A stretch of 58,241 bases of DNA from Elusimicrobiota bacterium (GTDB lineage: Bacteria; Elusimicrobiota; Elusimicrobia; UBA1565; JACRDR01). The position numbers were made by a program, and so were the translations under genes. Position 1 is the stretch's first letter. Every line of letters begins with the position of its first letter. The notes under the pieces were generated by a model. It saw nothing but the letters and a program-made list of their open reading frames with translations, was not told the origin of the DNA and did no database searches. The stretch lies in the NCBI GenBank assembly GCA_026388115.1, contig JAPLKK010000119.1, positions 1 through 58,241 of the forward strand, in the 5' to 3' direction. This document shows positions 1 to 58,241 of this stretch, in pieces.

Positions 1-2
1 CG

Positions 3-521
3 CTTCGGCGTCCTCCGACGCCGGCGGAGAGGTCGGCCGTGCAGGCCGCCTACCTCAAGCGCCTGCCGCGCGAGGTGAGCGCGGCGGTCAGGGAAGGCCG
101 CTACGAGCTCGTGCCGGGGATCGGGCGGCTGCTCGAGGCCCTGAGCCGCAAGCGCGACGTGCTCGTCGGCCTGGGCACGGGCAACATCGAGGACGGGGCG
201 CGGCTCAAGCTGCGGCCGTCGGGGCTCCTTCGGCATTTCGCCTTCGGGGGCTATGGCTGCGACGCCTATACGCGCGTGAGCCTGCTGCGCCGCGCCGTGC
301 GGCGCGCCGCCGCGCTGGCCGGAGCCGGCATCCCCCCCGAGCGGGTCTTCGTGATCGGCGACACCGACCGCGACGTGAAGGCCGGCAAGGCCGCGGGCTA
401 TCACACGGGCGCCGTGCTATGCGGCTTCGGCGAGGCGGACAAGATACGCAAGTCCCGCCCGGACCTCATCGCCAAGGACTTCCGCGATCCAAAGCCCTGG
501 CTCCGCTGGATCCTCGCCTAG
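3..521 (+). CDS. HAD-family hydrolase (phosphoglycolate phosphatase-like), 5'-truncated by window edge
   Basis: Motifs VFVIGDTDRDVKAGKAAGYHTGAVLCGFG and LVGLGTGN; the frame is open to the window edge and the N-terminal DxD motif is not in the window. Confidence 0.75.
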   Translation, partial: LRRPPTPAERSAVQAAYLKRLPREVSAAVREGRYELVPGIGRLLEALSRKRDVLVGLGTGNIEDGARLKLRPSGLLRHFAFGGYGCDAYTRVSLLRRAVRRAAALAGAGIPPERVFVIGDTDRDVKAGKAAGYHTGAVLCGFGEADKIRKSRPDLIAKDFRDPKPWLRWILA

Positions 522-522
522 C

Positions 523-561
523 TCTCCCTCCCCCCTTGTGGGGGAGGGCTGGGGTGGGGGG
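523..561 (+). repeat. Dispersed GC-rich hairpin/G-run element, copy 1
   Basis: tctccctcccccccttgtgggggagggctggggtggggg-type sequence; CCCTCCCCC/GGGGGAGGG inverted repeat; similar sequences at four other sites. Confidence 0.8.
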
Positions 562-661
562 TATCGGCCTTCGAACGCACGCCCCTCGTCGAAGATTTTA
601 CATTTCAGGGCTTGCGCCCTATACAGGCGGCTGTTACACTGGGAATGGAGGCGCCCTGGCT

Positions 662-1468
662 GGTTTCTCGACGGAGCCGGGGGACAGCGAACAGTACGAC
701 GAGCATGGCCGACAGCTCTTCCTCAACGGACGCTACGAGGAAGCGCTAGAGGCGTTTCGCGAAGGAGTCAGGCGTTTTCCGAACGACGAAGATCTGATGC
801 TCGGCGTGGGCATGTGCCAGGCCCGCCTGGGCAACGTGATTCCGGCCGTAGAGACCTTCGAGGCTCTGCGCGCCAAGCGCCCCGACTGGGGCGACGTGCT
901 CCTTGGGCTCACCGACGCGTACCTGAAGCTCGGCCGCGTCACGGCCGCGGTGAAGACCTCCGAGGAAGCCACCCGAAACGAGTCCGACGGGGCCTTCGTG
1001 CATGAGGTAGCGCGCCTGTTCTTCGACCACCGGCGCTACGTTCACGCCGAGCGGCTCTACCGTAGAGCGACGCAGCTGGAGCGGAAGTTCCCCCCGGCGC
1101 ACCTGGGGCTCGGGGCGTGCATGCACAAGCTCGGCAGGATCGCCGAGGCGGAGGCGGAGATCCGCGAGGCGATCCGCCTCGATCCCGAGTACTGGCCGGC
1201 GTACCAGTATCTGGGCAACCTCCTATACGAGCAGGACCGCAAGGAGGAAGCCCGCCAGGCGCTCGACCGCGTGCCGCTGGACACGACCTGGCATCGGCTG
1301 GCCCTGGAGCGGCTGGCGAGCCTGTCTCCCAAAGACCGGCCCAAGCGCCGCACCCTGGAGGCCATGCTGCGCCGCTCGCCGCGGCGCGCTCCGCGAGGCG
1401 TCAAGGAAATGCTGGCGCAGCTCGAGAAGCAGTTCGACAACAGGAAGTCGCCGCCGAAAGAAGAATAG
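662..1468 (+). CDS. Tetratricopeptide-repeat protein
   Basis: Repeated TPR patterns (GRYEEALEAFREGVRRFPND; AHLGLGACMHKLGRIAEAEAEIREAIRLDPEYWPAYQYLGNLLYEQDRKEEARQAL). Start uncertain: no in-frame ATG/GTG/TTG close upstream. Confidence 0.75.
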   Translation, partial: GFSTEPGDSEQYDEHGRQLFLNGRYEEALEAFREGVRRFPNDEDLMLGVGMCQARLGNVIPAVETFEALRAKRPDWGDVLLGLTDAYLKLGRVTAAVKTSEEATRNESDGAFVHEVARLFFDHRRYVHAERLYRRATQLERKFPPAHLGLGACMHKLGRIAEAEAEIREAIRLDPEYWPAYQYLGNLLYEQDRKEEARQALDRVPLDTTWHRLALERLASLSPKDRPKRRTLEAMLRRSPRRAPRGVKEMLAQLEKQFDNRKSPPKEE

Positions 1469-1492
1469 GCGGACCAGTCTCAGCGGACGTTT

Positions 1493-1528
1493 GCGGCCTC
1501 GCTCGCCCGTACGCGGGAGCGAGGCCGC
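1493..1528. terminator. Putative bidirectional terminator hairpin between convergent genes
   Basis: GCGGCCTCGCT...AGCGAGGCCGC perfect 11-bp stem between TPR stop (1468) and gmd stop (1532); no clear U-tract. Confidence 0.5.
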
Positions 1529-1531
1529 CCC

Positions 1532-2569
1532 TTACCCGCGCCGAGCCTCTTTGTCGAAATCGGCCTGCGCCATGATCCTGACGAGCTCGTGGAAGGTCAC
1601 CCTCGGCTTCCAGCCGAGCTTCCTCCTGGCCTTCGAGTAGTCACCCCGAAGGATGTCCACTTCGGCGGGACGAAAATACTGCGGATCGATCTCGATGATC
1701 GCCTTGTTCGTCTTGCGGTCGACGCCCTTTTCCTTGGCGCCCTTGCCTTTCCAGCCCAGCTCGATGCCGAGCTGCCCGGCCGCCTCCTCGACGAACTCGC
1801 GCACCGAATGCGCCTCGTTGGTGGCGATCACATAGTCGTCCGGCTCTTTCTGCTGGAGCATGAGCCACATCGCCTCGACGTAATCCTTCGCGTAGCCCCA
1901 GTCGCGCTTCGCCTCGAGGTTGCCGAGGAATACTTTGTCCTGCTTGCCGAGCTTGATGCGGGCCAGGCCGCGAGTGATCTTTCGGGTGACGAAGGTCTCT
2001 CCGCGGCGTTCGCTCTCATGATTGAAGAGGATGCCGTTGCAGGCGAACATGCCGTAGCTCTCGCGATAGTTCCTTGTGATCCAATAGGCGAAGACTTTGG
2101 CGACACCATAGGGCGAGCGCGGATGAAGCGGCGACGTCTCGTTGAGCGGCAGCTTGCGCGCCTTCCCGAATATCTCGCTCGAGGATGCCTCGTAAAACCG
2201 CGTCTTCAATCGGGTCTCGCGGATCGTGTCGAGGATCCTAAGGGCGCCCACTCCCGTGACATCCGCGGTGTACTCCGGAAGGTCGAAGCTCACCCGCACG
2301 TGGCTTTGTGCCGCCAGATGGTATATCTCGTCGGGCTCCAGCTTTTCGAGAAGCCGGCTGATGCTGCTGCTGTCGCAAAGATCCCCCATATGCACGAACA
2401 GCCGCACGCCGCGCAGGTGCCGGTCTTGGAAGATGTGGTCGATGCGGCCGGTGTTGAAGCTGCTGGAGCGCCGGACGACGCCGTGCACCTCGTACCCTTT
2501 CCCCAACAGGAACTCCGCAAGATAGGAGCCGTCCTGCCCGGTGATGCCGGTGATGAGTGCCTTCTTCAT
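1532..2569 (-). CDS. gmd: GDP-mannose 4,6-dehydratase
   Basis: [126 protein letters not shown]. Confidence 0.95.
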
Positions 2570-3822
2570 GCCGAGTGAACCTCCAAGGCCGGAAGAGGGA
2601 ACACCAGCCTGCCGCCGCTTCGAAGATACGCGCGCTCGCGCTCGATGATGCCGTCCTTGAAATGCCAGGGCAGGACCAGGAAATAATCGGGCTTCATGGC
2701 ACGAGCCTCCCGTTCGCTGATGATCGGGATCCCCGAGCCCGGCGTGACGCGGCCGAATTTATCCGGGTTGATCTCCGCGATGAAAGGCACATCCGCCCTC
2801 GTAAGGCCGCAGAACTGGAGGACCACGTTTCCCTTGGTGGAAGCGCCGTAACCGAACACCCTCTTGCCGCTTCGGTTGACCTGTCGGACGAACTTCCGCA
2901 ATGCGTCCCGGCTGGCCGACACCCGACGCCTGAAATCGCGGAACGCCCGGAGCGTCGAAAGCCCCCTTCGATCCTCTCTCCGAAGCAAGTCATCGATCAT
3001 GGCGGACTCTTCAACGCGGCGCGAGTCCGATCTCGCCAATGTAACAGAAAAACTCCCCCCGTTGACGGGGTTGATCTCCACGTCAATGATCTTCAAGCCG
3101 AGCCGGTCCGTCATCCACTTGATCTGCCTGAGCCTGTAGTATTCCAGGTGCTCGTGGCAGATCGTGTCGTAGGCGTTCATGTCGAGCATGGACGGCAGAT
3201 AGCTCTGCTCGAGCACCCAGATTCCGTCATCGGCCAGGACCTCCCGGACCTGGCGCATGAAGTCCATGGGCGACTCGAGGTCGTAGAACATGGCGATGGA
3301 CGTGATGGCCTTGGCCTTCTTGCGCCCGAACGCTCGAGTGATGAGCCCGGCCGAGAAGAATCCCGGAAGAAGCCGAACGCCGGGCGGATAGAACCGCTTG
3401 AACTTCCCGCCCACCGGATCGACGCCGGCCAAGCGCAGCCCTCTCTTCGGATAGGCCCCCAGGAGCGTGCCGTCATTGCTCCCGATGTCCACGACGAGGT
3501 CGCCCCGGACGAGCGGAACCGCCCGCAAGATCCTATCCACCTTTGACCGAAGGTGCTCCACCATCGATCTATTGAGGCCCGAGCGGTATCCGTAGTTCTT
3601 GCCGTAAAGCTCCTTCTTGCCCACCGAGTGGCGCAGCTGGACCAGGCCGCAAGCATCCCGGCGGGACGATGCGCGGCACAGGACCAACTCCAAGGGCGCA
3701 ACGCTTACCCGCCCGCCCTTGGCCGGGAAGACGCCCGTCAGCGCCTGCCGGCCAAGGTCCATGACGGGATCCAGCATCGGGTTCCCGCAAATCCGGCAGG
3801 CCTTTATTTCGGTAAAGGACAT
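2566..3822 (-). CDS. Class I SAM-dependent methyltransferase, sugar C-methyltransferase type (N-terminal Cys-rich domain)
   Basis: [60 protein letters not shown]; overlaps gmd start by 4 nt. Confidence 0.85.
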
Positions 3823-4562
3823 GGGGCGATCCGCAGACTTTTCGCGCCAAAGGCCGTCCGCGCCGACAGCTCGAACAGAAACCCCAGGCTCCGCGTCGCG
3901 TCCGCCCAAGTCATCTTCGAGCGGCCGCAGCCGCGGGCCGGCAGATCGATGGGGATCTGTCGAACAGAAAACCCGTTCAGCTTCAGCAGGTGCAAGCTCT
4001 CGAAAAAGAACGAATAGGTGCGCGATCGGGCCAGCTCGAACACTTCACGCGGTATCCGATCGAGCCGGTAAAGACGGTAAGCCCCCGTCGCGTCTTCTTC
4101 CAGGCCCAGGAATCCTCGCGTTAGGAAATGCGCCGCATTCGTCAGCGCTTTCCGAAAAAGGTTCCAATCCCCAAGGCTCTCGCCTCGCAGGTAACGCGAC
4201 CCGACCACGACGTCGCAGTCGCGGGCCGCCGCGAGGAAGTCGGGGATGTATTTGGGCGAATGCGTGAAATCGGCGTCCATCGTGACGAGCGCGCTATAGC
4301 CGTGGTCGTACGCCCAGCGGATGCCCTCCCGGTGCGCGCTGCCGATGCCGAGCTTACCGGAACGGTGCAGCGCCCGGACATTAGGGTGCTCGCGCGAAAG
4401 GCGGTCAAGGGTCTCTCCCGTGCCGTCCGGCGAGCAGTCGTCCATGAAGACGATGTCGGCGTCGAGCTTCAAGGCCCGCAATTCGCGGCAGAGATTCTCG
4501 ACGTTCTCCTGCTCGTTGTAGGTGGGGATGAAGATGGCGATCTTCGCCGGGGAGGGAGTCAC
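3804..4562 (-). CDS. GT2 glycosyltransferase, polyprenol-phosphate mannosyltransferase-like
   Basis: IAIFIPTYNEQENVENLCREL, IVFMDDCSPDGTGETLDRL, ALVTMDADFTHSPKYIPDFL, VVGSRYLRGES; GTG start overlapping the upstream stop. Confidence 0.88.
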   Translation of the reverse strand: MTPSPAKIAIFIPTYNEQENVENLCRELRALKLDADIVFMDDCSPDGTGETLDRLSREHPNVRALHRSGKLGIGSAHREGIRWAYDHGYSALVTMDADFTHSPKYIPDFLAAARDCDVVVGSRYLRGESLGDWNLFRKALTNAAHFLTRGFLGLEEDATGAYRLYRLDRIPREVFELARSRTYSFFFESLHLLKLNGFSVRQIPIDLPARGCGRSKMTWADATRSLGFLFELSARTAFGAKSLRIAPCPLPK

Positions 4563-6401
4563 GGCCGCTTTAGGCTCAGTTCCTTCACTTTTTCCGCGAT
4601 GCGCGCAGCCGCCTGCCCGTCGCCGCGGAAGAACAGGAGCTCGAGGGCGCGGCGTCGCAGCTCCATCGTCGGTTGAAAGAGCGCGGGGTCCTTGGCGAAC
4701 CGCAGCAGGGCCTCGCGCAGGGAGGCCGGGGAGGCGAAGCGCGGGATCTCGACGGCCTCGGCGAGCCCTGAGCCGAAATAGCCCGCCGGCAGCCATTGCC
4801 ACACCGGCTTTCCCGCGATGAGCGCCTCCTCGCCGACGGTCGAGTAGCTCACGAGGATGAGGTCCGCGCGCGCCAGGTCCTCGTCGAGGGTCCCGCCGGT
4901 GACCCCGATCTCCTTCGCGAGCCTCCGGAACCGCGGCCGCTCCTCGATGCGCGTGAACGGGTAGTTCCTGCATTCGAGCCGCACGCCGTCCGCGCCGCGA
5001 GCCGCGATGCAGGCCGCCTCGATCATCTCGATCTCGATGTCGCCCTCCAGGCTCAGCGCCAGCAGGACGGTGAGCGGGGAGCGGCGCGGCGGCAGGGCGG
5101 CGGCCGGCTCGCAGATATGATCGTAGCGCGCCGAGCCCGTCAGAAAAACGTTCTCCGGACGATGCCCGGACTCCTCGTATACGGCCTTCCCAGCGGCGCC
5201 GGCGGCAAAAAGGAAGCTCGGCTTCGGAGCGGCACAGCCATCAGGCTTGCCGTGAAACTCATGCTCAGGCTCCAGACGATGAAAGGTCTTCTCCCAACAG
5301 ACGCTGGCGTGCTGCATGGCGGCCGATATCGCTCCCGCACGGCGCGCGCCTTCCGCGAAAGCCCTGCCGTAGGACCAATGCTCGAAGAAGCTCACCGCTA
5401 CTTTCGAACCGGCGGCTTTCAACGCACGCTCTGCCGCCAGGGTCACCAGTTGGAAGTGGGGCAGCGACGTGTCCAAGAATCCCCTCAGCAGCCGGGCCGC
5501 GAAGAACGCGCTGTAGTCGATGCCCTCCTCGGATAGCGCGGCGGCCAAGGCCGGCGACCGCCGCGCGCGGAGATAGACGCGAAACGGACTGAAATCGCGG
5601 GTCGCGGCCCATACATCCGAGAACGAAAGCCAGGACTGGAGGAGGGCGGCATGGGGCGCCGGATCGAGAGTCTTCGCCACTTCCGACGCGCTGCGGCCGG
5701 AGCGAGCCGGATCGAAATCCGGGTCAAGCCACAAGAGCCAGCCGGAGGTGACGCCAAGCCGGCTCAGCTCGTCCGGCAGGGCCTTGAAATAGCGATCGAA
5801 CAGGGCGCCCTTTTCGGTCCGCCGCACGCTCCAATCCCAGAAGCCGAAGATCGCGACCTTGCCGATGGCCTGCGTCGCAACGAGGCGCGCGGCGAGCGCC
5901 CACGACGGTCGCCCATGCCGAAGGCGGCCGGGCGCCGGCGCGTGAGCGGACCGAGAAGCCCTGCGCGAGCACCGCCTCCACCTCGGCCGGCGCGCCCCAG
6001 AGGAACAATTCCAGCGCGCCCGAGCGCGCAGCCGCGGCGCGCACCGTCTCGACGGTCAACAGCCAATCGTAGGCGCGGTCCCCGCTCCCGTCGGGATCCT
6101 TGAAGGAGACGGGATGAAACCACCAGCGGCTCGCTTCGCCCGGCCGCGCCAGCGCCTGGCGCAGCGTGCGCCCGTCACTCAGCCGCGCGAGGCCGATGTT
6201 CGCGACAAGCCGCAGATACCGGGAGCGCGCTGCCTCGCGCACGTCCTGGACCACCTCGCGGGCGCGGATCAGGCGGCAGGACTTCTCGAGCGACTCTTCC
6301 TCCGGAGGCGATAGGAAGCTCAGGACCGGCTGGTCGGCCGCCGGCTTCTCACCCGCCGGCCGCCACAAGACCCAAAGGCGCCCAGCTGCCGCGTCGCTCA
6401 T
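4559..6401 (-). CDS. Surface carbohydrate biosynthesis protein resembling the Leptospira LIC13510-type family; split by a frameshift near 5935-5950
   Basis: N-terminal part in ORF 5724..6401 (SRWWFHPVSFKDPDGSGDRAYDWLLTVETV...VLAQGFSV), C-terminal part in ORF 4559..5827 (FEHWSYGRAFAEGARRAG..QHASVCWEKTF..VFLTGSARYD..LVSYSTVGEEALIAGKPVW). Confidence 0.65.
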
Positions 6402-7357
6402 TGCCGCTGGAACGTTAGGAACTCTTTCGCCGGACGCGCCTCGTCCAACCCGCGGATGGCGGCGCGGCCCATGGCCAGCACCGCTTCTTCGGTCGAGCCA
6501 GCGATATGCGGCGTGCCGAGGAAACTAGGCAGCGAGAGCAGTTCGGGGTCGGCAGGTGGCTCCTGCGCGAACACGTCGAAAGCCGCGGCGCCGAGCTTGC
6601 CTTCCTTGAGCGCCGTTTTGAGCGCGCCCTCATCCACAACGCCCCCGCGCGCGGTGTTCACCAGGATCGCCCCCGGCCGCATCAAGGCCAGCCGGCCGGC
6701 GTCGAACAGCCCGCGCGTCGCCGCGTTGAACGGCAGGTGCAGGGAAACGACTTCCGCCTGCCGAAGCAGGTCGTCAAGCGGCATGGGTTCGATCTTCAGG
6801 GCTCGGCACGCCTGCTCGTCGATCCGGACATCGTAACCCAGGATCCGGCAGCCGAAGGGCGCGAGCAGAGCCGCCAGGTCCTTTCCAACGTTGCCCAGCC
6901 CGACGAGGCCGACGACGCGCCCGCTCAAGGTCCGTCCCTTCCGCTGCTTCCAGGCGCCGGACCTGAGGTCGGCGTTGGCGGCCCCAAGCTGACGCAAAGC
7001 GGCCATCATCAGCAGCAACGCCAGCTCCGAGACCGAACGCCGGTTCGTCCCGCCCGCCCAGCCCAGGAGCACGCCGCGCCGCTCCATCGCCTCCAGGTCG
7101 AGCATGTCGAGGCCCACGCCCACCTTGCCGATCACTTTGAGCTCAGGGAGCTTCGATAGCACCTCGTCGTCGATGCGCTCGAGAGCGGTGATCGCCTTCG
7201 AGTGGCCCTTGAGGAACGCGACGAGGGAATCGCCCGCGAGGGTCTTCCCTTCATCATTGAACGTGACGTTCGGATAGCGCCCCAGGAGCTCCGAGCGCAG
7301 GATCGGGTGCTTCGAGAAGGAGCGGGACGTCACGGCCACACGGGTGGTGTCGTTCAC
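6398..7357 (-). CDS. D-2-hydroxyacid dehydrogenase (3-phosphoglycerate dehydrogenase-like)
   Basis: GLVGLGNVGKDLAALL, NTARGGVVDEGAL, DVFAQEPP, TPHIAGST; GTG start overlaps the preceding gene by 4 nt. Confidence 0.88.
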   Translation of the reverse strand: MNDTTRVAVTSRSFSKHPILRSELLGRYPNVTFNDEGKTLAGDSLVAFLKGHSKAITALERIDDEVLSKLPELKVIGKVGVGLDMLDLEAMERRGVLLGWAGGTNRRSVSELALLLMMAALRQLGAANADLRSGAWKQRKGRTLSGRVVGLVGLGNVGKDLAALLAPFGCRILGYDVRIDEQACRALKIEPMPLDDLLRQAEVVSLHLPFNAATRGLFDAGRLALMRPGAILVNTARGGVVDEGALKTALKEGKLGAAAFDVFAQEPPADPELLSLPSFLGTPHIAGSTEEAVLAMGRAAIRGLDEARPAKEFLTFQRQ

Positions 7358-8382
7358 TTCGAGCGGACCTCCTCGAGATAGTCTTTGCAAGCCGCCCGGA
7401 AGCCCTCGTCGGGCGCCACCAGGACCTTGGCGGGGCGGCCGTCATCGCCGGGAAGGATCACTCCCATGCGGTCGGCGGTATTCTTCTTGTCCTTGCCCAT
7501 CGCCCGGAAGAAGTCCTCCGGAGGCACGCGCTGGCTCTCAAAGCCGCGATAGTTCTGCCGGAGCACCGGGTGCATGCGCCGGAAGTGACTGTCGGGCGCG
7601 CGCCCCAGGCGGGCCGCCACGTAGTTGGCCATGTCGGCCCCCATCGTCACCGCGATGCCGTGCGGCACCGCGAAGTCCGTCGCGGCCTCAATGGCGTGAC
7701 CGAAGCTGTGACCGTAATTCAGGACCTGCCGCGGGCCGCGGTCGAACTCGTCGAGCTCGATCAGGCGCTTCTTGATCTCCAGCGAGCGCCGGACATAGCC
7801 CAGAAGGAGGGGGCGGTCGGTCAGGAGCCTCGGATAGTCCTTGGCGATGCGGTCGAAGGAGTCCGGGCCCTCGATCGCGTGGACCTTCAGCATCTCGCCG
7901 AGGCCGCTGCGGACATCCTTCTCGTCGAGCGTGTCCAGGAAGCGCGCGGCCACGAGGACCGTCTTGGCGGGCGTGAAGGTGCCGAGGATGTTCTTCGCGT
8001 CGCCGGCGTTGATCGAGCTCTTGGACCCGATGCACGAGTCGGCCTGCGCCAGAAGGGTCGTCGGAATGAAATGCCACTCGAGACCGCGCAAGAGCGTCGC
8101 GGCCAGGAAGCAGGTGATGTCCTGGATGATGCCGCCGCCGATGGCGACGAGGACGTCCCCGCGGCGCACCCCTTTCGCGATGAGCTTCTCCACGTAGCCC
8201 GGGAACGCCTCAAGCGACTTGTTGGCTTCGGTCGCATCGATGAGGAGCGCGGTATCGGCCGCCAGGAGGCCGGCAAGCTCCTTCCCGTATAGCCGCGCCA
8301 CCCGCGCGTCCAACAGGGCCCACGACGGTGCGGTCCAGTCGTCGCGGTCGGCGAGCCAGCACGCCAGGGCTGAATCCGCCAT
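7354..8382 (-). CDS. 3-dehydroquinate synthase-like sugar phosphate cyclase
   Basis: GGGIIQDITCFLAATLLRGLEWHFIPTTLLAQADSCIGSKSSIN, GLGEMLKVH, LNYGHSFGHAIE, PHGIAVTMG; putative metal ligands E/H/H retained; N-terminus looks shortened. Confidence 0.8.
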   Translation of the reverse strand: MADSALACWLADRDDWTAPSWALLDARVARLYGKELAGLLAADTALLIDATEANKSLEAFPGYVEKLIAKGVRRGDVLVAIGGGIIQDITCFLAATLLRGLEWHFIPTTLLAQADSCIGSKSSINAGDAKNILGTFTPAKTVLVAARFLDTLDEKDVRSGLGEMLKVHAIEGPDSFDRIAKDYPRLLTDRPLLLGYVRRSLEIKKRLIELDEFDRGPRQVLNYGHSFGHAIEAATDFAVPHGIAVTMGADMANYVAARLGRAPDSHFRRMHPVLRQNYRGFESQRVPPEDFFRAMGKDKKNTADRMGVILPGDDGRPAKVLVAPDEGFRAACKDYLEEVRSK

Positions 8383-9073
8383 CGATGACCACCTGCTGTC
8401 CGCTCAGATACGTGTTCTCGGGGCCGGCCAGCCAGGCGACGAGCGCCGCGATCTCCGCGGGCTTGCCCAGGCGGCGCGCGGGGATGCGCTTGGCCATCTC
8501 CGCCATGCCGCGCGGGCCCAGCACCCGGCGCGTGAGGTCGGTGTCGATGAAGCCCGGCGCCACGCAGTTGGCCAACACGCCGTCGGCGGCGGCTTCGGCG
8601 GCGAGCGCCGCGGTCATGCCGTCCAAGCCGAACTTGCTCGCGCTGTAAGCGCCGCGCAGTTCCTTGGAGATCACGCCGAAGATAGAGGTGACGTTCACGA
8701 TGCGGCCCCAGCCCTTCTTGCGCATGCGCGGCAAGACGGCGCGGCAAAGCAGGAACGCCGCCCGCAGGTTCACGTCTTGGATGCGGTCGAAATCCTCTGG
8801 CGCGATGCCGGCGAAAGGCGCGAGCTTGTTGATGCCCGCGTTGTTGACGAGGATGTCGATCCCGAGTCCGGCGGCCTCCTCGGCAAAGGCCTGCGTCGCG
8901 GCGCGATCGGAAAAGTCGACGGCGCGGAACTCGAGGCCCCGGGGCGCCCGCGCCGGGCGCGTGCCCGTGATGATGACGCGGGCCCCGTCGGCCTTGAGGC
9001 GCGCGGCGATCGCCGCGCCGATGCCGCGCGTGCCGCCGGTCACCAGAGCGGTGCGTCCCTTAAGAGGCTTCAT
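8210..9073 (-). CDS. Short-chain dehydrogenase/reductase (FabG-like)
   Basis: TALVTGGTRGIGAAIAARL, LVNNAGINK, NVTSIFG, YSASKFGLDGMTAALA, GQQVVIDGGFS; the ORF continues ~55 aa past the usual SDR end. Confidence 0.85.
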   Translation of the reverse strand: MKPLKGRTALVTGGTRGIGAAIAARLKADGARVIITGTRPARAPRGLEFRAVDFSDRAATQAFAEEAAGLGIDILVNNAGINKLAPFAGIAPEDFDRIQDVNLRAAFLLCRAVLPRMRKKGWGRIVNVTSIFGVISKELRGAYSASKFGLDGMTAALAAEAAADGVLANCVAPGFIDTDLTRRVLGPRGMAEMAKRIPARRLGKPAEIAALVAWLAGPENTYLSGQQVVIDGGFSPGVLARRPRRLDRTVVGPVGRAGGAAIREGACRPPGGRYRAPHRCDRSQQVA

Positions 9074-10152
9074 TGAGCCTTTCTCCCTCCCCCCTTGCGG
9101 GGGAGGGCCGGGGTGGGGGGTAGCCCATCGGAGAGGTTGAACTTCGCTTTCCAGCGAGGATCGGCACAGTAGATGCGGTAGATGAGTTCCATGGTCTTCA
9201 AGGCCTCCGCGGAGGTTCCGTTCACGACCGGCTTGTCGTGCGCCACGGCGTCCGCGAACTCGAAGACCTCGTCGCGCCAGGAATTATCCTGATCGAAGCG
9301 CGTCGTCAGCTCCTGAGGTTCGCCCGCGTCGTCTTCGGTGGCGCGGGCGACCGTGATCGTCTCGGCGCCGTAGCTCTTCGAGCCGGAAAGGATGCCGTCG
9401 AGCTGGATCGCGCCTTTCTCGAGCGTGATATCCATGCGGAAGCGATGGCGCCACGAGGTCGCTGAGGAGTGGAGCAGGGCCACGACGCCGGAGGCGGTGC
9501 GCATCAGAGCGTAGGCGTTGTCCTCGACATCATGGTTCCAGAAGGCGTTCGAGACGTGGCTATGGACCTCGACGAACTCGCCGGCAAAAAGGCGCATCAG
9601 GTCGACCATATGGATGCCTTGGTCGAGCAGGATGCCGCCGCCTGCGTACCGCCGCTCCGCCCGCCAGCCGCCCGCGTAATTGAGGATGCGGCTCTTGCCG
9701 TAGACGCCGCTCAGGTTCAGCACGCGGCCGAGTTCCCCGGAGCGGACGAGCCGCAGGGCCTCGCGCACCGAATCGTGATAGCGGTGATTGAAGCCGTACA
9801 TGAGCTTCACGCCCGGCCTGGCGCCCTCCGCCTCGATGACGCGCGCCACGTCCGCCAAGTCCCGGCCCGGCGGCTTCTCGCAGAAGACATGCAGGCCCTT
9901 CTCGATCCCCGCGATCGTCGCCTCGGGCGCGAGGTGATTGGGAAGGCAGACGAAGAGCGCGTCGAGCTCGGCCTTGGCCACGAGGTCGCGGAAATCGGCG
10001 AAATACGGCACGCCGTCGGGGAGCGCCCCCGGTTTGCCGAAAGACACGTCGCTGACAGCGGCCGTGGCCAGCGCCGGGTGCTCGTCGATATATTGCCGGC
10101 GGCGCTTGCCGACCACTCCGTAGCCCGCGATGCCGACGCGCAGCTTCTTCAC
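9070..10152 (-). CDS. Gfo/Idh/MocA family oxidoreductase
   Basis: LRVGIAGYGVVGKRRRQYIDEHP, DALFVCLPNHLAPEATIAGIEKGLHVFCEKPPGRDLADV; C-terminus LPPTPALPRKGGG is encoded by repeat copy 2. Confidence 0.9.
   Translation of the reverse strand: MKKLRVGIAGYGVVGKRRRQYIDEHPALATAAVSDVSFGKPGALPDGVPYFADFRDLVAKAELDALFVCLPNHLAPEATIAGIEKGLHVFCEKPPGRDLADVARVIEAEGARPGVKLMYGFNHRYHDSVREALRLVRSGELGRVLNLSGVYGKSRILNYAGGWRAERRYAGGGILLDQGIHMVDLMRLFAGEFVEVHSHVSNAFWNHDVEDNAYALMRTASGVVALLHSSATSWRHRFRMDITLEKGAIQLDGILSGSKSYGAETITVARATEDDAGEPQELTTRFDQDNSWRDEVFEFADAVAHDKPVVNGTSAEALKTMELIYRIYCADPRWKAKFNLSDGLPPTPALPRKGGGRKAQ
9082..9120 (+). repeat. Dispersed GC-rich hairpin/G-run element, copy 2
   Basis: tctccctccccccttgcgggggagggccggggtgggggg; lies in the 3' end of the Gfo/Idh gene and just upstream of the SDR start. 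Confidence 0.85.
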
Positions 10153-10940
10153 CGCCGCGCCTCCGAGACCGCGTAGGACTTCATCAGCTTGTCGGCCTTC
10201 ATCGCCCGCGCCGCGGCTTTGAGGTCCTGCGGCGTGTCCACCGACAGGCCGGTGTTCTTGACCGCGATCATCCTCACTCGATCGCCGTGCTCAAGGCAGC
10301 GCATCAAGTCCACGGACTCTATCTTCTCCAAAGGCGTCGCCGGCAGGGTGGTGAAGCGCAGGAGATAGTCCCTCCGGAACGGAATGATCGGGTACTGCCG
10401 GAACATGGGAACGCTCTTGGCGCCCTTCTTGCGCGAGGGGATCGGCTCACGCGAGAAATACAGCGCATTCCCCTTCAGGTCGACGACCACCTTGACCTGA
10501 TTGGGATCCTCGAAGGCCGCGTCGCCGGACAAGGGCGCCATGAGGCAGGCGAGCTGAAGGTTCGGATCGTCGAGCACCGCCTGGACCGCGAGGTCGACGG
10601 CTTGCGGGTCCACCATGGGTTCGTCGCCCTGCACCATCGCGACGATGTCCGTGCGGCGCCCGGTCTCCGCCTCGATCTTGAGAACGGCCTCGGCCGTGCG
10701 CTCGGTGCAGCGCGCGTGCGTGTCGGCGGTCATGACAGCCTTGCCGCCGAGAGAGCGGACGTAGTCGAAGATCTCGGCGTCGCAGGTGGCGACCCACGTC
10801 TCAGCCACCGTCTTGGCCAGCCGCGTCCGGAAATACACATGGCCGATCATGGGCATGCCGTGGAGCTTGGCCATGGGCTTGCCGGGAAAGCGAGTCGATG
10901 CCATGCGCGCCGGGATGATGGCGACGACGCGCTCAGCCAT
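10149..10940 (-). CDS. KdsB-like cytidylyltransferase (3-deoxy-manno-octulosonate cytidylyltransferase family)
   Basis: VVAIIPARMASTRFPGKPMAKLHGMPMIGHVYFRT, VQGDEPMVDPQAVDLAV, PNQVKVVVDLKGNALYFSREPIPS, GLSVDTPQDLK. Confidence 0.88.
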   Translation of the reverse strand: MAERVVAIIPARMASTRFPGKPMAKLHGMPMIGHVYFRTRLAKTVAETWVATCDAEIFDYVRSLGGKAVMTADTHARCTERTAEAVLKIEAETGRRTDIVAMVQGDEPMVDPQAVDLAVQAVLDDPNLQLACLMAPLSGDAAFEDPNQVKVVVDLKGNALYFSREPIPSRKKGAKSVPMFRQYPIIPFRRDYLLRFTTLPATPLEKIESVDLMRCLEHGDRVRMIAVKNTGLSVDTPQDLKAAARAMKADKLMKSYAVSEARR

Positions 10941-11705
10941 CTATCGAGGAGCAGCGGAGACCGCCGAAAGTGCCTGGCGCGCAGCCACGTCGATCATCCG
11001 CGTGTCGAGACTGTAGGCGACGAAACGGTAGCCTTCGCGAAGGCGGCGCTTGAGCATGGCGGGGTCCGGCTCCACGACGTGCAGCCCCGCGGGCTTGCCA
11101 AGCTTGTCGGCCGCACGCTTGACCTGACGCATCGCGGCTTGCACGCGCGCGTCCCGGGTCTTTCCCGGGAGACCCAACGAGGCCGAGAGGTCGTAGGGCC
11201 CAATGAAGCAGCCGTCGATGCCGTCGACGGCAAGGATCGCCTCGACATTGGCGACGCCGTCGACGTGCTCGATCATCGCGATGACGACGGCGTCGCTCTT
11301 AAGCCACTTCCGGTATGCCTCGAAGCCCGCCCCGTAACCTTGCGCGCGCGCCAAGGCGACGCCGCGACGGCCGTCTGGCGGGTAGCGGACGGCGGCCACG
11401 GCGCGCTCAGCGTCAGCGGCGCTGTTGACCATCGGAACGATGATTCCGCGCGCCCCCGCGTCCATGACGCGCTTGATCTGGTCGGCATCGTTCGAGGTCA
11501 GCCGGACCAGCGGCGCAACGCCGCAGAGGTCCACGACGCGGATGAGCTCCTCCGCCTCGCGGATCGTGATGACCGAATGCTCGAGGTCGATGCCGATCCA
11601 GGAGAACCCCGCGCGGGCCAGAATCTCGGCGATGGAAGGATGCGCCAGCGTAATCCAGGACCCGACCACAGGCTTGCCGGAGGCCAGGCGCTTCTTGAGT
11701 GTCAT
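10941..11705 (-). CDS. HpcH/HpaI-type pyruvate aldolase
   Basis: GSWITLAHPSIAEILARAGFSWIGIDLEHSV, DAGARGIIVPMVNSAADAERAVAAVRYPPDGRRGVALARAQGYG, GCFIGPYDLSASLG. Confidence 0.92.
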   Translation of the reverse strand: MTLKKRLASGKPVVGSWITLAHPSIAEILARAGFSWIGIDLEHSVITIREAEELIRVVDLCGVAPLVRLTSNDADQIKRVMDAGARGIIVPMVNSAADAERAVAAVRYPPDGRRGVALARAQGYGAGFEAYRKWLKSDAVVIAMIEHVDGVANVEAILAVDGIDGCFIGPYDLSASLGLPGKTRDARVQAAMRQVKRAADKLGKPAGLHVVEPDPAMLKRRLREGYRFVAYSLDTRMIDVAARQALSAVSAAPR

Positions 11706-11751
11706 TGACGCGTCATCTTATCAAATCACCGCACCAGGCGTAGCTTTGCCG

Positions 11752-12657
11752 TCAGCCGTTCTTGAAGCAGCCGAGCCACTCCGCCTCCGTTGCGCGCATG
11801 CGTCGCAGCCCCTCGTCGACGCCCCAGGGCTCGATGCCGAGCAGAGCGTGCACTTTGCCGACACGCAGCGAGGTCTCAAGCGGCCGCGGCGTCGGCGACT
11901 TCAACTCCGCGACCGGCACCGGATCGACAAGCGAGGCCGGCAACCGGAAGACCTCGCAGACCTTGTTCGCGAAGGCGTAGCGGCTGATGCGCTCGGAACC
12001 GACGACGTGGAAGATGCCACCGGCGCGGCGCGCGGCCAGAGCGACGACGATCCCGGCAAGGTCGTCCGCCGAGGTCGGATTGTATCGGAGGTCGGCGGCG
12101 ACGCGCACCCTCTCGCCCTTAAGCAGACGGTCGCGCAGCGACAAGACGAAGTTCTTGGGATCGAACTGCCAGCCATAGGCCCCGGAGGTCCGCACGATGA
12201 GGTTCGAAGGCGACAGCTCGAGGACGACACGCTCCGACTCGGCCTTCTGGCGGCCGTACTCATTGATCGGCGAAGTCGCGTCCGCCTCGTCGTAGACCCC
12301 TTTCTTCCCGTCGAACACGTAATCGGATGAGAAGAAGATCAGCGGCAGGCGTCGCTTCGCGCAGGCCTCGGCCACGTTGCGCGTGCCTTCGACGTTGATC
12401 CGGCGCGTCTCCTCGGGATGAAGCTCGATGTAGTCGACGTGCGGCTGGGCCGCGGGAAGCGCCACGAGCGTCGGTCGAGTCTCGTCGAGCGTCTGCTCGA
12501 CGGCTCTCGCGTCCTGCATGTCGAGCTGCCGGAAGCCCCGGGCCGGCCGGCAGTGATAGGTCGAGGCGACGACCGGCGTCCCGCCCCGCTTCCAGGCCTC
12601 GGTCAGCGCATAGCCGACCAAGCCCGTGCCGCCGATGACGAGCACTCTCGCCGCCAT
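11752..12657 (-). CDS. RmlD-like sugar nucleotide reductase (dTDP-4-dehydrorhamnose reductase family)
   Basis: RVLVIGGTGLVGYALTEAWKRGG, LIFFSSDYVFDGKKGVYDEADATSPINEYGRQKAESERVV. Confidence 0.87.
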   Translation of the reverse strand: MAARVLVIGGTGLVGYALTEAWKRGGTPVVASTYHCRPARGFRQLDMQDARAVEQTLDETRPTLVALPAAQPHVDYIELHPEETRRINVEGTRNVAEACAKRRLPLIFFSSDYVFDGKKGVYDEADATSPINEYGRQKAESERVVLELSPSNLIVRTSGAYGWQFDPKNFVLSLRDRLLKGERVRVAADLRYNPTSADDLAGIVVALAARRAGGIFHVVGSERISRYAFANKVCEVFRLPASLVDPVPVAELKSPTPRPLETSLRVGKVHALLGIEPWGVDEGLRRMRATEAEWLGCFKNG

Positions 12658-12664
12658 GGCGGTA

Positions 12665-12676
12665 ATTGTATAGAAT
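12665..12676. promoter_or_regulatory. Overlapping divergent -10-like elements
   Basis: ATTGTATAGAAT: TAGAAT on + (12671-12676) and TACAAT on - (12665-12670) in a 34-bp divergent intergenic region. Confidence 0.45.
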
Positions 12677-12691
12677 ACCGGTGCTTCCGTC

Positions 12692-13963
12692 ATGCCCGCA
12701 CCCGTTCAAGAGCTTGCCTCTCGCACCGTCGACCGCTGCCGCGTCTGCGGCTCCGACCGGCTACACCGCTATTTGGATCTAGGGCAGACACCGCTCGCCA
12801 ACTCTTACGTCGAGAAGAGCCGCGTCGGCGAGCCCGAGTTCAAGGAAGACCTCTGCGTACAGCTCTGCAAGGTCTGCGGTCTCTCGCAATTAACGAAGGT
12901 CGTGCATCCGGACCGGATGTTCAAGCACTACCTCTACGTCAGCTCGACGACAGCGACGATTCGCGAGCACTTCGCTGAGCTCGCGGCAACCTCGGCCAAG
13001 GCCGTCGGCGCCGGCCCTGGCGAGCTCGCAGTCGACATCGCATCCAATGACGGCTGCCTGTTGCGTGGCTTCCAGGCCGTCGGCATGAAGGTCCTCGGCG
13101 TCGATCCGGCGGAGAACCTGGCCGCCGAGGCCAACGCCAACGGCGTGCCCACGGAATGCGCCTACTGGAGCACGAAGCTCGCCGAACGCTTGGCCGAGAC
13201 GCACGGGCGCGCCAAGGTCATCACGGCCTGCAACGTCTTCGCCCACGTCGACGATCTGCACGATTTCATGGGCGGGGTCGCGGCGCTCCTAGCCGCCGAC
13301 GGCGCGTTCGTCATCGAGTGCCCCTACGTGCTCGACTTCGTCTCGCACGGCGAGTTCGACACGGCCTATCACGAGCATCTCTCCTACGTCGGCGTCTCGC
13401 CGGTCCAGACGCTCATGGAGCGCCACTCCTTTTCCGTTTTCGACGTCGAGTACTTCAAGGACATCCACGGCGGCACGGTCCGCATCTATTGCGGGCGCGT
13501 GGGAAAACACCCGCGCTCCAAGCGCGCCGAGGAGTTCCTCACGCGTGAAATAGAGTTCGGCATCCGCGACCGCGCACCTTACGATCGCTTCGCCAAGGTC
13601 GTGCTGGATAACCGCGTCCGCCTGCGCGCGATGGTCGACGACCTCGGACGGCAAGGCCGGACGGTGTGGGCCTACGGCGCAAGCGCGAAGGGCAATACGC
13701 TCATGAATTTCTTCGGCTTGACGAGCAGGCAGATCCCCAAGGCGATCGACGACAATCCGAAGAAATGGGGGCTCTACACGCCGGGGGCGCACATGGAAAT
13801 CGTACCCATCGATCAGTTGAAGGACCATCCAGTGGACACGCTCATGCTCCTTGCCTGGAATTTCGAGGCTGAGATCCGACGCCGCTGCAAGGCCGCCGGC
13901 TACGAAGGGAATTTCATCGTGCCGGTGCCGAAGGCGAGGATCGTGCCCGGGGTGCGAGGATGA
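12692..13963 (+). CDS. Class I SAM-dependent methyltransferase, NDP-hexose C-methyltransferase type
   Basis: CRVCGSDRLHRYLDLGQTPLANSYV, LCKVCGLSQL, DIASNDGCLL, CPYVLDFVSHGEFDTAYHEHLSYVG, AYGASAKGNTLMNFFGL. Confidence 0.88.
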   Translation: MPAPVQELASRTVDRCRVCGSDRLHRYLDLGQTPLANSYVEKSRVGEPEFKEDLCVQLCKVCGLSQLTKVVHPDRMFKHYLYVSSTTATIREHFAELAATSAKAVGAGPGELAVDIASNDGCLLRGFQAVGMKVLGVDPAENLAAEANANGVPTECAYWSTKLAERLAETHGRAKVITACNVFAHVDDLHDFMGGVAALLAADGAFVIECPYVLDFVSHGEFDTAYHEHLSYVGVSPVQTLMERHSFSVFDVEYFKDIHGGTVRIYCGRVGKHPRSKRAEEFLTREIEFGIRDRAPYDRFAKVVLDNRVRLRAMVDDLGRQGRTVWAYGASAKGNTLMNFFGLTSRQIPKAIDDNPKKWGLYTPGAHMEIVPIDQLKDHPVDTLMLLAWNFEAEIRRRCKAAGYEGNFIVPVPKARIVPGVRG

Positions 13964-14916
13964 GGGCCCCCGTCCGGACGGCGTGCGTCACCGGCTGCCT
14001 CGGCTTCATGGGCTCCCATTTCACCCGCGCGGCCTTGAAGCGCGGCTGGCGCGTGTGGGGAATCGACAAGATGACCTACGCGGCGCGCGAGGAGTGGCTG
14101 GCTGAATTCAAGCGCTATCCCACCTTCGAGTTCCGGCAGGCGGATATCGCCTCTCTTGACCACCTTTACGAGGTGGACTACGTCGTCAACTACGCGGCCG
14201 AGACGCACGTCGACAACTCCATCGTGGACTCGAGCCGCTTCCTGCACTCCAATATCATGGGCGTGCAGAACCTCCTCGAGCTGATCCGCGCCAAGCGCCA
14301 TTACGAGATGCCCACGCTCGTCCAGCTCTCCACCGACGAGGTCTATGGCGACCTGACCAACGGCCACCACAAGGCCAGCGATCCGCTCCACCCCTCCAAC
14401 CCGTACTCCGCCTCCAAGGCGTCGGCCGACATGCTGATCATGGCCTGGCACCGGACCCACGGAGTCCCCTACTCGATCGTGCGCCCGACCAACAACTACG
14501 GCATCGGCCAATACCCGGAAAAGCTCATCCCTAAGGCGGTGAAGCACCTGGCGCTTGGAAAGCCGATCCCCCTGCACGGCGACGGCTCCTTCGTGCGCAA
14601 TTGGCTCCACGCCGAGGACACGGCGTCGGCCATCATGACGGTCCTGGAGAAGGGCAAGATCAACCGCGTCTACAACGTGTCGGGCAATTACGAGGCTCCG
14701 AACCGCGAGGTGATCCGGCAGGTCCTGCGCCATTACTTCGGCCGCAGCGTCCCGCTCGAGCGGTACGCCAAGTTCGAGTACGTGAGACAGGGAGAGGATG
14801 TGCGTTACGGCGTGGACGACAAACCTCTGCGCGAGCTCGGCTGGTCCAACCGCAAGCATTTCGAGCGCGAGATCGGCGCCATCGTGCGCTACTACAAGAA
14901 CAAAGTCGTCTGGTGA
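13960..14916 (+). CDS. NAD-dependent epimerase/dehydratase (dTDP-glucose 4,6-dehydratase-like)
   Basis: VTGCLGFMGSHFTRAALKRG, VVNYAAETHVDNSIVDSSRFLHSNIMG, VQLSTDEVYGDL, NPYSASKASADMLIMAWHRTHGVPYSIVRPTNNYG. Confidence 0.9.
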   Translation: MRAPVRTACVTGCLGFMGSHFTRAALKRGWRVWGIDKMTYAAREEWLAEFKRYPTFEFRQADIASLDHLYEVDYVVNYAAETHVDNSIVDSSRFLHSNIMGVQNLLELIRAKRHYEMPTLVQLSTDEVYGDLTNGHHKASDPLHPSNPYSASKASADMLIMAWHRTHGVPYSIVRPTNNYGIGQYPEKLIPKAVKHLALGKPIPLHGDGSFVRNWLHAEDTASAIMTVLEKGKINRVYNVSGNYEAPNREVIRQVLRHYFGRSVPLERYAKFEYVRQGEDVRYGVDDKPLRELGWSNRKHFEREIGAIVRYYKNKVVW

Positions 14917-15818
14917 CCCACACCCTCTCCGTCATAGTCCCGATCCACAACGAGCAGGACAACGTCCCATATTTCTACGGCCGCGCCAAGACAACGCTCG
15001 AGCCCCTCGGCGTCGACTGGAGGATCGTATTCGTCAACGACGCGAGCACCGACGGATCGCTCGACCGCATCCTCGAATTGCGCAAACAGGATCCTCGCAT
15101 TCGCGTGATCACGCTTTCGCGCAATTTCGGCTACCACTCAGCACTGGTCGCGGGCCTTTCGAACTCGGACTCCGACCTCTACGCCATCGTCGACGTGGAC
15201 TGCGAGGATCCGCCAGAGATGCTGGCCCGATTCCATCAGGCTATCGAGAAAGGCGCCGCGACCGCTTACGGAATCCGCTCCGAGCGCCCGGAGCCCAGAT
15301 GGCTGGTCTTCGGCCGGTGGGCCTTCTACTGGATCCAGCGCCAGATCGCCGACGGCCCGGCCATCCTTTGGATGGCTGAGTTCTCGATGTTTACCCGGTC
15401 GGTACGCGACGCGATCCTGGCCAGCAAGACCACGTTCCCGTACCTGCGCATCGAGATGGCGAACGTCAGCCTTCGCATGGAAGGCGTCCGCTACCGCCGC
15501 GAGGAGCGCTGCCACGGGACCTCCCACTACAATCTTCCGCGGCTGGCCAAGTTCGCGATCGCGGGCTTTCTGTCTTCCTCCACTTTCCCGCTGCGCTTCA
15601 TCGGCTACCTGTCGATCTTGATGGCGTCCCTCTTCGCGCTCAATACCATCGCGCTCAGGCTTGACCTCAAGAGCGCGGGCGCGCTCGCCGGGCTATATGC
15701 CTTCGCCTATCTGCTGATGTCGGTGCCGATGATCTCGCTCTACGTGGCGCGCACCTACAAGAACGTCACTGCGCGGCCGGTCTACTTCGTCGACCCCGAG
15801 CGCACCTTCCTCTCATAG
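14913..15818 (+). CDS. GT2 glycosyltransferase with C-terminal TM segments (ArnC/DPM1-like)
   Basis: LSVIVPIHNEQDNVPYFYGRA, RIVFVNDASTDGSLDRI, DVDCEDPPEML, C-terminal hydrophobic segments; GTG start overlaps upstream stop. Confidence 0.87.
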   Translation: MTHTLSVIVPIHNEQDNVPYFYGRAKTTLEPLGVDWRIVFVNDASTDGSLDRILELRKQDPRIRVITLSRNFGYHSALVAGLSNSDSDLYAIVDVDCEDPPEMLARFHQAIEKGAATAYGIRSERPEPRWLVFGRWAFYWIQRQIADGPAILWMAEFSMFTRSVRDAILASKTTFPYLRIEMANVSLRMEGVRYRREERCHGTSHYNLPRLAKFAIAGFLSSSTFPLRFIGYLSILMASLFALNTIALRLDLKSAGALAGLYAFAYLLMSVPMISLYVARTYKNVTARPVYFVDPERTFLS

Positions 15819-17473
15819 CGCCCCAGCACCACCGGCAGGTTGCGCACCCACCCGAACCCCACGGTCGTCGGAGGACTTGGCGGCGCGACGGGGCGGAGGT
15901 TCTCCAGCAGGAGAGCGTGCTCGTCCTCATAGGCGACGCGGTGAGTCCCCGAGAGCTCGCCGCTCAGCGCTCGAAGCGTCGCGGGGTCCATCGCGAATTC
16001 GCGCGCGTTGGGCTTTTGCCGCCGCACCGCTTCCAGCGCCGGCCGCAAGGGACCGGAACCGGCCGCGGCGAAGGCGAAATTGAGGTCCACGGCGTCCTTC
16101 TGGACCAGGAGGAAATCCGCCTGGTCGAAATACTCGGGGAACTCCCAGACATCGGAGCGCGCGGCGAGAAAGCCGGTCGCGCGCAGGTTCGTCCACAAGA
16201 CCAAGCCCCGTTCCGGCGGGACCCGAGCCCCCGCTGCGATCACGGCGCGGTTGGACGCCGCCTCGACGGCTAGGCTGCGCTGGAGCGCCGCCGCCTTATC
16301 CATCTTCCCCGCCAATCGGTAAAGGCGCGGACGCAGCCCATTCGGAAGATTGCCGGCCTGGACGCGGAACGACAGCGCCAGGAACACCCCCGCCCAGGCC
16401 CAAGCCGCCGCGGACCGCGCGGAGACGCCCGGCGCCAGCCGCACCGCCTCGATCAGCGCGAGGAACAACGCGAAGAAAGGCGGGGCAAGGTGGTGCGCGC
16501 CGCCGACACAAGCGCTCTCACCCCAATGCAGCAGCGCGGGCAGAACGGCCAATGCCCCGAGCCGGACCCAGTGGCGGCGCTCCGGAACCCCGAACAACGC
16601 GGCCGCGAGCGGGAAGGCCGGCAGGAGCGTGAGCGCGGGAAGCACGGACTTGAGATTGGCGGCCAATAGCGTCGGGGTAAGCTCTCGGAGCTTCTTGATC
16701 ACCAGCGCGGTCGTAGTCGTATCCCGCAACGTGAGCTCGGCCCGGGCGGCCGGTTGGATCAGAAGAAGCACCAGCGCGAGGTAGGGCAGCGCAAATAAGG
16801 CCGCATCGCGGCCGAACGTCCGGCCCTCGTCTTCGAAGAGCCACGCATAGGCGGACCAGCAGAGCATGACCATCGCCGCGTCTTCGGCGAGCAAGCAGGA
16901 AAGCACGACGAAGGCCAAGTGCAGCCCTCGCCGGCGCGCGCGCACGGCCCACTGGAGCGCCAGCAGGAACGGACCGATGAAAAGCAAGAACTGAGCCATC
17001 TGATCGAGGATGCTCAACAGGCCGCCGGCGATGAGGATTGCGCCGCAGAAGGCGGCCTTTCCCGCGTCTCCGCCCTCCGCCGACGGCCCGGCCAGAAGCC
17101 AAATGAGTGCCAGCCCGGCGCCCAGGTTCCAGGCGATCAACAGGCCATAGAGCCACGCCGGAGTCGGCGACAGGGCCCACAACGGAGCGAAGGCATAGGG
17201 CGTGAAGTTGACATGGATGGCGAACGCATGAAGGAAGCCGTACGGATTATGCGTGAACCCGACCGAGTTGCCGGCCGCCAAGGAGGCGAAGAAGGAGCTC
17301 TGGAAAGGCCGCCCGTGGAGGAAGTTGTGGAACTCCTGGACGGTCCAAATGAAGCCGGAGCCGGTCCACTCCGACACGGTGCTGCGGAGATTCGCGAAGA
17401 ACGAGGCGTAGAAAAGTCCGCCGAACAACGCGAATGCGGCGCTCATCGCGGCCAGCGGCCTTCGACCAGGCAT
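15782..17473 (-). CDS. Integral membrane protein, DUF2079-like
   Basis: Multiple hydrophobic segments; WTVQEFHNFLHGRPFQSSFFASLAAGNSVGFTHNPYGFLHAFAIHVNFTPYAFAPLWAL. Confidence 0.65.
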   Translation of the reverse strand: MPGRRPLAAMSAAFALFGGLFYASFFANLRSTVSEWTGSGFIWTVQEFHNFLHGRPFQSSFFASLAAGNSVGFTHNPYGFLHAFAIHVNFTPYAFAPLWALSPTPAWLYGLLIAWNLGAGLALIWLLAGPSAEGGDAGKAAFCGAILIAGGLLSILDQMAQFLLFIGPFLLALQWAVRARRRGLHLAFVVLSCLLAEDAAMVMLCWSAYAWLFEDEGRTFGRDAALFALPYLALVLLLIQPAARAELTLRDTTTTALVIKKLRELTPTLLAANLKSVLPALTLLPAFPLAAALFGVPERRHWVRLGALAVLPALLHWGESACVGGAHHLAPPFFALFLALIEAVRLAPGVSARSAAAWAWAGVFLALSFRVQAGNLPNGLRPRLYRLAGKMDKAAALQRSLAVEAASNRAVIAAGARVPPERGLVLWTNLRATGFLAARSDVWEFPEYFDQADFLLVQKDAVDLNFAFAAAGSGPLRPALEAVRRQKPNAREFAMDPATLRALSGELSGTHRVAYEDEHALLLENLRPVAPPSPPTTVGFGWVRNLPVVLGRYERKVRSGSTK

Positions 17474-17497
17474 CGACGGCTATGGTACAATTCGACG

Positions 17498-18559
17498 ATG
17501 CCAGAGGCGAGTTTTTCGAGGGCCGACTGGTCCGGCGCGCTCTGGCGGATCGTCCGCGTGATCGCCTTGCGGGCCCGCCTGATCGCGAAGGTCCTGTTCG
17601 GCAACCTCCGCCTGACGCACGCCTTGCGCGGCGATTGGCGCGAGCGCTATGAGCGATCGCGCCGGGACTTCTTCGCGGCCGATCCCGTCTTCCATCCGTC
17701 GAAGCAGTGGGAGATCATCACCCGCTTCTACCGACTTGTGCTGCGCGCGTGGGGCCTGGAGCGATTCAAGTCCACGTTCGGACGCTTCCTGTCCACCTAC
17801 GAGCCGGACAACCCGTGGATATTCGAAGCCGTGCACCACCTATACCGGCAGGCATTAGCCGCGCGAGACGCATGGGGACTGCTGGACACGCTTGAGGAGC
17901 CGGAGCTGGGCGCCGGCACCTATGTCATGTACGGGGGCCGCCGATTAAGCCTCGACCTCCTGCAGTCAATCGACGAACTGTACCGCGTCCGGGAAGCGTC
18001 CGGGTTCGAGCGCGATGACCGCGTGGTATTCTGCGAGGTGGGAGCCGGCTACGGGCGTCTCGCCGACGTCGTGCTCTCCGCCATGCCGAACGCGAGTTAC
18101 CTCATCTTCGACCTGCCGGAATCGCTGCTCCTGGCCCAGCACTACCTGACGGTCCGCCACCCGCACGTGAAGGCGGCCCTATACCCCGAGTCCTCCGAAG
18201 CCGTCAAGGACCCGTTGGCTCCGGGAGCACCCCGCCTTATCTTCGGTCTGCCCCACCAGCTGCGCGAGGTCAAGCGCGGCTCCGTCGACGCGTTCGTCAA
18301 CGTCTATTCGTTCATGGAGATGAGCCGGAAGCAGATCGAGACCTACTTTGGGATCATCGATCGGTTGAACCCCGGGACGGTCTACATGAAGCAGCACAAG
18401 CGGGAGGCCAACATCTATGACCGGTCGCTCAACACCGGTGAGAACTATCCCGTGCCACAAGGCTGGAAGAAGAGCTACGAGGGGACCAGCACCCTCTTCG
18501 AACACGTCTTCGAAGCGGCCTACCGCCTGAAGCCTATCCGCGCGTCCAGCTTCGAGTAG
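17498..18559 (+). CDS. Putative sugar O-methyltransferase
   Basis: VVFCEVGAGYGRLADVVLSAMPNASYLIFDLPESLLLAQHYL, INVYSFMEM-like FVNVYSFMEMSRKQIETYFGIIDRL. Confidence 0.75.
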   Translation: MPEASFSRADWSGALWRIVRVIALRARLIAKVLFGNLRLTHALRGDWRERYERSRRDFFAADPVFHPSKQWEIITRFYRLVLRAWGLERFKSTFGRFLSTYEPDNPWIFEAVHHLYRQALAARDAWGLLDTLEEPELGAGTYVMYGGRRLSLDLLQSIDELYRVREASGFERDDRVVFCEVGAGYGRLADVVLSAMPNASYLIFDLPESLLLAQHYLTVRHPHVKAALYPESSEAVKDPLAPGAPRLIFGLPHQLREVKRGSVDAFVNVYSFMEMSRKQIETYFGIIDRLNPGTVYMKQHKREANIYDRSLNTGENYPVPQGWKKSYEGTSTLFEHVFEAAYRLKPIRASSFE

Positions 18560-19187
18560 CCGCGTCGTATTGCTTCACAACTCGGGCCGGCTGTCCTGCG
18601 GCCACGCAGTGAGCCGGGATGGACTTCGTCACCACGCTATTGGCGCCCACCACGGCGCCTTCGCCGATCTCGAGGTCGATCCCGTTGGCCACGATCACGA
18701 CGTTGGCTCCAATCCAGGCGCCGCGGCCGATGCGGATGCGACCCGGATGCGGCAGTCCCTGGTCCTTCACCGGCCGCGTGACATCCTCGAACGCATGGAT
18801 GTGATCAGCGACGTAGACGTTCATTGCGAAAAGGACGTCGTCTTCGACCACCACCTCCTGCGCCGCGGAAAGAGTGGTGCGCGGCCCGATCTGCACGCGG
18901 CGGCCGATCCGCAACGTCGGGCCGGACGGCGGGTCGGGAAGCTCGACAAGCGGCACGGTGAGCCAAGCGTAGCGTTGCACCCAGGTCCCGTCGCCGATCG
19001 TGATGAAGCGCGAGCCTTGCACGCAAGCCGCGGAGTCGATCACCACGCCGCGACCTCGCTCGGCAAAGCTGTGCTTAAGGGCCGACATCAGCCGCGACCA
19101 CACCATGAGCCTGAAGAAGTTGAAGCCCAACTCCTTCAATGTGTAACCGGACCTGAGAAACTTCCGATAATTTGTGAGTTGGGCCAT
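18534..19187 (-). CDS. Left-handed beta-helix (hexapeptide) acyltransferase, WbbJ/Maa-like
   Basis: RIGRRVQIGPRTTLSAAQEVVVEDDVLFAMNVYVADHIHAFEDVTRPV..GRIRIGRGAWIGANVVIVANGIDLEIGEGAVVGANSVVTKSIPAHCVAAGQPARVVKQYD. Confidence 0.88.
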   Translation of the reverse strand: MAQLTNYRKFLRSGYTLKELGFNFFRLMVWSRLMSALKHSFAERGRGVVIDSAACVQGSRFITIGDGTWVQRYAWLTVPLVELPDPPSGPTLRIGRRVQIGPRTTLSAAQEVVVEDDVLFAMNVYVADHIHAFEDVTRPVKDQGLPHPGRIRIGRGAWIGANVVIVANGIDLEIGEGAVVGANSVVTKSIPAHCVAAGQPARVVKQYDAATRSWTRG

Positions 19188-19312
19188 CCGTGCCGCAAAT
19201 CCTAACAAATTCGCGACGCCTTCCGCCTCATTGGAGCACCCCTTCCATGTTCATTACGTGAACGCATGTGAAAAACAGCAGCAATGGGGCATTCAATTTG
19301 CATCGTCAGGCC

Positions 19313-19341
19313 TTGACAGTCGCGGGAACAGCTGCTAGACT
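19313..19341 (+). promoter_or_regulatory. Sigma70-like promoter: TTGACA-17 bp-TAGACT
   Basis: TTGACA at 19313-19318 and TAGACT at 19336-19341. Confidence 0.65.
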
Positions 19342-19357
19342 GTTCAATGATTGAACA
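19341..19357. promoter_or_regulatory. 17-bp perfect palindrome (candidate operator)
   Basis: TGTTCAAT-G-ATTGAACA, overlapping the -10 end and the putative TTG start of the MarR gene. Confidence 0.65.
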
Positions 19358-19917
19358 CACAGCCCCCCAACCAGCTCCTGGAGCGCGAATTCAACCTCAT
19401 TCAGGCAATCGAACAGCGGCCGGACATCACCCAACGCGAACTCTCGGAAAGCGTGGGTTGCTCGCTAGGGATGACGAACATCCTCCTAAAGAGGCTGGTA
19501 AAGAAAGGGTTTTTGAAGATCGGTCAGCTCGACTGGAACAAGACCCGCTACCTCCTAACCTATGAAGGAAGCCTGGAGAAGGCTCGGAAATCATACGCCT
19601 ACGCCATCCATACCTGGCGACAGGCGCGGCTAATCATCCAGGCCATCCAGCAGAAGATCATCACCGAGTACGAAACCGGGGCGAGGCACGCGGCGGTTGT
19701 GGCTTGGCCGGAGACCGCAGCCGTCATCCAGGGGGCCCTCGCCGAGAAGGACCTGCCGGGCCTGACCATCGAGTACGTTGAGGCATACAAGTACCTCAAG
19801 CCGGAGCATACGCTGGTCTTCGCCGCGACTGTGGAACCGACCCCCGAACCGGCGGACGGGCGGAGAGTCGTGCCGCTGCTGGAGAAGGTCGATTTGCAGT
19901 TCAAGTTCGAGAGTTGA
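19351..19917 (+). CDS. MarR-family EPS-associated transcriptional regulator
   Basis: FNLIQAIEQRPDITQRELSESVGCSLGMTNILLKRLVKKGFLKIGQLDWNKTRYLLTYEGSLEKARKSYAY. Confidence 0.82.
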   Translation: MNTQPPNQLLEREFNLIQAIEQRPDITQRELSESVGCSLGMTNILLKRLVKKGFLKIGQLDWNKTRYLLTYEGSLEKARKSYAYAIHTWRQARLIIQAIQQKIITEYETGARHAAVVAWPETAAVIQGALAEKDLPGLTIEYVEAYKYLKPEHTLVFAATVEPTPEPADGRRVVPLLEKVDLQFKFES

Positions 19918-19944
19918 GACAATGACGACAAAAGGAGGGCACCC

Positions 19945-21129
19945 ATGAGCGCGTCGCCGCTCTCATCGCCGCCTAAGAAGACCCCGGCCGTACCGATCCT
20001 GCGCATCCCGTTCGACGCGAAGGATCGCGCCTTCCTCGCGGAGGGTTTGGCCAAGATCCTGGACTCGGGCGCCCTCGTCATGGGCGAGAACACGAAGGCC
20101 TTCGAGCGGGAGTTCGCCGCGCTCTGCGGCGTGCCCTACGCGGTAGCGACCTCCAACTGCACGACAGCGCTCGAGATCATCCTGCGCGCCGTCGGCGTCG
20201 AGGGCGGCAGCGTGATCGTCCCGACCAACACGTTCATCGCGACCGCGTTCGCCGCGGTGCACGCGGGCGCCAAGGTCGTGTTCGCCGACTCGGACCCGAC
20301 GACTCTCTGCCTCGACCCCAAGGATGTCGAGCGCCGCCTCAGGCCCGACACCCGGGCGGTCATCATCGTCCACATCGGCGGCATCATCACGCCCGCGATC
20401 GAGGACCTGAAGAGGCTCTGCGACGCGAAGGGCATCGCCTTGGTCGAGGACTGCGCTCACGCGCACGGCTCGACCTACAAGGGCACGGCGGCGGGCGCTT
20501 GGGGATGGGCCGGAGCGTTCTCCTTCTTCCCGACCAAGCCCCTGGTCAGCGGCGAGGGCGGCATCATCACGACGCGCGACCAGGCGGTCTACGAGAAGGC
20601 CCTCATGCTGCGCAACCACGGCAAGAACCCCAAACTCGGGAACCGGATCACGGAGCTAGGGCACAACTGGCGCATGAGCGAGATCACGGCGCTCTTGGCG
20701 CTGCAGCAGACGCGCAAGGCTAAGGAGCTCTTCGCGGACCGCAAGGCGACCGCGGCCTACTACGACCGCGAACTCTCCGGCCTCGCCGGAGCGAAGCCCC
20801 TCGCCATGCCCCAGGGCATGGACTCGACGTACTACAAGTACGTCATGGTCCTCGAGCCGGGGCTGCCGCGCGACGCTCTCAAGAAGCTCATGAAGGAGCG
20901 CTTCCAGGTCTCGCTGACCGGCGAGGTCTACGACGTGCCGTGCCACAAGGAGCCTGTCTGGCAGCAGCATCCCCGCGCGGCGATCAACGCGAGCGACTCC
21001 TTCCCCGGAGCCGACGAGATCGCGGCCAGGCATTTCTGCCTGCCGCTCTATCCCGGACTGACCGACGCGGAGCGCGCGCACGTGGTGAGCTCGCTCAAGG
21101 CCGCCCTCAAGGAGGTCGCGCGCGCATGA
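19945..21129 (+). CDS. DegT/DnrJ/EryC1 family PLP-dependent aminotransferase
   Basis: YAVATSNCTTALEIILRAVGV, VIVPTNTFIATAFAAVHAGAKVVFADSDPTTLCLD, ALVEDCAHAHGSTYKG, FSFFPTKPLVSGEGGIITTRD. Confidence 0.92.
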   Translation: MSASPLSSPPKKTPAVPILRIPFDAKDRAFLAEGLAKILDSGALVMGENTKAFEREFAALCGVPYAVATSNCTTALEIILRAVGVEGGSVIVPTNTFIATAFAAVHAGAKVVFADSDPTTLCLDPKDVERRLRPDTRAVIIVHIGGIITPAIEDLKRLCDAKGIALVEDCAHAHGSTYKGTAAGAWGWAGAFSFFPTKPLVSGEGGIITTRDQAVYEKALMLRNHGKNPKLGNRITELGHNWRMSEITALLALQQTRKAKELFADRKATAAYYDRELSGLAGAKPLAMPQGMDSTYYKYVMVLEPGLPRDALKKLMKERFQVSLTGEVYDVPCHKEPVWQQHPRAAINASDSFPGADEIAARHFCLPLYPGLTDAERAHVVSSLKAALKEVARA

Positions 21130-21809
21130 ACATCCTCGCTCTTGCTGCGCACGGCGACGACGAACTGCTCGGTCCGGGCGGGACGCTGATCCGTCACGCT
21201 CGGGCAGGCGACGCCGTGCACGTCGCCATCTGCGTGGGCCGCCCGAACCTCAAGATGTACTCGGAGAAAAGGTACGGTCCCCAGGTCCTCGACCGCCGCA
21301 AGAAGCAGGCGGAGAAAGTCGGCAGGTTTCTGCGCTTCGCGTCGGTGCGCTGCCTCGACCTGCAGGACGAGATGCTCGAGCAGGACCTCAACGCGACGGT
21401 CACCGCCGTCGAGAAGGTGGTGAACGAGGTAAAGCCCGATGTGGTCTACCTCCATCACGGCGGCGACGTCAACCAGGACCACCGCGGCGTGTTCAAGGCG
21501 GCCCTGGTCTCGGTGCGGGGCTACCGCAAGCCGAGGATCCGCCGCGTCCTCGCTTTCGAAACCCTCTCCACGACCGAGCAAGCCCCGGCCGCGCCCAGTT
21601 GGGCGTTCCTGCCGGACTACTACGTGGACATCTCCAAGTTCCTGGACCTCAAGCTCAAGGCACTGCGCATCTACAGCGACGAGCTGGCCCCGTTCCCGCA
21701 TCCGCGCTCGGCCGAGGGACTGACCGCGCTGGCGCGCCTGCGCGGCGCCACCGCCGGCTTCCGCGCGGCGGAGGCCTTCGCGCTCGTCCGCGAGTGCGTC
21801 GGGGATTAG
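21126..21809 (+). CDS. PIG-L/LmbE family deacetylase
   Basis: MNILALAAHGDDELLGPGGTLIRHARAGDAVHVAICVG, DVVYLHHGGDVNQDHRGVFKAAL; ATG overlaps upstream stop. Confidence 0.92.
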   Translation: MNILALAAHGDDELLGPGGTLIRHARAGDAVHVAICVGRPNLKMYSEKRYGPQVLDRRKKQAEKVGRFLRFASVRCLDLQDEMLEQDLNATVTAVEKVVNEVKPDVVYLHHGGDVNQDHRGVFKAALVSVRGYRKPRIRRVLAFETLSTTEQAPAAPSWAFLPDYYVDISKFLDLKLKALRIYSDELAPFPHPRSAEGLTALARLRGATAGFRAAEAFALVRECVGD

Positions 21810-21810
21810 C

Positions 21811-22869
21811 GTGCTCTTCTTCAACAAGCTGGACAACCCCGCCGACTTCTGGAAGCACCTGCGCTTTCACTTCAACCGCGGGCGCGGCCACCAACTGCGC
21901 TTCCTCTGGAACCGGGTGCGCTGGCACCTTTACCCGGCGCTGGGGCTGGCCGGCCACTATCCCGACCATGTCGACATCGAGCTCTCCGCCGCCTGCAATA
22001 TGCGCTGCCCCATGTGCTACACGACGACCGCGCGATTCAAGAGGGAAGTCCCGCACGTGCTGTTCGACTTCGAACTCTACAAGCGCGTCATCGACGAACT
22101 GGCGGCCAACGGCGTGTACTCCATCCGCCTGAGCTGGCGCGGCGAGCCCACGGTCCACCCGCGGTTCATGGACTGCGTGCGCTACGCGCACGAGAAGGGC
22201 ATCCGGGAGATCGATTCCCTCACCAATTGCCTCAAGCTCACGCCCGAGATGTTCGCGGAGCTGGTGGACATGCAGGTGGCGTGGCTCACCATCTCCTTCG
22301 ACGGCACCGGCGAGACCTACGAGAAGATCCGCGCCCCCGCCAAGTTCGACGAGGCCGTGGCCAAGATACGCCGCTTCCACGAGATCAAGAAGGAGAAGGG
22401 CTCGGTCAAGCCGGTGGTGCGCCTGCAAGGCGTCTGGCCCGCCATCGCCGAAGACCCGGAGAGGTACTTCTCGACCTTCGAGAGCATCGTCGACGAGATC
22501 AGCGTCAACTCCTTGCTCGACTACCTGCGAAAGGACGAGACGTTCCAGTATGTGCCGGACTTCGTCTGCCCCGTGCCCTTCCAACGCCTGGTCCTCGGCT
22601 CCGACGGCCGCGCCTTCATGTGCATCAACGACGAGATGGGCCAGGTCTGCGTCGGCGACGCGCACAAGGAAACCATCCACGACATCTGGAACGGCTCCAA
22701 GATGGCTGAGGCGCGGCGCGCCCAGCTCGAGAAGCGCGGGGTCAAGACCTACGAGCCCTGCAAGGTCTGCTACCTCGCGCGCAAGACAGTGCAGAAGCCG
22801 TACAAGGTCGGCAACCGGACGATCATGCTCGAGGAGCTCGAAGGCCGGACCATGGTCGTTGGAAAATGA
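21811..22869 (+). CDS. Radical SAM protein with SPASM-like C-terminus
   Basis: ELSAACNMRCPMCYTTTARF; C-terminal VCPVPFQRLVLGSDGRAFMCINDEMGQVCVGD..YEPCKVCYL. Confidence 0.92.
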   Translation: MLFFNKLDNPADFWKHLRFHFNRGRGHQLRFLWNRVRWHLYPALGLAGHYPDHVDIELSAACNMRCPMCYTTTARFKREVPHVLFDFELYKRVIDELAANGVYSIRLSWRGEPTVHPRFMDCVRYAHEKGIREIDSLTNCLKLTPEMFAELVDMQVAWLTISFDGTGETYEKIRAPAKFDEAVAKIRRFHEIKKEKGSVKPVVRLQGVWPAIAEDPERYFSTFESIVDEISVNSLLDYLRKDETFQYVPDFVCPVPFQRLVLGSDGRAFMCINDEMGQVCVGDAHKETIHDIWNGSKMAEARRAQLEKRGVKTYEPCKVCYLARKTVQKPYKVGNRTIMLEELEGRTMVVGK

Positions 22870-23588
22870 GAACCGTCGCCATCCATCAACCCGAGTGCTT
22901 CCCTTGGCTCGGCTTCCTCGACAAGGCCCGGCAGTCGGACGTCTTCATCATTTTGGATAGTGTCCAGTACGAGAAGAACTATTTCCAGAACCGCAACAAG
23001 ATCCGCACCGCCGACGGCTGGACCTGGCTGACGATCCCGGTAGAGACCTCCGGCAAGCTCGAGCAGACCATCGCCCAAGCCCGGATCTCCGATGCAGCAT
23101 TGCCGCGCTGGCGCGAGAAGCACCTGGCGGCCTGGCGCCAGAACTACGGCAAGACGGCGGACGCCGAGGCATGTCTGGGATTCCTCGAGGCGCACTACGC
23201 CAAGCGCCACCAGCTGCTCGCGGACTTCAACACGGACGTGATCCGCTGGCTCTTCGAGCGTTTCGGCATCAAGGCCGAGCTGCGGCGCTCATCCCAGATG
23301 GCGGCCAAGGGCCGCTCCAGCGCGCTATTGGCTTCCTTGTGCAAGGAAGCGGGCGCCGAGGCCTATCTCTCCGGCGTCTCGGGCAAGGACTACCTGGATG
23401 AAGCGGAGTTCTCCCAGCTCGGCCTGCAAGTCCGCTACCAGGAGTTCCATCACCCGATCTACAAGCAAAGCCGCGAGCCGTTCATTTCCTGCCTCTCGTC
23501 TTTCGACCTGCTGTTCAACTACGGCGCCGGGGCGCCAACGCTTCTCTTCGATCCGGCCACGCCAAGGCTAACCGAGGTCTTCACATGA
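22866..23588 (+). CDS. WbqC family protein
   Basis: MRTVAIHQPECFPWLGFLDKARQSDVFIILDSVQYEKNYFQNRNKIRTADGWTWLTIPV. Confidence 0.9.
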   Translation: MRTVAIHQPECFPWLGFLDKARQSDVFIILDSVQYEKNYFQNRNKIRTADGWTWLTIPVETSGKLEQTIAQARISDAALPRWREKHLAAWRQNYGKTADAEACLGFLEAHYAKRHQLLADFNTDVIRWLFERFGIKAELRRSSQMAAKGRSSALLASLCKEAGAEAYLSGVSGKDYLDEAEFSQLGLQVRYQEFHHPIYKQSREPFISCLSSFDLLFNYGAGAPTLLFDPATPRLTEVFT

Positions 23589-24619
23589 GCGCTCCCATCG
23601 CGGTCGGCGGCCGGATCATCGGCCAGGACCGGCCCGTTTTCGTCATCGCCGAGCTGGGCTACAGTTTCGTCGACCTGGACGAGGCACTGCGGGCAGTGGA
23701 CGCCGTCGCCGATTCCGGCGCCGACGCGGTCAAGCTCCAGACCTTCCGCGCCGAGACCGTGGTCGCCAAGGGCTTCGATTTCCCCCCCGAGGCCGGCGGC
23801 GTCGACCAGTTCGCGGAGTTCAAGCGCTACCAGATCTCCGAGGAGACGCACCGCGCTATCTTCGAGCGGGCTAAGAAGCGGGGCATCGCCGCCTTCTCGA
23901 GCCCGAGCCACCCTGACGACCTCGCCTTGCTCGAGCGGCTGGGCGTGGAGCTGCACAAGATCGGCTCCGACGACCTGACCAACATCCCCCTCATCCGGAA
24001 GGTCGCGGGCACCGGCAAGCCCGTGATCCTTTCCACCGGCATGGGCACCCTGGAGGAAGTGGGAGCCGCGGTGAAGGCGGTGCGCGGGACCGGCAACGAC
24101 AAGCTCGTCCTGCTCCAGTGCACCTCGAACTACCCCATCCGAGACCTTTCCGTGGTGAACCTCCGGGTCATCCCGGACTATCAGAAACGCTTCAACGTGC
24201 TCGTAGGGCTATCCGACCACACGACCACCCTCTCGGCGGCCCCGGCCGCCGTGGCCCTGGGCGCCATCGCCATCGAGCGCCATTTTGCGCTCAGCAAGGA
24301 CAACGGCACGCCGGACGCGCCGTTCTCGTCCGACCCCGCGGAGCTCGCGCAGCTCGTGCGGCTCGTGCGCGAGACCGAGAAGATGCTCGGCGACGGCGCC
24401 AAGAAGCCCACGCCGACAGAGGCCCAGATGCGCCAGTACACCCGCAAGAGCGCCATCGCCTGCCGGAATCTACCGGCGGGCCACACGCTCAGTGCCGGCG
24501 ACTTCATCATCAAGCGCCCTGCGCTCGGCGTGGCGCCGGCCGAGGCGGAGAAACTCATCGGGCGCGTCTTGAAGAGGCCCGTGCGCGAGGACCAACCCAT
24601 CCCATGGGACGCGGTCTAG
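23585..24619 (+). CDS. N-acetylneuraminate synthase (NeuB) family protein with C-terminal SAF domain
   Basis: VFVIAELGYSFVDLDEAL..AVKLQTF, SSPSHPDDLALLERLGVELHKIGSDDLTNIPLI, ILSTGMGTLEEV, LLQCTSNYPI, LVGLSDHTTTL, C-terminal CRNLPAGHTLSAGDFIIKRPALGVAP. Confidence 0.9.
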   Translation: MSAPIAVGGRIIGQDRPVFVIAELGYSFVDLDEALRAVDAVADSGADAVKLQTFRAETVVAKGFDFPPEAGGVDQFAEFKRYQISEETHRAIFERAKKRGIAAFSSPSHPDDLALLERLGVELHKIGSDDLTNIPLIRKVAGTGKPVILSTGMGTLEEVGAAVKAVRGTGNDKLVLLQCTSNYPIRDLSVVNLRVIPDYQKRFNVLVGLSDHTTTLSAAPAAVALGAIAIERHFALSKDNGTPDAPFSSDPAELAQLVRLVRETEKMLGDGAKKPTPTEAQMRQYTRKSAIACRNLPAGHTLSAGDFIIKRPALGVAPAEAEKLIGRVLKRPVREDQPIPWDAV

Positions 24620-25593
24620 TCGCATTGCTGGCCGAGTGCTCGCCGCGGATAGGTTCCGGCCACGTGATCGAGACTCTGAACCTTATCCCGCGCCTGAAAG
24701 GGCTGCGCTGGCGGGCCTTCGTCGGCCACAGGACCCCCCCGGCATTGCTGCGGCGGTTCCGCGGGCGCGCCGAGCGGATCGCCGGCTTCTCCGCGCGCGC
24801 GCTGGCCCGACTGGGCGCGAGGCTCAAATGCCAGGGCTACTCCGCGGCCGTCATAAACGTCTTGCGCGCAGACGCGAACCAGGTCAGGGCTTTTCAGCAG
24901 ACGGGCATCAAGACCGCATGTCTGACGGCCTCCGGCCGACCGCCGGCGTGCGCTGACGCGGCGCTGGCCTACGACGCCGCGCTGTGGAACAAGCTGCCCG
25001 GCGGGCCGAGGCATCAATGTCTCGCCCCTGCCTACGCGCGCTTGGCCCGCCGCGAGCGCCGGCACGCTGGAGGGCTGCGCGACGTCATGATCATCATGGG
25101 CGGCACCGATACGAGCGGGACCACGCTCAACGTGCTCGCCTCGCTTGCCTCTTGGGCTCCGCGCGTGCGCAAGCACGTAGTAGCGGGCCCGAACTTCATC
25201 CATCGCGCGAAGCTCAAGCGCCTCCTTTCGCGCCTGGACGGCTCCTTCATCCTTCATGAGAGCCCGTCGCACCTTCCCGCGCTCATGCGCCGCGTTGACG
25301 CCGCTCTAACCCTGGGGAGCGATACGGCCCTCGAGCTCGCCTGCGTCGGCACGCCGACTCTGCTTTTCCATGAAGCACCGCACGAAGCCCGCGTCGCGCG
25401 CCTCTTCGCAAAGAAAGGCTGCGGACTCTATATCGGCTCGCGACGCGCCGCCACACCCAAGAGGCTCGCCGGGGCGCTCGCCAAGCTCCAGGACCCGCGC
25501 GCGCGGGACCGCATGGCTCGCGCCGGCCGAAGGCTCGTGGACGGCCGCGGCGCCGAGCGCCTGGCGGCCCTTATCCGGAGGCTCGCCGCATGA
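24604..25593 (+). CDS. PseG-like glycosyltransferase/nucleotide-sugar hydrolase
   Basis: AECSPRIGSGHVIETLNLI, DVMIIMGGTDTSGTTLNVLASL, ESPSHLPALMRRVDAALTLGSDTALELACVGTPTLLF. Confidence 0.75.
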   Translation: MGRGLVALLAECSPRIGSGHVIETLNLIPRLKGLRWRAFVGHRTPPALLRRFRGRAERIAGFSARALARLGARLKCQGYSAAVINVLRADANQVRAFQQTGIKTACLTASGRPPACADAALAYDAALWNKLPGGPRHQCLAPAYARLARRERRHAGGLRDVMIIMGGTDTSGTTLNVLASLASWAPRVRKHVVAGPNFIHRAKLKRLLSRLDGSFILHESPSHLPALMRRVDAALTLGSDTALELACVGTPTLLFHEAPHEARVARLFAKKGCGLYIGSRRAATPKRLAGALAKLQDPRARDRMARAGRRLVDGRGAERLAALIRRLAA

Positions 25594-26240
25594 AACCATC
25601 GGTGCTGGCCCTGATCCCGGCGCGAGGCGGCTCCAAGAGCGTCCCGCGCAAGAACATCAAGCCCATCGCGGGCAAGCCCCTCATCGCCTGGACGATCGAA
25701 CAGGCCGAGGCCGCCGAGACCATCTCGCGCGTCGTCGTGTCCACCGAGGACGCCGAGATCGCGAGGATTGCCCGCCGCTATGGGGCCGAGGTTCTCGACC
25801 GCCCGGCGGCTCTCGCGAAGGACGACACCGACACGCTCGACGTGATGCAGCACGCGGTCCGGGAGCTTAGGCCGGACGTCCTCGTCCTGCTCCAGTGCAC
25901 CTCGCCCATCCGCCGGCCCGGCCTCATCGACAGGTGCGTGAAACGTTTCTTGGCCGAAAAGGCGGACTCGCTGGCCACCGTATTCCCGGACCACAGCTAC
26001 GAGTACGGCGTAGAGATGCCGCGCCGCCAGGACATCAAGCCGCGCCTCATCGACACCGGCAACATCTACATCATGCGCTGCGACCTGCTGCGCAAAGGCG
26101 ACCGTTATGGCAGGAAGATCGTGCGCGTGGAGACCAGCCGCGAGGAAGCCGCCGAGATCGACGAGCCCTTCGACTTCTGGCTGGCGGAAAAGATCCTACT
26201 GGAGCGCCCCCCCGAAACATGGCAAAACCCGACTTCCTGA
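25590..26240 (+). CDS. Acylneuraminate cytidylyltransferase (NeuA/PseF) family protein
   Basis: LALIPARGGSKSVPRKNIKPIAGKPLIAWTIEQA, VVVSTEDAEIARIARRYGAEVLDRPAALAKDDTDTLDVM, LLQCTSPIRRP. Confidence 0.92.
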   Translation: MKPSVLALIPARGGSKSVPRKNIKPIAGKPLIAWTIEQAEAAETISRVVVSTEDAEIARIARRYGAEVLDRPAALAKDDTDTLDVMQHAVRELRPDVLVLLQCTSPIRRPGLIDRCVKRFLAEKADSLATVFPDHSYEYGVEMPRRQDIKPRLIDTGNIYIMRCDLLRKGDRYGRKIVRVETSREEAAEIDEPFDFWLAEKILLERPPETWQNPTS

Positions 26241-27136
26241 AGGAGCATCTCAACGTCTGGTGGCTCAGGCCCGAGCAGGCCCTATGGGACGCCGTCGCCT
26301 CCGATGTCATCGCCAAAGAGCCCGTCCGCTCCCCATCGCTGGACCTCGGCTGCGGCAACGGCATCTACAGCTTCATCCAGGCCGGCGGCTCCTTCGGCCC
26401 GGGCTACGACTGGTTCTCGAACGCGACGGCTTCCGGGTTCCGCAAGAACAAGGACAGCTATGATGTCCCGCTCGCCGTCGATCCGGCCGACCACATCGCG
26501 CGCAAGCCGCGGATGCGCTTCGATTTCGCCTTCGACCACAAGCAGAACCTCCTAGACCAGGCCGCGCGGCTCGGCCTGTACGAAAAGGCGCTTTGCGGCG
26601 ACGCGCAAAGCCGCTTGCCGTTCGCCGATGGCAGCCTCGCGACGGTCTTCTCGAACATCCTGTATTGGCTGCGCGACCCCGCGGCGCGCTTCGCGGAAAT
26701 CGGCCGCGTGCTGCGGCCCGGCGGCCGAGCCCTGTTGTGCCTTCAAGACCCGCGGTTCAAGGCGATCTGCGAGAGTTACCAGTGGCATCGGAGGCGCTCG
26801 GAGCTTTTGCGCCTGCTCAACCGCGGGCGCGACGTCTGCAACCTCTGGACCGCATCCCTCCCCGAGATCAAGGCGTTCGGCCGCCGCGCGGGCCTGCGGC
26901 TCGTCGGCCACGAGGGATACCTTTCCGTGCCGACCCTGCGCTTCTGGGATGTGGGCCTGCGCCCCATCTTCCCGCCGCTGCTGACGATGACGCAGCGCCT
27001 GAGCCCGGCCGCGCGCGCCGAGGTCAAGGCGCTATGGATCGAGACCGCGCTCCCGGTGCTCGAGGAGATGAAGCGCGTCGACGCAAAGGACCCGCGGCCC
27101 AGGGGATATCACTTCGTCGTGCTCGAGAGGCGCTAG
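26219..27136 (+). CDS. Class I SAM-dependent methyltransferase
   Basis: SLDLGCGNGIYSFIQAGG, DGSLATVFSNILYWLRDPAARFAEIGRVLRPGGRALL. Confidence 0.85.
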   Translation: MAKPDFLKEHLNVWWLRPEQALWDAVASDVIAKEPVRSPSLDLGCGNGIYSFIQAGGSFGPGYDWFSNATASGFRKNKDSYDVPLAVDPADHIARKPRMRFDFAFDHKQNLLDQAARLGLYEKALCGDAQSRLPFADGSLATVFSNILYWLRDPAARFAEIGRVLRPGGRALLCLQDPRFKAICESYQWHRRRSELLRLLNRGRDVCNLWTASLPEIKAFGRRAGLRLVGHEGYLSVPTLRFWDVGLRPIFPPLLTMTQRLSPAARAEVKALWIETALPVLEEMKRVDAKDPRPRGYHFVVLERR

Positions 27137-27142
27137 CCTCCG

Positions 27143-28829
27143 ATGCTGCTCGCCGCGACGGCTCTCGAGGAATCCTGGGACCCCGGCGGCGATAACCTTT
27201 TCCTGAGCCCCGGCTGTGTCGCCCCGAGGCAGGCGTCCGGGAAGGCCCTCCCCGGACGGCTTCTGCCCGATCCCTGGGTGGAGCCCAAGATGCGTGAGGC
27301 CGCCTACGACGAGTGCCTGCGCGCCTTCGAACATTTCCTCGCGATCGGGACAGATCGCCTTAACGCCCTCCACGGCGAGAAGCGTTCGACGCGCTACTGG
27401 AGCCCGTTTCGAGCTGGTGCAGACGGCCCTGCGCTCCGAGCCCCGGGCGAAGGCCGTGCGCCTGGCGCCCGCCGAGCGGCTGGTACCGTCCGACACGCTG
27501 GAGCACGCCCAGTGGATCCTCGACGATCCCTACCTCTTCCAACTCCACTCGCAGGTGCTTGAATCCCTCGGCGTCCCCGAAGCCGGGCCGCCCATCCCGT
27601 GGCCTCGCAAACCCGTGCCGGGCTCAAGCGCCGAACCCCCGGGCGTCAGACGGCGCCTGAAATGCGCTCTCGCTGCGCTGGCCCCCGCCCAAGGTGCCGC
27701 ACTCCACGATCTAGACCTTTCGACCGCGCAAGCCTCTTCCCTTTTCGCGCGCCTGGCGGGGACCGCCGCGCCCGCCGCCCCCGCCATCTCCGCCGCCCCG
27801 CCCGCCGCCGCGGACGCGCGCCTTCGCGCCGGGCTCGGCGAGTGGCCCGGGCGGAGCGACTTCGAGCGCGCGGCAGGCCGCTGGCTCCCGCAAGACCTGC
27901 CGCGCCGCTTCGTCGAGGGCTACGCGAGGCTCAAGGAGAGCGCCTCTTCGTGGAAGCCTCGCCGCCCGGCGGTCATCATCTCCGCCAACGGCTGGACCTA
28001 CCAGGAGAGCTTCAAGGCGTGGGCCGCCGCTTGCGCGGAGGAGAAAGCGCGCCTGGTGGCCGTGCAGCACGGAGGCGGCTACGGGATGTACGGGCGGATC
28101 TGGCAGGAATGGCTGGAGCGGCGCAGCGCCGACGCGTATTGGACCTGGGGCTGGGCGGGGCTCGAGGACGACTCGCGCGCCCGGAACGCGCCGTCGCCGT
28201 CTTTGAGCCGCCTGCCCAGACGCCGCGGCGGAGGCGACGCCCTCCTGGTCGCCACCGATCAACCCCGCTTCCGCTACGGCTTCCAGAGCCAGGCGCTGTG
28301 CGGGCAGTTCCCGGCCTATCTGGAGGCGCGCGAGCGCTTCCTGGCCGCCCTGCCGCCCCCGATGCGCGAGCGCCTTGTGGTCCGGCTCATGAGCCCCGGT
28401 TTCGGCTGGGGCCAGGCCGAACGGATGGCGGCCCGCGACCTCGGAGTCCGCCAGGAGGACATGAGCCGCCCGCTCGCGGAGCGATTGGCCCAGGCCCGTC
28501 TTGTCATCATCGACCATCCCGCCAGTTCGCTCCTCGAGGCTCTCGCCTCCGGAGCGCCGCTGCTCTTGTTCTGGGACCCCGCAGTGTGGGACTTCCGGCC
28601 ATCCGCCTGGCGCATGCTCGAGCGCCTCGAGGCCGCCGGCGTCTACTTCCGGGATCCGGAGCAGGCTTCTCGGGCCGCCGCAGACCTCTGGCCCGACCCC
28701 GAGGCCTGGTGGCGATCCGACCGCGTCCGCCCCGCCGTGGAGGAGTTCCGCCGCGCCTTCGCCCTCGCAAGCGGCGCCTTCGCGGCCGAGTGGGCGCAGG
28801 CCGTCCGCCGGGAGGTCGACGAGGCGTGA
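27143..28829 (+). CDS. Putative transferase of the LIC12162-like surface carbohydrate family; split by a frameshift near 27407-27409
   Basis: N-term MLLAATALEESWDPGGDNLFLSPGC..LNALHGEKRSTRYWSPF in ORF 27143..27562; rest in ORF 27216..28829 (VAVQHGGGYGMYGRIWQEWLERRSADAYWTWGW, LVIIDHPASSLLEALASGAPLLLFW). Confidence 0.7.
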
Positions 28830-30325
28830 AGCACAGCATCCTGCGGCGCTTCTCCGCGACGCTCTTCGCCAACGGCCTCGGCGCGGCCGCCGCTTTCGCC
28901 GCGTCCATGCTCCTGGCGCGCGGGCTCGGCTCGGCCAAGTATGGCGACTTCAACTTCCTCCTAGCCAGCTTCGCCGCGCTGCAGACGGGCCTGGACATGG
29001 GGAGCTCCACCGCCTTCTACACCTTCCTCGCCAAGGGGCGGGGCGGCTTGGGCCACGTGCGCGCCTACGCTGGCTGGCTTGCGGCGCGCTTCGCGCTCAT
29101 CGCGCTGGCCGTCGGGCTGCTCTTGCCAGGCTCATGGATCGCCAAGCTCTGGTTCCATCCGCGGCCGCTCGTCCTGCTGGCGTTCTGCGGCTTCTTCTTC
29201 TCAGTGCCGCTGCGGACCTTCTTGGTGCAGCTGGCGGAGTCGATCCGCGAGTCGGTGCTTGTGCAGACCGCGATCGCGGCGCTCGCCGTCTTTCACCTCG
29301 CGTCAGTGACCGCGCTGCTTGTGACGCATACGCTGAGCGTGCCCGTGCTTTTCATCCTGCTCGTCGCCGAATACGCGCTCCTCGGCCTATTCGTCCGCTG
29401 GAAGCTGAATTGGTCCGCGTTCAAGGACGCCGGCGCAGTGACTCTGCGGGACTACGGCCGATACTGCGCGCCCCTGATCGCCTACAGCTGGCTCGGCTTC
29501 ACCTGCGAGTTCGCGGACCGCTGGCTCCTGCAGCGCTTCGGCGGCTCGGCCCAGCAGGGGTTCTTCTCCATCAGCCAGCAGTTCGCCGGCATCGCGCTGC
29601 TGGCGACGGCGTCGCTGCTCAACATCTTCTGGAAGGAAATCGCAGACGCCCATCACCGAGGCGACCAGGCGCGCGCGAGAGAGCTGTATCGCAACTCTTG
29701 CCGGGCACTGTTCTTCATCACCGCGGGCGCCGCCTGCTTCCTCGTGCCGCACGCCAAGACCCTGCTTGTGACCCTCGCAGGCCCCTCCTTCGAGACCGCT
29801 TGGCCCGCACTGGCCCTCATGCTGCTCTTCCCGGTGTTCCAGACGATCGGCCAGCTCAACGGCGCGTTCTTCCTCGCGACCGAGGACACGCGCACGCACG
29901 TGGCCATCGGCTCCGCGGGCCTGCTCGTCGGCCTGCCCCTGACCTACCTCGTCCTCGCGCCGCGCTCGGCGCTCGTCCCCGGCCTCGACCTAGGCGCCGC
30001 CGGCCTGGCCGCTCGCTGGTCGCTCCTCCAGGTGGCCATGGTCGGGGTCCAGTCATGGGTCGTCGCCCGCCGCCAGGATGCCGGAAGCGAGATGGGACGG
30101 CACCTCGCGGTGCTGGCTGGGATGCTCGCCGTCGCATGGGCCGCGCGCCTGGCCGCCGGCTGGGCCGCGGCGATACTGCCCGGGCCGACGAGGTTTTGGA
30201 CGCTCGCCCTCGCCGCCCCGCTCTACGCCGCCGCACTCGCGGCCTTCGCCCTAGCGCGCCCGGAAGCGGCCGGCACGTCGCGGGCGCAGCTCGCCCGCAT
30301 CGCCGAGGCGCTCCGGCTCAGTTGA
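28826..30325 (+). CDS. Wzx-type polysaccharide flippase (oligosaccharide flippase family)
   Basis: Multi-TM protein; FSATLFANGLGAAAAFAASMLLARGLGSAKYGDFNFLLA; GTG start overlapping upstream stop. Confidence 0.85.
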   Translation: MKHSILRRFSATLFANGLGAAAAFAASMLLARGLGSAKYGDFNFLLASFAALQTGLDMGSSTAFYTFLAKGRGGLGHVRAYAGWLAARFALIALAVGLLLPGSWIAKLWFHPRPLVLLAFCGFFFSVPLRTFLVQLAESIRESVLVQTAIAALAVFHLASVTALLVTHTLSVPVLFILLVAEYALLGLFVRWKLNWSAFKDAGAVTLRDYGRYCAPLIAYSWLGFTCEFADRWLLQRFGGSAQQGFFSISQQFAGIALLATASLLNIFWKEIADAHHRGDQARARELYRNSCRALFFITAGAACFLVPHAKTLLVTLAGPSFETAWPALALMLLFPVFQTIGQLNGAFFLATEDTRTHVAIGSAGLLVGLPLTYLVLAPRSALVPGLDLGAAGLAARWSLLQVAMVGVQSWVVARRQDAGSEMGRHLAVLAGMLAVAWAARLAAGWAAAILPGPTRFWTLALAAPLYAAALAAFALARPEAAGTSRAQLARIAEALRLS

Positions 30326-31192
30326 GCTGAAACGCCTGGCCGAGGGAGGAGACGTGTCGGGCAACGACCGCGCGGATGCGATCGAGCTCCGAGGCCGCTA
30401 GGCGCGGAGCCTCCGCCGACGACAACGCCCGGCCCAACTGCCCGGGATGCGACACGCCCGGGATGACGGTAGAGACGGCTGGGTTCGAGAGCACGTAGCT
30501 CAAGGCGAAATCATAGAGAGCCGCGTCATCGATACCCAGCTCCCGCTGGACCGCGTCGAGGGCCTTGAGCCGCGCCTCGAAGGCGGGGCCCGAGAAGTAG
30601 CGCGAGCGCTCCCCAGGCCCGCAGCCCGGCGCATCAGCCCCAGCGCGCCGTCATAGAGCAGGTGATGCAGGACCTGGACCGCGTCGAGGACTCCCGACGA
30701 GAGGCACGCCTCAACCGAAGCGGGCTCGCCCACCACGACCCCCGCGCGGCGGATGCGCCCCGCCTTCTTCTGGTCCGCGAGGAACGACAAGAGCCTGCCG
30801 TCCGCCAGGTCGGCGGCCGAGGGCTTGTTGAGCTGGAAGAGTTCCAGGCAGTCGACGCCCAGGCGCCCGAGCGACCGCTCGATCCTCGCCGCAAGATACG
30901 CGGTCGAAAAATCGCGCATCCCATCGTCGCGCAAGCCGGCCTTGGTCGCGATGACCACCCCGCGCTTGACCGAAGACGGCAGCTCGCCCAGAAGGACCTC
31001 GGCGCAGCCGTAGCCGTCGGCCGTGTCGAAGAAGGTGACGCCGCGGTCCACCGCCGCCCTCAGGATGGCGCGCGCCTCGTCGATGGGAACCGGCTTGACG
31101 CCGGGAAAGCGCCCGTCGGCGTTGGCGAGCTGGGCGGTGCCGAGCCCGATCTCGGAGACTTGAGCGGTCTTCCCGAGGCTCCGAAGGTTCAT
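30318..31192 (-). pseudogene. Aldo/keto reductase with internal deletion and frameshift
   Basis: N-term ORF 30500..31192 (LGKTAQVSEIGLGTAQLA, TFFDTADGYGCAEVLLGE, VIATKAGL) and C-term frame (PGERSRYFSGPAFEARLKALDAVQRELGIDDAALYDFALSYVLSNPAVSTVIPGVSHPGQL) meet near 30610 with segment missing. Confidence 0.7.
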
Positions 31193-32304
31193 CCCTTCAG
31201 CTTCGCGGCTTCAGCGCGCAGGGCCTTGGCGCTGAGGCGGCTCTGGCGCATCGACTTCACGCACGCGCGGCAGACCGGGTCCTTGTACCACTCGCCCTTC
31301 TGATGCAGCTCGCGCAGGGCCTTCATCTTCGGCGAGTCCCAGCAGGACTGGATCGTGTCGCCGTTGAGGAGGTTGCCCAGGACGAAGTCCTTGCTCCTGT
31401 CCCGGATGGGTACCCCGCAAGGCGCGACGTTGCCGTCCACGTCGATGACTGGCATCTCCCAGGGGAGGCTGCAGTGGAACGGCTCGCCGCCCCCGTACTT
31501 CGCCTCGAGCTGTTCCCCTGAGAGCCCATCGTCCTCGTCGGGCTCGTTGAACATCGGGAAATCGATGCATTCCTGGAAGGTGATCACGTTGACCCCCTTC
31601 CGGCGGCTCCAGAAGTCGTAGAAGGCCTTCTTCTGGCCGATGTTCGCCTTCTGCTCGACGAAGCTCATACGCGTCCGGATATGCCCGGCGCCCTTGCGCA
31701 GCTTCGTCTCCAGAAAGGCCAGCACGCACTGGACGACCTTCTTGAAATCGCCGCCGACCCGGAGCACCTTGTAGGCCTCTTCGTCCGCCGCGTCGATCGA
31801 GAAGTTCATCTTGGTGATGCCCGCGTCGATGAGGCGTTCCGACTTCTCGGGCGTCAGAAGGTTCGCGTTGGTGTGCGTCCAGATGTCGATGATGCCCGCC
31901 TGGCTCGCCTGCCGAACCATGTCGAAGTAGCGGGGATTCATCAAGGACTCGGCCTCGTGGTCCATGAGGATGGAGGGCAGCTTCTTGTCCGCGCTTTCCT
32001 TGAGGATCTTCTCCCAGAGCTCCGGGCTCATATGCTTGTTGTCGCGCTCGCCCGCGGAGACCACGCGAGGACAGAAGGGGCATTTCAGATTGCAGTAGTA
32101 GGTCGCCTCGATCTCGAGGGTGAGCGGGAAAGGTGCGAGGTACTGCCGCTTTTGGGCCGCCTCGAAACGCCGGCGATAGTCGAGGTACTCGGGGGTCAGG
32201 TCGCGGCGCCAAGAGGGGTCGATCTCATACTCCGAGATGTGGTCCCAGTACTCCGAGATCGGGCAAGGCGCCAGATCGCCGACGTCCGTCGGGCTTTCGC
32301 TCAT
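31189..32304 (-). CDS. Radical SAM protein with SPASM-like domain
   Basis: LEIEATYYCNLKCPFCPRVV; C-terminal HCSLPWEMPVIDVDGNVAPCGVPIRDRSKDFVLGNL..PVCRACVKS. Confidence 0.92.
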   Translation of the reverse strand: MSESPTDVGDLAPCPISEYWDHISEYEIDPSWRRDLTPEYLDYRRRFEAAQKRQYLAPFPLTLEIEATYYCNLKCPFCPRVVSAGERDNKHMSPELWEKILKESADKKLPSILMDHEAESLMNPRYFDMVRQASQAGIIDIWTHTNANLLTPEKSERLIDAGITKMNFSIDAADEEAYKVLRVGGDFKKVVQCVLAFLETKLRKGAGHIRTRMSFVEQKANIGQKKAFYDFWSRRKGVNVITFQECIDFPMFNEPDEDDGLSGEQLEAKYGGGEPFHCSLPWEMPVIDVDGNVAPCGVPIRDRSKDFVLGNLLNGDTIQSCWDSPKMKALRELHQKGEWYKDPVCRACVKSMRQSRLSAKALRAEAAKLKG

Positions 32305-32390
32305 CAGACAGAAAAATTATAGCTTATTGTCGACGGACCCCTCCCCGCGACGGGCTTCCGGCGGGAAATGGTAGAATCCGCCTGCCTCGC

Positions 32391-33206
32391 ATGAAGCCCC
32401 TGCTGCGCAGGACCAAGGAGCGGCTGCTGACGCTCTCTTTGCGCGCGGCGGCCGCCGAGCAGGGACTTGCGGATCTGGCCGGCCGGCTCCAAGGCTTGGC
32501 GGTAGACCTGGACCGCCAATACACCGACCACCGCATCAACACGGACTACCTGCGCACCAAGGTCCTCTGCCAGCAGGCGTTCCAGATGGCGTTCACCCTG
32601 CCGGAGCTCGAGTCCGCCCCCCGCACCATCGTGGACATCGGGGACTCGGCGGGGACGCACATCGGCTACCTCAAGGCGCTCAAGCCGGGCCTCGACGCAC
32701 GGTTCGTCTCGCTGAACCTGGACGCGGAGGCGGTCAAGCGCATCCAGGCCAAGGGGATCGAGGCCCTGCTCGCCCGGGCCGAGGACATTGGGACCCTCGG
32801 CATCAAGCCGGACATCGCACTGCTCTTTGAGACGCTCGAGCACCTGCCCGACCCGTTCGATTTCCTGCATCGCCTCGCGTCCCGCACCTCCTGCAAGAAG
32901 CTGATCCTGACCGTGCCCTACGTCCGCGCCAGCCGCCTCGGGCTCCATCACCTGCGGGAGGGGATCAGGAAGCCGGTCTCGGCCGAGACCGTGCACCTGC
33001 TCGAGCTCTGCCCCAAGGACCTGCGGTTGCTGTTCGCGCACACCGGCTGGCGCGTCGCGCGCGAGCGGGTCTATCTGCAGTACCCGCGATTCTCGCCCTT
33101 GGCCCTGATGCGACCCTTGTGGGCCCGGTGGGACTTCGAGGGGTTTTACGCCGCCGCGCTCGAGCCTGACCCGACGTGGTCCTCTCTCTACGGTTCCTGG
33201 AGCTGA
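32391..33206 (+). CDS. Class I SAM-dependent methyltransferase
   Basis: TIVDIGDSAGTHIGYLKALKPGLDARFVSLNLD, PDIALLFETLEHLPDPFDFLHRLA. Confidence 0.72.
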   Translation: MKPLLRRTKERLLTLSLRAAAAEQGLADLAGRLQGLAVDLDRQYTDHRINTDYLRTKVLCQQAFQMAFTLPELESAPRTIVDIGDSAGTHIGYLKALKPGLDARFVSLNLDAEAVKRIQAKGIEALLARAEDIGTLGIKPDIALLFETLEHLPDPFDFLHRLASRTSCKKLILTVPYVRASRLGLHHLREGIRKPVSAETVHLLELCPKDLRLLFAHTGWRVARERVYLQYPRFSPLALMRPLWARWDFEGFYAAALEPDPTWSSLYGSWS

Positions 33207-33246
33207 GCCCCGCCGAGGGACGGATCGTCCCGATTTAAACTAGAAT

Positions 33247-34179
33247 ATGTCAACCCCTATGGCGAAAATCCTTGTAACAGGCGGCTCCGGCTTCATCGGC
33301 TCGCACGTGGTAGACGCCCTGCTAGCAAACGGCCACGATGTGGCGATATACGACGTAGACTCCCCCCGTTACGGGCAGAAATGCCGCTTCGTGCGCGGCG
33401 ACGTGCTGGACCTCCAGCGGCTGACCCTCTCCTGCAAGGGGATGGACTTCATCTACAATCTCGCCGCCGAGTCCAACGTGAACCGCTTCTTCGAGAGCCC
33501 GATGCATTCCAACCTCGTCACCTCCCAGGGCGTGCTCAACGTCCTCGAGGCGGCCCGAACGAACGGGGCGCGACGGGTCATTCACGCCTCGACGGAATGG
33601 GTCTACGGCTCGGCGCAGACCGCCGGCGGGACGGCGATAACCGAGGAAACGCCGTACACGTCCGAGCCCGACCACCTATACACCACCTCGAAGATCGCTG
33701 CCGAGATGTTCCTGAAGAACTACGCGCGGCTCTACAGCGTCCCCTATACGATCATGCGCTACGGGATACCGTTCGGCGAGCGGGCTCGACTGGAGACCGT
33801 GACGCCGATCTTCATCCGGAAGATCGTCCTCGGGGATGAGATCACCGTCAACGGCGACGGTTCGCAGACCCGGCAGTTCATATACGTGAAGGACCTCGCT
33901 GCGGGGAACGCCGCCTGCCTGAATGACAAGGCGGCGAATCAGGCGTTCAACCTCAACGGCCTGCGCCAGGTCTCTGTGCGGGAGATCATCACCACGCTGG
34001 AAAGCGTGCTCGGCAAGAAGGCTCGGGTGCGCTTCGGCGAGCCGCGGCCGGGCGAGTTCAAGGGCCGGTTCATCTCCTCGGAGAAAGCGAAGTCCCTCCT
34101 CGGCTGGAGCGCGAAGCTCCCGTATGAGGAGGCGATGCGCCTCTATGTCCCCTTGTTCCTCAAGGACCAGGGACTTTGA
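33247..34179 (+). CDS. NAD-dependent epimerase/dehydratase
   Basis: KILVTGGSGFIGSHVVDALLANGHDVAIYDVD, IYNLAAESNVNRFFESPMHSNLVTSQGVLNVLEAAR, YTTSKIAAEMFLKNYARLYSVPYTIMRYGIPFGER. Confidence 0.92.
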   Translation: MSTPMAKILVTGGSGFIGSHVVDALLANGHDVAIYDVDSPRYGQKCRFVRGDVLDLQRLTLSCKGMDFIYNLAAESNVNRFFESPMHSNLVTSQGVLNVLEAARTNGARRVIHASTEWVYGSAQTAGGTAITEETPYTSEPDHLYTTSKIAAEMFLKNYARLYSVPYTIMRYGIPFGERARLETVTPIFIRKIVLGDEITVNGDGSQTRQFIYVKDLAAGNAACLNDKAANQAFNLNGLRQVSVREIITTLESVLGKKARVRFGEPRPGEFKGRFISSEKAKSLLGWSAKLPYEEAMRLYVPLFLKDQGL

Positions 34180-35555
34180 GCCTCGGCATGCTTCTCAAAC
34201 CGCGCCTCCGTCCCCTGCTCGTCCCTGAAACCCTCCCATTCCGCAAGGCCATCTCCGCTCTCGACCAACGACCCGATTACGGGCTGCTCCTGATCGTCCG
34301 CCGCGACGGCCGGCTGCTCGGCGTGCTCTCCAACGGCGATGTCTACCGCGCTGCGTTCTCGGGCTCTTCTCTCGACGTCCCGGTGGGCGAGGTCTGCAAC
34401 AAAACCCCCCTGACCCTCTTGGCAGGGGAACTGCGCCGCCCTGCGGCCGTGCGGGAACGCTTCAAGCGTCTGCTGGAACTGCGGGGGGTGCTCTGCCTTC
34501 CCGTGCTCGACGCGCAGGGCCGCCCCGTGGACATCCTGCGCTGGACAGACATCGAGCGCAAGGGCGCCGGCGCAGTGGCGCGCCCGCGCGTGGTGGTCGT
34601 CGGCGGAGCAGGCTACCTGGGGACGGTCCTGACGCAGCAACTGCTCGCACGTAACTATCGCGTGCGCGTGCTCGACAACTTCACGCACGAAAACTACGCC
34701 CTCTACGATCTACCGCATCAGAACGACATCGAGATCATCAAACAGGACATGCGCGACATCCGGACGGTGGTCGCCGCGCTCGACGACGTGCGGGCTGTGG
34801 TGCTGCTCGCGGCGGTCGTCGGCGATCCGGCCGGACGCAACAACCCCAAGGCGACAATCGAGATCAACTACCTGGCCGCCAAGATGACTGCCGAAGCCGC
34901 CAAGTACGCCTGCGTGCCTCGCTTCGTCTATGCCTCGACCTGCAGCGTCTACGGGGTGGGGAAGAAGCTGCTGGACGAGCGCGCGCCGCTGGCGCCCGTA
35001 TCCCACTATGCGAAGACCAAGATCGCCGCCGAACGCGCGATTCTCTCGATAGCGGACCGGAGCTTCGCCCCGACCATCCTGCGCATGAGCACCCTCTTCG
35101 GCCTCTCTCCGCGCATGCGGTTCGACTTGGTCGCGAACGTCTTCGCGCTCAACGCGGTGCGCAAGAAGCGCATCGACGTACATGGCGGCAGTCAGTGGCG
35201 GCCGCTCTTGAGCGTGCAGGACGCGGCAGGCGCCTTCGTCCGCGTCATCGAGGCCCCCATCGCCCGCACAGCCGGACAGGTCTTCAACGTGGGCAGCGAG
35301 GAGCAGAACCTGCGCATCCAGCAACTCGCGGAGATAACGAAGGGCGTTTACCCGCGCACGCGGATCGTCGTCAACCGCTCCGCCGAGGACGTCCGCGACT
35401 ACCGCATCTCCTTCTCAAAGATCCGCCGCAGCCTCGGCTTCCTGCCGTGCCACGGCGTCGCGGATGCGATCCGGGAGATGGGAGAGTTCGTCGCGAAGCA
35501 TCCTGCAGAGAAGCTCGACAGCGGCAAGTACGTCAACCAGTCCCTGGACTATTGA
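34176..35555 (+). CDS. CBS-domain pair fused to NAD-dependent epimerase/dehydratase
   Basis: N-term CBS-like: LPFRKAISALDQRPDYGLLLIVRRDGRLLGVLSNGDVYRAAFSGSSLDVPVGEVCNKTP..GVLCLPVLDAQGRPVDILRWTD; then VVVVGGAGYLGTVLTQQLLARNYRVRVLDNF, YASTCSVYG, SHYAKTKIAAERAIL. Confidence 0.85.
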   Translation: MSLGMLLKPRLRPLLVPETLPFRKAISALDQRPDYGLLLIVRRDGRLLGVLSNGDVYRAAFSGSSLDVPVGEVCNKTPLTLLAGELRRPAAVRERFKRLLELRGVLCLPVLDAQGRPVDILRWTDIERKGAGAVARPRVVVVGGAGYLGTVLTQQLLARNYRVRVLDNFTHENYALYDLPHQNDIEIIKQDMRDIRTVVAALDDVRAVVLLAAVVGDPAGRNNPKATIEINYLAAKMTAEAAKYACVPRFVYASTCSVYGVGKKLLDERAPLAPVSHYAKTKIAAERAILSIADRSFAPTILRMSTLFGLSPRMRFDLVANVFALNAVRKKRIDVHGGSQWRPLLSVQDAAGAFVRVIEAPIARTAGQVFNVGSEEQNLRIQQLAEITKGVYPRTRIVVNRSAEDVRDYRISFSKIRRSLGFLPCHGVADAIREMGEFVAKHPAEKLDSGKYVNQSLDY

Positions 35556-35583
35556 CTCGACGAGGCGGCCCGACCGCCCGGCC

Positions 35584-36810
35584 TCAGCCTGAGGCTCGAG
35601 AGGCGAGCCCGTGCCGCACCGATTCGAGGACCTGGGAAGGCGGGATGTCCATGCAGACGTTGCGGCGGCACGAGCTCTGGCGCCCGTTGAAGGCCGAGAA
35701 GCACGGGCTGCACGCCAGGCCGCGGTAAACCACGTGGACCTTGTCGCCCAAGGGTCTCCACAACAGCGGCGTCTCCGGACCGAACAGCACCACGATGTCG
35801 ATCTCCGTCAGCGTGGCGAAATGAGCCGGGCCGCTGTCGTTGGTGACCAACACGGCTGAGCGCCCGTAGAGCGTCAGCAGCTCGCGCAGGGTCGTCTTCC
35901 CGGCGGCCGAACGGCAGCGAGGAGACCCCACGGCCGCTTCCAGCTTCTCGACGGCGGCCGCCTCCAGCTCGCTCCCCGTCAGCAGGATGAACGCCTTCGG
36001 GATCTCCGCAAGGATCAGCTTCGCCAGCTCCACATAGCGCTCATCCGCCCATTTGCGCAGCGGGACGCCGCCGAGGTCGCCGTTGTTAGAATTGAGCAGG
36101 ACGACGAGGTCGCCGGCTCGGACCCCGGCCTGGGCCAGCAGGCGCTCCACGTTCGCCGAATCCTGCGCGGCGGGCTGGAAACGCCGTCGAGGCGGCAGCG
36201 GGGCCGCGCAAGCGTACTCGAGGCGCGGAAGATCTCCCGGCGGGCTTTCCACGGCTTTCGCGAGCACCTCGAACATCCGGCTGATGTGGATGTGCGGATT
36301 GAACCTGACGCGGTGGGTGAGAAGCTGCCCGCGATACGGCCCCTCGCCGAAATAGGCGTGGCAGCCTACGCGCTGGCGGCAGCCGGCTGACCACGCGAAC
36401 AGGGCCGTGGCCCGCGCGAAGAAGTCCAGGTCCAGGGAGCACTCCACGCCCAAGCGCCTGAGGCGCAAGACGGCGGCGATCGCGTCGGCCGCGAAATGCG
36501 GGAAGGAATCGGTGCGCAGGGTCAGGATGTTCTCGCGCGGCAGGTAATCCAAGATCTCCAGCAAGCCCTTGGCCTCCGCGAACGTCAGGAAATAGAGGTT
36601 TTCGCGGCCCACCACGGCCCTCAACGAGCTGACGGCGGACTCGAGGCTGATGAGGGCCCCGAGTTCCGAAAGCTTGATGACGACCACGCTCCGCGGCCGG
36701 CCGTCCGGGCTCTTCCGCCGCCAGCGGAACGGGGCCGAGAGAAGGGTGGCGGCGAGGCAGAGGGGAACGCCGAGCCAGGAGTCCACTCTCCTCATCGAGC
36801 TTACTTTCAT
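35584..36810 (-). CDS. GT9 (ADP-heptose:LPS heptosyltransferase-like) glycosyltransferase
   Basis: RSVVVIKLSELGALISLESAVSSLR, FILLTGSELEAAAVEKLEA, LVTNDSGPAHFATLTEIDIVVLFGPETP. Confidence 0.85.
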   Translation of the reverse strand: MKVSSMRRVDSWLGVPLCLAATLLSAPFRWRRKSPDGRPRSVVVIKLSELGALISLESAVSSLRAVVGRENLYFLTFAEAKGLLEILDYLPRENILTLRTDSFPHFAADAIAAVLRLRRLGVECSLDLDFFARATALFAWSAGCRQRVGCHAYFGEGPYRGQLLTHRVRFNPHIHISRMFEVLAKAVESPPGDLPRLEYACAAPLPPRRRFQPAAQDSANVERLLAQAGVRAGDLVVLLNSNNGDLGGVPLRKWADERYVELAKLILAEIPKAFILLTGSELEAAAVEKLEAAVGSPRCRSAAGKTTLRELLTLYGRSAVLVTNDSGPAHFATLTEIDIVVLFGPETPLLWRPLGDKVHVVYRGLACSPCFSAFNGRQSSCRRNVCMDIPPSQVLESVRHGLASRASG

Positions 36811-36838
36811 GCTGGAGGACAGTTTAGCATCTCGACGC

Positions 36839-37981
36839 TTACACGATGAGGCCCTTCCAGAGCAGCCTTAGGAAGTCTTGCCAGAACAGGGCCCTGATCC
36901 CCGGGCCCATGTCGCGTGTGACCGGGTCGAGGCTGACGACGGCGTAGTCCTTGACCAAGCCCTCTTCCTTCAATGCCATCAGCCCTTTGAGGTGATTGGA
37001 CTGGACTTGCCTCGTCGCCTTGATCTCGACGGCGAGTTTGCTGCCGATCAGAAGATCCACCTCGAAGCCGTTCTTGGTGCGCCAGAAATGCAGCGGCACG
37101 TCCTTGCCCGTTAGGCCCAGGTAGGCCCGTGTCTCCATGACGATAAAGTGTTCGAAGGCGTCGCCGAAGGCGGGGTTGCCGGCCGAGATGGGGGTCCGCT
37201 TCGTGACGTGGTTCACGACGCCGATGTCGAAGAAGTAGAACTTCGAGCGCGTGATCGCCTTCCGCGTCTTCGTCTCAAGGAAGGGAGAGAGCTCGAATCC
37301 CATGTGGGTATCCTTGAGGACGGAGATGTAGTTCTCGATGGTCCGTGGAGGTACCCCCGCGTCGTTGGCGAGATTCTGATAGTTGATCTCCGATCCATTG
37401 GACACGGCGAGAACGTCCATGAAGCGCACGAAGTTCTCGATTTTCCTCGTCAGCGCCTCGGCCTGAACCTCTTCGTGGATGTAGAGGCGGCTATACGCCT
37501 TCAAGTCCTCTTCAGGGGACTCTGAAAGGTAGACTTTCGGAAGCCCGCCGCGGTTGACGTATCGGAGGAGGTCGAAGCCCGGGATCTCCTCCGAGGTCAG
37601 AGGGTAGAAGGAGGCCTCCCATGCGCGACCGCCCAACATGTTCGCGCCCCCGCGTCGGAGCTTGCGCGCGGAACTGCCGGTCAGCAGGAAGCGGATGCCC
37701 CTCTCCTCGATGAGCCGGTGGACCTCATCGAGGAGCCTGGGGATCTTCTGGATCTCGTCGATGACGACGGCCTTCTCCCCCGCGGCGATCTCCTCGGAAA
37801 GCTGTCTGGGCCTCCTCATCAATCGGTCGTATACGTCGCTATCGAGGAGATCGAAGAGGGGGATGTCCCCGAGCGTCTTCTTGATCCAAAAGCTCTTTCC
37901 CGTGCCCCTGGGGCCGAACAAGAAGAAGCTGTTCTTGGCCAGGCTCTTTCTCAGGTCGAGGAATCGTTTGAACGTCGTCAT
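36839..37981 (-). CDS. AAA ATPase with C-terminal DUF4143-like domain
   Basis: FFLFGPRGTGKSFWIKKTL (Walker A), KAVVIDEIQKIPRLLDEVH (Walker B), LLTGSSARKLRRGGANMLGGRA, FWRTKNGFEVDLLIGSKLAVEIKATRQV. Confidence 0.9.
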   Translation of the reverse strand: MTTFKRFLDLRKSLAKNSFFLFGPRGTGKSFWIKKTLGDIPLFDLLDSDVYDRLMRRPRQLSEEIAAGEKAVVIDEIQKIPRLLDEVHRLIEERGIRFLLTGSSARKLRRGGANMLGGRAWEASFYPLTSEEIPGFDLLRYVNRGGLPKVYLSESPEEDLKAYSRLYIHEEVQAEALTRKIENFVRFMDVLAVSNGSEINYQNLANDAGVPPRTIENYISVLKDTHMGFELSPFLETKTRKAITRSKFYFFDIGVVNHVTKRTPISAGNPAFGDAFEHFIVMETRAYLGLTGKDVPLHFWRTKNGFEVDLLIGSKLAVEIKATRQVQSNHLKGLMALKEEGLVKDYAVVSLDPVTRDMGPGIRALFWQDFLRLLWKGLIV

Positions 37982-38058
37982 GCATCGTCCGCTGTCGACC
38001 GCTCTATTACACCAAACAAGTCAAGACCTTTTTAGGGCAATATGGAAATACAATCGCG

Positions 38059-38759
38059 CTACGCGGCCGGGTCGGCGTGGCGGAAACGGTACCAGTCCCA
38101 GTGGCCGCGGAGCTTGAGCTCGAAGAGCTCGACGGTGTCCACGGCCAGGATCTCGTTGCGGCACAGGAGCATCGGATCGCGGCCGGGCTCGTTGAGGCCG
38201 AAGCGGCTGGTGCCCGCCGCGGTGAAGCCCGCGGCGCGGACGAGGCCGGCGACGCGGCGATCCGCCGAGCCGTGCGGGTACGACATGAGCGTGACCGGCC
38301 GTCCGAGGACGTCCTCGATGAACTTGCGGCTGTCCATCAGCTCCCGGCTCACGGCCGCGTCGTCGGCCTTCTTCAACCGGATATGGCTCATCCCGTGCGC
38401 GCCGATCTGCGCGCCGGCGACAGTCGCGAGCTCCTTGAGCTGCTCGCGCGTCAAGTGGTGCGGAGAGCCGTCGCGGATGAAGCCGGGCGTGACGAAGACG
38501 GTGAAGGGGATGTTCCGCGCCGCGAGGATCGGCGCCGCGGTGGTGAGCGCGTCGCGATAGCCGTCGTGAGGCGGTCCATGTGCTCCTCGAAGCGCTTGGG
38601 CTCGATCGACAGCCCGTAGGGGTCTTCAGGGAGCTTCGTCCCGACCGAATGATAGAGCAGCACGCGCTGGCCGGCTTTGGGCAGCGGCGGCACGCCCGCC
38701 AGCCGCATCGCGCGAGAAAGCGCCGTGAACGCCGCGTACTTGAAAGAAGCGCCTGTCAT
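38059..38759 (-). pseudogene. Polysaccharide deacetylase (NodB-like) with internal deletion/frameshift
   Basis: N-term frame GQRVLLYHSVGTKLPEDPYGLSIEPKRFEEHMDRL jumps to another frame at DGYRDALTTAAPILAARNIPFTVFVTPGFIRDGSPHHLTREQLKELATVAGAQIGAHGMSHIRL; segment with the TFDD motif missing. Confidence 0.7.
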
Positions 38760-39784
38760 GCCAAGCTGCCCTGCTTGAGCCAAAGGCCGAGGTTGAAGGC
38801 GCGCCTGGTCCAGGGCGACGGGGACCACTCCCATTCGCCCAACTGCTCGACAGCCCGGGCCTGGAGGCCTCGCTTGAAATTGAACACGCCCCAGTTGCGC
38901 AGCGGATCGATGCCGGTGAGGTCGAATTCCTTAAAGCCCGCGTCCTTGAGACGGGTGATGGCGCGCCAGTACATGAAGTTGGGCAGATTGCGCTCAAGGC
39001 CCCAAGCATTGGCCGCGGACAGCGCGAAGTATGCCTTCTCCTTGAAGGTCCAGAGCGCGCCGCCGCAGCCATCCTTGCCTTGGGCCTTGACTACCATGAA
39101 CTCGATCTGGCCGCCGAGCTCCTTGGACATGCGCTCGAGGTCGGCGAGGCTCAGGCTCTGTGCTCTGAGCCCTTTGCGCTCCACGAGCTCATTGTGCAGG
39201 GGCAGATATCGCTGCCACAACGAAGAGTCGCTGCCGAAAGTGATCTCAGGCACGGCGGCCTCGGCCCGGCGCAATTGGTTTCGCCAATTGCGCTCCAAGC
39301 CGGCCATGAGCTCGTCGAGGCTGCGGTTGAGCTCCACGACGTAGGTCAGGCCCGTGTCCAAAGGCAGGAGGGGCCGGACAAAACCGCGCTGGCGTAAAAC
39401 GAGCTGGGCTTCCAGGTCCATGGACCCGGCCAGGTTGAGACGCAGGACCGGACGGGAGTAAGTTGCGAGATGGGACTTGAGCCCTTCGAGGTACTTGGAC
39501 AGGGAAGCGAAATCCTGCTCAATGGGCCGGTCTTTTCTGAAGACGGGTCCGCCGTTGATCCACAAGACCGTGGCGGCGCCCACGGGCGCCTTGCGCAGAA
39601 GGCCAAGGGCCATGGCCATGGGCGTCTCGCCGTTCAACAGGGCCGTCGGGATGACTTCCCAGGAGTTCTTCTTCCACGCTCCCCATGCCCAAGTTTGCTT
39701 GACGTGGTAGTCATCGAAACCGGAGAGCCACTTGTCCCAATTCGGCTGGGCTTCCTCAGCCGACAAGCAACGCCATGTCACCAT
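38756..39784 (-). CDS. FemAB-like/GNAT-fold peptidoglycan-bridge-type acyltransferase
   Basis: FDDYHVKQTWAWGAWKKNSWEVIPTAL, LERNWRNQLRRAEAAVPEITFG, ALSAANAWGLERNLPNFMYWRAITRLKDAGFKEFDLTGIDPLRNWGVFNFKRGL. Confidence 0.82.
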   Translation of the reverse strand: MVTWRCLSAEEAQPNWDKWLSGFDDYHVKQTWAWGAWKKNSWEVIPTALLNGETPMAMALGLLRKAPVGAATVLWINGGPVFRKDRPIEQDFASLSKYLEGLKSHLATYSRPVLRLNLAGSMDLEAQLVLRQRGFVRPLLPLDTGLTYVVELNRSLDELMAGLERNWRNQLRRAEAAVPEITFGSDSSLWQRYLPLHNELVERKGLRAQSLSLADLERMSKELGGQIEFMVVKAQGKDGCGGALWTFKEKAYFALSAANAWGLERNLPNFMYWRAITRLKDAGFKEFDLTGIDPLRNWGVFNFKRGLQARAVEQLGEWEWSPSPWTRRAFNLGLWLKQGSLA

Positions 39785-40821
39785 AGGAAGTGGGCTCCTC
39801 GTATGTCCTTGTAGTGCTGCGGCGCCGCCGCCGCCACCTCGACGGGCAGGTCCGGCCAGGGCAGACTGAAGAGGCCGCAAGCGTTGAGTTTGGACTCGGC
39901 CTTGTCCGCGGCCTCCCCTGCCGCGTGGTAAGGGAACAAATACGGCGTCGCATGCTCAGGCAGGCTGGGAAATACCGGCGTGACTCCGCAACCCGCAAGC
40001 AGGTCCGCGCAAAAGGCATAGAGAGCCCGGCGCCGTTCGGTCTCCGCTTGAGGCTCGGCGCAAAGCTGCGGCCCGCCCAACTCGGCGCAAGGCTCTGGGG
40101 TGCCCGGGATACGCGCTTCCCCTTCAGGGTCAGGCGGCGGCAGCTCTTGCCCGGCCTTAAGCGCCCGCAGCCGGCGGCCCAAGCGGATAGCGCTCCACGC
40201 GCCCTTGGCGCCCACGATGGGCGCCAGCTCGCGCAGCCAGCGCCGCTTGCCGGCCGGGCGCGGCGTAAAGGGCAATTGCCCGGCGGCCTGCCCCCAAAGA
40301 GCCGGATCATTGACCGCCAGAGCTCCTCCGTCCGGCAGGGGCATGGATTTTCGCAGGCTGAAGATCCCCAAAGGCGCGCGGCAGCCCAGGGCACGGCCTT
40401 GCCCGTCCCGGCTGAACAGGCCGTGGCAATTGTCCTCGATGAGAAGCGCGCCCGTGCGGCGGCAGTACTCTTCGAACGGGGCCAAGTCCTGGGCAAAGCC
40501 GAAGAAGTTGACGGCCACGACCGCGCAAGCCTGCGGCCAATCCCGCGGATGGGCGGCCGGCTCGAGGGCAGGGGTCAAACCATAATAGACCGGCCTGGCG
40601 CCCAAGACCGCAACCGAGGCCACGACTTCCCGGCAGAGATACCCCGGCAGCAGGACCGCCTTGCCAGGCTCCGCGCCGGCCAGGCGCAAGGCCTCCTTCA
40701 AGGCCCAGCGGCCTAGGCTAAAGTAGCGCAGCCGGTCATGCCCAAGGACCTCTTCGAAGCGCCAGGCGCGGCGCGCGCGAGGGGGCTGATAGACCGAGGC
40801 GAGCAGTCCGCTCTCTTCCAT
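39778..40821 (-). CDS. DegT/DnrJ/EryC1-like PLP-dependent aminotransferase
   Basis: GKAVLLPGYLCREVVASVAVLGARPVYYGL, ALLIEDNCHGLF, LGIFSLRKSMPLPDGGALAV. Confidence 0.78.
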   Translation of the reverse strand: MEESGLLASVYQPPRARRAWRFEEVLGHDRLRYFSLGRWALKEALRLAGAEPGKAVLLPGYLCREVVASVAVLGARPVYYGLTPALEPAAHPRDWPQACAVVAVNFFGFAQDLAPFEEYCRRTGALLIEDNCHGLFSRDGQGRALGCRAPLGIFSLRKSMPLPDGGALAVNDPALWGQAAGQLPFTPRPAGKRRWLRELAPIVGAKGAWSAIRLGRRLRALKAGQELPPPDPEGEARIPGTPEPCAELGGPQLCAEPQAETERRRALYAFCADLLAGCGVTPVFPSLPEHATPYLFPYHAAGEAADKAESKLNACGLFSLPWPDLPVEVAAAAPQHYKDIRGAHFLW

Positions 40822-41748
40822 TCAACGCCCCCTTCTCAGAAGCCACAGGAAAGCGCGCGCGAGGTTGCGCGGGTCCCAGGGGAACGTGGACAGCATCCGC
40901 CTGAGGTAGCGGACCTGAAGCTCGGGATCCTCGCCATGAAACATCAGCTGGCCCAGTGCGGAACGATAGACGGAGGCGAGGCGCCGGCGCATGCGAAGGC
41001 GGTCCGACAGAGAGGGCCGCTCGCCGAAGCGCGTCTTGAAATGGTCGTGAAGCAGCGCCTCGAGGTTGGAATGGTGATATTCGACGCGGCGCGAGGCCGC
41101 GCGCTCAACGAGCTGATACTCGCCCAGCACCCGGCCGAGGAAATGGAACCGCGCCGTCTTGGACAGGCGCATCCAGAAGTCGTAATCCTCGACGGTATTG
41201 AACTCGGGATTCTCGCGCATGCCGCCGATGGCCAGGGCCTTCTCCTTCTTGAACACGCTCGCCGACGGCGAGAGGGCGTTGCCGGCCATCAGCAGTCGGT
41301 CGTACATCCGGTCGACACCCGGGCCATTCGCGGACGTCCGCACGACGACGCCGTCCTTGACGATATTCTCGTTGTGGCAGACGAGGTCGACCTCGGGCCG
41401 CCGCTTGAATTCCGCCATGACCTCCTCGAGCTTCTCCGGCCGCCACAGGTCGTCGTGGTCCAACAGGGCGATGTAGGCGCCTTGCGCGGCGCGCATGCCC
41501 GTGTTGCGGGCGGCGGCGATCTTCTTATTCTCCTGGCGGATCGCCCGGCCGCGCAGCCCATGGCGCGCAAGGTAGCGTAGGGCGACCTCGCAGGTACCGT
41601 CGGTCGAGCCGTCGTCGACGACGATCACCTCGTAGTCCTTGAAGGTCTGGGCGCGCACCGTGTCGAGCGTCTTCTCGATGAACGCGGCCGCGTTATAGGC
41701 CGGGATCACGACGCTGACCAGCGGAGCCTCAGGTCTTGACGCGGGCAT
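40822..41748 (-). CDS. GT2 glycosyltransferase
   Basis: LVSVVIPAYNAAAFIEKTLDTVRAQTFKDYEVIVVDDGSTDGT, AARNTGMRAAQGAYIALLDHDDLW. Confidence 0.92.
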   Translation of the reverse strand: MPASRPEAPLVSVVIPAYNAAAFIEKTLDTVRAQTFKDYEVIVVDDGSTDGTCEVALRYLARHGLRGRAIRQENKKIAAARNTGMRAAQGAYIALLDHDDLWRPEKLEEVMAEFKRRPEVDLVCHNENIVKDGVVVRTSANGPGVDRMYDRLLMAGNALSPSASVFKKEKALAIGGMRENPEFNTVEDYDFWMRLSKTARFHFLGRVLGEYQLVERAASRRVEYHHSNLEALLHDHFKTRFGERPSLSDRLRMRRRLASVYRSALGQLMFHGEDPELQVRYLRRMLSTFPWDPRNLARAFLWLLRRGR

Positions 41749-42634
41749 GGGCCTTCATGTGGCCGAGGCCTTCCTCGAGGGCGATCGGCTTCACCCCGAG
41801 CTCCTTCTCCATCCGCCGCGTCACGAAGCTGGTGTTGGGCGGGCGCGAGGCGATGTCCGGGAAGGCCTTGCTCGTCACCGGCCGGATGAGCCCGGCGTCC
41901 AGGCCGAACGTCTTCGCGATCTGCCGGCCGAGCTCGACGCGGTTGACCACGTCGCGCCCGGCGAGATGGAACGTGCCGCTCAGCCGCCGCCGCACGATCT
42001 GCCAGAGCGCCTCGCCGCACTGGATGTTGTAGAGCGGGTTCTCGAAAACGTCGTCGACGAGCTGGATGGCCTCGCCGCGCATGAGCTTCTCCAGGATCCA
42101 CGTGGCCGGATTGGGACGGCAGACCGGATGGTTCCAGCCGTACATCAAGATCGGCCGCACGATGGCGTAGTCCTTCAGCGTCTCCTGCACGAGCCTCTCG
42201 CACTCGGCCTTGAGCCGGCCGTACTTGTTGACCGGGTTCAGCGCGGCGCTCTCGGCGTAAGGCGCCGAGCGCCCGTCGAAGACGGCGTTGGTCGAGATGT
42301 AGACGAAATGGCAGCCCGCGCGGCGGCTCGCCGACGTCACGTTGAGCGTCCCGACGAGATTGGATTCCAGGCTCTCGGCGTAGTGGCGCTCGACGTAGTC
42401 GACGCTCGCGATGCCGGCCGCGTGGACCACCGCGTCGAAATCGTGGCTCGCGAACAGCTGGTCCACCTTGGCTTTGTCGCGGATGTCGAGAACGATGTGC
42501 TTGGCACGATCGTCTTCGACCGCGTAGTCGCGCTGATGGAGGCTGAGGATCTTGACGCCCTTAGGAGCCGTCTCGCCCATGCCCTTGCCCAACAGGCCCG
42601 TTCCGCCCGTGATGAGGATCGTACCAGTCTTCAT
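41729..42634 (-). CDS. RmlD-like NAD(P)-dependent sugar reductase/epimerase
   Basis: TILITGGTGLLGKGMG, VVHAAGIASVDYVERHYAESLESNLVGTLNV, FVYISTNAVFDGRSAPYAESAALNPVNKYGRLKAECERLV. Confidence 0.88.
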   Translation of the reverse strand: MKTGTILITGGTGLLGKGMGETAPKGVKILSLHQRDYAVEDDRAKHIVLDIRDKAKVDQLFASHDFDAVVHAAGIASVDYVERHYAESLESNLVGTLNVTSASRRAGCHFVYISTNAVFDGRSAPYAESAALNPVNKYGRLKAECERLVQETLKDYAIVRPILMYGWNHPVCRPNPATWILEKLMRGEAIQLVDDVFENPLYNIQCGEALWQIVRRRLSGTFHLAGRDVVNRVELGRQIAKTFGLDAGLIRPVTSKAFPDIASRPPNTSFVTRRMEKELGVKPIALEEGLGHMKAHARVKT

Positions 42635-42715
42635 GGAGGATCTTCGCGACCGCCTCCCGGCATTTTATATCATTCGACGAACGGCTCCTATTTGTATGAT
42701 GGCTCACGGAAAGCG

Positions 42716-43402
42716 ATGAAGACGCCGAATGATCTTCAGGCCGTCCTCCTCTGCGGCGGCAAGGGCGAGCGCCTTCGCCCGCTGACGGCGGACCTGCCCA
42801 AGCCCCTGGTGCCCATCAAGGGGAAGCCCATCCTGGGATATGTGGTCGGCCATGCCCGCAAACACGCGATCAAGGACTTCATCGTCGCCGTCGGCTACAA
42901 GGCCGGCAAGATCAAGCGGTACCTGGAGCGGGAGCTGAAAATAAAGGCGGCGCTGGTGGATTCCGGCGACGTCGATATCATCAAGAGGATCGTGGATTGC
43001 GCTCCCCATATCAAGGGCGATTTCATCGTCTTGTACGGCGACACGCTTTCCGACGTGAACCTCAAGGAGCTCGCGCGCTTCCACCGTGGGCGGCCCGAGC
43101 CGGTCACGATCACGGTGTGGCCCCTGCGCAGCCCGTTCGGCGTCCTCGAGGTCACCGACGACGGCCAGATCCTGTCGTTCAAGGAGAAGCCGCTGCTCGA
43201 CCGCTGGATCAACATCGGCTACTTCTACTTCGAGAGAGAAGCCCTCGCGTGGATGAAGGATTTCGAGCACTTCGAGGATTTCCTCCATCATCTGGTGACC
43301 AAGGGGAAGATGAACGCGTTCCGGCACACCGGCATCCACATCACCGTCAACACGCACCAGGAGCTGCGGGAAGCCGAACGCAACATCGGGCGCGTCTCAT
43401 GA
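42716..43402 (+). CDS. Sugar-1-phosphate nucleotidyltransferase
   Basis: QAVLLCGGKGERLRPLTADLPKPLVPIKGKPILGYVV, GDFIVLYGDTLSDVNLKELARFH, INIGYFYFEREALAWM. Confidence 0.92.
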   Translation: MKTPNDLQAVLLCGGKGERLRPLTADLPKPLVPIKGKPILGYVVGHARKHAIKDFIVAVGYKAGKIKRYLERELKIKAALVDSGDVDIIKRIVDCAPHIKGDFIVLYGDTLSDVNLKELARFHRGRPEPVTITVWPLRSPFGVLEVTDDGQILSFKEKPLLDRWINIGYFYFEREALAWMKDFEHFEDFLHHLVTKGKMNAFRHTGIHITVNTHQELREAERNIGRVS

Positions 43403-44439
43403 AGAACGGCTTCTGGCGCGGCAAGAACGTCTTCGTCACCGGCATCAACGGCTTCATCGGCGGCAACCTGGCCAAGGGTTTGCTGGCCCAGGAAGCGCGC
43501 GTGGTGGGCCTGCTGCGAAACAAGAACGAAGACACCCTGCTGTATTTCGAGAAGCTGGCCGGCAAGGTGACCCTGATCGACGGCGACCTTTGCGACAAGG
43601 AGCTGATGGAGCGGATCATCGTCGAAGAGCGCATCGATTGCGTCTTTCACCTGGCCGCCCAGGTGGAGGTCGGGGTGGGGATGGCCAACCCCTATCTGAC
43701 CTGTGAGACCAATATCCGCGGGACCTACACCCTGCTCGAGGCGGTCCGGCAGTTCGCGAAGAACATCAAGGCGGTCGTTGTCGCCTCCACCGACAAGGCG
43801 TACGGCTCCTACGGCCGGGACATGATGCCCTATAAGGAAGATTACCCGCTCAAGCCCCGCTATCCCTATGACACGTCCAAGGCGTGCGCGGACATGCTCG
43901 CCCGCGCCTACGCCTCCGACGTCTACCGGCTGCCGATCGTCGTGACGCGCTTTTGCAACATCTTCGGCCCGGGCCAGCTGAACTTCTCCGCCATCGTGCC
44001 CGACGCGATCACCTCGGCCCAAGGGTACACGGAGTTCATCCCTCGCGGGGACGGCTCGCAAATCAGGGACTTCATCTACGTCGAGGACGTCATCGAGCTC
44101 TATCTGACCATGGGCGAGGCCCTGGCCAAGGACCCGAGAGGGATCGCGGGCGAGGTCTTCAACGCGGGGACCAACTCCCCCATCTCCGTGCGGAGGGTCG
44201 TGGAGCAGATCTACAACATGTCCGGCGACAAGAAAGGCTTGGCGCGGGTCTTGTCTCTGATGAAAGGGAAGAAGACGGTGGGCGAGATCGACTGCCAGTA
44301 TATGGATTTCGAGAAGGTGAACAAGATTTTCGGCTGGAAACCGCGCCACGACTTCAAAGCGGGCCTGCAGAAGACTTATCGGTGGTTCGAACGCTACAAC
44401 GAGCATCGGTTCCGCGCCCGCCAGGATGCCCGTCGCTGA
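43399..44439 (+). CDS. NAD-dependent dehydratase/epimerase, CDP-glucose 4,6-dehydratase-like
   Basis: NVFVTGINGFIGGNLAKGLLAQEARVVGLLR, VFHLAAQVEVGVGMANPYLTCETNIRGTYTLLEAVRQ, VVASTDKAYGSYG, YPYDTSKACADMLARAYASDVYRLPIVVTRFCNIFGPGQLNFS. Confidence 0.88.
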   Translation: MKNGFWRGKNVFVTGINGFIGGNLAKGLLAQEARVVGLLRNKNEDTLLYFEKLAGKVTLIDGDLCDKELMERIIVEERIDCVFHLAAQVEVGVGMANPYLTCETNIRGTYTLLEAVRQFAKNIKAVVVASTDKAYGSYGRDMMPYKEDYPLKPRYPYDTSKACADMLARAYASDVYRLPIVVTRFCNIFGPGQLNFSAIVPDAITSAQGYTEFIPRGDGSQIRDFIYVEDVIELYLTMGEALAKDPRGIAGEVFNAGTNSPISVRRVVEQIYNMSGDKKGLARVLSLMKGKKTVGEIDCQYMDFEKVNKIFGWKPRHDFKAGLQKTYRWFERYNEHRFRARQDARR

Positions 44440-45376
44440 CATCACGGTCGTCTTTCCGTACTACAACGAGGCGGAAACCATCCGAACGACCCTCGACCTC
44501 ATGAGCCGGCAGACGCTGATGCCGCGCGAGGTATACTTCGTCAACTCCTCCTCGACCGACGGCTCCGCGCGCATCGTCGATGATTGGATCGCGGCCAATC
44601 AGCCGCGCTTTGAAACGAAGTTCCACAACGTCTCCGAGGGCACCGGCACCCCCTCCTCTTCGAAGAACGTCGGCATCCGGCGCGCGGCCTGCGACTGGGT
44701 GGCCTTCATGGACTGCGGCCAGCGGTTCCAAGAAGACTGGCTGGAGAGGCAATGGGCTTACGTCAGGTCGCATCCGGAGGTCGATCTGGTCTCCGGCGGC
44801 TGCGTCATGACGGGCGAGGGGCTCATCGACCAGTCGGCGGTGGCGATGACCTCCGGCTACAAGGCTTTTCGGCCCTGCGTGCCGACGTCTCTCGTCAAGA
44901 AGACCGTTTTCGACAAGACCGGGCCGTTCAGAGAGAACCGCCGCGCCGGCTACGACGCGTCCTGGGCGTCGTCGCTTGCGAGGGCGGGAGTGCGGCGGGG
45001 CATCAACGAGGACGTCGTGATCCGCTACCTCGGCGTCAATTACGCCGATTCGCTTTCCGAGTGCTTCAGCAAGGCTTTCCGTTATGCCGTCCCGATGGTC
45101 GGCCTTCCCGGCTGCTACACCCCCTACGCTTATCTCGCCGCCTTGGTCGTCGCGGCGTCCTGCTGCGCTCGCCATCCGAGGAGCTTCTGGCTCTTTCTGG
45201 CCGCCTACGTTCTCTTCCGCGGCTACTATTATCCGGCGCGCAAATCACGGGGATTCGCGCTGATCAAAGAACGCAAGCTCGCCCTCCTCACCTTGCCCCT
45301 GACGGCGATCGTGATCGACGCCGGACGGACGTTGGGATACATGAAAGGTATAATCGTCGAACCATGGCTACGCTGA
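44426..45376 (+). CDS. GT2 glycosyltransferase
   Basis: ITVVFPYYNEAETIRTTLDLMSRQTLMPREVYFVNSSSTDGSARIVDDW, SSSKNVGIRRAACDWVAFMDCGQ. Confidence 0.88.
   Translation: MPVADITVVFPYYNEAETIRTTLDLMSRQTLMPREVYFVNSSSTDGSARIVDDWIAANQPRFETKFHNVSEGTGTPSSSKNVGIRRAACDWVAFMDCGQRFQEDWLERQWAYVRSHPEVDLVSGGCVMTGEGLIDQSAVAMTSGYKAFRPCVPTSLVKKTVFDKTGPFRENRRAGYDASWASSLARAGVRRGINEDVVIRYLGVNYADSLSECFSKAFRYAVPMVGLPGCYTPYAYLAALVVAASCCARHPRSFWLFLAAYVLFRGYYYPARKSRGFALIKERKLALLTLPLTAIVIDAGRTLGYMKGIIVEPWLR
45349..45354 (+). promoter_or_regulatory. -10-like TATAAT within the 3' end of the preceding gene
   Basis: ggTATAATcgtcgaaccATGG, 9 nt before the ATG at 45364. Confidence 0.4.
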
Positions 45377-46050
45377 GCATCGTCATCCCGGTCTACAACG
45401 AGCGCGCCACTCTGCCGACGCTCCTGGAGCGGGTGCGCGCGGTGCGGCTGCCTGTCGAGCGCGAGATCATCCTGGTGGACGACGGCTCCACCGACGGGAC
45501 GCGCGACTGGCTCAAGGACAACGCCGGCGGCGCCCGCGTGATCCTGCACGAGAAGAACCGCGGCAAAGGCGCGGCGGTCCGCACGGGCATCGCCGCGGCG
45601 ACGGGCGATTTCCTCATCATCCAGGACGCCGACCTCGAGTACGACCCGGCCGATTATCCGGCCCTGCTCACTCCGCTGCTCGACAACCGCGCGGACGTCG
45701 TCTTCGGCTCGCGCTTCCTGGGCGGCCCGCACCGCGTCCTGCTCTTCTGGCACTATTTCGCCAACCGCATCTTCACGCTGATCACCAACGTCCTCTACAA
45801 CGTCAACCTCGACGACATGGGGACCTGCTACAAGGTCTTCCGCACCGCGGTCCTGCGCCCCATCCCGATCCGCTCCGAGGGCTTCGGCTTCGAGGCGGAG
45901 GTGACGGCGAAAGTCTGCAAGCGCCATCTGAGGATCTACGAAGTGCCGATCTCCTACAGCGGGCGCACCTACGCCGAGGGCAAGAAGATCACCTGGCTCG
46001 ACGGCTTCGCCTACCTCTTCTGCCTTCTACGCTACCGCTTCGCCGACTGA
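45364..46050 (+). CDS. GT2 glycosyltransferase (polyprenol-phosphate sugar transferase-like)
   Basis: LSIVIPVYNERATLPTLLERVRAV, IILVDDGSTDGTRDWL, NRGKGAAVRTGIAAATGDFLIIQDADLEYDPADYPALL, FGSRFLGG. Confidence 0.92.
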   Translation: MATLSIVIPVYNERATLPTLLERVRAVRLPVEREIILVDDGSTDGTRDWLKDNAGGARVILHEKNRGKGAAVRTGIAAATGDFLIIQDADLEYDPADYPALLTPLLDNRADVVFGSRFLGGPHRVLLFWHYFANRIFTLITNVLYNVNLDDMGTCYKVFRTAVLRPIPIRSEGFGFEAEVTAKVCKRHLRIYEVPISYSGRTYAEGKKITWLDGFAYLFCLLRYRFAD

Positions 46051-47159
46051 TGGACCGCGTCAAGGTCCTGCAGGTCATCGAGTGCGGCGGCCCGGGCGGC
46101 TCGGGACAGCAGGTCGCCGCCTTGTGCAACGCGCTCGACCCCGCGCGCTTCGAGGTGGGCCTGGCGTACGCGGTGCGGCCGGGCACGGCGCCTGAGGATT
46201 ACCGTCGCACGGCCCCGGGGGCCGCACAGGCCTTCCATATTCCCGAGATGACGCGCGAGATATCCCCCGGCCGGGATCTCGCCGCGCTGCGGCGCCTGAC
46301 GGAGCTTTTCCGGCGCGAGAAACCGGACGTCGTGCACGCCCACTGCTCCAAGGCGGGCGCGCTCGCGCGTCTGGCGGCGCGCCGCGCGGGCGTGCCGCGC
46401 ATCTTCTACTCGCCGCGCGGCTACAGCTTCCTCATGCTCGACCGGCCCGCCGCGAGCCGCGCCTTCTACCGCGCGATCGAGCGCTCGGTGTCGTGGATCG
46501 GCGAGATCGTGGCCGTCTCCGAGAGCGAGGCGGCGCTGGCGCGTACGCTGTCCTGGGGCAAGCCGGTCCACGTCGCGCCCGACCCCTATTGGCCCGCGCT
46601 TCCCTCACCGCGGGAAGTCGGGAAGGGGGGCGCGGTCACGGTCGGGGCCTGCGGCCGCCTCACCTACGCGCGCAACCCCGAGGCCTTCGTGCGCCTCGCC
46701 CAGCGCCTGACTGATTCGCGCAACGATCTGCGCTGCCTCTGGGTGGGCGACGGGGAACTGGGGGCGCAGGTCCGCGAGATGATCCATGACATGAACCTGT
46801 CCTCGCGCCTGGAGTTGACGGGCTGGCTCGCCCCCGAGACCGCGCGCGAACGCCTGCGCGGGCTGGACGTCCTCGTCCATTTCTCGCGCTGGGAAGGGCT
46901 GCCGAACGTCGTGCTCGAGGCGATGGCCGCCGGCGTTCCCGTGGTGGCGTCCGACGCGCCGGGCAACCGCGACGCGGTGACCGACGGGGAGACCGGGCTC
47001 ATCGCAAAAGACGAAGTGGCGCTGTTGGAAAAGACGCTGGAGCTCGTCGACGATCCCGCCCGGCGAAAGCGCATGGGAGAGGCGGCGCGCGAGCGGGTGG
47101 CCCAACGATTCAGCCCGCGAAAGACGGTAGAGATACTCGAACAGCTTTACGCCGGGTAA
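46050..47159 (+). CDS. GT4 glycosyltransferase
   Basis: KVLQVIECGGPGGSGQQVAALCNALD, PDVVHAHCSKAGALARLAARRAGVPRIFYSPRGYSF, VHFSRWEGLPNVVLEAMAAGVPVVASDAPGNRDAV. Confidence 0.94.
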   Translation: MDRVKVLQVIECGGPGGSGQQVAALCNALDPARFEVGLAYAVRPGTAPEDYRRTAPGAAQAFHIPEMTREISPGRDLAALRRLTELFRREKPDVVHAHCSKAGALARLAARRAGVPRIFYSPRGYSFLMLDRPAASRAFYRAIERSVSWIGEIVAVSESEAALARTLSWGKPVHVAPDPYWPALPSPREVGKGGAVTVGACGRLTYARNPEAFVRLAQRLTDSRNDLRCLWVGDGELGAQVREMIHDMNLSSRLELTGWLAPETARERLRGLDVLVHFSRWEGLPNVVLEAMAAGVPVVASDAPGNRDAVTDGETGLIAKDEVALLEKTLELVDDPARRKRMGEAARERVAQRFSPRKTVEILEQLYAG

Positions 47160-47161
47160 GT

Positions 47162-47200
47162 CCCCCCACCCCAACCCTCCCCCACAAGGGGGGAGGGAGA
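47162..47200 (-). repeat. Dispersed GC-rich hairpin/G-run element, copy 3
   Basis: ccccccaccccaaccctcccccacaaggggggagggaga; fills the 42-bp gap between convergent genes. Confidence 0.85.
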
Positions 47201-47201
47201 G

Positions 47202-48662
47202 TTAGGGATCTTCTTGCAGCGCGGCGTAGAGCCGCGTCGCCGAGAACGCGCCTAGCGCGGCGAGCACGGCGGCGACCGCGGCGCGCGCCGCCCACGGAAG
47301 CGACCTCAGAGCGCCCTCGCCGGAAAACAAGTCGAGCCACGGGTGCAGGCTCCAGGACCACACCGTCGCCTTCTCAAGGTCGACACGCCAGCCGTAGCCG
47401 GGCCAAGTGAGGTAGCCGCCGAGGGCGTGGACGAGGATCGAGAAGGCCCCGGCGCCGCACCACGCCGCCAGCCGCCGAGGCTCGGACCGGATCGCGCTCT
47501 CCAGTTCCGCGCAGCAGAAAGCCAATACCATGGCCATGGCGGCGAAGTAGCGCGTGCCGAACGTAGCGCCGCCCACCCAGGAGTCGTAGCAGGCGACGAA
47601 GGCCCATGTCGCGAGCGCGCCCGGCGCCAGCCAGCGCGACTCGGCGCTCGCCTCGCGCCGCAAGGGGGCCCATAGCCCGAAGGCCAAGAAAGGCGAGAAC
47701 AGCAGCATCCCGCGCGTCGGACTGAGCAGCATGGCGACGAAGGCGGCGGGCTGAAAGCCCGTCAGCAGGGCCGCATGGACCGGAGCCTCGGGCGGGACGA
47801 AGCGCCCCGTGTAGTGATGCCAGTAGCCGAGCAGCAAGACAGCCGGGACGGCGGCGCCGAGCGCAAAGCCGGGCAGGCGACGCGCACGATGGAACAGCAC
47901 GTGGAGCCCGGCGGGCGCGGCGAAGAAGACGCTGTCCGGCCGCGCGGCGACGGCCCAGCCGAAGCCGAGCCCGGAGAGGAAATCCCAACGCCTTCCCGCG
48001 CGCGTGAGGCCGAGCAGGCCGAGCGACAGGCCCAGGCAAGCGGGGCCGTGCTGGTACAACGCCTGGCTGCTGACGCTGAAGGCCCAGGTGCCGAAAGCGT
48101 AGAAGGCGGCGATGCACAGCGCCCATGCGCGCGACGCGCGGGCGGAGCAGGCATGATAAAGAAGCGACACCGAGCCCGCAACGATCAGCGCCGCGCTCAC
48201 CTTGGAGAGGTTGTGCAAGAACTGCTCGGTCGGCAAGACTCCGCCCAGCGTCGGCAAGAGGTACAGCGGCAGGGCCATCAGCGCCGGGGCGACCGGGTAG
48301 AGAGAAAGGCGATGAGGCCCGGCGGCAAGGGTGAAATTCAGCGGCAGCAGGCGATCGCCGATAAAGCGGTCCAGCGCGAACGTGTGATCGCGCAGCAAGG
48401 CGAAGGGCACGAGGGACATCGGGATGTCGTCGCCGCCATGCCAGCGAAAAGTGGAGAGATAGACCGCGGCCGACAGCAGGAAGAGGAACGCGCCCGGACG
48501 CCGCTCCCACGGGCGGCGCGCTTCGGCGAACAACCAGCCGAGCCCGGCCAGGCAGGCGAGGAAGGCCGGGGTCCATAGGACGCCGCCGCGAAAATCGGCC
48601 CAGAAGAACCAGGAGAGACCGGCGGCAAAAGCAAAGCTGAAGATACGTTTCGGCGCGGGCAC
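47202..48662 (-). CDS. Multi-TM membrane protein, GT-C glycosyltransferase-like
   Basis: Many hydrophobic segments; FRWHGGDDIPMSLVPFALLRDHTFALDRF, FYAFGTWAFSVSSQALYQHGPACLGLSLGLLGL, AVAARPDSVFFAAPAGLHVLF. Confidence 0.65.
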   Translation of the reverse strand: MPAPKRIFSFAFAAGLSWFFWADFRGGVLWTPAFLACLAGLGWLFAEARRPWERRPGAFLFLLSAAVYLSTFRWHGGDDIPMSLVPFALLRDHTFALDRFIGDRLLPLNFTLAAGPHRLSLYPVAPALMALPLYLLPTLGGVLPTEQFLHNLSKVSAALIVAGSVSLLYHACSARASRAWALCIAAFYAFGTWAFSVSSQALYQHGPACLGLSLGLLGLTRAGRRWDFLSGLGFGWAVAARPDSVFFAAPAGLHVLFHRARRLPGFALGAAVPAVLLLGYWHHYTGRFVPPEAPVHAALLTGFQPAAFVAMLLSPTRGMLLFSPFLAFGLWAPLRREASAESRWLAPGALATWAFVACYDSWVGGATFGTRYFAAMAMVLAFCCAELESAIRSEPRRLAAWCGAGAFSILVHALGGYLTWPGYGWRVDLEKATVWSWSLHPWLDLFSGEGALRSLPWAARAAVAAVLAALGAFSATRLYAALQEDP

Positions 48663-48700
48663 GGGAAGCCGAGTATAGCGTTTTTTGTTAGAATCGCTTG

Positions 48701-49684
48701 ATGAGTCGGCAACGGCGTCTTGACGTCGAGCGCGAGCTGAAGGCCGTCATCGGCCTGGAAGCGGATGCCTTGCGCCAAGTCCAGCGCGCCGTGAACGAGG
48801 CCTTCACCCGCGCGGTGCGCCTGTTGGCCCGCTGCCGCGGCAAGGTGGTCGTCACGGGCATGGGCAAGTCGGGGCTCATCGGCCACAAGATAGCCGCCAC
48901 CCTCGCGGCGACCGGCACGCCCGCCATCTACCTGCACCCCGCCGACGGGATGCACGGCGACCTGGGCGTGGTCCAGCGGGGCGACGTGGTGCTCGCCATC
49001 GGGAAGTCCGGCGAGTCCGACGAGCTGAACGCGATCCTCCCGGCCATCAAGCGCATCGGCGTGCCGATCGTGGCGATCACCTCGAGCGTCCGCTCCACCT
49101 TGGCGCGCCGCTCCGATCTGGTGCTGTTCACGCCCATCGACCGAGAGGCCTGCCCGCCCAACCTTTCCCCCACTTGCCGCCCCACCGCGGCGCTCGCCGT
49201 GGGCGACGCCTTGGCGGTCACGCTGATGAAGCTGCGGGGCTTCAAGAAGGAGCATTTCGCCTTGCTGCACCCGGGCGGCCGCCTGGGCAAGCGCCTCACG
49301 CTCACCGTCGCCGACATCATGCGCGACGGCGACAGCAACCCCGTCATCGGCGCGGGCGCGACCATGCAGGAGGCGCTCGTCGAGATGACGCGCCAGCACG
49401 CGGGGGCGGTCTCGGTCGTGGACCGGCGCGGCAGGCTCCTGGGCCTCGTCACCGATTACGACATCCGCCGCCAGCTCGAGCGGGGCGAGAACATCCTGCG
49501 CAAGTCGGTCAAAGAGGTGATGAACCCGCGCGCCACCTCGATCCGCTCCGACCGCCTGGCCGTAGAGGCGGCGGACCTGATGGGCAACCGCAAGTACCCC
49601 TTCACCGTCCTGCCCGTGGTGGACGCGCGCGGGCGGGCGATCGGCATGATCAATCTCGTGGATATCCGCTCGCGGGGCCTGTGA
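48701..49684 (+). CDS. kpsF: KpsF/GutQ-type arabinose-5-phosphate isomerase (SIS + CBS)
   Basis: KVVVTGMGKSGLIGHKIAATLAATGTPAIYLHPADGMHGDLGVVQRGDVVLAIGKSGESDELNAILP, HPGGRLGKRLTLTVADIM, C-terminal CBS pair. Confidence 0.93.
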   Translation: MSRQRRLDVERELKAVIGLEADALRQVQRAVNEAFTRAVRLLARCRGKVVVTGMGKSGLIGHKIAATLAATGTPAIYLHPADGMHGDLGVVQRGDVVLAIGKSGESDELNAILPAIKRIGVPIVAITSSVRSTLARRSDLVLFTPIDREACPPNLSPTCRPTAALAVGDALAVTLMKLRGFKKEHFALLHPGGRLGKRLTLTVADIMRDGDSNPVIGAGATMQEALVEMTRQHAGAVSVVDRRGRLLGLVTDYDIRRQLERGENILRKSVKEVMNPRATSIRSDRLAVEAADLMGNRKYPFTVLPVVDARGRAIGMINLVDIRSRGL

Positions 49685-51159
49685 AGACCCGGACTTCTCC
49701 CTCCCCCCTTGCGGGGGTGGCTGCCCCCGGGCAGGGTGGGGGGTCGGCGACCGCGCCGGTCGCTTTTCCTGTCTGGCTGAGGCACGCCCTGCGCCTCGCG
49801 CTGCATCTCCTCTTGGACGGCGCAAGCGTCGTGCTGGCTTACCGGCTCGCCTACGAGCTGCGCTTCCACGACGCGGCTTTTTTGCGGCGCTTCCCGATGA
49901 TCGGCGTCGATCCGGGCTGGTACCTCCACCGCAAGCTCCTTTTCGCGGTGGTGCCGATGTGGCTGGCGCTGTTCTGGTACGACGCGCGGCTCTACGCCGC
50001 GGCCTACAGATCCGGCTCCGACCGTTTTCTCCTGATCTGCAGAGGCGCGGCGCTGGCCACCATGGTGACGCTCGCGGCGACGTTCATCTACAGCCGGCTG
50101 CTCTTCTCGCGCCTCGTGATGCTCATGGCCGCCCCGCTCGCCGTCGCCTTCGTGGCGGTGGCCCAGGCCGCGGTCCTCAAGCTCGACCGCTGGGTGGCGC
50201 GCCACGAGCACACCTCTCCCCTGCTTCTCATCGGCGGCGGCAAGGCCTCGGAGCTCATCCGGCTGAATCTGCTGGCGCGCCACCCCGGCCTTCCCATCCA
50301 CCAGCTCGACGAGCTCACGAGCGCCGACGAGGCGCTGGCGGCCGCCCGGGCCTGCGGAGCGCGCGAGGTGGTGCTCACGCGCTCGGCGCGCGGCAGCGCC
50401 GCGGCCCTCGCCCTGGCCGAGGCGTGCGAGAATGCCGACATCGACTTCAAGATCGTGCCGGACCTGCTCGAGCTGAGACTGGGCGAGCTGCAGATGGACG
50501 GGTCGCTCGGCGTGCTCGCCTATCGCCTCCAGCACACCTCTCTCACCCCCGCCAACTACGCGGCCAAGCGCGCCTTCGACATGGCCTTCAGCCTGTTGGT
50601 GCTGGCCGCCGCGGCCCTGCCGCTGGCTCTCATCGCCCTGCTCATCAAGCTCGATTCCGACGGCCCGGTGCTGTATCGCCAGAAGCGGCTGGGGCTGCGG
50701 AGCCAGCCCTTCGACGCCTACAAGTTCCGGACGATGCGCCGGGACGCCGAGGCCCGGCTCAAGGACGTGCGCACCGAGCAAGGGGGCTTCTTCAAGCTCA
50801 AGGACGACCCGCGCGTGACGAGGGTCGGGCGCGTCCTGCGGCGCTTCTCGCTCGACGAGTTCCCGCAGTTCTTGAACGTGCTGCGCGGCGAGATGAGCGT
50901 CGTCGGGCCGCGGCCCCTCGCCGTCACGACCGGCGAGCTGGAGGAGCTGGTCCGCGAGTTCGGGCCGACGGCGAAGAAACGGATGAACATGCTGCCCGGC
51001 ATCACGGGGCTGTGGCAGGTCTCGGGCCGCTCGGACGTCGACAGCGAGCAGCGCTTCGCGCTCGACATGTACTACATCGAGCGCTGGTCTTTGGGCCTGG
51101 ACCTCACGGTGATCCTCAGGACCGTGCCCGCGATGCTGCTCGGCAAAGGAGCGTACTGA
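49681..51159 (+). CDS. Polyprenyl glycosylphosphotransferase (exopolysaccharide initiating enzyme)
   Basis: AKRAFDMAFSLLVLAAAALPLALIALLIKLDSDGPVLYRQKRLGLRSQPFDAYKFRTMRRDAE, RVTRVGRVLRRFSLDEFPQFLNVLRGEMSVVGPRPL, MLPGITGLWQVSGRSD; N-terminus encoded by repeat copy 4 if the GTG at 49681 is used. Confidence 0.94.
   Translation: MKTRTSPSPLAGVAAPGQGGGSATAPVAFPVWLRHALRLALHLLLDGASVVLAYRLAYELRFHDAAFLRRFPMIGVDPGWYLHRKLLFAVVPMWLALFWYDARLYAAAYRSGSDRFLLICRGAALATMVTLAATFIYSRLLFSRLVMLMAAPLAVAFVAVAQAAVLKLDRWVARHEHTSPLLLIGGGKASELIRLNLLARHPGLPIHQLDELTSADEALAAARACGAREVVLTRSARGSAAALALAEACENADIDFKIVPDLLELRLGELQMDGSLGVLAYRLQHTSLTPANYAAKRAFDMAFSLLVLAAAALPLALIALLIKLDSDGPVLYRQKRLGLRSQPFDAYKFRTMRRDAEARLKDVRTEQGGFFKLKDDPRVTRVGRVLRRFSLDEFPQFLNVLRGEMSVVGPRPLAVTTGELEELVREFGPTAKKRMNMLPGITGLWQVSGRSDVDSEQRFALDMYYIERWSLGLDLTVILRTVPAMLLGKGAY
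49696..49743 (+). repeat. Dispersed GC-rich hairpin element, copy 4 (variant with extra hairpin)
   Basis: tctccctccccccttgcgggggtggctgcccccgggcagggtggggggt; internal CTGCCC-cc-GGGCAG hairpin. Confidence 0.75.
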
Positions 51160-52295
51160 TGGAAACGGCGACCGCCTTGGACCGCATCCCGTTCTTGGAC
51201 TTGAAGGATCAGTACGCCGCGCTGCGCGGCGAGCTGCTGGAGGCGGCGACGCGCGTGCTCGACAGCGGGCGCTTCATCCTCGGGCCGGAAGGCGAGGCCT
51301 TCGAGCGCGAGTTCGCCGAGCTGCAGGGGGCGCCCTCGTGCCTCGGCGTCTCCTCGGGCACGGACGCGCTGATGCTGGCGCTGGAGGCGTCGGGCGTGCG
51401 CGCCGGAGACGAGGTGATCGTCCCCTCCTTCACCTTCATCGCCACGGCCACCGTCGTCAACGCCGTGGGCGCGACCCCCGTCTTCGCCGACGTGGACCCG
51501 GAGCGGCTGACCTTGGACGCGGCCAGCGCCGCCTCGCGGGTGACGAAGCGCACCAAGGCGATGATCCCGGTCCACCTTTTCGGCGGCCCGGCGGAGATGG
51601 CGCCGCTCGTCGCGCTCGCGCGCGAGCGCAAGCTCGCTTTGATCGAGGACTGCGCCCAGGCGCACCTGGCGACGTACAAGGGCAAGGGCGTCGGCTCCAT
51701 CGGCGACGCGGGCGGCTTCTCGTTCTACCCCTCGAAGAACCTCGGCGCGGCGGGCGACGCCGGCGCCATCACGACGCGGCGCAAGCCCCTCGCGGACGCC
51801 TGCGCGACGCTGCGCGACGTCGGCCGCCGCCCGGGCAAGAAGCGCTACGAGCACGAGTGCGTCGGCCGCAACTGCCGCTTAGACGAGCTGCAGGCCGCCG
51901 TCCTGCGCGTCAAGCTCAAGCGGCTGGCCTCATGGACCGAGGCGCGCCGCCGCCTGGCCGCGCGCTACCGCGCGGGCCTCGCCGGCCTGGACCTGCGCCT
52001 GCCGCCGCCCGAGGAGGCCGGCAGCCGCCACGTGTACCACTGCTTCACCGTCCAGACGCCGCGCCGCGACGCCTTGGCGAAGCGTCTGGCCGACGCGGGC
52101 ATCGGCACCGCGATCTATTATCCGATCCCGCTCCACCTTCAGCCCGCCTACGCCGGGAGCGCGCGCAGGGGAGAGCTGCCCGCCAGCGAGCGGGCCTGCG
52201 GCCAGGTGCTCAGCCTGCCGATGTTCCCCGAGCTGGCCGAGGCCGCGGTGGACCGCGTCTGCGAGGAGACGCGCCGCTTCTTCGCGGTCTTATGA
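51159..52295 (+). CDS. DegT/DnrJ/EryC1 family aminotransferase
   Basis: SCLGVSSGTDALMLALEASGV, VIVPSFTFIATATVVNAVGATPVFADVDPERLTLD, ALIEDCAQAHLATYKGKGVGSIGDAGGFSFYPSKNLGAAGDAGAITT. Confidence 0.95.
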   Translation: METATALDRIPFLDLKDQYAALRGELLEAATRVLDSGRFILGPEGEAFEREFAELQGAPSCLGVSSGTDALMLALEASGVRAGDEVIVPSFTFIATATVVNAVGATPVFADVDPERLTLDAASAASRVTKRTKAMIPVHLFGGPAEMAPLVALARERKLALIEDCAQAHLATYKGKGVGSIGDAGGFSFYPSKNLGAAGDAGAITTRRKPLADACATLRDVGRRPGKKRYEHECVGRNCRLDELQAAVLRVKLKRLASWTEARRRLAARYRAGLAGLDLRLPPPEEAGSRHVYHCFTVQTPRRDALAKRLADAGIGTAIYYPIPLHLQPAYAGSARRGELPASERACGQVLSLPMFPELAEAAVDRVCEETRRFFAVL

Positions 52296-53455
52296 AGCGG
52301 GTCCTTTTCGTCGCCACCTCCACGACCCAGGGCGGTGCCGAAAAGACGGTATACACGCTCGCGACCCTGCTCGATCCCCAGAAATTCCAGGTCGCCGGCA
52401 TCGTGAGCCTCAAGCCGAAGGGCGTCTTCGCCGAGAAGCTCGAATCGATGGGCCACAAGGTCTACACGCTCGGGCTCACGGGGCGGCCGAACCTGGGCCA
52501 CCTGAAGGCGCTGGGCGACATCGTCCGAGAGACCAAGCCCGACCTGGTGCACGCGGTGATGTTCCAGGCGATCCAGTTCTCGCGCGCCATGAGGCTCTTC
52601 GGCTACGCCGAGTTCCCCTTGCTGTCGGCGCCGCGCGTCCATTACCGCACGCGCTCGAACTTTTCGCTGTGGATCGACCGCCTGCTCAAGCCTTTCGACG
52701 CGATGCTGGCGACGGAGTCGGAGGCCAGCCGCAAGTACCTGCTCGAAAAGCTCAAGTACGACCCGGACAAGGTCGTCACGGTCTACAACGGCACCGACAT
52801 CGCGAGCTGGCCCCTCTCGAAGGTGGACCGCGAGCGGGTGCGCGGCAAGCTCGGCCTGGGCCCGGAGCATGTCCTTATTGGCGCCGTGGGCCGCCTCGAC
52901 GAGCAGAAGGGGCACCGCTTCCTGCTCGAGGCGGTCGCGCAGCTCAAGGCCGCGCACAAGGTGAAGCTGGCGGTCGTGGGCGAGGGTCCGCTGCGCGGCG
53001 AGCTCGAGGCCCTGGCGCGGAGCCTGCACCTCGAGCACGACGTGGTCTTTCCGGGCGAGCTGCAGAACATCCCGGTGTGGCTCAGCGCCTTCGACATCTT
53101 CGTCCAGCCCTCGTTGTGGGAGGGCCTCCCCAACGCCCTGCTCGAGGCCATGGGCATGGGCCTGCCCGTCATCGCGACGAAAGTCGACGGGGTGCCGGAG
53201 CTCGTCCAGCACGACGTCAACGGCCTGCTCGTCGAGGCCGGTCAGCCCCAGGGCCTGTTCATGGCGATCCAGGACTTGGCGCTCGACGCGGCGTTCCGCG
53301 GGCGCCTCGCCTCGGCCGCCAAGCGCACCATCCAGGAGAAGTTCAAGCTCGCCGACATGATCGCCAACTACGAGAAGCTGTACGCCAAGCTCACGGCGGT
53401 CGGCTCGCGCCCGCCCAACTTCCCCAAGCCCGAGGGAACGTATGGGATCCCTTAG
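52292..53455 (+). CDS. GT4 glycosyltransferase
   Basis: VLFVATSTTQGGAEKTVYTLATLL, PDLVHAVMFQAIQFSRAMRLFG, VVTVYNGTDIASWP, QPSLWEGLPNALLEAMGMGLPVIATKVDGVPELV. Confidence 0.94.
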   Translation: MKRVLFVATSTTQGGAEKTVYTLATLLDPQKFQVAGIVSLKPKGVFAEKLESMGHKVYTLGLTGRPNLGHLKALGDIVRETKPDLVHAVMFQAIQFSRAMRLFGYAEFPLLSAPRVHYRTRSNFSLWIDRLLKPFDAMLATESEASRKYLLEKLKYDPDKVVTVYNGTDIASWPLSKVDRERVRGKLGLGPEHVLIGAVGRLDEQKGHRFLLEAVAQLKAAHKVKLAVVGEGPLRGELEALARSLHLEHDVVFPGELQNIPVWLSAFDIFVQPSLWEGLPNALLEAMGMGLPVIATKVDGVPELVQHDVNGLLVEAGQPQGLFMAIQDLALDAAFRGRLASAAKRTIQEKFKLADMIANYEKLYAKLTAVGSRPPNFPKPEGTYGIP

Positions 53456-55465
53456 GGGATCGTAAGGCGGCCGCGGCTCGGCGTCAGGCCGGGGACGGCC
53501 AGCTCGAAGGGAAGCTCGGGGTTCGGCGCAAACGAGAGCCGGTAAGTCCGAATCTGCCTGCGTCAAGACGACCTCGGCGCTCAGCGGCAGTCGCTCGCGC
53601 AAAACGGCTTCGACGCGCACGCTCCCGTCCAGAGTGACGGCAAGCCGCGACAGGGCCGGCACGCGGGCCGCGATCCAGGAGGCGACGGTCTCGGAGGTCA
53701 CCAGCGCCGACTCCAAGGCCAGGCGGTCGAGATGCAGCAGCCTCACGTCTTCGAGCCGCGACTCGAGGCCCAGCGGGACCAGGTCGAGCCCCTCGAGCCT
53801 GGCCTTCACGTCGCGGATCTCCAGGCCGCGGATCCATAACGACCGCGCCGAAAGTTCCGCGCTCTCATAGACGCCGCGCTTGGGGTCCCAGGGGCCGAAC
53901 GCGACCGTCAAGCCCCGCGCCGAATAAGCCGGCGTCTCGAGAGAGTCGAAGCGCAGCTGACGGGACTTGAACGGCGGCGCAGAGCGCCGCCGGCGCTGGA
54001 ACAAGACGGCCTCCCCCTCCGGCAGAGGGAAGGTGGCGACGACCTCGTAGCCGCGCACGAACCAGGACTGCGGGTCCAGCATGTCCTGGCGCACCTCGGG
54101 CAGCTGGTTGACCACCGACGCCGGCCCGAGCGAGCCCTGCTTGATCAACACGAAATCGGACAGCTCGCAATAGCGACGATTGACGCCGCGGATGTTCACC
54201 CGGAGAGTGCCGTCGCGCCGGCGGATCCATTGGAAGGTCGGGCAGTTGAAGCGTTCATCGTTGGCGACGAGCGTCAGGTTGGCGAACGGCCGGCCCGGCT
54301 CGATGCGGCTTTCCGCCGCCTTCAGGATCTCGGCGATCTTCCAATCCTCGCGGACCGGAGGCCAGCTCGACAAGAACGGCAGGCGGACGCCCGCCGGCTG
54401 AAAGACGATGGGGCGGATCCAGACGTGCGTGAAGTTCGCGGCGCTGAAAAGCTGCCACACGCAGGCCAGAACGGTCAGCGCCTTCGGGAAGACTCCCGGC
54501 ACGAACAGGAACAAGGGGGTCACGAACCAAGCCGTGACGAGCCAGGAGTCGTCGCGGCCCTTGCGCAGGCGATGCGCGAACAAGGCCGCCAGCGCGAGCG
54601 CCCACAGCGGCGCATCCAGGCCGCCCGCCATCTGCCAAAGATAGGTGAGGCACGCCAAGCCCCGCCACACCGGCACCGCCTGGTCGGTCGCGCCCATGAA
54701 CAGGGTCCGGAGGAGCGTCGGGTTTTGGGCGGCGTACCACCACGCGCACCCGAGGACGGCCAAGGCGAGCGCGGCCAGGGCGCGCCAGCGGGTGGACCGC
54801 GCCCGGAGGGCGCGCGCGAGCATCCAAGCCGCCGGCAAGAAATAGGTCCACGCGCTGAACTTGGTCAGCATCGCGAGCGCGGCGCAGGCGCCGAAGGCCA
54901 GGGAACCGGCCCATTCCGTAAACCCCGCGGACCAGACGAGCGACAGGTAACCGGCGGCGACCATCGCGGCGAGCGGCAGGTCCAGGAGCTGCTGGCGCAA
55001 CAGCTCCTGCGTCACCGGCGCGCAGGAGATCAAAAGAACGGCGACGCCGGCCTCCCAAGGGCCGGCCAACAGCATCCCGAGCCCCCAGACCGACAGGATC
55101 AGGACGGCGAGCCAGAACGCGTTGACCCAGAGCGAGGCGGTCGCGGGGTCGGCCCCCGACATCGAGGGCACCAGCGTCAGGCAGTACAGGGGCGGGTACG
55201 CCGGCATGCCCGGCTTGGGCGCGAGATGCACGAAGCCGCTGAAGTCCCCCCGGCTCAGATCCTCGGCGTAGTCCTTCGCCGTCTCCAGATGGACGGACTC
55301 GTCCCAGCGCGGAGGCCGGGACTCGGCGCGGATCCAGGAGCCGAGCAGCCAAAGCTGGAAGACGATGACCGCGGCCGCCGTGAGCGCGCTGAGCGGGACG
55401 GGCCAGCGGCGCGGACGGGGAGCCTCCTCTTCGATCTCTTCGAAGGCGCTGACGCGTTCGGGCAT
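53452..55465 (-). CDS. Multi-TM GT-C/PMT-like glycosyltransferase with a C-terminal frameshift near 53550
   Basis: PRWDESVHLETAKDYAEDLSRGDFSGFVHLAPKPGMPAYPPLYCLTLVPSMSG, TM segments; C-terminal coding resumes in another frame as TYRLSFAPNPELPFELAVPGLTPSRGRLTIP* ending at 53452. Confidence 0.7.
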
Positions 55466-55493
55466 GGGAAATTTATAGCAATTCTGTGGATTT

Positions 55494-55531
55494 CCCCCCA
55501 CCCCCACAAGCGGGGAGGGAGAATTTTGTAG
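55494..55531 (-). repeat. Dispersed GC-rich hairpin element, copy 5 (internally shortened)
   Basis: ccccccacccccacaagcggggagggaga, between divergent genes. Confidence 0.65.
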
Positions 55532-55541
55532 ACTGCAACGA

Positions 55542-56603
55542 ATGAAGGCCCTGCTCCTCATCGGGGGGAAAGGAACGCGGCTGAGGCCTTTCACTTGCCG
55601 CACCCCGAAGCCGTTGCTGCCGGTGCTCAACCGGCCCTTCGTCGAGTACCAGCTTGATATCCTCAAGCGCCACGGGATCCGCGAGGCGATCCTGTGCACC
55701 GCCTACCGCACGGGCGATTTCCGCCGCGCGCTGTCGAACGGGCATTCGAGCGGCGTCGCCCTGCGCTTCCTGCAGGAGCGCGTCCCGTTGGGCACCGGCG
55801 GCGCCGTCCGCAACGCGCAGGGCCTCGACGACGACACCCTGCTCGTCTTGAACGGGGACGTGCTCAACACCCTCGATGTCGGCGCGTTCCTGCGCGCGCA
55901 CAGGCGGGCCCGGACGGAAGCGTCCATCGCGCTGACGCGCGTCAAGGACCCGACGCTCTACGGCTTGGTCGAGACGGGCGCCGACGGCTTGGTCAAGCGC
56001 TTCCTCGAGAAGCCCTCGTGGGACGAGATCACCTGCAACACGATCAACGCGGGCGCCTACCTTTTCGAGCCGAGCGCCGTAGCCCTGATCCCGCCGGGCG
56101 TGCCGTATTCGCTCGAGCGCGGGCTCTTCCCGTCGCTGCTCCATCGGGGCCGGCGCGTGCTCGGCTACGTCACTCCCGGCTATTGGATGGACATCGGCAC
56201 GGTGGAGAAGTACCTCCAGGTGCATCTCGATATCCTCGGCGGGGCGACGCCGTTCCGCCCCGCGGGGCTCAAGCGCCGCGGAGCCTTCTGGCTCGGCGCC
56301 GGCGCCCGCCTCGGCCGCGAGACGGCCCATGAGGGCGCGGGGACCGTGGCGCTCGGGGCGCGCGCCTCGGTGGGCGATTTCGCCCGCCTGGCCGGCTCGG
56401 TCTCGCTGGGGGCCGACGTCGTCGTCGGCCGCGGCGCCTCGCTGGAGGACTGCGTCGTCTTGGACGGCGCGCGCATCGGCGACGGCGCGCGGCTGGAGCG
56501 CTGCGTGGTCGGCCGCCGCTGCCGGATCGGGCACCACGCTTCCATCGGCGCCGGCCGCGCTCTCGGAGACGGCTCGAGCCTCACCCCTTTCAGCCAGCTA
56601 TGA
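55542..56603 (+). CDS. NDP-sugar pyrophosphorylase (mannose-1-phosphate guanylyltransferase-like) with hexapeptide-like C-terminus
   Basis: KALLLIGGKGTRLRPFTCRTPKPLLPVLNRPFVEYQL, LLVLNGDVLNTLDVGAFLRAHR, TINAGAYLFEPSAVALIP, C-terminal repeated small/hydrophobic pattern. Confidence 0.92.
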   Translation: MKALLLIGGKGTRLRPFTCRTPKPLLPVLNRPFVEYQLDILKRHGIREAILCTAYRTGDFRRALSNGHSSGVALRFLQERVPLGTGGAVRNAQGLDDDTLLVLNGDVLNTLDVGAFLRAHRRARTEASIALTRVKDPTLYGLVETGADGLVKRFLEKPSWDEITCNTINAGAYLFEPSAVALIPPGVPYSLERGLFPSLLHRGRRVLGYVTPGYWMDIGTVEKYLQVHLDILGGATPFRPAGLKRRGAFWLGAGARLGRETAHEGAGTVALGARASVGDFARLAGSVSLGADVVVGRGASLEDCVVLDGARIGDGARLERCVVGRRCRIGHHASIGAGRALGDGSSLTPFSQL

Positions 56604-56938
56604 ACAAGCCGAAGCGAGTGGAGAAGCCGTGGGGCTACGAGCTCTGGTGGGCGCACGCCAAGCGCTACGTGGGCAAGCTCATCGTCATCAACAAGGGCGA
56701 ACGGCTGAGCCTCCAGTACCATAAGAAGAAGCATGAGACGATCCACATCCTGCGCGGGCGCCTCCGGCTGCGATTCGGCCGCCGCCGGCTCAGCCTCGCG
56801 CCGGGGTCCTCGATGCCGATCCCGCCGCGGACCGTCCACCGCTTCGAGGCGCCTTTCGGGCGCGTCACCTTGCTCGAGGCGTCCACGCCGGAGGTCTGGG
56901 ACGTGGTACGCCTGCAGGACGATTATCACCGGGAGTGA
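56600..56938 (+). CDS. Cupin, mannose-6-phosphate isomerase type II-like
   Basis: VEKPWGYELWWAHAKRYVGKLIVINKGERLSLQYHKKKHETIHILRGRLRL, PPRTVHRFEAP. Confidence 0.9.
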   Translation: MNKPKRVEKPWGYELWWAHAKRYVGKLIVINKGERLSLQYHKKKHETIHILRGRLRLRFGRRRLSLAPGSSMPIPPRTVHRFEAPFGRVTLLEASTPEVWDVVRLQDDYHRE

Positions 56939-56940
56939 AC

Positions 56941-58241
<1,301 letters not shown>

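Follow-up and report, generated by a model that had tools for sequence, protein, structure and literature searches.

The operon and its surroundings

The window analysed here is positions 1-58,241 of contig JAPLKK010000119.1 from the Elusimicrobiota bacterium assembly GCA_026388115.1. At 4559-11705 it carries an operon on the minus strand whose neighbouring genes adjoin or share about 4-36 nt (Table 1), which agrees with the overlapping or abutting arrangement described in an earlier note on this DNA. That note listed seven consecutive minus-strand genes. Their positions and strand are upheld, and Pfam and NCBIfam profiles uphold the families of the first six, but the seventh gene is split over two frames. 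The GT2 glycosyltransferase, the methyltransferase and gmd were found on the minus strand after the operon, as had been stated.

Table 1. Genes of the operon and of the region downstream of it, in window coordinates
Feature	Position	Strand	Details
HpcH/HpaI-type pyruvate aldolase	10941..11705	-	254 aa; gene 1 of operon
KdsB-like CTP-dependent cytidylyltransferase	10149..10940	-	263 aa; PF02348; paralogue of housekeeping kdsB
Gfo/Idh/MocA oxidoreductase	9070..10152	-	360 aa; PF22725/PF01408
SDR oxidoreductase	about 8360..9073	-	PF13561/PF00106; domain at residues 1-235
AroB-related sugar phosphate cyclase, TIGR04425	7354..8382	-	342 aa; N-terminus about 18 aa short
D-2-hydroxyacid dehydrogenase, PGDH/PdxB-like	6398..7390	-	330 aa; PF02826/PF00389
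LIC13510-like gene, frameshift-split	4559..6401	-	frames 5724-6401 and 4559-5827
GT2 glycosyltransferase, downstream	3804..4570 (start approximate)	-	PF00535
C-methyltransferase	2566..3822	-	Pfam Methyltransf_13/23/14
gmd, GDP-mannose 4,6-dehydratase	1532..2569	-	TIGR01472 553 bits, cut-off 415

The LIC13510-like homologues of two related loci (L034 and L060) are intact, with 615-621 aa. Neither half of the window gene matches TIGR04326, the profile of the LIC13510 surface carbohydrate protein, which recognises only the intact L034 homologue, and weakly (79 bits against a cut-off of 250). The original assignment to this type is thus kept as a remote likeness through L034, but not for the window halves themselves. 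A structure model of the protein bears a low-confidence resemblance to GT-B proteins, a match that weighs little since the model is poor (mean pLDDT 45). The gene is probably GT-B glycosyltransferase-like.

Two further irregularities lie between the SDR and cyclase genes. The expected stop of the SDR gene is absent when the junction is compared with L060, and its open frame continues to 8210; the cyclase starts short of its nearest relatives. Judged from these frames, the junction looks eroded. Because of the frameshifted glycosyltransferase-like gene and the shortened cyclase, the window copy may not be fully functional; in a draft genome, assembly error and real decay cannot be told apart as the source of these defects. 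It is therefore to be considered whether this copy is decaying and inactive although the cluster is conserved elsewhere. The three defects and the lack of a SIS gene (see below) speak for decay, but every other frame is intact, the catalytic residues are present and draft-assembly errors give the same appearance, so that we regard decay as unlikely.

The AroB-like cyclase

The cyclase reaches 434 bits with TIGR04425, over the curated cut-off of 400, and 242 bits with the AroB equivalog TIGR01357, under the cut-off of 305. TIGR04425 is an NCBIfam hypothetical equivalog named AroB-related putative sugar phosphate phospholyase (cyclizing); it defines a protein family for which no reaction has been characterised, and it holds no pathway or gene set. 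The AlphaFold model (pLDDT 86) has DHQ synthases as its top PDB matches. In the tree, cyclase types A and B are set apart from AroB, DOIS and aminoDHQS (SH-aLRT 97), and the clade is also separate from EEVS and DDGS. The window enzyme therefore shares the DHQS fold with AroB but differs from it in its clade, its sub-threshold equivalog score, its surface-glycan neighbours and one active-site replacement.

That replacement was found by comparing the AroB metal and substrate residues with type A cyclases and with comparators that included DOIS (PDB 2d2x), Aspergillus DHQS (PDB 1dqs) and PDB rows 4p53 and 5tpr. Fifteen of the 16 compared positions are shared, the exception being E260, which is D in all type A cyclases and likewise in the aminoDHQS comparator. 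K250, R264, N268 and H275, partly lost in EEVS, DDGS and DOIS, are present in 24/24 type A cyclases, none of which carries the replacements of those enzymes (K250M, N268D/A with H275P, or R264G with N268E). R264 is also retained in one EEVS (ValA), so the argument for a carboxylate pocket depends on the whole residue set. Since the DHQ-synthase substrate residues are retained, unlike those of the sedoheptulose- and glucose-phosphate cyclases, a carboxylated 2-ulosonate-phosphate is predicted as the substrate. A cyclase of sedoheptulose 7-phosphate or glucose 6-phosphate (EEVS, DDGS, DOIS) was ruled out on the pocket residues.

EboD and EEVS/DDGS/DOIS are branches of the sugar phosphate cyclases that have been recruited to non-shikimate pathways (PMC5133447, PMC4426668). 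The window cyclase resembles them in superfamily and in this kind of recruitment, but its family retains DHQS pocket residues that have in part disappeared from the users of sedoheptulose 7-phosphate or glucose 6-phosphate.

The KdsB-like cytidylyltransferase and the housekeeping genes

The earlier note had left room for the KdsB-like and AroB-like genes being the housekeeping copies of the genome. This was ruled out by contig placement and phylogeny: kdsB and kdsA lie together on another contig of the same genome (C122), aroB lies on a further one (C249), and the window genes fall in separate clades as paralogues. The KdsB-like protein passes the broad subfamily model PRK13368 (301 bits) and falls narrowly under the cut-off of the kdsB equivalog TIGR00466 (153.3 against 155.2 bits); proteins of its kind form a clade of their own (support 99/95).

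Catalytic residues K, Q, D, D, E and R (the Lys, the Asp pair and the nucleotide motifs) are retained in 15/15 KdsB-like proteins. On the Kdo side, 12 housekeeping KdsB show little or no variation in the motifs SGT and HxGIYGY, whereas most of these positions are replaced in the KdsB-like proteins; the window protein has RCT and QYPIIPF in their place. Compared with the CMP-Kdo synthetases KdsB and KpsU, the enzyme thus has the same fold family and catalytic residues, but its Kdo-side motif is replaced and it has no kdsA partner in the operon.

Could the operon nevertheless serve ordinary Kdo synthesis or a sialic-type pathway, its additional genes being mis-annotated? The PRK13368 score is in keeping with such a pathway. 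However, the housekeeping kdsB and kdsA reside elsewhere and the Kdo-side residues are replaced; the operon has no NeuB-type PEP condensing enzyme, as NeuB occurs only at 23585-24616 within a different group of genes, and the distribution of the set is patchy (strong TIGR04425 matches in only 3/348 sampled genomes of one alphaproteobacterial order). This possibility is very improbable, and ordinary Kdo synthesis itself was ruled out by the Kdo-side motif test. The remark that the operon need not make ordinary Kdo has accordingly stood, given the place of kdsA and the lost sugar-side residues.

Conserved linkage and distribution

Linkage was compared between 16 tree-defined relatives of the cyclase, from several phyla, and 35 control aroB loci. 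Gfo is linked to the cyclase in 16/16 (controls 0/35), the cytidylyltransferase in 14/16 (0/35), the D-2-hydroxyacid dehydrogenase in 12/16 (1/35) and a SIS protein (GmhA-like isomerase) in 7/16 (0/35), while the SDR adjoins the cyclase in all 16. The genes therefore co-occur in other genomes, a point on which the earlier proposal depended, and chance is excluded since the set recurs across many unrelated genomes. The core around the cyclase consists of SDR, Gfo, dehydrogenase and the isomerase, which the earlier note missed because the window has no isomerase gene. The SIS protein of the clusters is up to 42% identical to that of a GDP-heptose-type operon in the same genome; an E. coli GmhA row also served for comparison, and no residue claim rests on it. 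Nearest solved relatives of the Gfo/Idh protein are myo-inositol 2-dehydrogenase and glucose-fructose oxidoreductase; the D-2-hydroxyacid dehydrogenase scores 226 bits with the PGDH model, under its cut-off.

Related gene sets are scattered patchily over at least six phyla. Relatives occur in Elusimicrobia, Verrucomicrobia, Alpha- and Gammaproteobacteria, Bacteriovoracia and Nitrospiraceae, and more distant ones in Flavobacteriales and Melioribacteraceae. The full set (HpcH, KdsB-like, Gfo, SIS, SDR and AroB-like proteins, plus the dehydrogenase) is also present in a Hyphomicrobiales genome. A search of plasmids returned nothing beyond aroB-like genes and one aminoDHQS-type cluster.

The HpcH aldolase scores 151-187 bits with the HpaI, GarL and RhmA equivalogs and passes none of their cut-offs (369-441). 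Its His, Arg, Glu and Asp align with those of class II pyruvate aldolases among PDB HpaI-type enzymes; it resembles HpaI, GarL and RhmA in these catalytic residues but differs in its scores and in being paired with a cytidylyltransferase. The gap between both genes is 0-36 nt in 6/7 fetched relatives and about 1 kb in the seventh. In L064 and L045 an unrelated HOA-like aldolase occupies the same place beside the KdsB-like gene. An HpcH or HOA-like aldolase lies near the cyclase in 8/23 loci and is absent in 15/23, and HpcH was not found in four whole genomes that were searched. The grouping of HpcH, KdsB-like protein and cyclase as one set is therefore only partly sustained: the aldolase/cytidylyltransferase pair stands, but HpcH belongs to a minority of clusters.

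Proposed pathway and its alternatives

We propose, at an even chance of being right, that the operon encodes an accessory, horizontally mobile pathway of two modules that makes a non-Kdo CMP-activated sugar acid for a surface glycan. This proposal builds on which genes are present and on their conserved linkage, on two of them being paralogues of the housekeeping kdsB and aroB, on catalytic residues that are intact, on a carboxylate-type cyclase pocket and on an altered KdsB-like sugar pocket. We infer the substrates, the order of the steps and the feeding of module 1 into module 2. Module 1 would comprise the AroB-like cyclase, SDR, Gfo/Idh protein and D-2-hydroxyacid dehydrogenase, joined in about half of the relatives by a GmhA-like sedoheptulose-7-phosphate isomerase, and would take a sugar phosphate of the C7 type to the stage of a 2-ulosonate 7-phosphate. 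By analogy with DHQ synthase acting on DAHP, the AroB-like enzyme would close the ring of the latter and release phosphate, and the oxidoreductases would fix the final oxidation pattern. In module 2, HpcH and the KdsB-like enzyme would join pyruvate to an aldehyde, giving a 2-keto-3-deoxy acid and then its CMP conjugate, from which the downstream glycosyltransferases would transfer the acid. Since the aldolase is missing from so many loci, module 2 may not always rely on HpcH. A carbocycle of the DHQ type lacks an anomeric centre and its CMP ester would be a poor glycosyl donor, so the link between the modules is chemically problematic. The noncanonical ulosonic acid, or cyclised derivative, of the earlier note is thus favoured by linkage, paralogy and the altered pocket, but its chemistry is a proposal and the product a deduction. 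A bolder version, which we hold tentatively and as possible rather than probable, is that a shikimate-type carbocyclase leads to a carbocyclic sugar acid that is CMP-activated and incorporated into glycans of the cell surface. Such acids would be CMP-activated monosaccharides of a new class, and their pathway would have spread horizontally over at least six phyla.

The steps could also follow a shikimate-like order, in which the aldolase joins pyruvate to a tetrose 4-phosphate, the resulting DAHP stereoisomer is cyclised by the AroB-like enzyme to a DHQ isomer, SDR and Gfo reduce it, and the KdsB-like enzyme places CMP on a tertiary alpha-hydroxy acid. The cyclase pocket, wholly DHQS-like save for E260D, fits this order, as do the SDR at the side of every cyclase and the unrelated C3-condensing enzymes (HpcH-like, HOA-like and NeuB-like) that recur near members of the cyclase family. 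The aldolase gene, however, pairs with the cytidylyltransferase rather than with the cyclase and is missing in many loci, and we know of no glycosyl donor with CMP on a non-anomeric carbon; this order appears rather improbable. Two independent sugars sharing only the glycan, a CMP-ulosonic acid from HpcH and the KdsB-like enzyme and a separate residue from the AroB-like core, would explain why the aldolase pair lies 6 kb from the cyclase core in L084 and why, in the L067 genome, HpcH sits at a different place on the contig, next to a different cytidylyltransferase. Linkage of cytidylyltransferase and cyclase in 14/16 is nonetheless above expectation for two unrelated pathways, which makes this arrangement quite unlikely.

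Significance

In the open-licence literature, no described pathway was found for TIGR04425, LIC13510, the gene combination, cyclitol or carbocyclic O-antigens or Leptospira rfb loci. The O-antigen of Bradyrhizobium is built of bradyrhizose, a carbocycle-containing sugar (PMC4743980), and strain ORS285 carries an 11-gene cluster associated with it. Compared by description only, this is a likeness in surface sugar, and bradyrhizose as a possible product of the operon is an attractive lead.

The same cyclase family occurs in a second cluster type, alongside a ThDP enzyme and genes of the CDP-dideoxyhexose type, a hint that a larger and still unexplored set of pathways forms carbocycles for surface sugars. 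Named records other than MAGs carry the gene sets, namely those of Paramagnetospirillum caucaseum SO-1 and of Hydrogenovibrio sp. SC-1 (L084), the latter with an intact cluster; the question is therefore open to bench work. The proposal provides a testable pathway and partner enzymes for a cyclase family so far listed in databases as putative only. It also implies that the surface glycans of bacteria contain acidic sugars which may escape notice when composition analysis is geared to Kdo and sialic acids.

Organisation of the operon

The operon lies on contig C83 of a draft genome (4.1 Mb, 286 contigs), and its seven genes are contiguous, with overlaps or zero gaps between neighbours. The order and spacing read on the minus strand by the earlier note are correct, although it overlooked two blemishes. 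The LIC13510-like gene is split into two frames; in the loci L034 and L060 (the latter on the same contig as L035) its homologues are each one uninterrupted frame (615-621 aa). The SDR has no stop codon, and around 18 N-terminal residues present in the L060 cyclase are absent from the window cyclase. Either assembly error or genuine decay could account for this in a draft genome.

Genes of the operon in the window
Gene	Position	Strand	Remark
HpcH aldolase	11705-10941	-	first gene in operon
KdsB-like cytidylyltransferase	10940-10149	-	
Gfo/Idh oxidoreductase	10152-9070	-	
SDR	9073 to about 8360	-	
AroB-like cyclase	8382-7354	-	
D-2-hydroxyacid dehydrogenase	7390-6398	-	
LIC13510-like region	6401-4559	-	followed by GT2, C-methyltransferase and gmd

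Phylogeny and gene linkage

The possibility that the KdsB-like and cyclase genes are simply the housekeeping kdsB and aroB, raised by the earlier note, was examined by phylogeny and is not borne out. The host genome carries kdsB on contig C122, with kdsA near, and another DHQ-synthase gene on contig C249. Within a 60-protein cyclase tree, the window cyclase and its relatives (types A and B) group in a supported clade (SH-aLRT 97) that excludes EEVS/DDGS and the AroB group; the latter includes DOIS and aminoDHQS, each on a long branch. A tree of 29 cytidylyltransferases likewise sets the window KdsB-like protein, together with 12 counterparts from such clusters, apart from housekeeping KdsB (clade support 99/95).

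Nor are the genes unlinked elsewhere, the other outcome considered by the earlier note. The cyclase alignment was run once against GTDB genome contigs and matched 80 loci. Of these, the 16 other members of the window clade, defined by the tree regardless of neighbours, were compared with 35 aroB loci of similar length from the same set. Gfo is linked in 16/16 clade loci versus 0/35 controls, any cytidylyltransferase in 14/16 versus 0/35, the dehydrogenase in 12/16 versus 1/35 and a GmhA-like SIS isomerase in 7/16 versus 0/35, Fisher values overstating independence because the loci are kin; an SDR of the same family is found in all 16. The hosts are Elusimicrobia, Opitutaceae, Coxiellaceae and other Gammaproteobacteria, SAR86, Rhodospirillales, Hyphomicrobiaceae, Nitrospiraceae and Bacteriovoracia, with more distant carriers in Flavobacteriales, Melioribacteraceae, Pelagibacteraceae and Hydrogenovibrio. 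Full or near-full sets occur repeatedly; a Hyphomicrobiales genome, for instance, has HpcH-KdsB-like-Gfo-SIS-SDR-AroB-like plus dehydrogenase. Among 348 genomes from this order, 3 have strong matches. Such patchiness would be expected of a transferred accessory trait.

Two gene modules

The HpcH and cytidylyltransferase genes are 0-36 nt apart in the window and in six of seven fetched relatives, and about 1 kb apart in the seventh. In L064 and L045, an unrelated HMGL-like aldolase (closest to 4-hydroxy-2-oxovalerate aldolase) takes the place of HpcH beside the KdsB-like gene, and these two KdsB-like proteins form their own pair (100/99) in the 29-protein tree. The exchange of one pyruvate aldolase for another at the same partner is good evidence for synthesis and activation of a 2-keto acid by the pair.

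The cyclase is accompanied instead by SDR, Gfo, dehydrogenase and often the GmhA-like isomerase. The latter is not in place in the window, and in the close relative L034 it directly follows the LIC-like gene. The nearest copy in the host genome belongs to a GDP-heptose-type operon (L192, G000:C96:8000-21000) with NTP transferase, HAD phosphatase, GHMP kinase and GmhA-like SIS, named by reading the sequences. This points to heptose or sedoheptulose 7-phosphate as the likely start of the pathway.

Besides, the KdsB-like gene beside the cyclase is replaced or accompanied in L066 (13186-14358), L068 (5457-6593) and L064 (2456-3598) by a member of another cytidylyltransferase family, whose C-terminal cupin domain was identified in the L066 protein. 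Single lineages carry a fumarylacetoacetate hydrolase-family protein or a PF04199 putative cyclase next to the core (L061 4418-5206, L070 10971-11627).

Active sites

In the numbering of Aspergillus DHQS, checked against PDB 1dqs, cyclases of the window's type (type A) all retain R130, D146, K152, N162, K250, R264, N268 and H275, as well as the metal ligands E194, H271 and H287. On the other hand, ValA (4p53) has K250M, N268D and H275P, DDGS (5tpr) adds R264D to these changes, and R264G and N268E are found in DOIS (2d2x). Type A proteins all share a single change, E260D, which the aminoDHQS comparator also has. The best structural matches of the AlphaFold model of the window cyclase (pLDDT 86) are DHQ synthases. 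In DHQS, the carboxylate of DAHP is bound by K250 and R264, and their retention suggests that the substrate is probably a carboxylated ulosonate-phosphate, though probably not DAHP itself.

The catalytic positions of KdsB are conserved in all 15 KdsB-like proteins, among them the lysine of PGKP and the aspartates of QGDEP and VDTP; PMC3149649 describes the lysine and the two metal aspartates. Most of them differ in the SGT motif and in the HxGIYGY motif of the C-terminal, sugar-binding part: the window protein has RCT and QYPIIPF, respectively, and the housekeeping KdsB of the host retains HIGIYGF. The catalytic residues of HpcH are kept.

Related gene groups

A second cluster type contains more distant cyclases (type B; L038-L051, L071-L101) with the same DHQS-type pocket. 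Its 38 loci include SDR (28), a ThDP acetolactate-synthase-like enzyme (30), an FGGY-type kinase (16) and HpcH-like (13), NeuB-like (9) or HOA-like (6, 4-hydroxy-2-oxovalerate aldolase-like) condensing enzymes, often alongside putative CDP-3,6-dideoxyhexose genes, the ThDP, kinase, HpcH-like and rfb-type labels having been assigned by reading sequences rather than by profile search. These loci perhaps encode pathways to branched or carbocyclic surface sugars. An aminoDHQS-type cluster in Streptomyces sp. CL7 plasmid pSALBX2 lies by a polyketide synthase, arylamine N-acetyltransferase, DAHP synthase and shikimate dehydrogenase (AHBA-type biosynthesis).

The window itself holds a second sugar-acid group (19945-27136) with DegT aminotransferase, PIG-L deacetylase, radical SAM/SPASM protein, WbqC, NeuB (23585-24616) and a weak KdsB-family match (25602-25964), which resembles a nonulosonic acid pathway carrying additional, unusual enzymes. 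Two radical SAM/SPASM proteins in the polysaccharide region (21811-22869 and 31189-32304) are an unusual pairing, and in an open frame at 34176-35555 a weak CBS-domain match precedes an NAD-dependent epimerase domain, which could represent a gene fusion or two adjacent genes.

Proposed pathway

The gene set, linkage, paralogy and residues of the pathway are observed features, and the reactions would run as follows. Sedoheptulose 7-phosphate would be isomerised by SIS, oxidised at C1 by Gfo or SDR and at C2 by the PdxB/PGDH-like dehydrogenase, giving a 2-ulosonate 7-phosphate whose ring the cyclase would close; the acid that HpcH would form from pyruvate and an aldehyde would be coupled to CMP by the KdsB-like enzyme. 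The junction of the modules is the weak point of this scheme, because a DHQ-type carbocycle has no anomeric carbon. The order may be the reverse, with the aldolase acting first and the cyclase second, as in the first steps of the shikimate pathway, or HpcH with the KdsB-like enzyme and the cyclase core may make two separate residues.

The cyclase family is already catalogued in NCBIfam as a hypothetical equivalog, and the pathway is not described in the open-licence papers searched. A new cyclase branch has been recruited to a secondary pathway before, in the case of EboD (PMC5133447). Every enzyme class involved is already known, and the operon is not a categorically new system; in kind, it would belong with the CMP-activated sugar-acid pathways.
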